From Diprion similis (taxonomy: Eukaryota; Arthropoda; Insecta; Hymenoptera; Diprionidae): a stretch of DNA of 64,000 nt. A program made the translations under genes and the position numbers. Shown one piece after another: positions 1 to 64,000 of this stretch. Each line of letters starts with the position of its first letter. The stretch's first letter is position 1. Below the pieces are notes generated by a model. That model searched no databases, was not told the origin of the DNA, and was given only the letters and a program-made list of their open reading frames with translations. The DNA is taken from assembly GCF_021155765.1 (NCBI RefSeq), contig NC_060117.1:6600001-6664000 (forward strand), written 5' to 3'.

Positions 1-594
1 CAAGGAATGAAGTCCAATGAGAACAAGGAGGAATCCCAACAGAGCGGGAAAAGCCAAGGAATGGAGACAAATCAGAAAAACGAGGGATACCAACAGAGCG
101 GGAAAAGCCAAGGAATGAAGTCCAATCAGAACAAGGAGGAATCCCACCAGAGCGGGAAAAGCCAAGGAATGGAGACAAATCAGAAGAACGAGGGATACCA
201 ACAGAGCGGCAAAAGCCACGGAATGGAGTCCAATCAGAACGAGGAGGAATACCAACAGAACGGGAAAAGCCAAGGAATGAAGTCCAATCAGAACAAGGAG
301 GAATCCCAACAGAGCGGGAAGAGCCAAGGAATGGAGACAAATCAGAAGAGCGAGGGATACCAACACAGCGGGAAAAGCCACGGAATGGAGTCCAATCAGA
401 ACGAGGAGGAATACCAACAGAGCGGGAAAAGCCAAGGAATGAAGTCCAATCAGAACAAGGAGGAATCCCAACAGAGCGGGAAAAGCCAAGGAATGGAGAC
501 AAATCAGAAGAGCGAGGGATACCAACAGAGCGGGAAAAGCCAAGGAATGGAGACAAGTCAGAAGAACGAGGGATACCAACAGAGCGGCAAAAGC
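1..594 (+). repeat. 54-bp coding tandem repeat, 11 copies
   Basis: Unit boundaries fall exactly every 54 bp (1, 55, 109 and so on to 541), each beginning CAAGGA or CACGGA followed by ATG. Two or three unit variants recur in order, so a higher-order period is visible. The array continues beyond the left edge of the window. Confidence 0.9.
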
Positions 595-702
595 CACGGA
601 ATGGTGTCCAATCAGAACCAACACAATGGGGCAGTCCAAGGCACGCAGACAAATCAGCAGAGAGGCGGACACAAATCGCTTCTAAGTTTGGAAATAAACT
701 GA
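1..702 (+). CDS. Gln/Asn/Ser/Lys-rich 18-residue repeat protein, 3' part
   Basis: The reading frame is open from base 1, so the 5' end and any signal peptide are outside the window; the first ATG at base 7 lies inside a repeat and is not the start. Eleven complete 18-residue units follow each other without a gap. They alternate between forms such as QGMKSNQNKEESQQSGKS, QGMETNQKNEGYQQSGKS and HGMESNQNEEEYQQSGKS. A degenerate twelfth unit leads to a short non-repeated tail ending in SLLSLEIN and TGA at 700-702. The composition is extremely hydrophilic (Gln, Asn, Ser, Lys, Glu, Gly) with no Cys, Trp or Pro. It lies 6 kb upstream of two secreted repeat proteins on the same strand, so a silk-glue or salivary secretory role is likely by context. 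I do not recognise a named family. Confidence 0.75.
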   Translation, partial: QGMKSNENKEESQQSGKSQGMETNQKNEGYQQSGKSQGMKSNQNKEESHQSGKSQGMETNQKNEGYQQSGKSHGMESNQNEEEYQQNGKSQGMKSNQNKEESQQSGKSQGMETNQKSEGYQHSGKSHGMESNQNEEEYQQSGKSQGMKSNQNKEESQQSGKSQGMETNQKSEGYQQSGKSQGMETSQKNEGYQQSGKSHGMVSNQNQHNGAVQGTQTNQQRGGHKSLLSLEIN

Positions 703-3700
703 GTAAATGATTTAGTGATTCAGAGGACAATGCACACAACGAATATTGCTACTCATTGAAATTTGACACCTGCTCCCCGTCGAGGAGACCAATATACTAC
801 ATGAAAAGCCTTATGGTATCAATGTTAGCTTTATTGCTTATTCATAATGAAAATGAAATGTACGAATTTAAGGACAACCGATGTAGAGTCACAAGAAATC
901 GCAAAGTGACTATGAAAATGTAGAGTTGATATCTTTTTTTTCGAATGATTCATACGTATATTACACTCCTACTTTAAGAGAATTACAATATTTCCAAATC
1001 ACTATATTTTTGATGAAATCGAATAACGAAAATTTGCTTGCTTTAGGAAGAGCGAAATAAAATCTTGCACGTTCGACATAATCGCATTATAATTTTTCCA
1101 AACTATTACAAATGAGTATTTGGATAAAAATAAAATTAAAAGTAACAAAATAATTTAAAATATTACTAAGAAGGATAAAATAATACCTCCTAACCCTATA
1201 CAGATTTAAAACGAGAAACCTGGAGCGCATGTAATAGATTATTCATGCGTGAATAGTTCACCTAAGTCAGTAATTATTTTATTGCACTGCAAATGATATG
1301 AATTGTTATCTGAGTTTTCTCAACAACAGCTACCCTCTAGACTCCTTGCTATTGTCTATTGCATTATCCTACGTTTTTCGTTTTAAATCTGTACGGAGCT
1401 ACAAGAAATTAGTTTATACTTTTTAGTTCGTTTCAAAAACGTGGTAAATTGAAAATCTTCCTTATAATTAAATAGTTATTTTCTGCTATGCAGTCTTGTG
1501 TGTGAAATTTTCCAAATCGATTTTAAACATTTTGATGTGCTACTTCAAACGCTTGTCGGTGAGTCTTTTGTCAATTGCGTCCCTGACCACGCCTGCCGTT
1601 TTCGTCTGTCGTTGGACGTGTTCGTCTGACGTCTTCAACTACCTTCGGTCTCCGTCGGCTATTGTCGTGTCCATTGGTCTTCGGATACCTTCGGTCTCCG
1701 TCGGTGGTCATCGTATCGGCTTCATGTCGACGTCAGGTCGCGTCTGTATAATAGTTTTATGAAAGAGACTGCAGAATTTTTACCAAACAAACAAATAATA
1801 TTGCATTGTCATTCAGTTCTAAGCTATTTAAAGTTTCAAGTCTCAAGCTCATTGGGAAGTTGGTTTAAAATCGATTGCAAGTATATACCGAATGGACAAG
1901 CAAACGCAGATAAGGAAGCAAGCTAACAAAAACGTGGTAAAAATTATGGGTCCTTATCTGGACTTCTGGTTCTACGTACGTTTCCACAAGGTTATCAGAT
2001 ATTTTCTACATATAAATAATCGAAATGACAATGTGCTTCAACATTGAAACACCAATTAAGCCAATACATACCAACTCAAGAAAAAACTGTCTTACTTACA
2101 CCTCTTCCTTCTACCAGCCAGAAATTCAAATTCTGTATGCACACTGCTCGAAAATGAACAGTTTAAAAGAATTATTTAGCACTTTAGCCGTGCGAGATTA
2201 TAGACGATTACGCAAATTGGAGCGAACTAATATCATAGCGGATTTGGTCGTTGGCTAAAATCCTAACATTTCGGAAACATTCTGCAATTTTTCGGATAGT
2301 GTTTTAGAATTTTTATCAAATCCCAGTTGCAGAAAGTAGATGCCTTTTCAATTAAATACGCGTTCTCATTGAGAATATTAAAGTTTCATACATTTCTTAC
2401 AGCTAATGTAATTCAAAATACTTGCTTTTAGAAATATTTTTGTGAAACTTATTATTTATCTCTATCACTTTTCTGCACTCCCAAATACCCAACAGTAAAT
2501 AATACTGTTTCGAAACGTATAGTACTAATGTTCATCAAGATTATAATAATTCACATGGAGATACTATGATCTATTATTATAGAAATGACTATTACAATAC
2601 TTCGATTATATCTGAATTAGTAGATACGTTTTATTCTAATTTTCGATACGTAATGAAACAAGCATTTATGCCAAAAAATTTTCCGTGTAGTGAACACTAA
2701 CTGATTTAGAAACATTGCCAGAAGCACCAATCTTGTAAGTTTTCTAGAAACCACGTCCACACACAGTATCGCGGAAAGTGATAGACCTTTGTTATGCATC
2801 GAACCGCACAAATCCAAGAATGCATGATTTAGAAACGGTACCACGTCTCATCAGAAGACAATTCAGCTGATATCATTTCACGAAAAATGAACTCGTCAGA
2901 CATAATCCCATCTACCTTCTAGTGGAATAGACCATCATAGATAGTGCGAACATCTTGAAGAGGTTCTGTACCTGAGCAACGAATCAAACCTTCGTGGCTA
3001 CTACAAACGATAAGGATCTCGCAACAAAAGTCTCGCCGATATTCAACGCGTACTCATTATTCATCAGACTGAATTGTATCGTGGCCTATTGTTTAAGATT
3101 TACAGGGAATATTTGCAAGTTAGTCGAATTCGCAAGATATGTCGCTCAAGTAGAGAGCATAACAACGGACCGCAACGAAGGAGACACGGCACCAACATCA
3201 GGCATGGGCAGGTTGTCGACTCAAGAGGTCATGGAGTCAATGACTGTTTCACTAAAATTGGCTCAAGGAGAATCTTTCACGAAAGAGTGTTGCGATCTGC
3301 AGATAGACCGCAGCGTACACAAATGTAGCGCCACTCTGTCTTTCGATTTGTTCCTAGATACGGTGGGACTCATAATAGTGGGCAGAATCTTAGTTATGGT
3401 ACCAATGTCTTTCGAACAGAAGTATCCTATAAACATTCATAAACCAAGCCAATAATTGTTCATAAACGTATTGGATTATTGCACGCTAGATGACCGTCAG
3501 TCATGATATTATTGCGAACACGATATTAGCTATTTTCATTTAGGAATAATGCAGATCTTAGGCCACGACGAGTAGTATACTATTTACAATGGTATGTTTA
3601 ATGGTAGTCAATTGGCTGAGAACTGGCTGGCGATACTCGAATTCAGAGCCTGGACCAGTACAGATAATATTACAAAAAATTGAAATTTCGCACAGAGAAA

Positions 3701-3880
3701 TTAATTGTCCCATCAGATACAAACTTCGCGATCAAACGACTTCAAGTTACTGTTAAGCGTAGAGCGACGATAAAGCTGGAAAGTCAGTGACAACCGAATT
3801 TTATGTAACTCTGTGAACAGTATTTTTTACATGATCTCCTACATGAATCATGACTGTCCAATTTGAAACGTTTCATGAAA
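703..3880. other. gene-poor spacer after gene 1
   Basis: This is A+T-rich sequence. AATAAA at 1056-1061 is a possible poly(A) signal for gene 1, about 350 bp after its stop. A more G+C-rich patch at about 1560-1745 holds an 18-bp direct repeat (1641-1658 and 1687-1704). Open stretches at 2994-3455 (+) and 2617-2844 (-) exist but have no recognisable domain, splice context or convincing start, so I call no gene here. Confidence 0.5.
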
Positions 3881-3893
3881 ATAAAGGCACTAC

Positions 3894-4500
3894 AGGTTCA
3901 GTGTCAAATGATGAATCTTGGATATGGAATACGGTCCAGTGCCTGTAATTTCACCAGTATTGGAACGCTCTATTTCATGTGGTTATACATTATTGGCACA
4001 GCATCGAATCACGGTGGCTGAATGCTGAACTTGGGTTGGTATTGGTAGTTTTACCAGAACTGGTGCTAGTAACATGAACAGTACTGGCTTAGCAGCGGTA
4101 AACAATGATTGGATACCGGGTCAGGGCCAGTAATCAGTAATGGTGATTCTACTAGTAAGCTGGTACTGAAAACATGGATCACTGTAGGTTTAGTACGGGT
4201 AAACAATGCTTGGATCTTGGATTCGCGTAAGTGATGGCGGTTTTGCTAGTGCAGTGAAATTCCCCAATAGCGGACAGCTTCGGGACCGGAAATCTTGTCT
4301 ACTATAGACAAGTGTTCGTTATTGGGAGGTATATTTTCCATTATGCTTTTCTGCCGAAGACTTCTAACTTGTCCGTTATAAAGAGAAGTTTCACTGTACT
4401 AGCACTTGAAATATGGAACAATTATGGTTCAGCGTCGGCAAATAACGTTTAGATATCGGTACTGAGTCAGGGCTGACGCTTATTACCAGTACCGGCAAAG
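3894..4500 (+). repeat. decayed ~100-bp tandem repeat
   Basis: At least four imperfect copies share a core. It reads GGTTCAGTGTCAAATGATGA near 3896, GCGGTAAACAATGATTGGAT near 4096, CGGGTAAACAATGCTTGGAT near 4197 and TCGGCAAATAACGTTTAGAT near 4435. Each is followed by a segment rich in CCAGTA / CTAGTA and GGTACTG. Stops occur in every frame, so it is not now coding. A short inverted-repeat element interrupts the array at 4252-4396. Confidence 0.5.
4252..4396. mobile_element. hAT-like MITE inside the decayed repeat
   Basis: The left end, CAGTGAAATTCCCCAATAGC, and the inverse of the right end, CAGTGAAACTTCTCTTTATA, match imperfectly and both run on into GGACA. CAGTG ends are typical of hAT elements. 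The flanking octamers TGCTAGTG (4244-4251) and TACTAGCA (4397-4404) match at 5 of 8 positions, with only transitions between them, as expected of an old 8-bp target duplication. An 8-bp palindrome with a 3-nt loop sits inside (4294-4312). There is no coding capacity. Confidence 0.5.
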
Positions 4501-5419
4501 TCTTCGTGTTGGCTTTTTTTTCTTCTACTGGCTGCTAGATCGAAAGGCCGAACCATATCTCGCACGTCTTTCGATTGTCAGCATGGTGAAACAGTATTAA
4601 TACAACAAAACACGTTTCATAGATTGCACATGTATGTAATGCGTAAATGGAACCATCCTCTCTGTTTTCCGAGGATAACGCAAGAACCGTGAGTATTATT
4701 AATTGCTTGAACAGTTATTGATTGCCACAAAGACCGATGGTGTAGCGACGAACAGTTATGTTTGAATGTCAATAGCTGCGCGAATCAACACTATACGAAA
4801 TAAATTTACATTTCTGGGTAAAATGTATGATTGTAACGATGTTTATACAGTTGGCATACATGTGAGTCGTTCGTAGGCCGGTTTAATTTATGCCTACTTA
4901 CATTGGTTCTTATTGGCTAAGATAACATCATCGTACAGTGGTAGCGCAGGACACCGAATTTTCTTAATGACAAGAAATGAATGACAGCTCCCAGACGTCA
5001 TTATATGTGAAGGAGATATGCTATTTGAATGAATAATAACATTATTATCAAAGTTATGGCTTGGCCAATAATTGACTCAACCTTGTAGCAAATGTTCCAC
5101 CCTATTATCGAATTTGAACGAGACTTCCTGAATAAATACTCAGAATATTCAAGATCAGACAGTAGAATACTAATCGACTGTGCATTTAGTTGATTGCTGA
5201 TATGATAATCAACAGGTTCTTGAGTACAGAATCTGTTAACCTTCTTGGTCAAAAATCCTTGTCGAAGAATCTTTGTAACATATTCATAGACACCATATCA
5301 CTGATGATGAATTTCTTAATGGAGGATGCACGTGGTGAAGAAAGGGTTTGATGTGATTCATAGGTAATGTTCATTTAATGAATAACCATAAGAAAATAAT
5401 TACCGTTTCATTAATACGT
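4501..5419. other. spacer with no supported feature
   Basis: This is A+T-rich sequence between the decayed repeat and the duplicated upstream block. The only reading frame of note (5001-5252, minus) has a composition typical of chance A+T-rich frames. I see no promoter, RNA gene or repeat in it. Confidence 0.4.
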
Positions 5420-6040
5420 ACGAGAGAAAAATTTGCAATGGAGAAACTGTTCGATAAAAACAAGCTTAAGAAACTAAATTACTTGCAATAATAAGGTGAG
5501 AATCGACACCTGCAATTATAATGATGGTTTCCCCACCGTGTATACCACAGACCAAGGAAAAGATGAAACGTTATACAAAGTAAGTTCTAAGCAACTTATC
5601 GAGTAACCATCAAAATACTGGCCGAGATGAGTGATTTAAATTAATTCAAAAACATGAAGCATAAAGATTTCACACCGGTGTTGATAATAACAAGATACTT
5701 GAAATGGAAAGAACACAGACGATGGACCGTAATTATGCAATGTAGGTTATTATTTTAACTAGTTTAGTCTAATGAAGGTATGTGGTCTTCACAAAAACAT
5801 TTCGTTGAGTAGATAATATACTTTTGAGTAGTGTGAAAAAACTATTGGGAGTCATTCAGAACAATTGGGTGTTTGTTATAGTTTTTTGATTATACCCGCC
5901 AGAGTACTTAATTAGGGCAGTTTGTAGTTTCATTATTTAAAGTTGTGATAGGTAAATTGCTTTCATACCTAAATATTGCAAGAACTGCTGATTGTTTGAT
6001 TTTGATAATTGCGAATACGTACTAGGTGAACATATCGATT
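5420..6040 (+). repeat. duplicated upstream block, copy A (before gene 2)
   Basis: The block aligns by eye, with many substitutions and small indels, to 19160-19770 upstream of gene 3. Anchors in order are CAAGCTTAAG (5461) with CAAGGTTAAG (19218); TGCAATTATAATGATGG with AGTAATTATGATGATGG; CACCGGTGTTGAT with TAACGGTGTTGAT; and GTTTTTTGATTATACCCGCC with GTTTTTTGATAATCTCCATC followed by AGAGTA, TAGTTTCATT and AAATTG. The conserved order and orientation relative to genes 2 and 3 indicate a segmental tandem duplication carrying the gene and its upstream region. Confidence 0.6.
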
Positions 6041-6153
6041 CGTTTGTTTCAGCAAACACCGACATAGCAAAACTTTTTGAAACGTAGTTAGATGATAGCA
6101 TAGTGTGACTTTTTAATTGAATCCTCGTCAATAGTCAGTAAGTTGAAGGTGAC

Positions 6154-6225
6154 ACTTATTGATGTATAACTTATTATACATCAATAAGTCATTGATATCA
6201 TATTATAAAGGGAGTATAATATGAT
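6154..6225. repeat. two adjacent perfect hairpins
   Basis: The first hairpin has 16-bp arms, ACTTATTGATGTATAA (6154-6169) and its complement (6174-6189), with a 4-nt loop. The second has 11-bp arms, ATCATATTATA (6197-6207) and its complement (6215-6225), with a 7-nt loop. GAAGGTGACACTT just before and AAAAGTGACCTTC just after form an outer imperfect inverted repeat, so the whole 6145-6240 segment may be a tiny MITE about 650 bp upstream of gene 2. Confidence 0.6.
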
Positions 6226-6756
6226 CAAAAGTGACCTTCGAGTGTGACAAACACCTTTGTTTAATTGATGTACAAAAAACAACATTTGTAATAAAAATAA
6301 AAGATTACCGATCACTAGTTTAGTCATTTGATTCAGATTCAGCTGGTATCCAGCAAAAATTATGCCATTCAGGTGCTAATTATTGTTGATAATAAAATTC
6401 GAAAAGATTTACGACTGCATTTGATAAATATTCTACAGCCTACTGGTCTTGTTGATGTGAAATTACTTCAATCTCACGTTTCGGACTTTACTACTCAACT
6501 ACTTATGGTGCTTTAAATTGAACTGGAGAATTAAAAATTAAGACTTGATTCATTCAATTCAATTGCAACTCATAATTGTAACATTTATGAAGAATTTAGC
6601 GTAGTGACGTGGCCTTTTACTATGGAGTTTTTTGAGTCTGAAATCTCTTCCGGGGGTATTCCTCAATGACGTGACACTGAAGACGTTGATCAATTTCATG
6701 TTGTCGTCTCGAGTCAAAACGATATAGTGCGCATGTTCAAACAATATTCACTTCAC

Positions 6757-6836
6757 AATATTTATGCAGGTGAATTTAAAGAAGAACTAACATGACTAAC
6801 AGAAGGCAAAGCGTCTACCTCAGATAAGTATAAAAG
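6757..6836 (+). promoter_or_regulatory. promoter of gene 2, with element shared with gene 3
   Basis: TATAAAAG at 6829-6836 is a consensus TATA box 62 bp before the ATG, placing the start of transcription near 6860. AATATTTATGCAGGTGAA at 6757 matches AATATTTATCCAGATGAA at 21181, about the same distance (72 and 67 bp) upstream of the gene 3 TATA box. Similar GAAGAA / GGAGAA and CATGA / TATGA steps follow. The shared spacing suggests the same tissue-specific control, probably a secretory gland; that is inference. Confidence 0.65.
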
Positions 6837-6890
6837 GAATGGTCTGTTAGGTGTAGATGATACATAGCCACTACGTCGAATCAGCTAACA

Positions 6891-9800
6891 ATGGGTAAAA
6901 TACTTAGACTGGTCGTGTTTGTGATTCTCTGCTACCACTTGGTAGAAAGTTTGCCAAACCGATTTGGCAGGAAACACAGAGGTTGCGGTGATTATTTGGG
7001 ACACGAATCAAGCTCAAAATTGAGACCATATGGCACCGGGTCGTTAGAAGAAACAGAAACTGGTTCTGAATCGAGTTTAAAAAATTACGGTCAACATCAT
7101 ATTAGGTCAGAAGCAGCAGATGAAGAGGTACCAAGATATTCGCGAAATAGTCACCGTCATCATGATGCTGGATCATTAGCGGCAAAAGGAGCAGGATCTA
7201 AATCATTGCACCACAGACATAGTAGTCACGGTGGTGCATCACCAGCGTCAGCAGTCGAAAGCCCTGGATCGTTGTCTCATAGTTACAGCAATAATGGTGT
7301 AGACAGTAACGATAATAATAGTGACGAGTCATCGACATCAACAACCATTAATTCGGATGAACACTCTGTATCCTTGTCAGAGACTGACGGTGAAAACCGT
7401 GACGGGTTATCGTCATTAAAAACAGGATCTGGACATTCCTCGAAATATCATGGTAATCATCACATCAGGCCATCACCGCTAGGAGTAGGAAGATCTAGAT
7501 CTCCGTTGAACAGTTACGCAGATAACTATGATAAGTTATCACAGACAGAATTGGCTCGATTTAGATATCTGGGAAACGGTTATGGTCATCATCACCCCAG
7601 GAATTATGATAGTCACTCGTTAGCGGAAGGAAAGTCGACGTACCCGGCACGGGGCTTTGACAATAATAACCATGGGTCATCGGTGAATTCAAAATTAGGA
7701 TCTGGATCTTCATCATACGGTCACAACAATGATAACGCGGAATCAGTGAATTCAAAGATAAAACCAGAATATTTCCTGAATAGTTACGATGATGACGATC
7801 CGTCAGATGTAAATGAATCTGAATCTTTGTTATTGGACAGCGACGATACTTACAGTGACATTTCATCGGTAAATTCAAAAGTAATATCAAAATCTTCGTC
7901 AAACAGTAACGCAGACGATGAGAACGATGCAGTGTCATCATCATCAAAATCAACGGCGTATGGATTTTCATCTGGCTATTACGGTAGTAAGGATGACAAC
8001 TCTTTATCTGACCCTTACGGTGATAAAGGCGGTAAGTCATCAGCATCAACAACAAGTGCGTCCGGGTCTTCCGCGACGGCTCAGAATGCAAACGATGCAG
8101 TGTCATCATCATCAAAGTCAACGGCGTCTGCATCTTCATTCGGCAATTCTGGTAATCAGGATGACAACTCTTTATCTCACCATTACGGTAATAACGGCGG
8201 TAAGTCATCAGCATCAACAACAAGTGCGTCCGGGTCTTCCGCGACGGCTCAGAATGCAAACGATGCAGTGTCATCATCATCAAAGTCAACGGCGTCTGCA
8301 TCTTCATTCGGCAATTCTGGTAATCAGGATGACAACTCTTTATCTCACCATTACGGTAATAACGGCGGTAAGTCATCAGCATCAACAACAAGTGCGTCCG
8401 GGTCTTCCGCGACGGCTCAGAATGCAAACGATGCAGTGTCATCATCATCAAAGTCAACGGCGTCTGCATCTTCATTCGGAAATTCTGGTAATCAGGATGA
8501 CAACTCTTTATCTCACCATTACGGTAATAACGGCGGTAAGTCATCAGCATCAACAACAAGTGCGTCCGGGTCTTCGGCGACGGCTCAGAATACAAACGGC
8601 GCAGTGTCATCATCAACGAAATCAACGGCGTTTGGATCTTCATCTGGCCGTTATGGAAGTGAGGATGACAACTCTTCATCTCACCATTACGGTGATAAAG
8701 GCGGTAAGTCATCAGCATCAACAACAAGTGCGTCCGGGTCTTCCGCGACGGCTCAGAATGCAAACGATGCAGTGTCATCATCATCAAAGTCAACGGCGTC
8801 TGCATCTTCATTCGGCAATTCTGGTAATCAGGATGACAACTCTTTATCTCACCATTACGGTAATAACGGCGGTAAGTCATCAGCATCAACAACAAGTGCG
8901 TCCGGGTCTTCGGCGACGGCTCAGAATACAAACGGTGCAGTGTCATCATCAACGAAATCAACGGCGTTTGGATCTTCATCTGGCCGTTATGGAAGTGAGG
9001 ATGACAACTCTTCATCTCACCATTACGGTGATAAAGGCGGTAAGTCATCAGCATCAACAACAAGTGCGTCCGGGTCTTCGGCGACGGCTCAGAATACAAA
9101 CGGTGCAGTGTCATCATCAACGAAATCAACGGCGTTTGGATCTTCATCTGGCCGTTATGGAAGTGAGGATGACAACTCTTCATCTCACCATTACGGTGAT
9201 AAAGGCGGTAAGTCATCAGCATCAACAACAAGTGCGTCCGGGTCTTCCGCGACGGCTCAGAATGCAAACGATGCAGTGTCATCATCATCAAAGTCAACGG
9301 CGTCTGCATCTTCATTCGGCAATTCTGGTAATCAGGATGACAACTCTTTATCTCACCATTACGGTAATAACGGCGGTAAGTCATCAGCATCAACAACAAG
9401 TGCGTCCGGGTCTTCGGCGACGGCTCAGAATACAAACGGTGCAGTGTCATCATCAACGAAATCAACGGCGTTTGGAGCTTCATCTGGCCGTTATAGAAGT
9501 GAGGATGACAACTCTTCATCTCACCATTACGGTGATAAAGGCGGTAAGTCATCAGCATCAACAACAAGTTCGTCCGGGTCTTCGGCGACGGCTCAGAATA
9601 CAAACGGTGCAGTGTCATCATCAACGAAATCAACGGCGTTTGGATCTTCATCTGGCCGTTATGGAAGTGAGGATGACAACTCTTCATCTCACCATTACGG
9701 TGATAAAGGCGGTAAGTCATCAGCATCAACAACAAGTGCGTCCGGGTCTTCCGCGACGGCTCAGAATGCAAACGATGCAGTGTCATCATCAACGAAATCA

Positions 9801-12800
9801 ACGGCGTTTGGATCTTCATCTGGCCGTTATGGAAGTGAGGATGACAACTCTTCATCTCACCATTACGGTGATAAAGGCGGTAAGTCATCAGCATCAACAA
9901 CAAGTGCGTCCGGGTCTTCCGCGACGGCTCAGAATGCAAACGATGCAGTGTCATCATCAACGAAATCAACGGCGTTTGGATCTTCATCTGGCCGTTATGG
10001 AAGTGAGGATGACAACTCTTCATCTCACCATTACGGTGATAAAGGCGGTAAGTCATCAGCATCAACAACAAGTGCGTCCGGGTCTTCCGCGACGGCTCAG
10101 AATGCAAACGGTGCAGTGTCATCATCATCAAAGTCAACGGCGTCTGCATCTTCATTCGGAAATTCTGGTAATCAGGATGACAACTCTTTATCTCACCATT
10201 ACGGTAATAACGGCGGTAAGTCATCAGCATCAACAACAAGTGCGTCCGGGTCTTCGGCGACGGCTCAGAATACAAACGGTGCAGTGTCATCATCAACGAA
10301 ATCAACGGCGTTTGGATCTTCATCTGGCCGTTATGGAAGTGAGGATGACAACTCTTCATCTCACCATTACGGTGATAAAGGCGGTAAGTCATCAGCATCA
10401 ACAACAAGTGCGTCCGGGTCTTCCGCGATGGCTCAGAATGCAAACGATGCAGTGTCATCATCGTCAGAATCAACGGCGTCTGGATCTTCATTCGGCAGTC
10501 CTGGTTATGAGGATCATAACTCTTCATCTCACCATGACAGTGATGATGGCAGCGAATCATCAGCATCAACAAAAACTCAACCTGGGTGTTCATCGAAGAC
10601 TGACGATGCTAACGATGCTGCGTCATCATCATTAACAACATCGACATCTGAATCTTCATATGGCGGTGACGGTTATGAGGGTGATAACTCTTTATCCCAT
10701 CATTATGGTGATAAAGGCGGTGAGTCATTAACATCAACAAGTGCGTCCGGGTCTTCCGCGACGACTCAGAATGCAAACGAAGCAGTGTCATCATCATCAA
10801 AATCGACGGCGTCTGCATCTTCATTCAACAGTCCCAGTAATAAGGATAAGAACTCTTTATCTCATCATTACGGTGATAAAGACGGTAAGTCATCAGTATC
10901 AACAACAAGTGCGTCCGGGTCTTCCGCGACGGCTCAGAATGCAAACGATGCAGTGTCATCATCATCAGAATCAACGGCGTCCGGATCTTCATTCAGCAGT
11001 CCCGGTAGTGAGGATGACAACACCTCATCTCACCATTACGGTGATGAAGGCGGTAAGTTATCAGCATCGACAACAAGTGCGTCCGGGTCTTCCGCGACGG
11101 CTCAGAATGCAAACGATGCAGTGTCATCATCATCAAAGTCAACGGCGTCTGCATCTTCATTCGGCAATTCTGGTAATCAGGATGACAACTCTTCATCTCA
11201 CCATTACGGTGATAAAGGCGGTAAGTCATCAGCATCAACAACAAGTGCGTCCGGGTCTTCGGCGACGGCTCAGAATACAAACGGTGCAGTGTCATCATCA
11301 ACGAAATCAACGGCGTTTGGATCTTCATCTGGCCGTTATGGAAGTGAGGATGACAACTCTTCATCTCACCATTACGGTGATAAAGGCGGTAAGTCATCAG
11401 CATCAACAACAAGTGCGTCCGGGTCTTCCGCGACGGCTCAGAATGCAAACGATGCAGTGTCATCATCATCAAAGTCAACGGCGTTTGGATCTTCATCTGG
11501 ACGTTATGGAAGTGAGGATGACAACTCTTCATCTCACCATTACGGTGATAAAGGCGGTAAGTCATCAGCATCAACAACAAGTGCGTCCGGGTCTTCCGCG
11601 ACGGCTCAGAATGCAAACGATGCAGTGTCATCATCATCAAAGTCAACGGCGTTTGGATCTTCATCTGGACGTTATGGAAGTGAGGATGACAACTCTTCAT
11701 CTCACCATTACGGTGATAAAGGCGGTAAGTCATCAGCATCAACAACAAGTGCGTCCGGGTCTTCCGCGACGGCTCAGAATGCAAACGATGCAGTGTCATC
11801 ATCATCAAAGTCAACGGCGTCTGCATCTTCATTCGGCAATTCTGGTAATCAGGATGACAACTCTTCATCTCACCATTACGGTTATAACGGCGGTAAGTCA
11901 TCAGCATCAACAACAAGTGCGTCCGGGTCTTCGGCGACGGCTCAGAATACAAACGGTGCAGTGTCATCATCAACGAAATCAACGGCGTTTGGATCTTCAT
12001 CTGGCCGTTATGGAAGTGAGGATGACAACTCTTCATCTCACCATTACGGTGATAAAGGCGGTAAGTCATCAGCATCAACAACAAGTGCGTCCGGGTCTTC
12101 CGCGACGGCTCAGAATGCAAACGATGCAGTGTCATCATCATCAAAATCAACGGTGTCTGCATCTTCATTCGGCAGTCCTGGTTATAAGGATCACAACTTT
12201 TTACCTTACCATTACGGTAATAAAGGCGGTAAGTCATTAACATCATCAAGTGCGTCCGGGTCTTCCGCGACGGCTCAGAATGCAAACGATGCAGTGTCAT
12301 CATCATCAAAATCAACGGCGTCTGCATCTTCATTCGGCCGTCCTGGTTATAAGGATCACAACTTTTTACCTTACCATTACGGTAATAAAGGCGGTAAATC
12401 ATTAACATCATCAAGTGCGTCCGGGTCTTCCGCGACGGCTCAGAATGTAAACGATGCAGTGTCATCATCATCAAAATTAACGGCGTCTGCATCTTTATTC
12501 GGCCGTCCTGGTTATAAGGATCACAACTTTTTACCTTACCATTACGGTAATAAAGGCGGTAAGTCATTAACATCATCAAGTGCGTCCGGGTCTTCCGCGA
12601 CGGCTCAGAATGCAAACGATGCAGTGTCATCATCATCAAAATCAACGGCGTCTGCATCTTCATCCGGCGATAACAGTTATAAGGGTGTCGAGTCAATAAT
12701 GCCGAAAATTGAATCTAGACCTTGGTTTAACAATGACCACCATAAAGGCATCAAGTCATCAATATTACCACAAGGAGAATACAGACTTCTATCCCACATT

Positions 12801-13100
12801 TATGGTGATAACGGTGACGATTCATCATCTTCAGCGGACACGGAATCTTCCTCCTACAGTTACAGTGATAATAGTGACGAGTCGTCGACGTCAACAGTAT
12901 CAGAATATGACTATTCTTCTATGAATAACAATGATAACAGCGACGAGTCATTATTGTCAGCACAAGTGGAACCTCGATACTCGTTCAATCAGTACGGTGG
13001 TGGAAAAAAATCTGGAACTCCATCCAACAGTCACGGTAACTATGGCAGCGGATCGTCAACGTCAGCAGCAGCAGAATCCTCATCTTCGTCTAGCAGTTAA
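6891..13100 (+). CDS. secreted serine-rich giant repeat protein (sericin- or glue-like)
   Basis: This is an uninterrupted 2069-codon frame with no sign of introns. Residues 1-20 form a signal peptide (basic start MGKI, hydrophobic core, then VES before LP). Residues 23 to about 390 are Ser/His/Asn/Asp/Gly-rich and mostly non-repeated. From about 391 to 1927 there are some 28 copies of a 56-residue unit containing ASGSSATAQN, DAVSSSSKST and SHHYG. The C-terminal part is Ser/Asn/Asp/Tyr-rich and ends in a run of serines. Serine is by far the commonest residue; cysteines are almost absent (one near residue 32, one in a divergent unit). Composition, signal peptide, single exon and TATA promoter match insect sericins, silk glues and salivary glue proteins as a class. 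I cannot assign a named gene. The ATG at 6891 is chosen because it starts the signal peptide and follows the TATA box. Confidence 0.9.
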   Translation: MGKILRLVVFVILCYHLVESLPNRFGRKHRGCGDYLGHESSSKLRPYGTGSLEETETGSESSLKNYGQHHIRSEAADEEVPRYSRNSHRHHDAGSLAAKGAGSKSLHHRHSSHGGASPASAVESPGSLSHSYSNNGVDSNDNNSDESSTSTTINSDEHSVSLSETDGENRDGLSSLKTGSGHSSKYHGNHHIRPSPLGVGRSRSPLNSYADNYDKLSQTELARFRYLGNGYGHHHPRNYDSHSLAEGKSTYPARGFDNNNHGSSVNSKLGSGSSSYGHNNDNAESVNSKIKPEYFLNSYDDDDPSDVNESESLLLDSDDTYSDISSVNSKVISKSSSNSNADDENDAVSSSSKSTAYGFSSGYYGSKDDNSLSDPYGDKGGKSSASTTSASGSSATAQNANDAVSSSSKSTASASSFGNSGNQDDNSLSHHYGNNGGKSSASTTSASGSSATAQNANDAVSSSSKSTASASSFGNSGNQDDNSLSHHYGNNGGKSSASTTSASGSSATAQNANDAVSSSSKSTASASSFGNSGNQDDNSLSHHYGNNGGKSSASTTSASGSSATAQNTNGAVSSSTKSTAFGSSSGRYGSEDDNSSSHHYGDKGGKSSASTTSASGSSATAQNANDAVSSSSKSTASASSFGNSGNQDDNSLSHHYGNNGGKSSASTTSASGSSATAQNTNGAVSSSTKSTAFGSSSGRYGSEDDNSSSHHYGDKGGKSSASTTSASGSSATAQNTNGAVSSSTKSTAFGSSSGRYGSEDDNSSSHHYGDKGGKSSASTTSASGSSATAQNANDAVSSSSKSTASASSFGNSGNQDDNSLSHHYGNNGGKSSASTTSASGSSATAQNTNGAVSSSTKSTAFGASSGRYRSEDDNSSSHHYGDKGGKSSASTTSSSGSSATAQNTNGAVSSSTKSTAFGSSSGRYGSEDDNSSSHHYGDKGGKSSASTTSASGSSATAQNANDAVSSSTKSTAFGSSSGRYGSEDDNSSSHHYGDKGGKSSASTTSASGSSATAQNANDAVSSSTKSTAFGSSSGRYGSEDDNSSSHHYGDKGGKSSASTTSASGSSATAQNANGAVSSSSKSTASASSFGNSGNQDDNSLSHHYGNNGGKSSASTTSASGSSATAQNTNGAVSSSTKSTAFGSSSGRYGSEDDNSSSHHYGDKGGKSSASTTSASGSSAMAQNANDAVSSSSESTASGSSFGSPGYEDHNSSSHHDSDDGSESSASTKTQPGCSSKTDDANDAASSSLTTSTSESSYGGDGYEGDNSLSHHYGDKGGESLTSTSASGSSATTQNANEAVSSSSKSTASASSFNSPSNKDKNSLSHHYGDKDGKSSVSTTSASGSSATAQNANDAVSSSSESTASGSSFSSPGSEDDNTSSHHYGDEGGKLSASTTSASGSSATAQNANDAVSSSSKSTASASSFGNSGNQDDNSSSHHYGDKGGKSSASTTSASGSSATAQNTNGAVSSSTKSTAFGSSSGRYGSEDDNSSSHHYGDKGGKSSASTTSASGSSATAQNANDAVSSSSKSTAFGSSSGRYGSEDDNSSSHHYGDKGGKSSASTTSASGSSATAQNANDAVSSSSKSTAFGSSSGRYGSEDDNSSSHHYGDKGGKSSASTTSASGSSATAQNANDAVSSSSKSTASASSFGNSGNQDDNSSSHHYGYNGGKSSASTTSASGSSATAQNTNGAVSSSTKSTAFGSSSGRYGSEDDNSSSHHYGDKGGKSSASTTSASGSSATAQNANDAVSSSSKSTVSASSFGSPGYKDHNFLPYHYGNKGGKSLTSSSASGSSATAQNANDAVSSSSKSTASASSFGRPGYKDHNFLPYHYGNKGGKSLTSSSASGSSATAQNVNDAVSSSSKLTASASLFGRPGYKDHNFLPYHYGNKGGKSLTSSSASGSSATAQNANDAVSSSSKSTASASSSGDNSYKGVESIMPKIESRPWFNNDHHKGIKSSILPQGEYRLLSHIYGDNGDDSSSSADTESSSYSYSDNSDESSTSTVSEYDYSSMNNNDNSDESLLSAQVEPRYSFNQYGGGKKSGTPSNSHGNYGSGSSTSAAAESSSSSSS
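8061..12672 (+). repeat. 168-bp coding tandem array, about 28 copies
   Basis: The unit length is 168 bp (for example AAGTGCGTCCGGG at 8054 and 8222). Two main unit types alternate irregularly. Type A has TCTTCCGCGACG, ANDA and ASASSFGNSGNQ. Type B has TCTTCGGCGACG, NTNG and AFGSSSGRYGSE. Some units are hybrids. Units in the central parts are almost identical at silent sites. More divergent units sit around 10480-11060 and 12120-12660, where FLPYHYG variants occur in tandem. Confidence 0.95.
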
Positions 13101-13175
13101 TCTCCGTCGAATAAATCCGGTACCCACGGTGACGGTCCATCACTGTATGCATAAGTAGGATGTGGATCCTAGTAC

Positions 13176-13181
13176 AATAAA
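13176..13181 (+). terminator. poly(A) signal of gene 2
   Basis: AATAAA lies 76 bp after the TAA stop and is followed by a T/G-rich stretch (GTTGTTGCGG). A weaker AATAAA at 13110-13115 lies just after the stop. The 3' untranslated region would be only about 100 nt. Confidence 0.6.
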
Positions 13182-13209
13182 TGTGATTAAAGTTGTTGCG
13201 GATACGGTT

Positions 13210-14990
13210 TCGTCACAAGCAGAGATATTGCTTAGTACAGAAAATCATGCCGTGATCATGAGTATTGTTAAGTTTTACGAGACATTCTTTCCTTTTTCTG
13301 ATGCCAACTGTACGCTGCCTTGAATCCAACCGTCCTAGTCAGTTTCAATTATTGTACCAGTTTAAACATGAATCAAATCAGTAATACCGGCTACTACCTG
13401 AAACATGCTTTTGAACGCTAGACTAGCTTCGCAGGCTATTTAGATTCTCCCGCAACTTTGAATTTCTTCTGGAAAGTCAAGTGAATGCTAGAACTGTACC
13501 ATATTAGCAAAAACTTATTACTTCCTTTCTGCTTCACCCATAGCTTCTGATCAACATATCCTCTAGGTCTAAGCTTGAAAATAACTTTGCCACGAATACT
13601 TCTGTCTGTGGCTGTATCACACTCATTTCTGATCCGTACCAACAGTCCGATTAATTTAGACTATTACTCAACGTTATTCGTCTATTGAATTATCAGCATC
13701 AACAAATTCTGGTGTATTTCTCAACTATAGCCAAATAAGGAGGAACATTATGAAATATGTCTGGTACCACGTTTTTATGTGATCTTTACCCTCTGCTTAT
13801 AATATTCCACCAAAACAACACCTCCGCAGGCAGCCACGATTTTACAACTGCCACATCATCACCTGACGGACTGCTATTAGGTATAATCTCATTCAGAGAA
13901 ACTTTACAATCGCTGAAATATTACGATGCGACGGGGATCACGATTCGAGATTCTTCACATGATTTTTGAAAAATTTATACACTACAACTCACTCTTTATT
14001 TATAGTTGAATGGATTAATCTAATTATTCATAATGCGTAACCTTTACTATCTATCATTAATTTCAGTACAGCCCCAGGTCGTTGACTTTTCTTTGAACAA
14101 TGAAACTGATACGTATCTTCTGCACAAAAATGAGTTTCAGTGCTGTTATAATCACAATCAGCATTCATATGCATCGTTTTATGGATATACCTGAATAAAT
14201 TCACATTCATCAAACTACCTACTTTCGTTCATTACTTTTCGAAAACTTGCCGATTCGGATAGTGCATCGATTTTAATGAGCGGTATTGTAGATTTTTCGA
14301 GCTAACGATTCAATTAAATTAGTTAATTATCTCTATCGATATTTTCCTTCCACCTGTCGTTCGACTTGTTCCGTCGAACATGATCACTCTATTTATTAAT
14401 GCACAACTGATATTCACTTGTTTGTCACTATATATTTTGTATCGTTTTCCCAAATAAATATATGTCAACTGTTTCACCCAAAATTCAAGCATCTTATTCT
14501 CCTATTAAAAAAACAAGAAACAATATCCATTATGGCCATGGTTGTCCTTGCTTTTCCGCATTCGCCACAACGTCTTTGCGGTCACTTCAACAGCTTCATC
14601 TGGAAAATTCGTCTGTTACCTACAGACTTACTCGTTCGCTAAATCGTTTCGTCATTTTTAGGCTACGAGCAAAGGTGGAAAAGTAGGACCTTGAATACAC
14701 CCAAGATAAATTCAATCTATCTATTCAATTCCTATCTCTCCAATCTTACTCTTAGCTAGATAATTTGCAACACATAGATTTTCGGGTACTTGATATTTTA
14801 TCATTCTACAATGTTATTATTTTGCTTTATTTTGAGTCATTGAAGACCTCGTAATTTCTGAAATGAAAAAGCTATGGCTAAATGTATGGAGCACGGTGCT
14901 GCCGCTTGCTGTAATGCGGTTGAATCTGCAGCACAACGCGAGTCGATCGCGACACGTTGCTGCTTGTTTCATGGAAGACTGCGATCAGGT
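13210..14990. other. spacer with no supported gene
   Basis: This is A+T-rich sequence with only short chance frames. I see no splice-linked coding, no RNA gene and no clear repeat. Confidence 0.4.
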
Positions 14991-14997
14991 TCTTATA

Positions 14998-15423
14998 GGG
15001 AAGAGTGGGCACGACGGCCCCCCTAAGCCGGTTACAACTTTTTGTGGCCTTTTACCATCAAATTAATTTATTTTTGTTTTACTTTGATCAAATTCACAGA
15101 AATGTTACCAAAACTCTAAAAAAAACATTTTTTTTTCTGGGCACGGCGGTCCCTCTCAAAAGTAATAGAAAAGTCAATTTTCTCCAGGAAATGGTAAATT
15201 GGCCTGAAATAGCCTAAGTCGGTGGATACTCTAAATTTGCAACAATGCAAACAGGATAGAAATTTTTTTTTACTCAATTTTGGGGTGGTCCATTATGCTC
15301 CAGATATCTCATATTGGGCTAAAAATAAGTAAATACATCAAATTTACGATAATTTGGCAGAATGAAATAAAAAATTTTTTTGGCCAAATTTTTGAGGGGG
15401 GCCGTCGTGCTCCAACCCTCCTC
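14998..15423. mobile_element. MITE with G-rich terminal inverted repeats and TA flanks
   Basis: The left end, from 14998, reads GGGAAGAGTGGGCACGACGG and runs into a C run. The inverse of the right end reads GAGGAGGGTTGGAGCACGACGG and runs into a matching C run. Both ends touch a TA dinucleotide (14996-14997 and 15424-15425), the target duplication of Tc1/mariner-type elements. Internally, degenerate copies of the terminal motif recur (GGGCACGGCGGTCCCTCT near 15139, GGGGTGGTCCATTATGCTCC near 15283). There is no transposase; it would depend on one supplied from elsewhere. Confidence 0.6.
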
Positions 15424-15425
15424 TA

Positions 15426-18078
15426 CATAAACTCGAGGGTTTCGTTCCTATGCTAAAAGTGTGATGCAAACATTTTGTATATTGTATCAGTTAGTCTGTT
15501 ATTCAGTAACGTGCGACAAGTACGAGTATCTATCACGGTTAAATTGCTGCACAAAACTCGATACCTAGGGTTTTCGAAACTATATTTATCCGCCAACTAA
15601 TTCGATAATCCGTAAGTTAATCAGATTATCTCGTAATTTATACATATATCACGTTTATGTTATTATATTCCAAGCTCCAATGAGACGGATTTTTGATTCG
15701 ACCATTTGATTTGGAGAGATTAACAAAAATGTTCGCAAAAGTTTCAAAAAGTCGCAATCTAATGAAAAAAACCGCAGATAAGGCAAATTTTGATTTCTAA
15801 GAACTCCTAAAAAATCGACAAAATTCTAAAGTCTTGGATTTTGTATTTTAGATATGGCGTTCATTTGCAAAAATGCCCACCGTTTTGCGAAACGTTTTCT
15901 GCAAAGTTCCACTTGAACTGATGCACAGGAGTTAATTTATAAGATGTTTGAAAACTTTTTTTTTCGTTTTGAAACGAAATCTTACAACTTTCGAATGCTT
16001 AAATAAGACAATTGTTGTCAATTGTAGGTTTATCTTCTTTACTACCATTTGTTGGTGAGTCTAACTACTTAACTACAAAAACTGGGTAACATGTTTTCAT
16101 GCATGAATTTCAAGTGATAAATGTGAAATACGAATTAAAATGATTTGTAAAATATAAAGTGGTATACTATATACTATAAATATTTATATTTTTCCTAATA
16201 GATGAGATACGCTTTATTCATTGTTATTTTATTTTGGACGTGCCTACCTAATTTTATTCTTTACAAACACCTGCAGTCCTTTGTATTACGGTAGCTTTAG
16301 GGACATTACGTAGATAGTCAAAATTCGACTGCGTTGCATGTCTGATTAACGTATTAGATTTTTCAGAGTTTGGCAACGACGAGTTATATCATTGTGAAAG
16401 CTTTGTATATTAACTTTCTATGAAATGAAATGGGAACATTTCAGAAATTACCCAGCTTCGTTGAATATCAATAAATATATAAAATGAGATTATAAAATGA
16501 ATTCAGTCTTGTGTCAGGAGAATTTGTAGAAATGTATGAAAGCATCCAAAGTGGATTTCCGGTCAAAATGAAAAGTGAGTTACCGGTAAGACCTTATTCA
16601 AACCAGCTGATTGTTTTTGTCGTTTCGACGTATCAAGGAAGCAGCATGAAATCTCAAAAAACGACTGGAAAAACGCCATTTTGAATTGCGAGCGAATAAG
16701 ACGCTATTTCAAGTATACCTTTATTTTTTCTGAAATTAGGTTGGCAACCTTATTTATAAAAATTAAATCAAATGTAAAAATGTAGAGACAGAGACTGAGG
16801 GTATAAAATCGTCAGATTGGACAAGAATATAGTAAGCTAAAACGTATAATGATTGCAAAATCCTGTCAATTCTTTATTTCGGCTGTCTGTATTTTACCTC
16901 CTTATGCTTAGACTTGTGGACGTCCCGTTTAGGTAATAATATTATCGGTAAAGATTTATTAAAAACTTTTAAATATTTTCTCTAAATGATAAAATATAAC
17001 TAAAATTCATTTCAGAGTACAGAATAGAAAAAAAGTAACACCTGGCTAAAATCGCAAGGAGCACTTTGATGGGTGGTTTAGTCGTGAAATATTTTTGTGG
17101 ATTTCAATAAAATAAAAAACCTGCGTATTAGGTCGTTGATACCCACGAGTTCTCTTTTATAGTTACTGCAAAGTACTTGAATCATCGCAGGTCAAATAAT
17201 CAAAGTTCTACTGCACGATATTATGCAAGTTTTTGAATTCTTATTTGCCGAGCGGTAATGTTATCAACCTAATTTCGAGAAAAATATATATACTTGAGAT
17301 AGCGTCGTTTTCAGGCGTATTCTAAAAAAGCATGTTATCATTTTTATACGTCGGTTTTATGGTGGTCGCCGATGGAGGCTCACGATCAGCGCGTCTGATT
17401 TCATTCGCACAACGGCTTTCCTTTCTTCGTCAGGCTACTGAAAGATAAACTAACCTCCCACCGATTCTGGAACTGTGAGTGTGTAATGTCGTCGTTGAAT
17501 TTTTCGGAGAACAATTCGCAATCGGATGGATATTTCCATCCAGATTTAAGGATGGTAAAGAAACTCTCAAAGACTTTCCTGAAGCTTGAAATTTGATAAT
17601 GATACGCGTGATAAGCAGCATCTGTAAAGTAAAACCTGAGGTCTGGTGGTTTTGTGTGAAGACTGCTAAAATTGAAACCTCATACCTCAAAAACTTTTTA
17701 TTTACACCTATGGAACTAAAACAATAATACATTACGATACGAGAGCAACATGATAGACGTTTATAGGTTAGTATGATGTTTTTAGTACGAACCGTAGCTG
17801 GAGCCGAGACGAAGATGAGTTCTGAAAACATCGCACTAGCCACAACGCTTCGTATCGTACCGTATTTTTTTAATCATTGGATGAAAAAGTGCGTAACATG
17901 AATATTGTCGCGCCCGATAGTCATGCGCAAAACGTTCTGCGCAGTTTGTTGTGGCACGACAAAAAGTACCACAATACGTTCGCTCCAGTGCTCTCGATTT
18001 CAATAGAAACTTCTATCTTTCGTAGGATTTTCCACGAGGTGCTTGAAGGATTTCGTGACCATTGAAAACAACTCGAGC
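15426..18078. other. spacer with no supported gene
   Basis: This is A+T-rich sequence with homopolymer runs. A 137-codon minus-strand frame at 17430-17843 is of a length expected by chance in 64 kb and shows no domain. A small G+C-richer patch at 17340-17460 contains a 29-codon frame, which I do not call. Confidence 0.4.
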
Positions 18079-18706
18079 AGCGTTAAATTCCGACAGTCTC
18101 AAAATCATTTCATGTTTTTTTTCTGACATTCCATTTGGCAAGAAACGCACCTTGAATTTTTTTCAAATCTTTTTCTTAAATCGTTTATTTTTCATAAGTA
18201 TTTGAGGTCGATTGCGAATGTCCATTTTTAAAATCTGAAAAACATTCTCAAAAACCCAGTGAATGACACATTATGACATGACTACACTCTCTCGGTGTAA
18301 TTGTAGATATCTTTTACTGAATAGAGTTGCGCATCATCAAATTGGTGAAACCGAACATTTAAAAGTAAATTGACGCTTATTTGACGCTTCCGATTTGATC
18401 CTGTGTTAATGCTGAGTTAAAAAATTTCGAAATTCCGAATTAGGTGTAAAAACAAAAATAGAAAAAAATTCGATCCACTTTTTCCTTAACACGAGGGGTG
18501 TTTTGTGGCATTCACTGGATTTCTGAAATTTTTTTCAGATTTAAAAAAATCGGCATTTGCAATCGACTTGAAATATTTGCGAAAAATAAACGGTGTGGTA
18601 AAAAAATTTGAGAAAAATTCGGGTCGCTTTTTTTTTACCGAGTAGAATGTTAGAAAAAAACATGAATACCCCATAGGTTTTTAGTCTTTGGGGCGTTTTG
18701 AACGCT
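18079..18706. mobile_element. foldback element with ~200-bp inverted arms
   Basis: The left arm (18079-18270) and the right arm (18504-18706) are imperfect inverse copies along their whole length. Both contain, in order, AGCGTT, TTTCATGTTTTTTT or its near match, CGTTTATTTTTC, GTCGATTGC, AAATCTGAAAAA and CCAGTGAATG. The ~230-bp centre is A+T-rich and non-coding. This is the structure of a long-arm MITE or foldback transposon. Target duplications are not clear. Confidence 0.65.
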
Positions 18707-19159
18707 AAGGGGTTGATTGTGTTGATGGAATGCAATGCGGAACGCACTGATTTAGCGAAAATCAACTTCATCATGTATAATAAAATTAGTCATGCCTCGT
18801 TGTAATAATAGATACAGGTAACAGCTCATGTTCATGCCAATATTTTTGAGCTGGCTATCGTGAAGATCGGAACGTAATGCCGGTAACGATTATTGTTAAA
18901 CTCGTAAAATGGTTAGGTTGTCAATTGCAATGAGTAAATAATTATACGACTGAAACCCAGACGAGCGTTCGACGCTCGGTGTGCTTTGCATAAAATAATT
19001 TTAGCCAGTCATCGCAGCTAAGCGTGAATATTATTCTCTTGTGGTAGCGACGGAACGCCCTATTTTCACGTATCCAGTGGGGTATAGACAACAACTTGCA
19101 GACTTGCAGCTATGTGAATAAATATATGAAAAATAATGAAAATACTTTTAAAAAATAGG

Positions 19160-19770
19160 CGAGAAAAATAATCAAGCAGCGCGAAACATTCGCAACGAAG
19201 AAGATATAAATAAAAAACAAGGTTAAGTAACCAAACGCCTTACGATAATAATTTTAAAATCAACACCAGTAATTATGATGATGGATCTTCCGCAATGTCT
19301 ATCGCAAATGAAGTGGAATTAGAAGTGTTAGAAAGAAAGAAGTTGTGAGGAAATGATTAAGTAGGAGTATGAATACTTAACGTAAATGTTTTTAATCGAT
19401 TAAAAAACATGACGCAAAGCATTTTTAACGGTGTTGATTGCATTTACAGAATACGTAGAATCAACAGATATTGACCAGTGAGTCTGAAATTCGTATCGTA
19501 ATGAATATAACAATTGACGGTTCATTTTAACGATTTCACATGTTTGTAGAAAAATGTTTTGCTTTTAGGACAACATATTTTGAATATTGTGTGTAATATT
19601 GAAAATCAGTCGGTACCATCAGATTTTTATTAGTTTTTTGATAATCTCCATCAGAGTATCTTCGTGTCGTCGATAGTTTCATTGCGTAAGGGTCACAATG
19701 TGAAATTGTTTCCAAATAATGACCAGCAATCAAAATCCGAGTCATTTACGTAGATCTTAGTTTATCCCCA
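19160..19770 (+). repeat. duplicated upstream block, copy B (before gene 3)
   Basis: This is the counterpart of 5420-6040, in the same order and orientation. It lies about 1.5-2.1 kb before the gene 3 ATG; copy A lies 0.85-1.5 kb before gene 2. The difference in distance could reflect the foldback-rich and tandem-repeat sequence added near gene 3. Confidence 0.6.
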
Positions 19771-20981
19771 TTCAAGCACTTTTGTACATTTTTAGTCCTC
19801 AAACCGACACAGATTTAATTTCTGTAATTTTTTTTCCAAACTGCACCTTCGAAGTACTATGATACACATTTTACTATTGTAACTGGGAGTTTACAAAAAT
19901 ATAATATAAATATAAATATATAATTTATAAAAATAAAGGCAGTTGGGGCCTCTTAAACCCCATTCAGACTTTGATGTAAAATATTTAATTGCATAAGTAT
20001 AATAATCGTTATACGAACCGTTTTTTGAATTTTGTATTATTATAAAACTGTTTAAAGGGATTGTACGAATAAAGAAGTTACACGTAAACTTTTTTGAACT
20101 CTGTGTTTAAGAATACATAGGAAGTACGAAGTTCAAAAAACTGCAAATTTGTATTTAGAACATAAATTCAAACAGAATCTTAACAGATTTATTGAAAAAA
20201 AAAAAAAAATAATTTCCAATACGGTGTATCGAAATAGTTTTTTTTTTATCGTGGCCTTGGATGTTTTTTTTGGAGAAATAGATTCTAATGAAAGCATAAA
20301 ATCACTGAAAATCGACAAAATTTGATGTTGTATGAATTGTGAAAATGTGGGCGTGTCACTTATGTCGATTGAAATTTGACTCTAGGCACCTTGTATCCAA
20401 AAAAGAGTATAACAGCCCCATTTTTCACGCAGTACCGAACAGTAGACCCCAAAACATTTCCGTTTATTCTGAAACGAAGAACCGGCATGGTTTCAAATTA
20501 CTTTGCCCCTCCAATAGCTCGAGCTAGACTCGTTTGGCCACCGGTTTGATTTAGGAATAGAGCCGCGGGTTCTTATACAAACGTAATTGTCCAACGCTCG
20601 TCAATAAAACATATGTACTGGGAAAAGCGTCAACCAATTCTTAGAAAAAGCCGCTTTTTGGAGGGAACACTATACTTCAGTGTAAAATTCGTCAATTGCA
20701 TCAAAGTTTACAATTCCTGATATATGTAAGGATGGGATAAAAAATGTAGTCGACAGATCGATAGTGTCTAAAAAAGTAATCCTTGCATATTCTTGGATCT
20801 AAAAAGCAGTTTTATGAATCAGAATTTCCAAAAAATTTATGTGAATTTACTAAAGACGGAACGGGGATATCTATTATACACTTACGTAGTTGACTCTAGT
20901 CAACTCGATGAATATTTCTAGCCATATCACGATCACACATCTGAAAAATATCATTCTGCGATGAGCGATTCAGTTTGTTGC

Positions 20982-21081
20982 TGCAATCTGTCTAAATTAT
21001 TGTGAATGAAAGCTAAATATGACAATATTGATGCAATCTGCATGAAATATTGTGAATGCAAGCTAAATATCACAATATTTC
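20982..21081 (+). repeat. 50-bp tandem duplication upstream of gene 3
   Basis: Two units of 50 bp (20982-21031 and 21032-21081) share TGCAATCTG, ATTGTGAATG, AAGCTAAATAT and ACAATATT. A third start, TGCAACCTT, follows directly. They end about 100 bp before the conserved promoter element of gene 3. A duplicated control element is possible. Confidence 0.7.
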
Positions 21082-21180
21082 TGCAACCTTATTGTAGTAC
21101 AGTATGTATACGCGCAAGGTTGTCATGATGCTAGAATTTTTCTGATACATTTTTTATCGTTCGGGGACTAGTCATGTCAT

Positions 21181-21255
21181 AATATTTATCCAGATGAACT
21201 TGGAGGAGAAGTGGTATGATTTCCTTCAGACGGTTATCGCGCACGAGTATAAAAA
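21181..21255 (+). promoter_or_regulatory. promoter of gene 3
   Basis: TATAAAAA at 21248-21255 lies 62 bp before the ATG, the same distance as in gene 2. The element AATATTTATCCAGATGAA at 21181 matches the one at 6757 upstream of gene 2. The agreement in position and sequence supports common descent and co-regulation. Confidence 0.65.
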
Positions 21256-21309
21256 GAAAGAATTGGAAGGTATAGAAGTTACACGTCTACAGAGTTACCT
21301 AAGTTCAAG

Positions 21310-21930
21310 ATGAGTAAAATAATTATACTAGTACTTGTAGCTGCTCTCTGCCACTGTCTGGTAGAGAGTATGCCATCTAGTGGTTCTCAATCATCGTCGA
21401 CATCCGATGCTAAGGGAAGTAGTTTAACTGAAGGACTCACAGATACTGGAAAGTCTACGGCAAAATCGGCGACAAGCGCTGCTTCAACTGCTGAGTCATC
21501 AGCAGGATCTGATAGCAAAGGGGGTAGCGATAAAAAGGGCAACGACGATAAGTCGGGAAGTGGAAAGGACAAAGACCCTGGCTCAGGAAATAAAGGTACA
21601 TCGAAGGATAAAGGCAGCGATCCAGGAAGTTCAAAATCACCGAAGGCTGCCAATGGAGGTGGCACTAGTCCAGGATCTTCAACTTCACCGGGCACTGGGG
21701 GCGGTACTGGCAATGGGGGCACTGGGGGCGGTACTGGCAATGGGGGCACTGGGGGCGGTACTGGTACTGGGGGCACTGGGGGCACTGGGGGCACTGGGGG
21801 CACTGGGGGCACTGGGGGCGGTACTGGTACTGAGGGCGGTACTGGCACTGGAAATTCAACTTCACCGGGCACTGGGGGCGGTGATGACTGCGACAACAAA
21901 CTACTTTGCGCTGAACTCACCCTCGGTTAG
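21310..21930 (+). CDS. secreted Ser- and Gly/Thr-rich repeat protein, paralogue of gene 2
   Basis: This is a single-exon frame of 206 aa. Residues 1-20 are a signal peptide that matches that of gene 2 at 12 of the first 22 positions (K3, I4, L7, V8, L13, C14, then LVES and P22). Residues about 23-125 are Ser/Lys/Asp/Gly-rich with SSTSDAKGSS, SAGSDSKGG and SGKDKDPGSG. Residues about 127-190 are a Gly-Thr repeat built from GTGG / GTGN units, flanked on both sides by STSPGTGGG. The C-terminus (DDCDNKLLCAELTLG) has two cysteines that could allow disulphide linkage. With the matching promoter it is a co-regulated secretory paralogue of gene 2 with a different core. A silk, glue or cement component is plausible; the function is unproven. 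Confidence 0.85.
   Translation: MSKIIILVLVAALCHCLVESMPSSGSQSSSTSDAKGSSLTEGLTDTGKSTAKSATSAASTAESSAGSDSKGGSDKKGNDDKSGSGKDKDPGSGNKGTSKDKGSDPGSSKSPKAANGGGTSPGSSTSPGTGGGTGNGGTGGGTGNGGTGGGTGTGGTGGTGGTGGTGGTGGGTGTEGGTGTGNSTSPGTGGGDDCDNKLLCAELTLG
21690..21882 (+). repeat. 9-bp GGCACTGGG-type coding repeat
   Basis: Units of GGCACTGGG and GGCGGTACTGGCAATGGG follow one another, coding for Gly-Thr-Gly steps. Five GGCACTGGG units in direct succession occur near 21771-21820. Copy number in such repeats is usually variable between individuals. Confidence 0.85.
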
Positions 21931-22472
21931 GGTGACGAACTTTTGTGAAGAACTCCCTCCGATTATACCAATTATTGCGTCAGTCCACGTGTGAGTTAAA
22001 GTGATGGATACTAGTTAATTTTCGAATCACTTGTTTCAAATCCACGACTATCTTAATCCTTTCTTTAATTTTCGTCCGGTAGTTTTGATTTGTTTTAATT
22101 CTGGAACTCTATGGTGCCAGTAAGAGTTCATTACGTTCTCTGTTTTTTCTCAATATATTTGGATCAGCATATGTTCAAGGTCATTACTTATATAGAGTTC
22201 ATTATCACTACCTTTTTCTATTACTATGGCATTTTCATTTCATATAAATGCAAACTCTTCAATTCATTTTGGACAATACTGGACTACGTGATTCGTAATA
22301 TAATCCAATCACTTCATCTTCACGTTATCATGGATTGAAAATATCACTAATCAAATTAGAGAATTTTAGATTTAAGCTGATATGATTAATGTCGAATTTC
22401 GAATCTAAGCTTGTCACTGATCGTGGATGGAAAGAGAAACGCTGGGGTGATGATAAAGCATTATTATAAGTA

Positions 22473-22478
22473 AATAAA
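22473..22478 (+). terminator. possible poly(A) signal of gene 3
   Basis: AATAAA occurs about 540 bp after the TAG stop, in TAAATAAAATTTTAGG; a second copy is near 22595. The assignment is uncertain because gene 2 uses a signal much nearer its stop. Confidence 0.35.
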
Positions 22479-22599
22479 ATTTTAGGTGAATTGTATAGCG
22501 CATTTGTAACACAAATTTTCGTATTTTATTCTTTACAAGCCCTGAAGTAACTTAATAGTTGGAAGAATTGTCAAATTAATTTGAGAATATACACAATAA

Positions 22600-25500
22600 A
22601 AATCTGTAACACTCATGATCATATTTTATGACTCGATGAATTCCGGCTCAGGAATACTGAGCGAACGAAAGTCTTATAAAAATAAGTACCGATAATGAAA
22701 TTAAAAAATAGGAAGCGAAAGTACTCGTGAATTAGCATTCCTTCGGGTATAGCACGACGAAATTACGCCAAAATAGACGACGGAAGAAAAGTCTAATTAT
22801 ACTGATGATTGTTCAACAAGTCTAATGACTAAAAGTTTATTTTCATATGGTATTTTCATCATAACTAAGTATAATTTCCATCTATCTAACGCGTGTAATT
22901 GCTTTCTATCATGTTTTAAAATTTAGCCGCTAAGATTTGTTAACTAATTTCAGCTAATATATATATGTCATATAACACTATGAATTCTTACACAATTTAT
23001 TTGATTTTTCCGGTTTCAAAGTTTCTTTTTTACACGCTGATGATAAAGAAAAGAAAAATGCTAGCGAATAATACAATAACAGATCATGCTGCTATTGTAA
23101 AATAGAAAAATGGCAAGATTAGGTAAAATCAACCTAGGATGAGAGATCTTATAATAAATAAAATGAAGTATAAAAACCTGCGTTGAATTCCCAAGAGATG
23201 AGGCGGATCCTTTTTGTCGGCGGCCTGCAGTCGCGCAGTTATTCGTACGAGCACTTGACACTTGAAGCTGATGGTAAAACAACTCGGAGAGTCCTGTCCT
23301 ATGAACAAACAGCTTTTCTGAGTAAGTAGTAGAACTCGAGCACGATGTACACAACCTGAAAATAATCGAAAGTACAAAATAAGTGTTGTAACCTGAATCT
23401 GCCCAAAAGTGAGAAAAGCGACGCACTATAAACCCTGAAAGTGGTGAAAACGAACGATTCTGAAATACAGTTGGACTCATTTTGGACAGACTGTCAGGCA
23501 TTTGATTATGAAGTAGATAAAAAATGTCAGGCGATAAAGCGTGGTTGATTTCATGTGAAATTCCCCGTGTAATTCTGCCTATGTTTCGATTCTATTAGCC
23601 TCCTCACTGTCGACCGACCACCTTTTCCCCATCAATGTGACCACCTCCTCTATAAGGGTGGTTGAGAGTGGTCACTGAGGCGGAATTGCCGTTTTAATTG
23701 GGCCGTGTATGAGAAATACGGGCTACTGTGATGTATGTGGTCCAAAATGTGCCGAGCGAGGCGAGCCTCGCGAGCCTCGCTCGTGGTTTACCAGCTTCGG
23801 GATACGCGCGGCTGGAAAACTCATTTTCACCATCCAAACGGACTACTTTCCCATTATTCTCGCGTAATTAAGATCAACACATGTTGACATGCCTCGCCCA
23901 CCACCGGTACCACTCACATTTTACTCCCTGCGTTAAAACTGTGGTCGGATTTGTTTCTGCACTAACCAATTGTCCACAATCAATCGTATTCAGTTCTGTC
24001 CATGTTGAGGTTAGAATTTCAGGCAACCTGATTGTTTTGTTTTTACTTAGAAAATGGATAATTTTTAAAAGCTTAGTATTTCTAATTAATATTAATAATA
24101 TTTCAATTCTAATTCGATAACCAAATATGCGGGTGAAGATGTTGAACAGCTATCAGAAAGACGTTCGTCTCCAAATTCAAGCTATCCAACTTTCCACTCG
24201 ATCTTCTGCCTCTTTCAAATAAAATATTTTGAAGCCGGAATACTATCGCATCGGCTGTTCAAGAGACCGACTCAAGCTACAGAGGAAACGTTCCCGCTTT
24301 CCTTTATTCACCCAATTATCCTCTCAGCGGTTCGCCGGTCTAGTGTGTAATCCCTAGAAGAGCCTGGCTCTCGTTGCTAAGCCCCATTCCTAACCTAAAA
24401 ACCACGCCAGGCTCACCGAAGGACGAAAATTCGGCACTCGTTCTTCCTCAATTCAAGTCACAACTCAAGTTATTCACAGACCAATTAGCTGCGTTTGGCT
24501 AATAACTGCAGGCAACCATGACGTTCCAAAATTGGCATCATTGAAAACTCTGTGGAAAAATGATGTTAAAGATTTATATTGTCCCACATCAAACCGCGAG
24601 TTAAGTATGGTTGGTGTAAAGTGTAAATAGAAGGTTTTAATTTTCGTTGAAACGAGAAGGTATTTGAATTGTTCAGCATCAATGAGGGTGAGACGAGGAA
24701 ACAGGGTGAGACGGCAAAACAGTAGGAAACAACAAATGTGAGGTAGACGTTAACAAAACCTTCGTCGGTCTGGGCGTGTCAAATTAATGATGACATTAAC
24801 AAATTAGCAAAGAACAATGGAAATAGCGGCAAGTACATCCTGTGAGAGAATAGCGGCCAGCGTGGATCCAGCCGGTAGAATTCTCTGGGAAAAATAAAAT
24901 CGTAAATACTTTAACTCATTAGCGGTGATGAATGTTGGGAAACATGTGGCCCCGTCGCCATATATCATAAGGGTACTCCTGTATTCACACGTACATGTGT
25001 GTATCTGCGAATAACTTACACTCCAACCGAAAGTATGGCATTCCTTCGTAAGCACAACGCAGCATCCTGGACAAACTGTTTTTTTTTTTTGTTTAATGCC
25101 AAGCTGAATATCAAACTGGCGATAAGAAGAATTTCGAAACTGAAGGAAAAATAAATTTTTGATACTCTCAAACTTCTTTCGTTTATGCAATATACTTGGG
25201 TTCATTCCAGTGTATATTTTTATAGAATAAAATTTGGTATCAATTCAACGCTATTTGATGTCAACTTTCCGAATCGACAAAAAAAAAAATATCTCATGAT
25301 AGTCTATACTGACCAGTTTTAGTCAATTTCAATAACTCGATTTCTTTACGGTGTATATTTATTTCGTAGCTCTCAGAACGATCAGATGTCTACTGTGTTT
25401 CATCACGTCAGTGCGAATCTATATTTAAAATTTCTGGTTGTCCGAATGAGACTTAAGCGCATTTAGTTGAGGTGATCTCGGGCAAAACTGTGTCGTCGTA

Positions 25501-27740
25501 GTTCGAAGATTTTGTCACGGATCCAATTATGTAAACACTGCCCTCCATTTACCAAATTCCATGCTACAGGTTTGATAGCTACGTTTGGGTACGTGGCAGG
25601 ATTAAAAAACTCCCTTGTTTTTATGTCAATCTCTGCAGTTGTCTGACGAAACTAACAATAAAACATAAAATTGTACCAACATCACTAGGGTCATGCAAGT
25701 AATTGTAATCCTTGTATTTTGTAGTAGTTGACTTTGGAAGCGTATCGATATCGATTACCAAAATATCATTCAAGTTGGTTGAATCTATTACTCAATCAAC
25801 TAGTGATAGAAACTCAGAAAACTTGAATTAATATTGGTAAAAGTGAATGTTATTATAATAAAAAGAACCGCACGAATATGGTAGTCTTAGAAACGACTGA
25901 CTACTTATTTATTAAAAAAAAAGTATTCTAGCTTCTCAGCAAATGACAAGTCACTTTGTTTTCATGATCATGACGTGTCTACAGTCGTCTTAAGGTGTTC
26001 AGTAATAACAGAAACACCAACATTCGCGCACGGGGGAAAAAAAAACTACAGATAACCTTACCGAGGTATAGCCGGACTAAGTTGAAACCTCGGCTTGCTG
26101 ATTCGACGTCTGATTCGTTTTACAATTTTTGCGAGCTGTGGCGCAGGTCCTCCTCAACACGCCTGGGTTTGAACCCATGGTTTGGAGTTTACAACCAAGA
26201 AACATTCTAATCAAGTAAAAGTACTTTCATTTACAGAACACAATAGGCGCTTCATACTATGTCATGGTCCTGCAGTGGTGCTCTCTCTGTCGCAAGATCG
26301 AAGGAGTGGGGAGCAGCCGCCAGATGGGAAAAGCGTAACCGTATCCGCTTCAGTAAACGTTTCAGTTTCCATAAAAATTCTAGGTTCGTTCACAATTTTT
26401 GTATCGAACAACCTTGCTATTGGTTGCATTTACAACGAATACCCAGACATGCAGTAAATATTTAAAATCTGATTGACTGTCCGTGGAACCTTCAGTACGA
26501 AGTTAAAATTTGGCTAGATTCTACTGACAATGAAATGGATTCTATGAAACCGTTACCGATTGGCGTTGTAAATCATAGCACCGATTATCTATTCTCCAAC
26601 TTTTTACTGAAGCGGTTTTTGTTACGATAACGGACATTATAAACCGTCTTTTATGTACTTATATAAGTCTGTATAGCATAGACTTTCCATTGCAATGAAG
26701 GGGGTAAATCCATGTACACCACGTTGTGTGCATGACTGTGTACACAACGCAATTGATTGGTTGTGTACGTGGCATGGTTATGTTCACAAAATGGTTATGT
26801 TTGCTTGCTTCCAAATGCTGGATTACCCAGCTGACCCCTTTCAGGTGAGTCGAGATTCCTTGGCCAGGCTTGACTTCCACTTACCGCTTAATGATTACAG
26901 CTGTGAGATCGTTTATGCGTCATAAACTCAATCGACCGAGGATCACACATCCGTTATTAATTTCAAAGCTGAAATGTTGAGTGCTCGAAGAGGATAACAG
27001 ACACTACGAATGGAGGTCATTTTTGTTTATCTTTCGAGGTTTGTCAGCTGAAATAATTGTGGACACGCTGTCTATAAAGTATACTGCTCAGCATACTGCG
27101 CATTTCAATTCGATTGCAAACGTCGAAGAGGTTGAAGTTCGTAAGATTAACTTAACGATGCTTTTTCAGAGAACTCACTAATTCACAACTTTAAGATTAT
27201 CTCGAATTCAGTGAACCATGTGATAGGGATTAATATACTTATAATTTGCACCGTCAACTCACAACTTCTTCAACGTTATTCTATATGGTAGCGAAATTGT
27301 AATTTTTCCTGCATTTGTTTCGTTACGTTGGCGCTACTAACTCCAATTTCGTATTCTACGAAGATTTTTCTTTACTATACACACACTCCATAGTACTAAT
27401 CTACGTCTAAATAAAAATTTGGTATTTCACTTGAAAATATTTATTTACTTTCCTCAACGAATGTCTAGATATGTCTTACACGGGGTACTAAATTCATTAT
27501 CCATACCTAATAATTTTAAATTCGATACGAAAGATCGTCTTTACAAAGCTACACTCTTCAATACACATTCCAAGCTGCAAAGCCTCTTTGCTTGATTGAT
27601 CGTTCCATGAAAAGAGGCGGTTCCGTTCCGAGAGACAATAATATTTTTCTTTACTCATAGTCAAGACATAGCAGTGTGTCACCTTTTAATTCCAATCATC
27701 GGAATTTCGTCAATAATATACAAGACATTTAGAACGACGG
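22600..27740. other. gene-poor spacer
   Basis: I find no supported gene in this stretch. Minus-strand frames at 23061-23501 and 24804-25205 are of chance length. A G+C-rich palindrome lies at 23753-23783. A short tRNA- or SINE-like patch lies near 26140-26185 (GTGGCGCAGG, then GGGTTTGAACCC), but it does not fold into a full tRNA. Confidence 0.4.
23753..23783. repeat. G+C-rich hairpin in A+T-rich spacer
   Basis: The arms CGAGCGAGGC (23753-23762) and GCCTCGCTCG (23774-23783) are perfect complements around an 11-nt centre that itself repeats GCGAGCCTC. The sequence is CpG-dense, unlike its surroundings. Confidence 0.7.
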
Positions 27741-27746
27741 CGACTG

Positions 27747-27754
27747 TATAAATA
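27747..27754 (+). promoter_or_regulatory. possible TATA box
   Basis: TATAAATA lies 98 bp before the ATG at 27845. It is followed by a hydrophobic leader-like frame and two well-formed splice sites. It is the only support for transcription here, and chance matches are common in A+T-rich DNA. Confidence 0.25.
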
Positions 27755-27844
27755 CTTCAGCTATGATCCAAACTCTACAAATGCCGTAAAGGTGATACAT
27801 AAACTTAGAAAAATATTTTCTTACAATGTTGACTGTGAGTCAGA

Positions 27845-28269
27845 ATGCTTGAAGTATATTTTAGCATTTCCATTTATACAGTACTCGTTATTTTAATACC
27901 GCCATTTTCAAATTTCAGCAATGCACGTAACTCTGACTTAAACTACACAATGGAACGTAAGTTGAGTTCACGATTTTGTTTAAAGCCTGGTTGCCTGTTA
28001 TCTCAATCTCCTTGTTTCTCTGCAGAGAGCGAGGCACAGAAGTTTTACCAAGTAAGCGAGGGTAGATCAAAAGCTGATTGGAGAAATGTTGCACGTGGCA
28101 GTAACTGTTGCAATCGATTTGACACTACACTATTAACCATGTTAAAACGCGGCAGTAATGGGTAGTAACCGATTTGGGTTCAATTAACAATTACTTATGG
28201 GTAGTATGTGCATTAACGGCTGTCGTCTCTACTCAGAGTTTGGCTGCTCTGTCAAAGGAGTTAACGCGT
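27845..28269 (+). CDS. speculative short multi-exon secreted peptide
   Basis: From the ATG at 27845 a hydrophobic leader of about 27 residues is followed by a polar segment up to 27956, ending in C before GTAAGT. A 69-nt gap ends in TTTCTCTGCAG. A 26-nt segment (28026-28051) then continues in frame (SEAQKFYQ) to GTAAGC. A third segment (28237-28269, SLAALSKELTR) starts after CTACTCAG and ends at GTATGT. All three join without a frame break, which is unusual for chance, but each piece is tiny, the leader has no strong cleavage site and I recognise no family. It is equally possible that this is unspliced noise: the unspliced frame also stays open to 28165. Confidence 0.18.
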
Positions 28270-28647
28270 GTATGTTATTAGTCGAGAAGAGGTGATATGG
28301 GAGGACGAGATTTCCTTTTGAGTCAGACACAACGTTCCGTGAATACAAAATACGGTTTAGACGAGCTTGATTACGAATCAGTATCTGGAAACTTGGTAGC
28401 TAGTGGAAATTTATGTTAAGATATTACCACGCCAATTTTAAACTCTATTGTGGTGGCAGTAATTTTGATGGCTGCTCAGGAAATGAGTAATATTGACAAC
28501 TTTTTAAACCAATGACAGTATTTCTGGCCTTGATTTTTGCAAACGGTTAGCACTAGTGTAATAAAATCTACGGCGAATGAGAGAACGGCATTTCAAAAAT
28601 ACCCTGAATGAGAGAATCTCTCATAATGAGATATTGTAGAGGCTTAA

Positions 28648-28830
28648 ATGATGCTTTACTGGTGTTTTTGCATAATTATTTGTTTCCACACCGCAGTTGC
28701 TCTTCAACTACCGTCTAAAACGCTTGTTCCGAATTTCGATCACCTCATTGAATCGGCCATTGAAGATCGTCAGATCGTCTTCCGTAGTAACCAGAGAAAT
28801 ACAAGACGATTACTTGTTCGTTGTGAGTGA
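28648..28830 (+). CDS. possible small secreted peptide or first coding exon
   Basis: Two adjacent ATG codons follow directly after an in-frame TAA. The 60-residue product begins with a good signal peptide: MMLYW, a hydrophobic core of Ile/Cys/Phe, and TAVA before LQ, which obeys the small-residue rule at -3 and -1. The rest is polar (LPSKTLVPNFDHLIESAIED, then an Arg/Asn-rich end). The frame stops at TGA, but GTGAGT at 28821 could instead be a donor splicing to an acceptor at TTTCTTGCAG (29247-29256). No known peptide family is recognised. Confidence 0.28.
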   Translation: MMLYWCFCIIICFHTAVALQLPSKTLVPNFDHLIESAIEDRQIVFRSNQRNTRRLLVRCE

Positions 28831-31800
28831 ATGTGAAAGATATCAAAGCACATGACATACATCATGTAAGTTCTTGAATTTTCATTTTGTGATATCAAGT
28901 CAGTGAAGAGCAAGAACTGCCATGACAAACCGTGTTAGTAATATTAAACATGACCTAGTCAGAGCAGTACATGTACTACCGCCAGATACTGTCATCTAAC
29001 AATAAGTTTAACTGTCTCAACACCATTGACTCGAGATAGCTACCGACAACAAGAGGCTTTCTAGACAGATAAGTTACGAGTAGCTTGAAACACAGATCGG
29101 ACAAAGAGGGTATGGTCCAGATAGATCCCTATAAAGATCAGACCGATTCACCTATCCAGCATTCGTTTCAGGGTTGTGGTTCACTGGTCCTTGGTGTAGT
29201 GGTAGCATCCACAATTTTGTATTTTTCGTATCTACCATGACTTTCGTTTCTTGCAGGGTGCTGCATTCACCCCTCCTTCGCAACCCCAAGTACTAGTTCT
29301 CCATCAGATCCTTTCTAACGATGCCGACATCGTCTGGCGGTATTCGTCTTGTCGCGAATCTCGTGTATTTTATTATTTGGAAACGAAACGAGACCAATTG
29401 TCCTTTGCGATAAATCACTGAGGGCATGTCAATCTCAAGGTATCGACTTTTACTCTTTTTAATCCACGTCACCGTCTCTTATGACGCATTTCTACTTCAT
29501 GCCATCGAAGATTTGGCCATATTTTTTACAACGATGACATCAAAATACCACGTTAGAGCACATGCTTTACGTTGAACAGTTGTCGTATCATCGTATAATC
29601 ACGTCTGTAACATAATTATCTAGATTGTCTCACTGCTCGTTTTCTTTGTTTACTGTAATGAATATTGTCAACTTTTCGTTCGACGGTGCAATTAGTTTGT
29701 ATTGAACTTTTAACATAGGTCCCAGTTTCAGTTATAGAATTGAAACATAGTCTTTCTCTTCCTTAGTATCAGTCGACTAATTCGACCTCTTACAATCAGT
29801 GGTTGCGGAGATTTGAATTATTTAAATTAACGATCAAAAAGTTTCAAGATCCATAATTTATATATTTTTTTGAATTTCTCAAAATCCTTCGGCCAAAAGA
29901 TGTTTCTCTGCCAAACGTAATAACCGAATTTCATTCAAATCGCTGACTATAAAGAACAAGTGCGGTAAACTTGATGTGGAACCACCCATATAATTCACAG
30001 TGAAAATAATTTCAAACGCATTGCTAAAGTACGATTACGACGTACGTTTCAATGGTTAACAAGACACGATGCAATCGGTATATACTTTGCTTTATACCGC
30101 CAATACGCGAGGTAAAGGTGAATCTATAAATTCTGCAGTGAAATATTTTCAATTCAAGTTACTATAATCACGCTGCAGTGTGACGGAATATAAAAACAAT
30201 TACGTCGGCCTACCGTTAAAATATTCAGCTGAGAGGACGATGCATTTTCATGAAGCACACGGTGGGAAACTGTAGCGTCATTTCCTGCCACAATTGATAT
30301 TCAAATTTCTAGAACTTTTAATTGCAATTATGATAATGCTTTTATAGTGCAAGCAAAATTTATAGTACAGTCCAGCGAAATAGCCAACCTGTGGCAAACT
30401 CATTGAAAAGAGACTGAAATGTAATAGTAATTTCATTAAAAACGGCAATTAATGGCTCAGATATAGTTACGTCGTGGCGCAAGGGTGGTGAAGAAATACA
30501 ATAGGATGGCTAATGCTTGAAATATTTCTTCCATTCATTTCCTTTTGTTCTCAGTAATAGCGCACCGTACAGCAACGGAGAAAAATTAAGAGCTGAATTA
30601 CGCGTCTCACTTTTTTACTGCCTCCTACGGCTAAAATCCTCTTAATTCATACAATTTTTTCCGTTTATCAATGATCGATTTTGCGATAGCTTTGATAAGT
30701 CCAATTGTGAAGTAACTTTCCATAAACCGATGTGCATGTGAATCTTTAAGTTACACTATAAAAAAAAAAAAAAAACCCAGCTCGAATGAGCAATCGCCAA
30801 CAGTCTCTGTATTACGTCAACAGACGCAATTGGAAACAACAATGTTAATGTAGGTACTAAGGGTAAGCGCATTAGCAGCTACTTATCGGAGAACTCGGTG
30901 GTAAAGTACTTGCAAATACGGGCACTGAGTAGCGTGTAAAACACTATCTATTTAAACATTTGGATGATTTATGTAGTGACTGGTGCAGACTCTCACCAGT
31001 AACGAGAAAGCTTTGTTTGGTATTCGGTAACACACGAAGAAGCTTATTCAAAGTTTGGGTAAGGCCTGAGTAGGGCGGGTGAAATTCGCTCAGGTGATTC
31101 TAACGTACAAGAGTCCTCGCCATTGTTTTAAGGGTGGATAACATTCAATTCCATCAGGGTTTTTTCCGCAATATATATTAGTCGATTTTCTGCATTACTT
31201 ATTTCGCAGGGTTGTCATGATGTTTCAAATAATAAGTAACTGCAGAGTGACTGCCTAACAGCTGTGTTTACATGTCAACTTCTGGATTCAGAGAGGTAGT
31301 GGAAATAAGCACCCTGGGTATCGAGATCCCCAGTTGTACGTTCGTGCGTTGGGATTACGGTCAAGTGGCGTTCTAGCAAACAGTGATGACCAGTACAAAA
31401 ACCCTTCTGGCTATGTCCAATTTATTCATATTCAAACAATATAACAACACGTACTTATCTCAAAACTTGTAATTATTCAGACAACTACACTGAAAGTGAA
31501 ATTACAAACGAAGTTAGGACTGAATTCTGAAAACTAATTCACTTATTCTCTTCATTCAGTCATTTGCTTCTCCAAGCTGAATTAGTATTATATTATTACC
31601 AACAAATTGTTTATTACAGATGAGTGGATCCTACTCATGTCTCTACGACGAGTAACGTCTTTTTGATAACGACTGGGGACAAAATCTGTATTTGCAAAGT
31701 TGGGTGGGTGTCACATTGGAACATTAGCGCATGTTAGTAACATCCTTATGCAATGATTTAGTTTTGTAAATGAAGGACATACCGCGGATCTCTAAATGAT

Positions 31801-34800
31801 TCTTCGCAGGTATTCGATAAAGGTCTAATAGACGTTTCAATGTTCCAGTGGAACCTTGATAGCAGTGGCACTTGAAATGTTATGGCAGCACATTGCAACA
31901 GGGTTAACGGAAAATCATTTGGTGATGTTATGGAAATATTCTATATATCGGCACCACGGATGGTAGAACAATAGCCGGAAGTATCTCATAACTAAGATTA
32001 GTGCCAAGCAAAGTATCTCAAGCAGAAAATTATAAGGAAAATCGCTGAAGCGTTGATGCTGACGCTGGGCGAATAACGTCGTATACATTTGGAATAATTT
32101 GAAAAGTTTTTACGTGAGGAGATGATGTACGAACTGAACAGCGTTGAGCATGGTAAGCAGTTTCACCAAAGAGAGTGGGTGATGTGTAAGTGGATATCAT
32201 TTATCGAAAAATTAAAGAGATATCCTTCACTTTGCCTAGTCAAACGCTATGTAGACACTCTCGCACAAATAATAATTCACTTCAATCTGATCAATTCGCA
32301 TTAATTGCTGATGGTGTACGTCACTATGTCATCTGCATAGTGAGGGAATGTGTATGAAAACACTTTGTTCTACATCCAAGCTGCCTTCTAGCAAAATGAT
32401 CAATTTTACCTCACTTCAATCATCGGGATATCGAAACCCATCAATTTGAACAAACAGATGTCCCATAAGATATTATAAAGTTCAGTGTCAATGATTTTAT
32501 GATAAGCCAACCGAATGCAAATTTCCAGTAAGAATTAGATGTTGGTGAATTTTTACTCTCGAGACTTCTTGTTTCCCCAGAATCAGAATGGAGCGTCACT
32601 TGCTGAGGCAGAGCGTCGTATGTTAAAGGTGAGCTTCTATAAGAAAGTTAATCGTACTATCATGGTACAGGAAGACATCGTGAAATCACAGGCATTAGTT
32701 CGTTGGCACTCTCATGAAACCTTGAATGACGAACTCGGCGAGGAATATAATGAAAAAATAATTTCTTAGGTCTGAGTGAAACGGATCTTAGATAGTGCAT
32801 CGTATGTATAGTTTGTTCAGTACTGAATTAGTATTTTCATCCAAGTAAGAAAGTATTAAATGAAAGGGGAGGGGTCGAAAGTTTTTAAGCTTCAATCCAC
32901 ACCAGGAGTAAAATGTAAATACGAGGAAATTGCGAGTGCCAAGACAGCATTTTGAGCCGAGATCAATATCCAGGCAAATATGGGAGGGGAGACAGTTTTT
33001 ATTCTGTTACATTAGCTCAAAAGCAGGGAATCTTTGAACCATCGAATTCAGGTAGATCTGCTATAAAGAAACTCTGAGGTGGCCTAAGTCTTGATCATCT
33101 TCATGAAAATAGCCAAAACGCCAAAGTTAATCGGATGAGGCCCAGTAATTCTTTTCTCAATATCGAATATGGCAACAACCACAAAAATTGGCTAAACAAG
33201 TACGACCCGTGTTTAAATTTACCTCTCTTTCCCATCGATTTTTGAAAGGATAATGTGTTCCAACATAGTAAGCGAGAAAAATGTTGGTGTTGAAATTTAA
33301 CGGATCATTCCTTTAGTTATTGAAGAGGTTATTAGTTTGAACAGGACTAATTGAATACCCAAACGGAATTCCTCTGAAGTTGAAGTGAAATCTTGCATCC
33401 CTCGCAATAGCATGTGCAGAGATTGAAAACAAAATTTGGAATTGCACAAATTTTCATATCAATAGCATTGGTGAGGTTAGGTTATTTACCAGGCTTTTTA
33501 TCAGTTCAGCGTGTGCAGTGAACGCGGCGCTGTTGTTAAGATCAAAAATTTAAGGATCATTCTACACATACTCTTCATCTCTTCCTGGATAGTGATATGC
33601 ACTAGGGCAAATGAATTTCATAAGTATCACCGATATACCGTAGGGAACAGACCAGAACTTATGATAAACAGAGATGGCCAACGGTTGTTATCCATCCCGT
33701 TGCGGATGTTGTCCGGGCTTATATGAGTTATAATGCAAATCGATTAATTAGACACTGCCCACGGAGACATTTCCTGACTCTCGTTACGGGACGTTAACAT
33801 TGTACTGTTGGAGTTCGATTCCATTAGTGTTTCCCTTGATTCATACTTATAGAGGCTACTGTTATCTGCTCAAATCTGCACTAGATACTAGAATTCAAAT
33901 ATGTTCATCTACTAGCCCATAATTCCGTCTGTACAAATACCAGGGACATGTAGTTTTCACTTGGGCCATTTTGATGGGCCATCATTGGAGGCCATTTTTT
34001 ATTTCTGGTAAAAGTTAAAGGCACAAGCGTTTTGTACACACCTTTATCGTTAATTACGAAATCACCAATGTCACTAGGTTAGATCACGACGGGGAATCTA
34101 ATCCCGGCAACAACTGCCTGGAGTGTTATCGGTTGCATATGTTCTGGTCTCAACCTATAACGTGAATTTTTGAATTAGCGGAACGATTCGTGGGCTCGAG
34201 CTAGGCAACCAGAGTTATAATTAATGTTCAGGTTGAGTATCGTATCCTACCACTGTCATCCCAAATGTTAAACATGATTCGTCAAAATAACCTAAGTATT
34301 AGAAAATCTCGAAAACGAAAAGTTGAATTCGGATAATCAACTACGACAATAATGAGGCGATTAAGAGTAGGACTGTCATCAAATTTAGGTTGAAATTTGG
34401 GAAATTTGCTCCACCTGAACATGAGCTGTAACACCGGTTACCTGCCTCAGGCGCACGGATTATTTAGCTCTTAGAAATACTCACGGTATATCGGTCACTT
34501 CGTGAGAATTCGGTTAAAACCTGTCAATACTAAAAGTTAAAAAAGAAAATATTTTTTAATGCTATTGAACATAATTTCAGTTATAAAAGAATGTGGAGAA
34601 TTATTTTTACTATAAGGAAATAAGCTGTTGAATAATTATGATAAAGTACACCGATAGTGTTGTTTAAATTGCTGTGGACTTGATCGCCAAGATGGACGAA
34701 TAAAATGATAGATTAATAACGAAGATGTACGCAGAAGAAGATAAGAAAATAATTCAAATAAAGTAGAAAAAAAGAGTAAAAATAATGATTAGATAATAAA

Positions 34801-37800
34801 TTAATAATAATGATAATAGATCAAAAACATTTATATCTAAATCCACTTTTACAACAAAAACTTTTTTTTCTTTGATTTAGTGAAGTTCGGATACGCTACG
34901 CAAAGAAGAGTTTCCTTTTTTGCAGAGAAAAGCATTTGCAACTTGAAGTGCGTAGATATTTTTTACTCATCTTTTCATTTTTTTATATACATATTTCATG
35001 TATCTTCTGTATATTCCAAACTTCAATTTTCGCCTTTTGCCTGCAACAGCTGACTTCTGTAACTGCCAAATCTTTACTTTTTCGGTGAACTCACATGAGA
35101 AAGGATGGCCTGCTTGTATTCACGTCTAGACAAGATACTAAATTAATGGTTCTTTACAATATTTTATGCCAAAACGTATTACTTTGAACGTACCAGCTGC
35201 CACTGCACAGTCGTAATGTTCTAACATTTTTATTGACTTTTGGCCTTTATCCTCCGTTGATATTACGATCTACGATTTGAGATTATGACGCACTTTCACA
35301 AACTTTACATTTAAGAGAAGTCACGATTTATCGACTAAATCTTATAAATTTTGATTAACATATAAAACATGACTTACTTGTTCGCTTGCACTTCGTGCTT
35401 GTTGGAATCTGAACTCGACTTACGATAACTCAGAGCAAAGTTCGTGGTATGACACACAGGATGCAGTCATAACGGAGACGCGAATAGTAAACTGATACCT
35501 GATGTGATATATGTTTCTGCTTCTTGATAAATAAACTTTAATCATTCATCACTTACAATGTGCAATTATTATTTAACAAACACAACAGCCTATTTCAGCT
35601 CAGGTGAAATTTTTATTTTCACGGAAAACTTCTATCACCATTCTCACATCAATTTTTGGTAAATTGTTTGAGGTTGCCCTTTGAAAACCAATTTCGGTTA
35701 TAAATTCGTAAGAACACTAATTATACGAAGAAAAATTAATGGCCATGCATGGGCAACATACCGCCAACGTACTCTGTGACGTCAGCTATAGCGTCAGTCA
35801 ATCACGAGCCGTTCAGGCTCGCGTCCGTTCCTGTAGGATTGTTTACGGGATTGAATCGCATACAGTATCACGCGAATGTAGCATATCCAGATCGGTATAC
35901 CTCCTCATTTTTATCTCGATGTAAGTTTCGTACGGGTCGAGCGGCTTTGTATATCATTTTTAGACTCATACGAATCTCTGATACCATCGACCAGATATAG
36001 CAAGATCGACGCCGAGTCTTATTTTTGTCTTGTTAAACTTCTCACTGATATATTATATACATAAATCGGCGTAACTTCTGCAAAGAACGGTATTTTTCTG
36101 TGTCATCCTTGTAGTCATACAACTTTCAAACGAATGTTATGCATCGAAATTTCCACGAGGTAAGAAATATTATGAATAACGTATCTCAATTCGCCTTTCA
36201 CTGATTCCACTGAAAATGGAACTTGATCGAAACAAACCTTCATTCTAAAAAATACTCTGAAATATCGTAGTTAATTGTGTAAGAGTGAAAATATGTGATA
36301 ATATTATCGCCCTATAAAGTATAGACCAAAGACTTCTATTTACAGTAAAGCAACCGCGTCTCGTGAGTGAACTTCTTTTGGTTATGTTTTTAACGTACTT
36401 GGTGTGGGATACTTTCGTGTCTCTTGATACGCTGGGTGCGTCGCTGGCGGCGCGACGTAGCTAGATGGGTGGGGTTGTGGGGGAAAGAGAAGGGATCTTG
36501 CTTGCGCAGGATAGTCTGATATTGTGTAACATCAAGTAGCGAGGCAATGCCCTTGAAAACTGTTTCACGATATGCTTTCAGGATTCTTAAGAGGTGTTGA
36601 TGATGGACTGCCCACGACCGTGGCAGTAGATATGATGGCAACGTCCTACAGTACAGACTCGCACATGCGATTACAATGTTAATTGAGTCATTGAGAGTAG
36701 GAAATTCCTGTACCGAAGCCACTGACTTCATCCTCAGTCTAGCTGTACTATTTTTAGCATATTTTGATCAATGCACGAGTCGGCCATAATGTTTCCACGA
36801 TAATACTATGAATTTGAAAATACGTAAGAAAATCTGTGTGACCCAAATTATATAAGCTGTAAAAACCACATCAGCATCTATGAATTATTAAATTTTTGAT
36901 AGCTGACCGATTTACGTATCGGTTTGTTGTGCGCATGATGAACCAAATGCTATCTCTTAATTTCTAGATTAATCGGAACAGCGAGATCTGAGCCAGAGGA
37001 GCGCATCGGACCGGTTGTTTGAGCTTTGAGTAAGAATTCATGCTCTCAATAAACCTTGCATATATCGGCAAATCTAAATACGGAGAAGTTGGCTTGGTTT
37101 GGCGCGACGATAAATTTTCACAAATAATCAGTGGCACAACCGGTCCGCCCGCGATGTTGGTAACATTTATTTGCTTAGCATTGCCAACCTTAAAGAAATT
37201 TCTTTAGACCCGTTTAAAGAAAAAAGATGAGTTGTTTTCTTATTAGGAAATATTGTCACTTAGGCCGGAATCTGCAGAAAATCTAAAGAACTCTGACAAA
37301 ATCTTAGGACTTGTAGGGATATCTCTAAAAATGGTCTGTGAAATCAAAACAACAAACTAAAAATCAATCAATTATGAGGTTCCTGAAAAAATATGCACCG
37401 ATCAGATAGCGTTTGCAGTTCGCAAACGTACTTATTTGACAAGTTTGTGATCCTAAATATTAAGCCTCTGGTCTACACCATTTTCTGTCGCAACGTTTAT
37501 ACACATGCTGGGTCGGGTCACTAGTGACCCAGGTGTGGACCAGAGAGTTAAAACTAAAAGCATTTCATAGAAGTAAAAGTTCCTTATATCCGTATATTTA
37601 TGATTCAGATTGTAGAGTATAAATCTGTCTGTGTAACGTCGTTTGTTCATTATCATTATCTATTTATATAAAAAATTGTTAATTTTATAAAGCGAAAAAA
37701 TAAAATATATTATGTATTCCTGTACTTATTGAGTTTCAGTATCGTCAAACATTACTCGTGAAAATAAAAAATATGAAGAATTATTGTGGCGCTATCTAAA

Positions 37801-38460
37801 TGAAAAATCTAAAGAATCGGTCTAGCGTCATTGAAAGAATTATTCGTCCGATAGGTTGGCAATGCTGAATCCAATAACTACGTACATACATACACGCTAG
37901 AACGTGTAATTCGTTTACGTATCGCTATCTATATCGGTTTTTTGCGGTACTGAGGTAGGCAGTGCGTGTATCTTCACTCGCCTGTGAAGGTAGGAATGCA
38001 GCTAGCGCAGGTATTCAAAGAAAATTCAGTTTTCATAGCGTTGGCGCAATGAGTCTGACTGACGACTGTCACAGCTGCCCCGCTTACAACGAGCGTCGCC
38101 CCTACCACTGCCATGAACTCTCCATCCCTACTCTTCGCCCATAATGGTAAGCGCCAACAAGAATAACTCACACCAATTCCTTATATTTATATACACGTAC
38201 GAGTTGGATTCTGACTGATTCAGGGCCGTTTGTGTCGGCTGCTGCACAGATTAAACAGACGGTGGCAGATGAAACCGGTGCATTCCATTAATCCTCGCAT
38301 TAATCGGTCAGAATCCAGTACGTTATGTGTACGAGTGGCAAGGCATGCCCTGACATATAATTGCACTATATGTATACCAATGAGGCATAATAATAATACA
38401 GGTGTAGGCGGCGCGAGGCTTAAAACAATAAAACAGAACGGAGTTAAGCAACAGCGTGAC
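28831..38460. other. long gene-poor spacer
   Basis: This is A+T-rich sequence without a supported gene. A frame at 33481-33726 has a hydrophobic stretch (LRIILHILFISSWIVIC) but no ATG. A 113-codon minus frame at 36390-36731 is G+C-richer than its surroundings but has no recognisable domain. A consensus CRE, TGACGTCA, occurs at 35777-35784 in a CpG-richer patch. A stem-loop lies at 37466-37545. An A17 run lies near 30755. Confidence 0.35.
37466..37545. repeat. 80-nt stem-loop with inner 16-bp palindrome
   Basis: The outer arms CTCTGGTCTACACC (37466-37479) and GGTGTGGACCAGAG (37532-37545) pair with one mismatch. Inside, GGGTCACTAGTGACCC (37515-37530) is a perfect palindrome directly beside the right arm. 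It could be a remnant of a small inverted-repeat element. Confidence 0.6.
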
Positions 38461-38469
38461 TTTGCGTAA

Positions 38470-38641
38470 AGTATCATTCACAATTGACTTAGTGCAATGG
38501 CAGTGCAGCGCGGCAGTTTAGAAATACGAATACCATGCGAGCGTTCATAACCGATTAGTGTACCGGTAAACCACTTAACGCTCGCATGGTATTGGTTTTT
38601 CCAAACTCCTCCACTGCACTAACTTGATTGTGAATGATACT
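38470..38641. mobile_element. 172-bp MITE with TAA target duplication (PIF/Harbinger type)
   Basis: The ends are perfect inverse copies: AGTATCATTCACAAT at the left and ATTGTGAATGATACT at the right. Each is flanked by TAA (38467-38469 and 38642-38644). The 3-bp TWA duplication is the hallmark of PIF/Harbinger elements. Complementarity continues inward through TTAGTGCA and ATACCATGCGAGCGTT, so nearly the whole element folds into one hairpin. It is non-coding and lies about 450 bp upstream of the probable first exon of the zinc-finger gene. Confidence 0.8.
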
Positions 38642-39088
38642 TAAAGCAGCCACTGAGCCATACGAGGACTTGACTTATATATCATAGCTCGATTGAAGCG
38701 GCAGGAACTGTTTATTCTTTTTGTCCGGGGATCGGGGCGTTTCCTTATCGCTGTGCTTACTGTGTTACAAATCCCGCCTCGATCGGGGCCCGATGTTCGT
38801 TATCCTCTATTGCGTTCGTTTGTATGTATATACTTACGTGTTTACACCTCGTTGAAATTCGAACCACGTTGTTGGTAGCCGATGCATCTACTCGTCCCAC
38901 AATAGATTCGAGCTGCAGCAGAATCCCGGCGGCCATTATCAACGATCTTGTATCATTACACCATCCGAGCAGTTTGGATCTAAAAACGACCGCAAAACCC
39001 GGCCGCATCGTCCCGGCGTGCCCTACGAGCCTTGATGTGCAGCTGTTGCTGAGCGCGGCTTGGTTGGTGTGCGTTAGTGTCGGTCAGC

Positions 39089-39397
39089 AAATGGCGGCTC
39101 GCCGTGTCGGTGAGTGTTCGTTTGTTTCATGGTGCGCGCGACGCGCACGGCGCAGTTCGTCTGTTTCTGAAAACAAGAGGGGGCACACGGAACGGTACGA
39201 GCATCGGCAGTTCTGCTAGAAATCCGAGATAATCTTATTTTTTAATTCGATCTCCCACGGCTGAACAAGGTACTTGATTACGATTAATAGAATGTCTTGA
39301 CGGAATCTGTTTTTTTTTTTACCGAACTGATGCTAGTTCAGTCCGATAATTCGGAGTTTTACGATCAGACTATCTACATAACCTCAAATTTTTACAG
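39089..39397 (+). promoter_or_regulatory. probable 5' non-coding exon end, first intron and CpG-rich promoter zone
   Basis: The region from about 38880 to 39160 is richer in CpG than its surroundings. AAATGGCGGC at 39089-39098 is a YY1/Pho-type site often found at insect transcription starts. It is followed by a donor GTGAGT at 39110, and an acceptor TTTTTACAG ends at 39397. Splicing these would give a short upstream ORF that stops after about ten codons, so this exon is probably untranslated leader. GTGCGCG-CGA-CGCGCAC (39132-39148) is a hairpin just inside the intron. Confidence 0.4.
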
Positions 39398-39470
39398 CGA
39401 TATGCTGTTGGTAGAAGCTGACGCTCCGTTGATGGATATTTGAGTGATTACGTCACGGTTCAACATCGAA

Positions 39471-42400
39471 ATGGCTCGGTCTTTCACCTACGACAGGCCT
39501 CTGGATGTGAAAATCATACCCGCTTCGGAGAATACGAATCACGAGTTTCAGGTGAGGATTTATCATGTCATTGACATCATGTCTGTCATCTTGTTTTTCC
39601 GAGTTTTCAGTTGTATGTTTTTTCAACGCCATATAATAAATATTGGATAGTGATGAAAATTTGTGCACAGAATTCTGTGAAATAAGAAAATTATTTTCAT
39701 TATGCTACCTCAAGAATTATGTTATTTATACCGGTTATCACACTTGTTTTATAATCCAATGTGGACTGAACCTTTGTACTTAGATAAGGTGCCATCTATA
39801 TCTTGCTTTGTGTACCTATACGATAGTATAAATGTGATTGTGATGAACAATTGACCTTCAACTATGTATCCAGATTTTGTATTGAACGTTTTACCTGTAT
39901 GATTGATACTAGATCAATGCTACCACGAGTGTAAACAAATTCGATTACTTTTATCATAAAGTGTTGAAATGTTAACTTCGTTCGGTTAGTCGTAGTTTCA
40001 GTTACCAATTAGAATCTATGGGGATTTTAAACATTCCCGTGTCCAATTAATTCAGATATTACACAATACAGTATCGAAGAAGCTTGAAATCGGGACGACT
40101 CAGAAATTTTTCATAAATTACGTTTGTTTTTGATTTTTATACTTCTTTTTCTATTTTATGTTATTATCTCTGATTGTATATTCAATATGATGTTCAGACT
40201 AACAATGGGAGTGTCTTGTTAATGTAACATTGAGAAACTGTGTATCAGCTGATCATTTTTGTCTAAGTCATTTGAATATTTACGTGCCGAAGAAATATTG
40301 AATCAACTTATATCCCGAACTTTTGATTTTGAACCTTAACCACCAGGGAATATATCAGTTTTTCGAATTCAACTAGCAGGAATATTTCGCTCGGCATATG
40401 TCATTTTATTCAACGACTGCGGTAGATTTGCTTTCTTAGATTACCCGCATTATTGTTACTTGTTTGTGCTCCCAGGAAAATTTGCGTACCCTGTTTGTGT
40501 TGCACATTCCATTTACTAGAGCAGTTTTTGCTTGAGGAATAGTATATTGCATAGAAGTGTGGAAAGTAGGTGATTTTCAATGCATGTGAAGTTGGCTGCG
40601 TGAGTAGTACAGGCTAGTGCTCTAATTACATCAGTTGTAGTATGAACACAGCATTAGCCGAAGCGTGCGCTGTAATCACTTGAGTCAGATTTTACTCATC
40701 TGCACGTATGATACACGTGGTGTTTGAATAAGTTGTTTTCCTGTTAATCTCAAAGTTCTTGAAGAATTTTTGATTATCACCAAGTTACTGGATATCCTGT
40801 CCACGCAACTTAAAATCGCAGAACCTTTTTTATCATGTAGGGTAATCAGCTGAATCACACGTCCGTTATTGAAAGATTTATTTCATTGTGGCAACTAAAG
40901 ATCGATACTTTTTAGTGTTATCAGCTAATTAGCCACTTATAAACAGCGTCACCTTGAATCAAAATATTATTAAACTAAACCCTAGTGAAGTGAGGGCTAC
41001 GCTGTATCCCATGCGATTTACTCGAATAAACCGATTCGATTAAAGGTTTTACCTTTGGCATTGTTTAAACCGATACTGATAAAGCAATGTTGTTTTGTTT
41101 GCATACAGTAAGGTATATGGTATCTTATGTTTCCGAAATCTTGATTGATTGAAATCTGGACTTACCGTGTTACGTATTAGGTTCTGGTAATGAATTCTTG
41201 ATGACTGCAAACAGTCATGACTTTTAGTTTTATTGGTTCAATGAGCGAAAAAAGTTTGTCCAACCTGAAAAAAATATCCAAGAGAAGTAGATCGAGTGAG
41301 AAGTTATACAGCAGGTAGCTACGTTGAATATAACAATTTTAATGGGTATGAAATTAGTTACGTTACAGTAATTATGCATGTTCAAGAAAAATTGATACTT
41401 CGTACATTTGGGATTGTTTAAAATTCAGTAAACCATGATAGACAAAACATACTCAAGTATTTCGAAAAGTCGATTCCTGGAAAGTCATTCAGAGATTGCC
41501 AGGTAATGATTTTTTCTTTGACGTTTTGTTACGTTAACATTATTAACTTCAGCCTGTCAATTTTAATGATTCCAGTTTGCAAAGTTCGAAATCAGATTAT
41601 CCTATGATTCTTGTGCAGTGAGAAATCTCAGCGAATTATACATAAGAGCGAGAATGAGCAAATATTTTCATCTGCTAACCAAAGCTCGCTAACTTCGTGT
41701 GATCAGTCACATCGAATCCTTTCCCCAAATGTCAAAACTAGCGAGCGCTTTAAGATTATTTTAAATTATAAGATATGTTCAGTTACCGACTGGTTCATAA
41801 AAATTTACAATATGAGAATGTAAAACCAAACGATTAATAGTTATACGATTAAATAAATAATACTGAATACTAATAGAAGTAGAAATAGTAATTGAATGAA
41901 ATGAAATCGTGATCTTTCTATCGTTAGTTCAGCGGTGTTCTTAATAAGTGGAAATAGGTGGTTGAAAGTAACGTTATTGTCGCAACAAAATTAATAAGAA
42001 AAATTGGTGGTACACGAATAACATCGATTATGAAAGCGATTGCATAAGTTATTTCACAAATCAGCAGTAAACAATCTAATCTATCAAGGTCAGGCATTGC
42101 GACATTTGCTTGCTTCTGTCGTCATGCTTGTTGCACAAGCTTGTCAGCTCTTTCTCTAGGTCTGCTCGAATTGGTGAATCAAACCGGCAGTTGCAGACTT
42201 GAGCGTAGTTTGGTTCTATCAATTAATGTAATCAATCTAGTATAGTATAGTTTTCTTAGACTGTCACAGGATGATTTGAGTTCTTGAAAAGTAGCTGTAT
42301 GAAATTTTGAGAACCTTGTATTTCAGATCCTGATATGGGAAGTTTATTATTGATTTCAATTACTAATAATGCTGTTTTCCATTATGTGCTTTTCTTGTCG

Positions 42401-45400
42401 CAATTGGATGTTAGGTCGCTATCCCAATGCTGTTACTTACGCCAAGTTATAAATTCTGATTCATTTCACAACCAATTATCATTTCACCTGATGTGATAGA
42501 ACGGAAGTTATTCTAATATAATTTACATAGAATGAAACCCGCATTTCGTTTCGGACCAAAAACTAGATAGTCGGAAGAGTATGGTATTGATGAATGTTAT
42601 TGTACATCGTGACACGGCATCAAATTATGTTGTCGAAATACAAAGCAATCATCAGATTGTAGATTTACAAATATAACATGAAATTAGACGCTTTATTTTT
42701 TTTTTTAGTTTCAGAGAGTATTGGGGATTAAGAAAGAAGTGGAAGATGTTCCGCCGGATGAGGAAATCGGACTGCCTGAAACAGAATCAGCAAATAATCT
42801 TCAGCCCGCATCTGCAAACACATCAAAAATGCCGCCCATCGATGGTAAAGGCGAAACCCATCCCCACCTTGTGATAAAATTTCGTGATCTTTTGACACGC
42901 TCAGGACAGAGCTATGGAAGAAATGGGAAAAACAAGAAACGTGAACGTGAATACTTGACAGAGGACAAACTAACTTCATTTGAAGCGGATAGAATTAAAA
43001 GGCGTAGATCTGAATCAAGTCGCACATCAAAAAGGCGCAAATCTGAATCAAGTGTCACGTCAGAAAGGCGTAAATCTGAATCGGGTGTCACATCAGAGAG
43101 GCGTAATACGAGGTCTTCAATTCTTCAACAAATACGTTCAAACTGTGATAATGTGAAAAAAAGTGCTACGTTGAATTCGTCAAAACTAAAAGAAACTAAT
43201 GACAAAGCTAAAAACAAAACCGTACGCAATTCAACTCCGATGATCGATTTGAGTAAGAGTGGAAACATGCACATAAATTGTGACGTCTGCGGGTTGCATT
43301 TTACAAGCTATCCAAATTTACAAGCGCACAAAAATTATTATTCTACAGACGGAAAATACCAATGTAACCTTTGTGGTTTAAGATTTTCCAGATTTGGGGT
43401 GTTATCGAGACACAAGAGGGTTGCGCATTCCACCTTACCCCGTCAATATTGGTATCGGTACAAATGTGATATTTGTATGGATCATTTTAAAACGAGAATA
43501 AGCTTGATTGTACACACGACACATTTGCACGCCAAAGAATTGACATCGAATAAAAAAAGCGAAAGGTTGTACAAAGAAGTAGTTCTAAGTAACATTGTGT
43601 CAGGAAAAAGAAGGAGACCACAAACGTCCGTAAAGAACTCTAAGCGTAGCATGAAATCTGCAGCACCAAGCAATTTTCACAACTCTAAAGTATCATCGGT
43701 CGAAATAACTCAGTCTTACACAGATTTCATAGAGTCTGTGGGAGATACAAATAATAAAGACAAACAAATCGGTGAAACATTTAGATCTGAACAGGATTCC
43801 GGGTGTCAGAATATCTCACTAGATAATCAAGCTACCAACGGCGCTGTCGATTCGAATAACGAAAAAGTTAATAGAAGGTCAACTAGACAAAGTTTGAAGT
43901 ATGTCGAAGAATCAAATTCAGCCCAGTGCGATGGAGACAAAGTTATGACGCAGCAAAAACTTGAACCATTAATTAAGGATTCAGAAAAAACGTGCATAGG
44001 ATTGAAAAAATCTCAAGAAGTAATGGGTAATAGTGTGTGTAGTTCAAAACGAGTGTTCAATGAAAATGGAGGTATGCAAGAATCGAAAGACCATAGTAAG
44101 CAACTACATGGATTACCACGTGGGAGTGAGAGAAGCCTCTCAAATTTGTCACAAGATGGTCCGCCGCAACTACAGCAAGATTCATTCCAGGGCATAGCAA
44201 AATCAGCCAGTAAGTGGAACATGGCAGAATCTCTTTACCAACCATTAGAGACTAGCGTAGAAGACTCTTCCCAAAAGTCGGGACATAATGGAAATTCGTT
44301 CACTCAGAAAAAATGCTTGAATGTTGCAGAAGATGAATCTGTTGCAAAAGAGTTCGACCTGCAGCAAGATGGTACAAATGAGAAGAAAATATCCCCGTCA
44401 TATGAACAGTTGAATTATCAGGTAGGCATAGTTTTATCACACGATGAATTAGAAGAAAAAGTTGACCTATCCACAATGAATATTGACGTTGATAATTCAG
44501 CTGTGAAACGTATCAACTGTGGAAATAATTTAAATGAAACTAATGATTTTGGAGATTCACGCGAGTCAATTTTCGTCGGTCATCAGGATAAAGACGTTGA
44601 TGTCAAAAACTGCGAATCAATATCCCTTAGCATGGCTGTTTCAGCTTTAGGCGTTCCTTTAATAGGTTCGGATAATATTGAATTCCATGATGCAACCATG
44701 CTAAGAAATTATGAAATTCCGTATTATCAAATTAATAAAGATGTCAAAGTGTCGTTGGTAAAATTAGAGAATATGGTGGATTTGCCAGAAATTAATACTC
44801 CGAAATCATCGGTTTGCGATATTATTAGATTAACGAAGACTGAAAAGCCGAATTGTTATGTAAGTGAAAAACCTTTCGCAAATAGAGGAAGATGGCGTAT
44901 TTCTCGGCAGAAAGAACGAGAAAATGTTGAATACAATAAGAAATCAAGATCATTTGTTAAAAAAACGCACGGTGCTATTGGTTACTGTCCACAGGTACTT
45001 TCAAATGACGGTGCGTCGGAGGAACGTGGGGAATGGGAAACTGCGAAACAACCAGATAGATTTTGTTACGTTTGTAACAAAGTTTTCCAAAGTAAGGGAT
45101 CACTGGTATCCCATTACATAAAGATACATATAGAGCCTGGATCTTTTCGATGTTGTTTGTGTAATGCGCATCTTAAGCGTCCAAAAAGGTTAAGGAGTCA
45201 TATATTTAAGCACTGTCATACGTCAATTGAACAAATCTGTCGGAGATTCTGTAGATCTTGCAACGGAGAATTGAATATTTTTTCATTAAAAAATATTTGT
45301 GCAGATTGTATAAAAGGACAAAGGCTTAGTAGGGGTAAAGTTTTACAAAGAATATTTGGAAATATTTCCGTGTTGGATAAACAACAATTAGCTCACACGT

Positions 45401-48400
45401 TAGCGTGTGAGAAAATAAGTCCTTCAGACAATAGTCGTGAATTGCTACATGAAACATTGGGTGTGATAAGTCCAAAAGATGTTAAAGTTATCTCAGCAGT
45501 CGATGATTCTGCTGAAAACGGCTTAAAAGTTCAATGTTCGACTACGTCCCGCGAAATTTCAAAAAATTCGAAATGCTCTGGATCTAATCGTTCGTTTTCT
45601 CAAAGTAGTATGGTGCAAACTGATTTAGAATGTCGCAAACCAAAAACTCAGATTGGTTTTATGTCTCATGGTTATAAAAAGATGTCCAGGACTTGCAGTT
45701 ATAAAAGTAGAACGAAAACTTTAAAAGTGGGATCAAAAAAACGCTTCAAATCAATAAATTTTGCCGCACATGATAAAGAATGTATCAAAAAACTAATTAC
45801 TCGAAGTAGGCCCGAGTTTTTCCAAAGAAAAACACGCTCGGTAAAACGTCGTATGATAGGGCCTCATTTTCGCAGCAATACCAGAAAGTCTTTCCATCAC
45901 AGGTGCAAGACATGTGGATTGAATTGTTGTTGCAGTAAGAATTTGGAAGTACATGAAAGACGCTATTCGACAGAGGGAAAAAATTCTTGTAAAACTTGCG
46001 GACTAACATTTGCTTGGAAACATGTATTGGTTGTACACATGAAAATGGCTCATAATCCGAAACCCCTATTCTCCAGAAGAATCAGGTGTGAGATTTGTAA
46101 TCAGGGTTTTTATAATAAAAAGTTTCTTAGGATTCACCTCGCACATTTTCACAACATTAAATTCATCCAATGTCAAGTCTCGGAAATAAAATTCGACACC
46201 AGTCAATACTTGAATGACCGTAGAAGATATTATTCCAAAACTATTAACTTGCCGTGTCATAGTTGTGATAAAACATTTAACTCTAAATATGCATTAGAAT
46301 ACCACAAAGTGCAGATCCATAATGCCGAAGAACCAAAGGTCTGGAAGTATTCGTGTAGTACGTGTGACTGCGCATTTCCCGATAAATTATCGCTGCAAGC
46401 CCACGTCCGACACTTGCATGTGGTTCAAGATAACGATTCCGTTGTGACGACGCATATGAAAGGTGCACATGCACCAGCGGATCAACATCTCGAAGACATC
46501 GAGTTCTCAGATAAAACCGAGGACGCGTTCATCAATTCAAACATTGAAATGAATGGTTCAATTTCTGGTAAACACAAAAACGAAATTCAATGCGACAAAG
46601 CAATACGTGAAACTACGAATAGTCCCATCGTCAAGACACATATTCTGAGTCAATATAAATGCGACATATGCAAGATAAGTTTTATGGAGCCACATGATAT
46701 ACTCGATCATGAATGGGAATATTCTAATTATGGTACCAATGCGTGTGATGTTTGTAACCGAAAATTTATGACTAAGAGTCATCTGGAGAAACACAAGGTC
46801 AAACACTTTCGAAAAGATGCGATCTGCATGTATAAATGTCATGTCTGCAAGGAAGATTTCACAATGGAAGATGATTTGAAAATGCACGGACTGCATTTAC
46901 ACGGACCTCAATTTATGTTCGAGAAAATTTCTGAAACGAGTGAAAGTCGCGAGTCTAGTATATCAAATTGTGAAAAGGTACATGATACCGATGATACTTT
47001 GGATGTTGTCATGGGTAGCGGAATAGCCGAAGATGAAGGAATACTGTTGTTTCAAAAGATTTCAAACAGATTATCTGCGGAACTGGTGCTTGAAAATTCA
47101 TACTGTTGTGATTTCTGTACAGTAAGTTTTGGTACCAGGTCTTTATTGACGAATCATATGAAGAAACATGCCTACCGTCCATATTATACAAATTCTTCCA
47201 AATACCTCTGCTTGATCTGTAAAAATACATTTCGGACTAACGATATTTTGAGAGCTCATGTTATACATTATCATACATTAGATCATAAACAATCGACTAC
47301 AAGTGAGCCTGAACCTTTGGAAAAATCTATTCCTGATGAATCGCTGAAATCCCAAACTAGCGTTAATCGTGACTCTACGAGCATTGACGATCAGGATGTC
47401 CAGGATACGGTGGAAACTTCACCTTCGAAACACGCAAATTTAAATCAGTCACTTAGTTTACCAAAAGACTGCAGCGCAGTCGATGACTCAAGCACTACTC
47501 CATCCGAAGCAAAAAGTCAGTCATCCAATTTTACAGATGACGTTCACGAAGATCAGCAAAACCATGAAAATATTTCGACTCAAGCGGAAGTAACGTCAGT
47601 CTCAATCGATGAAGAATTGTTCACCAGCGAGTTGGAGAAGTTGATATGTACCATTTGCACACAGAACTTTGACTCCACTGAAGAAATTCGAGCACATTTT
47701 ACTTCTGTTCATATGATGAATGGAGAGTATGCATGTACGTTTTGTGGGGAAATATTCTCGTATTTCATGGATCTGAAACGCCACATTTTTGGACTCGATG
47801 ACGATTCTGAAAATTATACATGTTGTCGTGAAAAGTTACGGCAAGTCATGAAACTAGCTGGTAACACGAGTTCACCCAAAAATCATCATGAAAACAAGCA
47901 AAACGAGGAAAATTTACAGATCTCGTTATTTCATGAAACTGACACCATTTCAAAATCTAGTGAAAAACCAAGTTCAAATAATTTGATTACCTTGGGTCAA
48001 GGTGACATTTGTGATGAATCATTTTCAAACTTTACGACTTCGTTGAAACGTTGGGATTCATATTTTGATAAGGATCAGTTGCGATGTGATCTTTGTGATA
48101 TTACGTTTATAGATCAGAGATTATTGAACATACATAACATGAAGCATCATGAAAATGGACAAGAACTTTATATTGCCAGGAACCAACAGAGCTTGCAATT
48201 AAATCTTGATGACCGAACTGTTCAAATTCGTATGCAATACGAAGTCATGCTGGACAATAAACTTCAAGATGGGGCCGCTATTACAAGCAGCTTAGTGAAC
48301 ACAAATATTTCCGGTAATTTGAGACGAGTTCCCATCTCAAGTGATAAACTACTCAAACAAACTATATCGTCCAGTCTGCAAAGCCGAGTTGCTAAAATAC

Positions 48401-49938
48401 AACCAATTGCCGAAAATGAAAATGAACCTGATATCAACGAACAGATCAACGCTGCAAATGATGCATCATCAAAAGTTGATTCACAATTGAATCTTGAATC
48501 ACAGCAAGACACCGATTTATCGAATAAACTTGACGATACAAAAAGATGTGAAACAGAACAATCGGTTGCGCAATTTCGAATAAAAAGCTCTGCTAGCTTC
48601 CAATCTGACGTAAATCCTGTACAGTCAACTTCGTCAGTCGGTATACGTTACCACGAAAGTTCTAGTGAAATTCCACGGAATTCAAGTGATGAAAATTTGA
48701 CTTACAAAATGGTGATAACAGGTACTAATGATGATATTGAAAAGCGATACGCTCCAATAAAAGATATTGAATATAAATGTACACAACAGAAGCAACCATC
48801 GTTGCAATCACATGTTTTGAGCACTGGTCGAAATTTAGTATCCATCGTACCCACCATGCGACGTTCAAGAACGCCTGACCACACGTATAGTTCGCGTAGC
48901 CAAAAATCACGCTCAAGCGACTGTGCAGATGAGAAAAGGTTAGAAATTGTACCCCTTTCTTCAGATGATACCGGTAACTCAATCTATCTCGTTTGTATTC
49001 AACCCACAGTGGATAGTTCTAACGACAGTGAGGTATTGGATGTAGTAAGTACTCCCATTGAAAAACCTCATGTGAAAGAACACACTGCTAACAAACTTTC
49101 ACGTTTGTTACCATCAACATCAGGCCCCGATGTCCGCCCATTCAATTACAAACGCGTTGAGTCATCCTCAGAGTTTGGTAGTGAGCTTGACAATAACAAG
49201 CCAACAGTAGCACCGAAGGATCGTAATCTCAAGCCTCACTTGCAAGGCGGTGTCCAAAAGCGACGTTTAAAAATACTGCCAATACGATCAAATGTTGTCA
49301 TCAGTCCACTGCGGAGTTCCTCTTTTGAACGGAACAGTAAAGCGGGCAATGGTGATGGGAATAATTTACCCAATGGTTGCGCTCCACGAGGCGGCAGTTC
49401 AGGAGGTAATGGGAACACGAAGGTATTGACACGTCACAACGTCAATAAAGAATTGCAACGTATAAATAATATCTTGCGATGCAGCTATTGCACAATGCTA
49501 TTCAAAACACAAAATCAACTAGTTGAGCACATGCTGGCACACAAAGCGAATAATCAATGCCCTGCATGCGGATTGAGTTTCTCAAACGATAAAGCACTCC
49601 AACAACATTTACCCGAGCATCGAAGTTCGAAATGTATCAAATGCAATAAGGTTAATTTCTTCAATGATCCTCCCTGCTATCCTGCAGGAACATTTGTATT
49701 TTGTACTAAATGTAATGCCGTGCTTCCGCCCCCATTGAGAACAATAACACCAACGTCAAAAGATTCGCCCGATCGTATTATGAAATGCGGTATCTGCATG
49801 GAGACTTTTAGCACCATTTCTCAAATGTCTGTTCACTTTAGAAAAAGCCATTTGTCATTCCTTTGCTCCATTTGTAATTTGGGATTTAGTTCGAAGAGTA
49901 ACTTGACGAAACATATGGAGGCCCATAGAGCAATATAA
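39471..49938 (+). CDS. large C2H2 zinc-finger protein, two coding exons
   Basis: Coding exon 1 (39471-39551, 27 codons from the first in-frame ATG) ends CAG before GTGAGG. The intron runs to 42714 or 42708, and exon 2 continues in phase 0 to TAA at 49936-49938, giving about 2434 aa. The frame upstream of the ATG has a close stop. There are about 20 complete C2H2 fingers, several degenerate ones and two Cys4 ribbon-like motifs. Three fingers lie near residue 215, two near 810, three triads at about 1090-1365, a pair near 1500, others near 1675 and 1820, and a C-terminal group from about 2285 to the end. An N-terminal stretch (about residues 122-158) repeats RRKSES-VTSE, Ser/Arg-rich and NLS-like. 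Long Ser/Asn/Asp/Glu-rich linkers separate the groups. It is probably a nuclear DNA-binding regulator. No orthologue is recognised. Confidence 0.9.
39552..42714 (+). other. intron of the zinc-finger gene
   Basis: The donor is CAG before GTGAGG. The 3' end has a T-rich tract and two phase-0 acceptors 6 nt apart: TTTTTTTTTTTTTTAG ending at 42708 and TTTCAG ending at 42714. The interior is A+T-rich. A 70-codon frame at 41611-41823 shows no domain. No element with clear ends is seen. Confidence 0.8.
42999..43106 (+). repeat. 33-bp coding repeat, Ser/Arg-rich
   Basis: Three units of 11 codons, each containing AGGCG(T/C)A(G/A)ATCTGAATC, encode (R)RRSESSRTSK, RRKSESSVTSE and RRKSESGVTSE. This is basic, potentially phosphorylated sequence that could act as a nuclear localisation signal. 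Confidence 0.8.
43276..43530 (+). other. zinc-finger triad 1
   Basis: The first finger is CDVCGLHFTSYPNLQAHKN with YYSTDG where the last His should be. It is followed by two complete C2H2 fingers (HKRVAH and HTTHLH ends). The same three-finger plan recurs three more times in the protein. Confidence 0.75.
45901..46902 (+). other. zinc-finger triads 2, 3 and 4
   Basis: Three further triads lie at about 45901-46152, 46168-46419 and 46655-46902. The first finger of each is degenerate. In triad 2 the last His is replaced (HERRYSTEG). Triad 3 has lost the second Cys as well (CQVSEIKF, DRRRYYSKT). Triad 4 ends HEWEYSNYG. The second and third fingers are complete in all three. Linkers of similar length, such as NPKPLFSRRI and NAEEPKVWKY, join fingers 2 and 3. 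A pair at 47104-47274 looks like a fifth triad without its first finger. Confidence 0.75.
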
Positions 49939-50915
49939 AATTAAATATTGTGGCATGTAAAGTGTAAACGGTCTTTACGCATGAGGGGGACAAAAAAAAA
50001 AAAAAAAACGCACCAAGAATATGAAAGTGGTCACAAAGTATGATTGATCAAGTGTGTGGTTACAGGAAACTAAATTTTTCTCATCAACACACATAATTTT
50101 GGGAATCTTCCAGTTACTTTATCGCTTAGAAAGCAGTTAGGTTACCTTATGTATTTCGCTATAAGTTCAAGATGTCACAAACAGCTATAAATTCGAGTAC
50201 TTGTAGATTTTCATACTTGTACTTTATGTTAGATTCTTATTTTTATAGTAACGCAGTAAATTGTAACAGTTGACAAGTTTTATAATAGCTTTTGATTTTT
50301 TTTTTTTTTTATATGTACTCGATTGGTTCAACGATTTTTACTCGTTAGTTCGAACGCTAATTGTATCAACTAATCGTTTTATTTTAGTAATAATACTATG
50401 AAATTTTAAGCCTTACGTTAAATGCTATGAAATCTTTCGTTTCAATGATATATTCAAGTCTTAACTCACGTGTTTAAACTTTTTGATATTTGCTTCGGTA
50501 GCTACTTACTTAGTTACTTTTGACTTATTCTATGAATTGTATATCGATTCTCACTTCACAATGGTGCCGTCTAAATTTAAAAATTATAAACATGAAGCCT
50601 TAAGTATTGATATTTGTAAGTTCATCGCGATAAAAGATAATAATTTAACCAATTAGCACGATTTGATAGTTTTTATCGCTTGTCACCATATTCCTCCGAC
50701 GAAACTTTGTTAAGAGTCATTATACTGACTGCAGAAGATTAATTCGTGCCTGAATCAGAATGTCAGATTCAAAAGGTTTCGTCGATTGCATGGTTTCGTC
50801 AAACGACACGCCGTTCGAAAGGTTTTCCATTACAGAGAAATACATTCGCTATTATACTTATGTTACATTTAATCGTTAAAGCTCTCATATATTTCAAATA
50901 ATTTGTACAAATGAA

Positions 50916-51118
50916 AATAAAATGAAACTGTATTCTTGTAGATTTATATGACCTTATCTTATACACTACATAGGTGTTATTGTCTATATGCATGCAATAA
51001 ATTATTTTCAAATGGCATAAACAATTGCCCATGATTATTCGGTAATGCGGAAAATCAGTAATGTCAACGCTTTCTTTTATGGTAAAAAATCGATTTCAGA
51101 ATCGGTATAATCAATAAA
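50916..51118 (+). terminator. candidate poly(A) signals of the zinc-finger gene
   Basis: AATAAA hexamers occur at 50916-50921, 50996-51001 and 51113-51118, about 1.0-1.2 kb after the stop codon. No hexamer is seen in the first 900 bp after the stop, so the 3' untranslated region is probably about 1 kb and includes A17 (49992-50008) and T-rich runs. Confidence 0.4.
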
Positions 51119-51471
51119 ATAGTCATGTGTTTATTTTAATAGGTCGTGAATTAGGAAGCAAATATTAGTTTCTAAAGTAAGTACGTAGTATAGGCTTACT
51201 TTAGGTGGAAAACACTTAAGTCTTAATGAAGATTTGCTGTGGAAGAAGGTATTCGTTCAGTATAACGTCCGCTTCGGTGAACGAGTCGACGATCACAGGT
51301 AACGTGAAAACTTCACAACTCATGTAATAAAAAATTACATTCAAGTTTTGAACGTATTACGCAAAACTGGTTTTTCCATTACTGAGTATTATATCGTCCG
51401 AGCTATTTTGCCGTAAATGTAAACGAAGAGTTATCGAGAAGAAACAAAATTAATCAATGAAAGTGGATTGG

Positions 51472-52098
51472 TTATGTCCAGAATGATGCACAATCTATAT
51501 CGCATTTCTTTATGGTATTATCTTCACCCTCATCAAATTTAGATTCTGAAGATAAAATGATACATCCTCTGAATTTTTCCAACTCAACAAACTCAGACGT
51601 GTCGTAAATCATTGGAACCTTGAAAGTTTTGGCAAAAAAAGCTTCCATATAAGAATAATGATATGTAGTTCGTTTTTTGTAGCTAGTCTTATGCCAATCG
51701 ATATTGACTTTCGCGTCTATTACATTCCATCCCGCGTGCGTAAATTCAGAATTGCTTTTTATGGTTCTTTCAACATAAACCAGAAATTTCTAGGAGAACT
51801 TTGTGGACACTGGAAAGCTGTTAGACTTGGAGATTTTTAGTATGAATACATTATATTGCGGCATTAAAAAGGGTGAGTGGAAAATAATTCAATTCTGTAG
51901 GACCCTGTACCAATTATGTAAAAGCACACCTGTTCGTAAATTGTCTTGCTCAATATTTGATGAAAAAAAAGTTTTTGCAATCATGATACTGCCAAACGTT
52001 AGACACATGGGGTTAATCACAGTGAAAACCATATACAACGGATTACATTTATGCGGGATTCCAAACGGTTTACAAAGACCAAAAGAAGCTAACAAGTG
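51472..52098 (-). pseudogene. possible decayed minus-strand coding frame
   Basis: One minus-strand frame of 209 codons is interrupted by only two stops (51889-51891 and 51790-51792). The 105-codon last segment (51789-51472) has a balanced, protein-like composition (for example HAGWNVIDAKVNIDWHKTS and FVELEKFRGCIIL). The second stop coincides with a possible acceptor (TTCTCCTAG), so an intron removing both stops is an alternative to a pseudogene; a matching phase-0 donor would be the weak GTCCTA. No ATG heads the frame and I recognise no family. The plus strand is also partly open here, but in two different frames, so the minus reading is the simpler one. Confidence 0.3.
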
Positions 52099-52237
52099 TT
52101 ACAATAATATCATGTATTAATAATTCTAAACATGTGACAATAACGTTATACATAAGTTACACGAATTTGAAATAGACTAAACGAATAACAGAGCTACTAA
52201 AAATTGTAAATCATGCAATAAGACCATAAATATTTCG

Positions 52238-52430
52238 AGCAGATTACACAGATTACAAAGTAATTTCGCAGACTACAAAGACTATAAATATTTCAAAGTG
52301 ATTGTACTGATTACAAATATCACATTGATTACAATTATTGGAAAGACTACGAATATCACAAAGTTTTTCAGAATATTACAAGGATTGAAAAGAGATTGTG
52401 AAAAGATTACAAAGGTTACATGGATTAGTC
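52238..52430 (+). repeat. decayed GATTACAAAG short tandem repeat
   Basis: Variants of GATTACAAAG, GACTACAAAG and GATTACAAAT recur about every 10-20 bp over nearly 200 bp, too degenerate for an exact period. It is non-coding. Confidence 0.6.
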
Positions 52431-53003
52431 GTAAGAAAATACAAACAATATAGGAAATATATAGATTACATAGAGATTATAAAAAATGTAACGAGACTAG
52501 GATTTCATGGGTTGCCCAGAATATTGAAAGATCGCAAAAATGACATTCGATGATATTGACATTACAGCAGAAATTAATTTCTAGGTCAGGCAGTGTAATC
52601 ATGAAGTCTACGCACGCATCGTACTACTGCAACCTTTCTACGATTGTCACAAAGTAATTGAGAAGGATCTAGAGTGGTAAACAAGCTTTTGAATATACGT
52701 GAATGTCTACAATAGGATATGGAAGGTCATCGAACCATGTAGAAGATTCTCCGAGCAAATAGTAACCAGCAAAAACACTGAACCTCAGAGAATCTCAAAG
52801 TGACCGTCAAGCATTGTAAATGGTGAGAGAAGCAAAATAAGTTGATTATTCTCATGGTTATCAACAAATAATTTGAAATCAATTGTGTCTATTATAATAA
52901 CAAATGACACTAGTCAAACGACACTATCAAAAGGTATCTAAATTTGGCTAATCAAGATGAAATTATCTAGAATTATGACTTGGATAAAATATAGAATATC
53001 ATA

Positions 53004-53097
53004 GAACATTCTGGAAGAACCAATACTAGTCCAAGAAGGGTATGTGGGTGTGTCCATAGAATACAAAAGGAGAACCCTCAACACTCGACAGTCAGTT
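53004..53097 (+). promoter_or_regulatory. heat-shock-type core promoter
   Basis: GAACATTCTGGAA at 53004-53016 fits three alternating units of the heat-shock element (nGAAnnTTCnnGAAn). A TATA-like TACAAAAG follows at 53062-53069, and a TCAGTT initiator at 53092-53097. TATA-to-initiator spacing is 32 bp and the HSE lies about 80-90 bp upstream of the presumed start, both normal for insect heat-shock promoters. AATAAA at 53283-53288 would end a transcript of only about 210 nt. The same layout would also fit the U3-R part of an LTR. Confidence 0.4.
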
Positions 53098-53690
53098 CAC
53101 ATCAGTTCACTTTTCAATAGGAATTTAAACTAATGAGATCTCCGCGAAAAGTAACTCCGGAATTTAATTCAGTAAAATAGGAACCTAAACTTGTTTAAAT
53201 ATTGAGTCAAGTTTAGATTACCGTGTGACAGTTTGTAACTGTGATCAGAGATAAAGTATCTCGATACAGGATTATTTCAATCAATAAAAATAGTCTTCCA
53301 TTAATTTACACATACTGTGAAAAATAGTTGTGGGATAAATGAACAATTTACGTGTCTAAAAAAACTTACAACAATTTTGATAGTCATAAATTATGTTTGA
53401 GAGTCGCGTCCGTGTCGTGAACAAAGCAGTGTACGATGTAAACACAAACTGAATATACGCGAGTTAAAAGCCGATCTGTACATAGAAAAGAAACTTTAAG
53501 CCAATTAACTATTTCTTTAGGTCCGCGACGATAAAAATTTATTTCAATCCAGCTTGTGACTGAACCGTTACTGTACTTTTTGTACACTCATTATTTCGGT
53601 TCATACTGAAGTAATTGACTTCGCTATCATAGCGTGTATAAAAAATATTTTTTCAAATCATTTCACCAAAGTCGAATTTTTTCTCAAAGT

Positions 53691-53870
53691 ATGTTTTACA
53701 AAAATGTCAGTCAAAAAAAACCCCAGCATGGACTTGAAGACAAGGAAGCCTGCGAAAACTGCGATCGTATATTCTCTGAGAGGCAAACGATCTTAAACCA
53801 AATTAGTATTATTTCAGTCTTTAACGAGTCAACTCAGACTGATGATCCTCAAAGAGTTTTGAACGAATAA
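53691..53870 (+). CDS. small ORF with half C2H2-finger motif
   Basis: This is a 59-codon frame from ATG with a TATAAAAAA box about 55 bp upstream (near 53637). The product is hydrophilic and contains CENCDRIFSERQTIL, which matches the first half of a C2H2 finger (C-x2-C-x3-F-x6-L), but Gln stands where His would follow. It ends in STQTDDPQRVLNE. AATAAA overlaps the stop codon (53866-53871). It may be a decayed fragment of a zinc-finger exon or a chance frame. Confidence 0.22.
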   Translation: MFYKNVSQKKPQHGLEDKEACENCDRIFSERQTILNQISIISVFNESTQTDDPQRVLNE

Positions 53871-53879
53871 ACTCTACAC

Positions 53880-56800
53880 ATATTTCCTCTATTGTGCTTG
53901 ATAATCCTTGATCAATACTGTGGCAAACAGATAACCATGATAGCAAAAAGTGGATTGGATTATCACCATATTAACACCGGAACGGGTACCAGTTGGACGG
54001 TTGAATTGTAGTTTAGTCGATACTCTGATCTCGATGTTCTGGTAGAAGTTGTGATGACTTAATGCCGTGTAACATCAAATAGCTGCAACGCAAGTTAGGA
54101 ATCTCATACGGCAACCGAATGAGTGGTGTTAGTGCCGGGACGTGAGAAGCCCCTCATTGTGAAACTAAGGTGTGATTCTATTAGTCCAAATTATACGGAC
54201 ACTTCACTACTGGATGGAAGGAAAGACGATTACTTTCAAGAAGAATGACGTTAAGCACAATCGAATGGTTACTTCGGGCTTATGATACTTGTGGTTCTTT
54301 ATAACATCGGCTTCGTAATGGGTATGTACAATGAATGAAAATTTTGATCTATCGTACAGTCATCGCTTATACAAGGACGTGCTATCATGTAACATTAATG
54401 AACAATCAAAGCAATGCAATACAGTGGTAATGTAAAACTTCGACTTGAGAGATCTCCGAATTTAGGTTATGCTTTACAAGTGCTTTACGTTATGGTAGCG
54501 TCCTCTACTTCGACGCATCGTGCATTGTTATAATGGATCAAAAATATGTAGCATAATTGGACATGAAGCGCACTAGAGTAGAAACCAACAATTGTTATGA
54601 TTGTCATTTCATCCTGATCAGTGTTTCAATCAATTGTAATGTATAGTATTTCGATATACAAAGTGCTGTCAAATTGCACGGAATCTGAGGAAAAAGTACC
54701 GGAAGGCATTGGAAATTGAGCATCGATCGAGATGGACTTACATAATGTTTCGTTTTAATAAAAAGAATGGCTTTTCACCATCAACAATCCACAACGACAT
54801 ACATCTGTTGAGTAATTGAGTATTGTAAGTCCGGCTTGTTCAATGCTCAATTTTTATAGAGGAAACGTAACGCTTTGCGTGAAACATTAACTCTGGATCT
54901 CTATCTCGAAAATTTCGAATCCTGTTTATTTCTCTTGCCTTGAAAATTTCTTTTAGAAATATTCATCATCATCGTTATTAACTTTTTAAGGATCGTATTA
55001 CGACATTGCATCTGGAGAAATATTCTCTTGTTTGAAATACATTCAAATTACACCCTAGAATGGGGGAGTATAAGTAGTACATTTAGGATTACTTTAGGGG
55101 ACTAGACAGGTAGAAAGTCTGTTTTAGTGACCCATAAGTCTCTTAAGGGTCAAAGTCAAGAAATCCTTCGAGATGGCGTACGGTTATACATAATCCAAAC
55201 ACAAGTTAAAAACCACTTAACCTTACTCGTCCGAAGAAATAATCTCTGAACTTTATAATCTCAGTAACGTTTATCACGTTGATATTGTTAGCTTTAACTT
55301 ACAGTTTAACGGACGGAAACTTATTCTTGACATTACAATACGGTGTTAGTGGAAACGTCGTCTACCATTTCCCAGTGAATGGCGATAACCAGTGTCTTCC
55401 ATTACCGTCAGTTCAACTAAAGAGTTTCGATTTCTATGTAACAGCGCGCAAATGTCTTACGTTTAGCGATATAAATGTCCTCTTCATCGTTCGAGTATGG
55501 CTAATATGAAACGTACATAATTGTCGCCTGTAAGCGTTTGCAATATTGTAACTGTTTAGTCAGTACAAAAAAAAAAACGACACAGAAATGAAGATCATAG
55601 ATAAAGGATGACGGCAGTTATTTACCAAATTTTTAAGCATGATAGAAGTATAAACAAAATTAGCTGAGTCACAATTATTGTCAATAATAAGTCATGTGAA
55701 CTCGTTTCTTTTTTGAATCTTCAGGTGAAAAACATGTTATTGCAACTATGAAGATATCTAATAACGTGAACGGTACATGTTCAGTCATTATAACTCACAT
55801 TCTCACTTACAATTAGTTATTTTAACCATATTTGGAAAGTTTTTCCTCAATTTGACCGTTAAATTTTATACGCGATTGTGATTAGAACATCTATAAGTAT
55901 CTGGAAATTAATAGTATGCGAATCATCGAGGATTCACTTGGCATGCGAACGTTCTGAGTACATCCGGGGTGTATGTAACGCATTAATTTGTTCCTTTGGT
56001 TGAAATACATGTTGTGTAATTCTTGTGTGCGGAAGGGTGGCTTCGTGCGGGGAGTAAAGTACAAGAAGGGTATGAATAAGGGGAGAGTTACGTAATCTGA
56101 GGCCGGTTGTTGGCATACATTAAGTTCAACGAACAACGCACGTTACTACTACTTATCTAGCTAGGCCATAAATTCCTTCTCGTCGAGAAGTTTTACTCGG
56201 CTGCGCACCTGGGCAAATGAATTAGCCTTTATCTATAATCTGTTTCCAATAGTTCTTAGAAGCCATTTTCCCAATTCAAAGTTACCTTTCACCTATCTCC
56301 ATTGACCCATTTCATTCCTTTTTCCAAACTTGTTGATAAGTTGATCCAATTTCTCCACTTTCTTTCGGGATAAGCAACGAAAAGGGTCATATTTGTCATA
56401 CGTGCTTATATGTTATATACTTTTTTGTCTAATTCGGATCTTTTACTTCATTTTACTTCAAGGAAATCAGTTAGTCTGGGTCCAAAAGTGGCTGCTGCTA
56501 GTTTTGTGCAAAATATATTCGTTAGACTGTTTGAAAGAAAATTTTTGCAATTTTTGGCGTATCTGATGGCTTTCTTAAACTCACAATATTTCAGCGTGGT
56601 AACACACTTGCTCTTTAATATTGAAAAGTATATTTCTCATGTTCACAAGATTGATTTAATGAAAATCAGTGTGGTTCTCAATCACATTAACTAAAATATG
56701 TACATATCGGGTGTTTTTGAGTAAATACCACCATATGTTGGGTTGCCTATCAACGAGGGACACAGATACCGCTAAGGCAGATCTACTCAGTTATCGGTAG

Positions 56801-58090
56801 CTAACTCGGTAGGTAACTCGTTCAAACTCTTCGAGAGTGAGTTACACACAACTTGCCAACACGGGCAGTCCAGCTATTCGTGAGGACTTTAAAATGATAA
56901 GTTGGTAGTTCTTTTTACCGGTATATGTGCTCCTCACTGGTAGGCAGTCCAACACACTGCGGCGTTTACTCGGAAACACTCTGTATAATACAAGATGCAA
57001 GTTTGATAAATGAATGGGTTTAGAAGGAGATAGTAGAAAGGTATGAGCCGTACAGTGATCCATTATGCCTCCACTTCTCACAGAGTTTATTAATTACATT
57101 TAGCCCAAGGTACCGGTAGCGATATATGTATGAACAATATATTGTTAAACTTCTTCAGAGATATCTACTTGAACATTGTATACCGTATTGTATACTATAT
57201 TGTATATACTACACCTATACGTGTAGGCATACAAAGTAACTGGAGAATTTATCCTCGTCCGGCGTGATAAATTGTCGAACTTTCATTCCTCTCTTATCCT
57301 GCAAGCTGCAGCTGAACTCATTTTTTAAACTGGGGTGAGCACCGCAGATCTGATTCCAATATTAAAACGGATGTATTCTTTTCATCGTACAATTTCACCA
57401 CGGCCACTTGTACGTAAATAACTACACGAAAACATCAATTCAACATTTTACACGCATGTACGTAAATCTGTTCGATTAATTTTTAGGACTTAAAGTGAAT
57501 TCGCAACGCGGTACTATGCAGTTCCATTTAACGAATGCAATCAACGATTTCCTGAATACTAGGGATGCATTCAAACGACAATACGTTCACCGTAATCCTG
57601 CAGTGTTTTTATTCCACGACAATAATACGAGTTTTTAATGGCTATGTATATTTTAAAGTCTTCTGTAGATGAGACGTATTACGCGTGTTTATACGCCATG
57701 AAACACATAGCACTCATAATACGTAATTTCTGTGGCTCAAGAGCTGCAGAAGCTTTATTTTATGAATCCCCCTCCCCATCCCAACACTATGTATCTTACT
57801 CTTCAACTCTTGCCACGTGTATTTGATTAAATCTGTTCACGAAAAATAACCATAAATGCTGCATCTGACAATAGTGATTCTGACAGTTAGAATTAAACAG
57901 TGGCCAGTAAAATTCAAACGACTCCCGGAAGAGAAGTAGCTGTACGAAATTATTTCGCATTATACGCAAAACTCTTTCCTATATCTTTTATAGTCTTGGG
58001 TACATGAAATCACGGACTCATAATAGCGCATGATTGTCAAGTATTTCAAGTTTTATGAATTACAAATCGACTCGATACTTGACATCACAG
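53880..58090. other. spacer with no supported gene
   Basis: This is A+T-rich sequence with scattered frames of 60-95 codons on both strands, none with domain features or a coherent splice context. Some short inverted repeats occur (for example around 56810-56845), but no element boundaries are seen. Confidence 0.4.
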
Positions 58091-58104
58091 CCGGTCAACA
58101 TTAC

Positions 58105-58310
58105 CGGTGAACTTTCTTGTTGAAATCGCAATCTACTTTAGGAAGCAGTCACTTTGAAGTGACTTGAAATCGGTTGAAATCACACGCGTATTCACTTGTT
58201 GTAATCGCAAATTACTTTGGAATGCAGTTACTTGGAATTCGCTTCAAATCACTTCGAGTAACTTCAAATCGCTTTGAAATCCCTTGAAATTGTTTGAAAT
58301 CATTGCAATC
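58105..58310 (+). repeat. degenerate tandem repeat of TTGAAATC-type motifs
   Basis: Two ~80-bp units are visible. One starts near 58117 with TTGTTGAAATCGCAATCTAC and the other near 58196 with TTGTTGTAATCGCAAATTAC. Each is followed by a TTTAGGAAGCAGT- or TTTGGAATGCAGT-type step. Short TTGAAATC / TTCAAATC motifs then continue to about 58310. Confidence 0.55.
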
Positions 58311-58659
58311 GTTTATCACTCGATCTATGAGTAAATATCCGCTCGATGTCAACCAAACGTTGACTAATGGCCACTTATATAAAAGTCGATTTCCAGGCAA
58401 CAGTGTATGAGTTGACTGTAAATTGACTTGTCGCCATCAAAAAACACTTGAGTGAAACTTTGAAATTTCTTTAACTACCAGATTTTACTGATCTCATTGA
58501 ATCTCTGTGGCAGGTTCTATATGGTAATATCTATGTTTCAGTTTCACTATGTCTTGATCTCGACACTTTGGAGAACTTTCGTGGACATACGGTCGACATA
58601 ACCTTGATTTTAGACTTATTGACAGTGATCGTTACTAAATCCCAGACGAGTACAGTCAC

Positions 58660-59230
58660 CATCTGTTCACACCGTACCAATCCTTACAGCTTTCCCATAT
58701 CCGCGCGTACTTTCTACCACATCTGATACCCGAAATCTCTACCGCTCGTACCGCTACCAACAAGTTGCGGTAAGTTTAGGCGCGATCGCGGGGCTACGCG
58801 ATTGGGTGGATCGTCGTTAACCGCAAAGATGGCGCCGATCGTTGGAAGAATAAATAACTGACCGGGAATCTACGCTCGGTTAGTCAGCCTGATTCGAGTC
58901 TCTGGCCATTCCAGTCACGCTCGGAACTCTCTTGTTCTCTTCCTCTCCTCTCCAATTTAAACAGTAGATTCTCCCCAGCCGATCGAACTTCCGTAGATTC
59001 ACGCCTTCGGTCTCTGAATCTCACGGCAGCTCTCCACTTGCGAGACACAACCATTGATCGTACACTAACACCTCATTATACACTCTTGAAACAACTTTAC
59101 TACTGTAATAATAAGGGGTTTTTATGCCTCAGCGGCTTTTCCCCTGTGAGCCAATAAATTGCAACAATTTCTCTTGGCTCAATTGAGTATTTAGACAAAT
59201 TTATTTCGATCCATATTTCATCCTCCAATT
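58660..59230 (+). mobile_element. LTR-like segment, possibly a solo LTR
   Basis: In order there are TGTTCACACC near 58661, AAGATGGCGCC near 58826, a TATA-like TAAATAA at 58851, an initiator-like TCAGCC at 58884, a C/T-rich leader, and CCAATAAATT (AATAAA 59153-59158) about 270 bp downstream. This is the U3-R-U5 order of LTR retrotransposons. The exact ends and target duplication were not found and no gag/pol sequence flanks it, so a small non-coding transcription unit is the alternative. Confidence 0.3.
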
Positions 59231-62200
59231 CTTATTGCTTTTCATATAGAATCACGGAAGCCTTCCATGTTGGACAGTTTTCCGACGCTACACTATCTTA
59301 CTAATTTTCTGTTGATTATAAGTAAGTCAAACGTAAGTCATCTGATCTCAGTATGCCGGCTTCAATTGACCAAATGACAGAAATGTTGAAACTTTCATAA
59401 CTAAGGGTGTAAGTATGTCGATGGATAAGAACAACTGTTCCAATGGAACTATGGCGAAATCCCATTGCTAGACAATCGTTTCAAAAAATACTTTGTTGCT
59501 GCTACACCATGCTATCGACCTGTTTCTGCTCCTTCCGCAGCTACGCGATGCGCAACTATATTGCATTATGGCGATTCACATTACCATGCTGGATTGCTGC
59601 TAGCCTATTGGCGGTGTTCTAATTGTTGTCTGAGGCTAGTGCAGGCTCCCCTACCTTTGCAACTTGACAGAATAAAACCATGGATTTTCAACTATAATCG
59701 TGGATTTTTATCGTTGAGGCTTATGATTGCATTCACTTCGTTCACGTAGTACTCACGTAGTGACTGTGTGGCGTGTCTTAGTTGGAGTTTTGACCAGGCA
59801 AGAGGTAAGTGTCACAATTAGGTAAACTTAACCCTCCATCCCCGCTGTGAAAACTTGAGTGCCAATCGGAAATTTCCATCTTTCATAACTGTCTAACATG
59901 AAATTTTTTTTTCAAAGAATCAGCAAAAGATTTCGATCAAAAACCTGTTGAAGTAGGAAATACACAAGTCTTTTGTATTCAAGAATATCTTATCGAAATT
60001 TTCGACGGTAAATGAGAATCAGAGAACCAAAAAATAACAGTAGAGACCCAGAGCTGATAGTATCGAGCTCAGAAACGGTCGTTCTTTTTACGTTTTTGGA
60101 AATGAAGATTATTCTAACGAATTATCACGTAGGTAGGTAGTATCCACCCTCTGGTGGTGTAGCTACACTGGTGGATTACCCTGTATAATATCTCTTGGTA
60201 TTCAACTTAAAGGCGAAGTCTAATCTTGTAAAGGTTAGGGAGAAGATTTACGAGCTGAAAAAACTGGGTCGACGCGATATATAACGACGCCCTTGAGACA
60301 GGGGGCGATGCGTCACAGAAGCGAGAACCACCAATCAGTTGGCGGTATTCCCTTCTACGTTTTCTATTCCCGGAATACCAAGTAACGCCGTGAGAAAAAC
60401 ATTTCGCGACATTTTTTCCTTGCCATCTAGAAATCGCGTCTTCTTTTTTACGTCTTATGCTTGCTTACAATGCGTGTAATATGTACGCAGCAGCAGCAGG
60501 CCGCCATGAATCTTTTTGCGACATACGTTTTCGCATGCCTATCGAGGCTCACTGAATATTTATTTGCCTCCGGAGCGATCGGAACATGTTCACGCCGAAG
60601 AGGAAATATAAGCTCCGGAAGTAGCAAAAAACATCAAATATATGTGTTTATCTGTCAATATGTTCTTCTTCTCGTGTCTGTCCGAAGTCGAGTGAACTTA
60701 AAAGTTTTCCGTGCTTTTTATCGACCCGTAAATACTTGGTTTTAAATAAGGAATCCGGTAAAAAAAATTTACGATATTGAATTTGAAAACAATACACTTG
60801 AATCGAAAATTGAATGAGTTATTTGAAGCACTTTTCAAGCGATACTCCGAGGGACACATAGAGTGTAGAGAAGATAAGGCAACCTTCCGAAAACCATAAA
60901 TATTTTATTTATATGCCACGGTGGTCACGTGGCTTTAATAAGCTTTTGTCGATATAAGGTTATATTCTGCTACATAGCTTGGAAAAGCGATGTCCAAATA
61001 ATCAAGTATCTAGAGAATATTTAAGATGTCGAAGACGTCGAGACGTCAATAAAATTTTCTATGGAAGTTACCTTCTTTGAATCTAAACTGCGAACGAAGC
61101 AATGTCACAAATCGCAAATTCAATTCTACTTCAATCGACACTCTTGTAATAACTTGAAAACTCTTAGAGAGTGATAAACTCTGTTACTTTTTTGAGTTTC
61201 CCAGCTTACTTCAGTCTTTTCAAAGACTCGGAGTCGTTTGGAAAATCTGAGAAAACGCCTGCGGCTAACGCTTCGGTAAAATTCACACCACGAGTAGGCT
61301 ACCAAGTACGGTTGAAAGCCAAATCAAAGCTTTGATACGGGCTCGAAACACAGTACTGCCATTGTGAATCCCCTATTTTGCCGTCAGCTTCGAGATCTCG
61401 GCTCGCATGAATGAGTTATAGATTTAGGTTTCGACAGCTTTGACATGTAATTTCCTTACTGAAATATGTTATACATTATTGAATGTATTTTGCTACCACG
61501 TTAAAATACACAACTTCTAAGGCATACGCCAAAGTAAACCGGAGGTTGAATTCTCAGACCTAAAGTCAACTCTGGCTCATGTGATGAAAACCAATTTCAG
61601 AATTGTCCAAAACACTCGATCGCGTTTCTCCCACGTCTTCGTAAGTATCGGAAGTTCTTTACATATAAGGAACAAAGTCTTATCATCATCAGCCTCTGCA
61701 TTGCGGTTCGATGTATCAAAATCGATGCTTCAGTTGCTACGCGATTCTACTCATCATCTCATTTTACGCAGATTTTGAGGAACAGCTCAAAGTGCGATGA
61801 TTCTAATTACCGTTCCATTATAACGCTGCGTTTAATCTGGCAATGTTGTGATTAAGTATATATATAACGTAACTACCTGCACACGTTATATACGCGGTCT
61901 TAACACACACATACACTCGTTTAAACTGGGACAGAGTGTATACGGAGATTATATAATCCATCTACGCTGGTAGGTGTTGAATCCCGGTTGTTCCGTTCAA
62001 ATTGAGTAGGGGCATGGGTATAACGTGGGTCCGACGTTGAAGAAAGGCTTTTTCAAAGAGGAAATAACGGCCACAGATAAAGGGTAAAAAAGATTAATAA
62101 CTTGCAGTAATTTTTCAGATGGCCAATACCTTTGCCTTTTCGTATCTCATAAAGTTTCGAAACTCTCTTGACTGAAGAAGACCTGAATTCATCAATATAA

Positions 62201-64000
62201 TGGAATGGTTGACGGTGAACTTTGAAGACCGCAGTATCTACGGTGATTCGAGAAATCTACATCAATTTTCTTTATCCCAAATGCATTTTGAATATCGTGG
62301 TTACTCGTACACAAAATCTTTTTTGTGAACTTTTGACGAAAACTTGCGGGATCTAAGTTTCAACCCAACGTGTTTCAACATGTTTTATTCAAAGATCAGT
62401 AAGTTATGGATTCTCGTTGTTCCGTTTCATTATCCAAATTCTTATATTTAGGAACAGCAATGATCTGAAAGGAAGTAAAAAAGACTTCAAATTTCTAACA
62501 TCTTTTTCTGGAAGATTCATTCATGGATAACGTCGCTGCAGGAATCGAGGTGATCAATAATCCACGTTTGATAAGACATTTTGATTTTAGAATCGAGGAT
62601 TCCTTTCTCTTGGAAGGAAGGTGATGACATTTCTATGCGGTCATAACGTATCTTTCAGTGATCTTGACTAAGGTTGCAGGGTCACTTGATCTGCAGGAAT
62701 GATCAAGAAAAGCTGCTGCGAGATTTCAGAGTGATAAATGGATTCGCTGAAATCCGGTGACAAGGTAGAATCGTGGAATACAGGTCGAGGAGTTTCCAAG
62801 ATCATCTGATATTAATCTCGCAGTCTGAAAAGGGAAAAACCGGCGAGATACGGGGCTCTAAGAAAGATACCGTTCCGTTAAAAGAAGTGACCTAAAGTTT
62901 GAGAATATTACTTAGAGAGGGTAGAGAATAAGAAATTACGCTTGACTTTGGAAGACAAAGTTCCTTGTCTCTGCTATGCGAACGAGCTCATTCTTGGTTG
63001 AACTTAAAAATCCGGCACAAGAATTGCACGCCGACGAAGAAGGTCGCGGAGTGCAAGCTAGCTGGTGAATAAATTCTAAGCCATAAATATTCCTCGCGGA
63101 CCTGACGCAACCCAAGTAGAACAGTTCAGGAGGACAAACTGGGTGCCACTTAATACCACGTAGAGCTTATTTAATTCCCTCGTAACGTTCTTCTCGTCAG
63201 TGGAATTTTACCCCTTAACCATTCTTTTAAAATTATACGCGCCATTCCGTGAGTTTCCATTTATTAGTAGTTGGATGTACGTAAATTCAACTCGCGTGAT
63301 TCACAGCCAAAATTGCATTTTCTCAGAGTGATATTCTACGGGGAACGGCGTTTCGTTTTTTGCAGCTCAACAAAATTTTTCCAGGGCACTTAAGTTTGTA
63401 GGATATTCAATCACGCGAAATGCACAGGCCTTCGGTATCAGGTCTTCAAAGCTTTCAAACTTTCGTCATGGACTATAAGCTTTCGAATAAGGTTTCCTAG
63501 ACCTTATCAGAGTTCTTTAAAATCTGAGGCTGAAGTTAGTAATGCCAACGGGAAAACATAATTATTACGCAGGCTTAGAATCACTTTCGAGGACTTGGTT
63601 CTGCGAAATATGATTATACTTTATTTATCATTGTTTATTCGATTTCAGACATTTACAAAAGTGCGGTATAACGATTTTTCCTAATCACGCATCGTTTCAG
63701 TAAGTTTATTAACTTCGACCTAACTTCAAAATAATGTTTAGGATTTCTTTAATACTCAAATTCGTTATTTCTCAATTTTTTATGTTTTACAAAATGAAAC
63801 CAATAAGTGATAAAAAACTAAGTAATAATACATTACCGTTCTAAAAATCCTTCTCACATTTTGCAACCTTATGATAGTGTTTGGCAATGTTATTAAAAAA
63901 CAACACTAAGCGGTATACACTTTTCAGTGATCATTGGGTTACAATTTCAAATATTCAAACTTTTATGCTGGAGCTTCAGATGAAAAAACATATTTATTTT
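59231..64000. other. spacer with no supported feature
   Basis: This is A+T-rich sequence. Frames of 60-95 codons (for example at 59465-59749, 60461-60745 and 61581-61778) show no domain, signal peptide or splice support. I see no RNA gene or bounded mobile element. Confidence 0.4.

Follow-up and report, generated by a model that had tools for sequence, protein, structure and literature searches.

The mammalian REST genes, which include the semenogelins, the SVS proteins and the elafin precursor, combine a conserved signal-peptide exon with fast-evolving, repetitive secreted cores; in the relevant passages of PMC7556508, the turnover of these cores is ascribed to repeat expansion and to new splice acceptors, with homologous sequence remaining in an intron. 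In the Hessian fly, the SSSGP genes form tandem clusters in which the promoter, the 5' UTR and the signal peptide are conserved and the mature parts are diversified (passages of PMC2955719), and the KQY and KHI genes of the pea aphid join one secretory signal to novel coding regions (PMC7495047, in its passages on these genes). The sericins of Lepidoptera are secreted proteins with Ser-rich repeats, are encoded in clusters in moths and evolve fast (parts of PMC9745057), and a section of a review states that, beyond the collagen silk of sawflies, hymenopteran silks have received few detailed analyses (PMC12976744).

The window analysed here is a stretch of 64,000 nucleotides from Diprion similis (C13:6600001-6664000, where C13 is contig NC_060117.1), and the genome searched comprises 269 Mb in 60 contigs. 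TTAGG-type telomere repeats are present at the starts of C1, C2 and C13 (400-600 bp examined), and among the listed hits of the insect odorant-receptor family, 103 in number, none falls on a contig numbered above C14, in keeping with a diprionid that has 14 chromosomes. For a 66-residue piece of the odorant co-receptor, the best PDB chains are 8v00_A and 6c70_A (98 bits), 6c70 being from a fig wasp; four other chains, one of them labelled Drosophila, score 87 bits, and 8z9a_A, labelled ApisOrco and taken here as pea aphid, scores 74 bits. This ranking fits an insect that is probably hymenopteran, although a honeybee origin of ApisOrco would speak against it.

Gene models, promoters and leaders

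Three genes located on the forward strand within 25 kb each possess a related leader and a TATA box at -62 (Table 1). A previous sequence-only reading of this DNA described two tandem genes; its description of these two, genes 2 and 3, holds, and a paralogue that this reading missed, gene 1, brings the set to three. On balance, the three genes probably constitute a tandem family encoding structural proteins that are secreted, their likeliest role being as components of a gland product that hardens outside the body, such as a silk coat, a sericin-like material or a glue.

Table 1. Features of the three-gene locus. Positions refer to the window, except those with the prefix C13, which refer to the contig.
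Feature	Position	Strand	Description or basis
Gene 1 exon 1 (left of window)	C13:6596502-6596604	+	predicted
Gene 1 intron	C13:6596605-6598174	+	predicted
Gene 1 exon 2 start	C13:6598175	+	predicted
Gene 1, terminal part of exon 2	1-702	+	Glu/Lys/Gln-rich repeats, stop 700-702; predicted
Distal upstream block, gene 2	5426-5965	+	BLASTN partner of 19183-19714
Gene 2 cassette (promoter, 5' leader, signal peptide)	6745-6956	+	BLASTN against 21169-21375
Upstream element, gene 2, AATATTTATGCAGGTGAA	6757-6774	+	sequence match
Gene 2 TATA box, TATAAAA	6829-6835	+	62 bp before ATG
Gene 2	6891-13100, including stop	+	2069 aa, rich in Ser; one open reading frame
Gene 2 predicted signal peptide, MGKILRLVVFVILCYHLVESLP	6891-6956	+	leader comparison
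Gene 2 repeat array	7923-12668	+	some 28 repeats, each 168 bp (56 aa) long
Distal upstream block, gene 3	19183-19714	+	BLASTN partner of 5426-5965
Gene 3 cassette (promoter, 5' leader, signal peptide)	21169-21375	+	BLASTN against 6745-6956
Upstream element, gene 3, AATATTTATCCAGATGAA	21181-21198	+	sequence match
Gene 3 TATA box, TATAAAA	21248-21254	+	62 bp before ATG
Gene 3	21310-21930, including stop	+	one open frame, 206 aa

The ATG of gene 1 lies 3.5 kb to the left of the window. A strict predicted splice donor, with the cut between GGCG and GTGAGT, is found 103 bp past this ATG and an in-frame acceptor is predicted 1570 bp further; the resulting two-exon model specifies a predicted protein of 876 aa that ends at window position 702. 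Under the criteria applied, this ATG has a single two-exon model, and a comparable model was obtained for 3 of 3000 control ATGs.

The leaders were compared with region-wise shuffles, which kept each residue in its n, h or c region (20,000 trials) and were evaluated both by BLOSUM score and by identity. The leaders of genes 2 and 3 have 12 of 22 residues in common, as originally counted, and their BLOSUM score is reached by 0 of the 20,000 shuffles (2/20,000 by identity), which excludes a chance origin of this match and places it above the similarity of random signal peptides, as approximated by such shuffles. Genes 1 and 3 agree in 10 of 22 positions (1/20,000 shuffles as good by BLOSUM, 40/20,000 by identity), and genes 1 and 2 in 7 of 22 (19/20,000 and 741/20,000, respectively), the latter being a modest match on its own. 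A scan of 2588 ATG frames of 25 codons in 264 kb for likeness to these leaders is headed by genes 2 and 3, each matched to its own leader (scores 128 and 123), followed in third place by MNKIIVLLIIGALCHQRTSGRPSHG at the ATG of gene 1 (score 67), with the next best frame scoring 31. A whole-genome search with the leader of gene 3 (E<=10) recovers, besides its own source, gene 1 alone (E 0.65) and does not find gene 2; the same kind of search with the leader of gene 2 plus 32 residues recovers the self match only, and neither gene 1 nor gene 3. The TATA-to-leader pattern used genome-wide, which does not cover gene 2, has 13 matches (4 for the reversed control), among which genes 1 and 3 alone read as leaders; one other match, on C4, is a poly-Leu frame of 36 residues with a score of 19 and was rejected as a leader.

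The equal position of the TATA box in genes 2 and 3 (TATAAAA, 62 bp before the ATG), first noticed in the sequence-only reading, is borne out, and gene 1 has the same spacing. Among 2588 ATGs with 25 open codons behind them (264 kb, both strands), TATAAA is located exactly at -62 in 4 cases, compared to a mean of 2.0 per offset, and three of the four are genes 1, 2 and 3. For gene 2, the TATA promoter leads one to expect a short 5' UTR. The upstream element that genes 2 and 3 had been proposed to share is in excess in the window, with 3 matches when as many as 2 mismatches are allowed, compared to an expectation of 0.13; the third match, at 55007-55024, has 2 mismatches. In the whole genome, the element has 4 exact matches (1 for the reversed control pattern), two of which belong to genes 2 and 3; the other two have no such leader in the 490-501 bp examined. 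The element is absent from gene 1, where the best site in the 400 bp scanned has 6 mismatches.

A BLASTN comparison of genes 2 and 3 aligns the promoter, the 5' leader and the signal peptide as a single cassette block of 212 columns, 133 of which are identical (E 1e-15), and in both genes the homology stops with the third base of codon 22. A second pair of homologous blocks, 0.9-2.1 kb upstream, shows 336 identical columns out of 547 (E 2e-30). The DNA between the cassette and the distal blocks of the two genes gives no BLASTN match at E 0.01, and the segments compared contain no common block directly 3' of the stop codons. Given that the distal blocks can be aligned and the DNA between the blocks cannot, the distal block is perhaps constrained, in which case it would be a candidate gland enhancer shared by the two genes, or else homogenised; put more generally, it is a candidate for a shared control element or a duplication relic. 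In the portion 5426-5577 compared with 19183-19334, mismatches amount to 16/51, 21/51 and 14/50 at the three codon positions, and no coding periodicity is apparent there, which leaves the idea of a lost gene whose tail survives as the distal block without support.

Repeat cores and the predicted intron of gene 1

The mature parts of the proteins differ in composition, in agreement with the initial description of 56-aa Ser-rich units in gene 2 and of Gly-Thr units in gene 3. Gene 2 (Ser 29.9%) contains 29 in-frame unit starts and no stop; of the 28 intervals between these starts, 24 measure 56 aa and the other 4 measure 55 aa. The 24 units of 56 aa have pairwise nucleotide identities of 74-100% (mean 91%), with 10 identical pairs among 276, and a dN/dS of about 0.85 over 245 of the 276 pairs, after removal of pairs that are identical, have dS <=0.01 or fail in the calculation. 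This array fits an expansion in which the frame was kept and the sequence was weakly constrained. Gene 3 (Gly 32.1%, Ser 17.4%, Thr 15.8%) consists of a Ser/Lys/Asp-rich part, a Gly-Thr core that starts at 21691 and a short tail with two Cys residues, and the predicted mature protein of gene 1 is rich in Glu (20.6%) and Lys (17.3%), with Ser at 8.1% in the predicted protein.

No Pfam family passes its cut-off with gene 2, with gene 3 or with the initial 245 residues of gene 1. The sub-threshold matches of gene 2 are Fungus-induced and an integrin-like Ig domain, the latter of which scores 26.2 bits under a cut-off of 27 and was taken as a low-complexity artefact. For gene 3, the New_glue profile (PF21827) scores 19.8 bits, under the Pfam gathering cut-off of 31, and a genome search with this profile returns 3 matches at E<=0.1, gene 3 not being among them. 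The bacterial and archaeal library NCBIfam contains no family that matches gene 2, gene 3 or the C-terminal 233 residues of gene 1, and gene 2 has no match among solved structures (PDB) at E <=0.01.

When gene 1 is read through its predicted donor, HKSGGEYFGVES is encountered, which resembles HRGCGDYLGHES of gene 2 and lies at a nearly equal distance from the leader; the best ungapped 11-residue match past the leaders of the two genes is equalled by 10 of 1000 shuffles. Two further short pieces translated from the intron (SYGNNNDD.., KIKSGPWFFN) also resemble parts of gene 2 outside the repeats. The three scores of intron pieces are reached by 2, 37 and 20 of 1500 control windows (240 bp), and all three jointly, or their sum, by 0 of 1500, in a test whose set was chosen post hoc; the pieces are short and spread over two frames. 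Comparison of the whole intron with gene 2 is matched by 56 of 400 and 41 of 400 controls. A site in the region of window position -8400, treated as chance, scores 81 when the cluster is scanned, above the 77 of the gene 1 intron, which counts against an intron relic. The 15-residue match concerned, near window position -8299, was considered as an extra gene copy upstream of gene 1, but given that it is short and lies in what appears by eye to be mobile DNA, no further copy is claimed.

A serious alternative, although one that we consider short of probable, is ordinary divergence, whereby one ancestral core would stand behind all three genes and similarity would have been lost by slippage and drift, with no replacement. 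Given that the DNA separating the two homologous blocks cannot be aligned either, the dissimilarity of the cores of genes 2 and 3 could come from age alone; the fast change of repeat arrays, reflected in the dN/dS of the gene 2 units, and the mixed evidence on the intron relic also speak for this alternative. However, the likeness of gene 1 to gene 2 runs from exon 1 into the predicted intron, and a genome search with the first 143 residues of exon 2 of gene 1 recovers, at E<=1, nothing beyond this exon.

The preferred reading of a tandem family with a kept expression-plus-secretion cassette and cores that turn over, already put forward in outline before gene 1 was recognised, is supported, and gene 1 and the two homologous DNA blocks strengthen it. 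Genes 1-3 would descend from tandem duplication, with the promoter and leader kept because they would ensure that the genes are strongly expressed together in the same gland and that their products enter the secretory path, and with the cores turning over because composition and repetitiveness would outweigh exact sequence. One route of turnover would be the expansion and homogenisation of short repeats, as in the array of gene 2 and the Gly-Thr tract of gene 3. A second, less certain route would be splicing-based replacement of the core in gene 1: a splice donor would have arisen just inside an old gene-2-like core, this core would have decayed within the intron, and the mature protein would now come from another exon. 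Replacement of the core of gene 1 is possible to likely, and there is a hint, on mixed evidence, that the start of its intron represents the old core, spliced out and replaced. A bolder version, which we regard as rather doubtful, posits a hymenopteran family whose promoter-plus-leader cassette docks successive cores, the intron of gene 1 being a decaying old core for which an exon of independent origin was substituted. Gene 1 makes splicing-based core replacement directly testable, and, should the docking of cores prove true, new secreted materials would arise via the capture of cores into a ready-made expression slot.

Candidate functions of the family

A TATA promoter and a signal-type leader in front of a large hydrophilic protein of Ser-rich repeats, together with tandem sister genes, suggest an abundant gland secretion. 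From composition, repeats and architecture, a silk, sericin-like or glue role of the family is plausible, and a sericin-like silk coat or glue is the first choice among functions, with about an even chance of being correct. A genome search for fibroin P25 (PF07294), run without a positive control, gives 0 matches at E<=1. It is also possible, if somewhat doubtful, that the gene family is as proposed and its product is an accessory-gland, egg-coating, venom or cuticle-associated secretion rather than silk or silk glue, which would leave the logic of the cassette unchanged and overlaps with the preferred reading except in function. Neither the composition nor the leader names the gland, genes of like architecture are associated with the seminal vesicle (REST) and with saliva (SSSGP), and the New_glue score of gene 3 is only sub-threshold; however, a repeat protein with the length and Ser content of gene 2 is, by analogy, sericin-like rather than akin to a small effector or venom peptide. 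Finally, the notion that signal peptides are simply alike and TATA boxes similarly placed is very improbable, because, although all three leaders have the strongly hydrophobic middle typical of signal peptides, the region-preserving shuffles fail to reproduce the BLOSUM score of genes 2 and 3, and the noncoding DNA of these genes matches as well.

Genes for silks and glues are difficult to trace, as their cores retain little similarity, and a fixed leader and promoter would offer a handle for finding them in sawflies and in other insects with little-studied silks.

Comparison with known systems

A tandem locus, a kept promoter and signal peptide, and unrelated cores are features that genes 1-3 have in common with the REST genes as portrayed in the relevant parts of PMC7556508, the REST-like shared part in gene 1 being the leader and the TATA spacing. 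The REST genes, according to the same parts, mostly have three exons, with a conserved noncoding 3' exon, and occupy a mammalian locus, whereas the genes described here come from an insect, genes 2 and 3 each consist of one open frame and, in the segments compared, share no block immediately past the stop codon, which sets them outside the REST genes, and no sequence relation is claimed. The SSSGP genes are small (the mature coding part of SSSGP-1 spans 252-484 bp), with near-identical leaders and conserved 3' UTRs and intron (passages of PMC2955719), whereas the present family has divergent leaders and two long repetitive cores. The cassette genes of the pea aphid differ in having many tiny exons (37 in KQY1a) and mostly scattered loci (PMC7495047, in the parts that treat gene structure).

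Among silk proteins, the high Ser content and tandem repeats of sericins are found in gene 2 alone (56-aa units), genes 1 and 3 are not dominated by Ser, the likeness is one of composition and repeats, and the host is a sawfly and not a moth. The collagen silk of the sawfly Nematus, as covered in sections of PMC12976744, possibly shares both the gland and the insect group with the genes analysed here. In contrast to this collagen silk, genes 1, 2 and 3 contain 0 instances of Gly-Pro-Pro and 0 of Gly-Pro. The coiled-coil silk of aculeates consists of Ala-rich coiled coils; judged by composition alone, genes 1, 2 and 3 are not Ala-rich in this manner (Ala 0.4%, 10.4% and 5.4%, respectively).

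The relevant portions of PMC13239252 and PMC3280245 contain nothing on this three-gene family, and no description of it appears in the titles and abstract openings of the open-access literature matches listed, which leaves uncontradicted the earlier suggestion that the family may be undescribed. The cassette pattern itself is already published for the REST genes, the SSSGP genes and the aphid cassette genes; the locus would thus represent a new family that follows a known pattern.

Repeats around the three putative secreted-protein genes

The DNA that separates genes 1 and 2 contains a decayed repeat, possibly a remnant of a further repeat core, that is, of the low-complexity repetitive part that follows the leader in each of these genes. 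The inverted repeat located between genes 2 and 3 may represent a mobile-element hairpin. Closer to gene 3, a tandem repeat ends about 95 bp before the start of the upstream element of this gene.

Repeats and open frames (window positions unless a contig is named)
Feature	Position	Description
Decayed repeat	4039-4454	29-base unit, 3 copies
Inverted repeat	18109-18270 and 18504-18666	arms of about 165 bp, 78% identity
Tandem repeat	20978-21086	50-bp unit, 2.2 copies
Zinc-finger frame	42709-49938	2409 aa
New_glue frame	C10:22418229-22418480	42.6 bits

Other features of the contig and the genome

The window also contains a single open frame that encodes numerous C2H2 zinc fingers. At the right end of the contig (C13), the final 600 bases, as read, consist of a satellite repeat rather than TTAGG repeats. 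On a different contig (C10), an open frame matches the Pfam family New_glue with a score above the cut-off of 31 bits.
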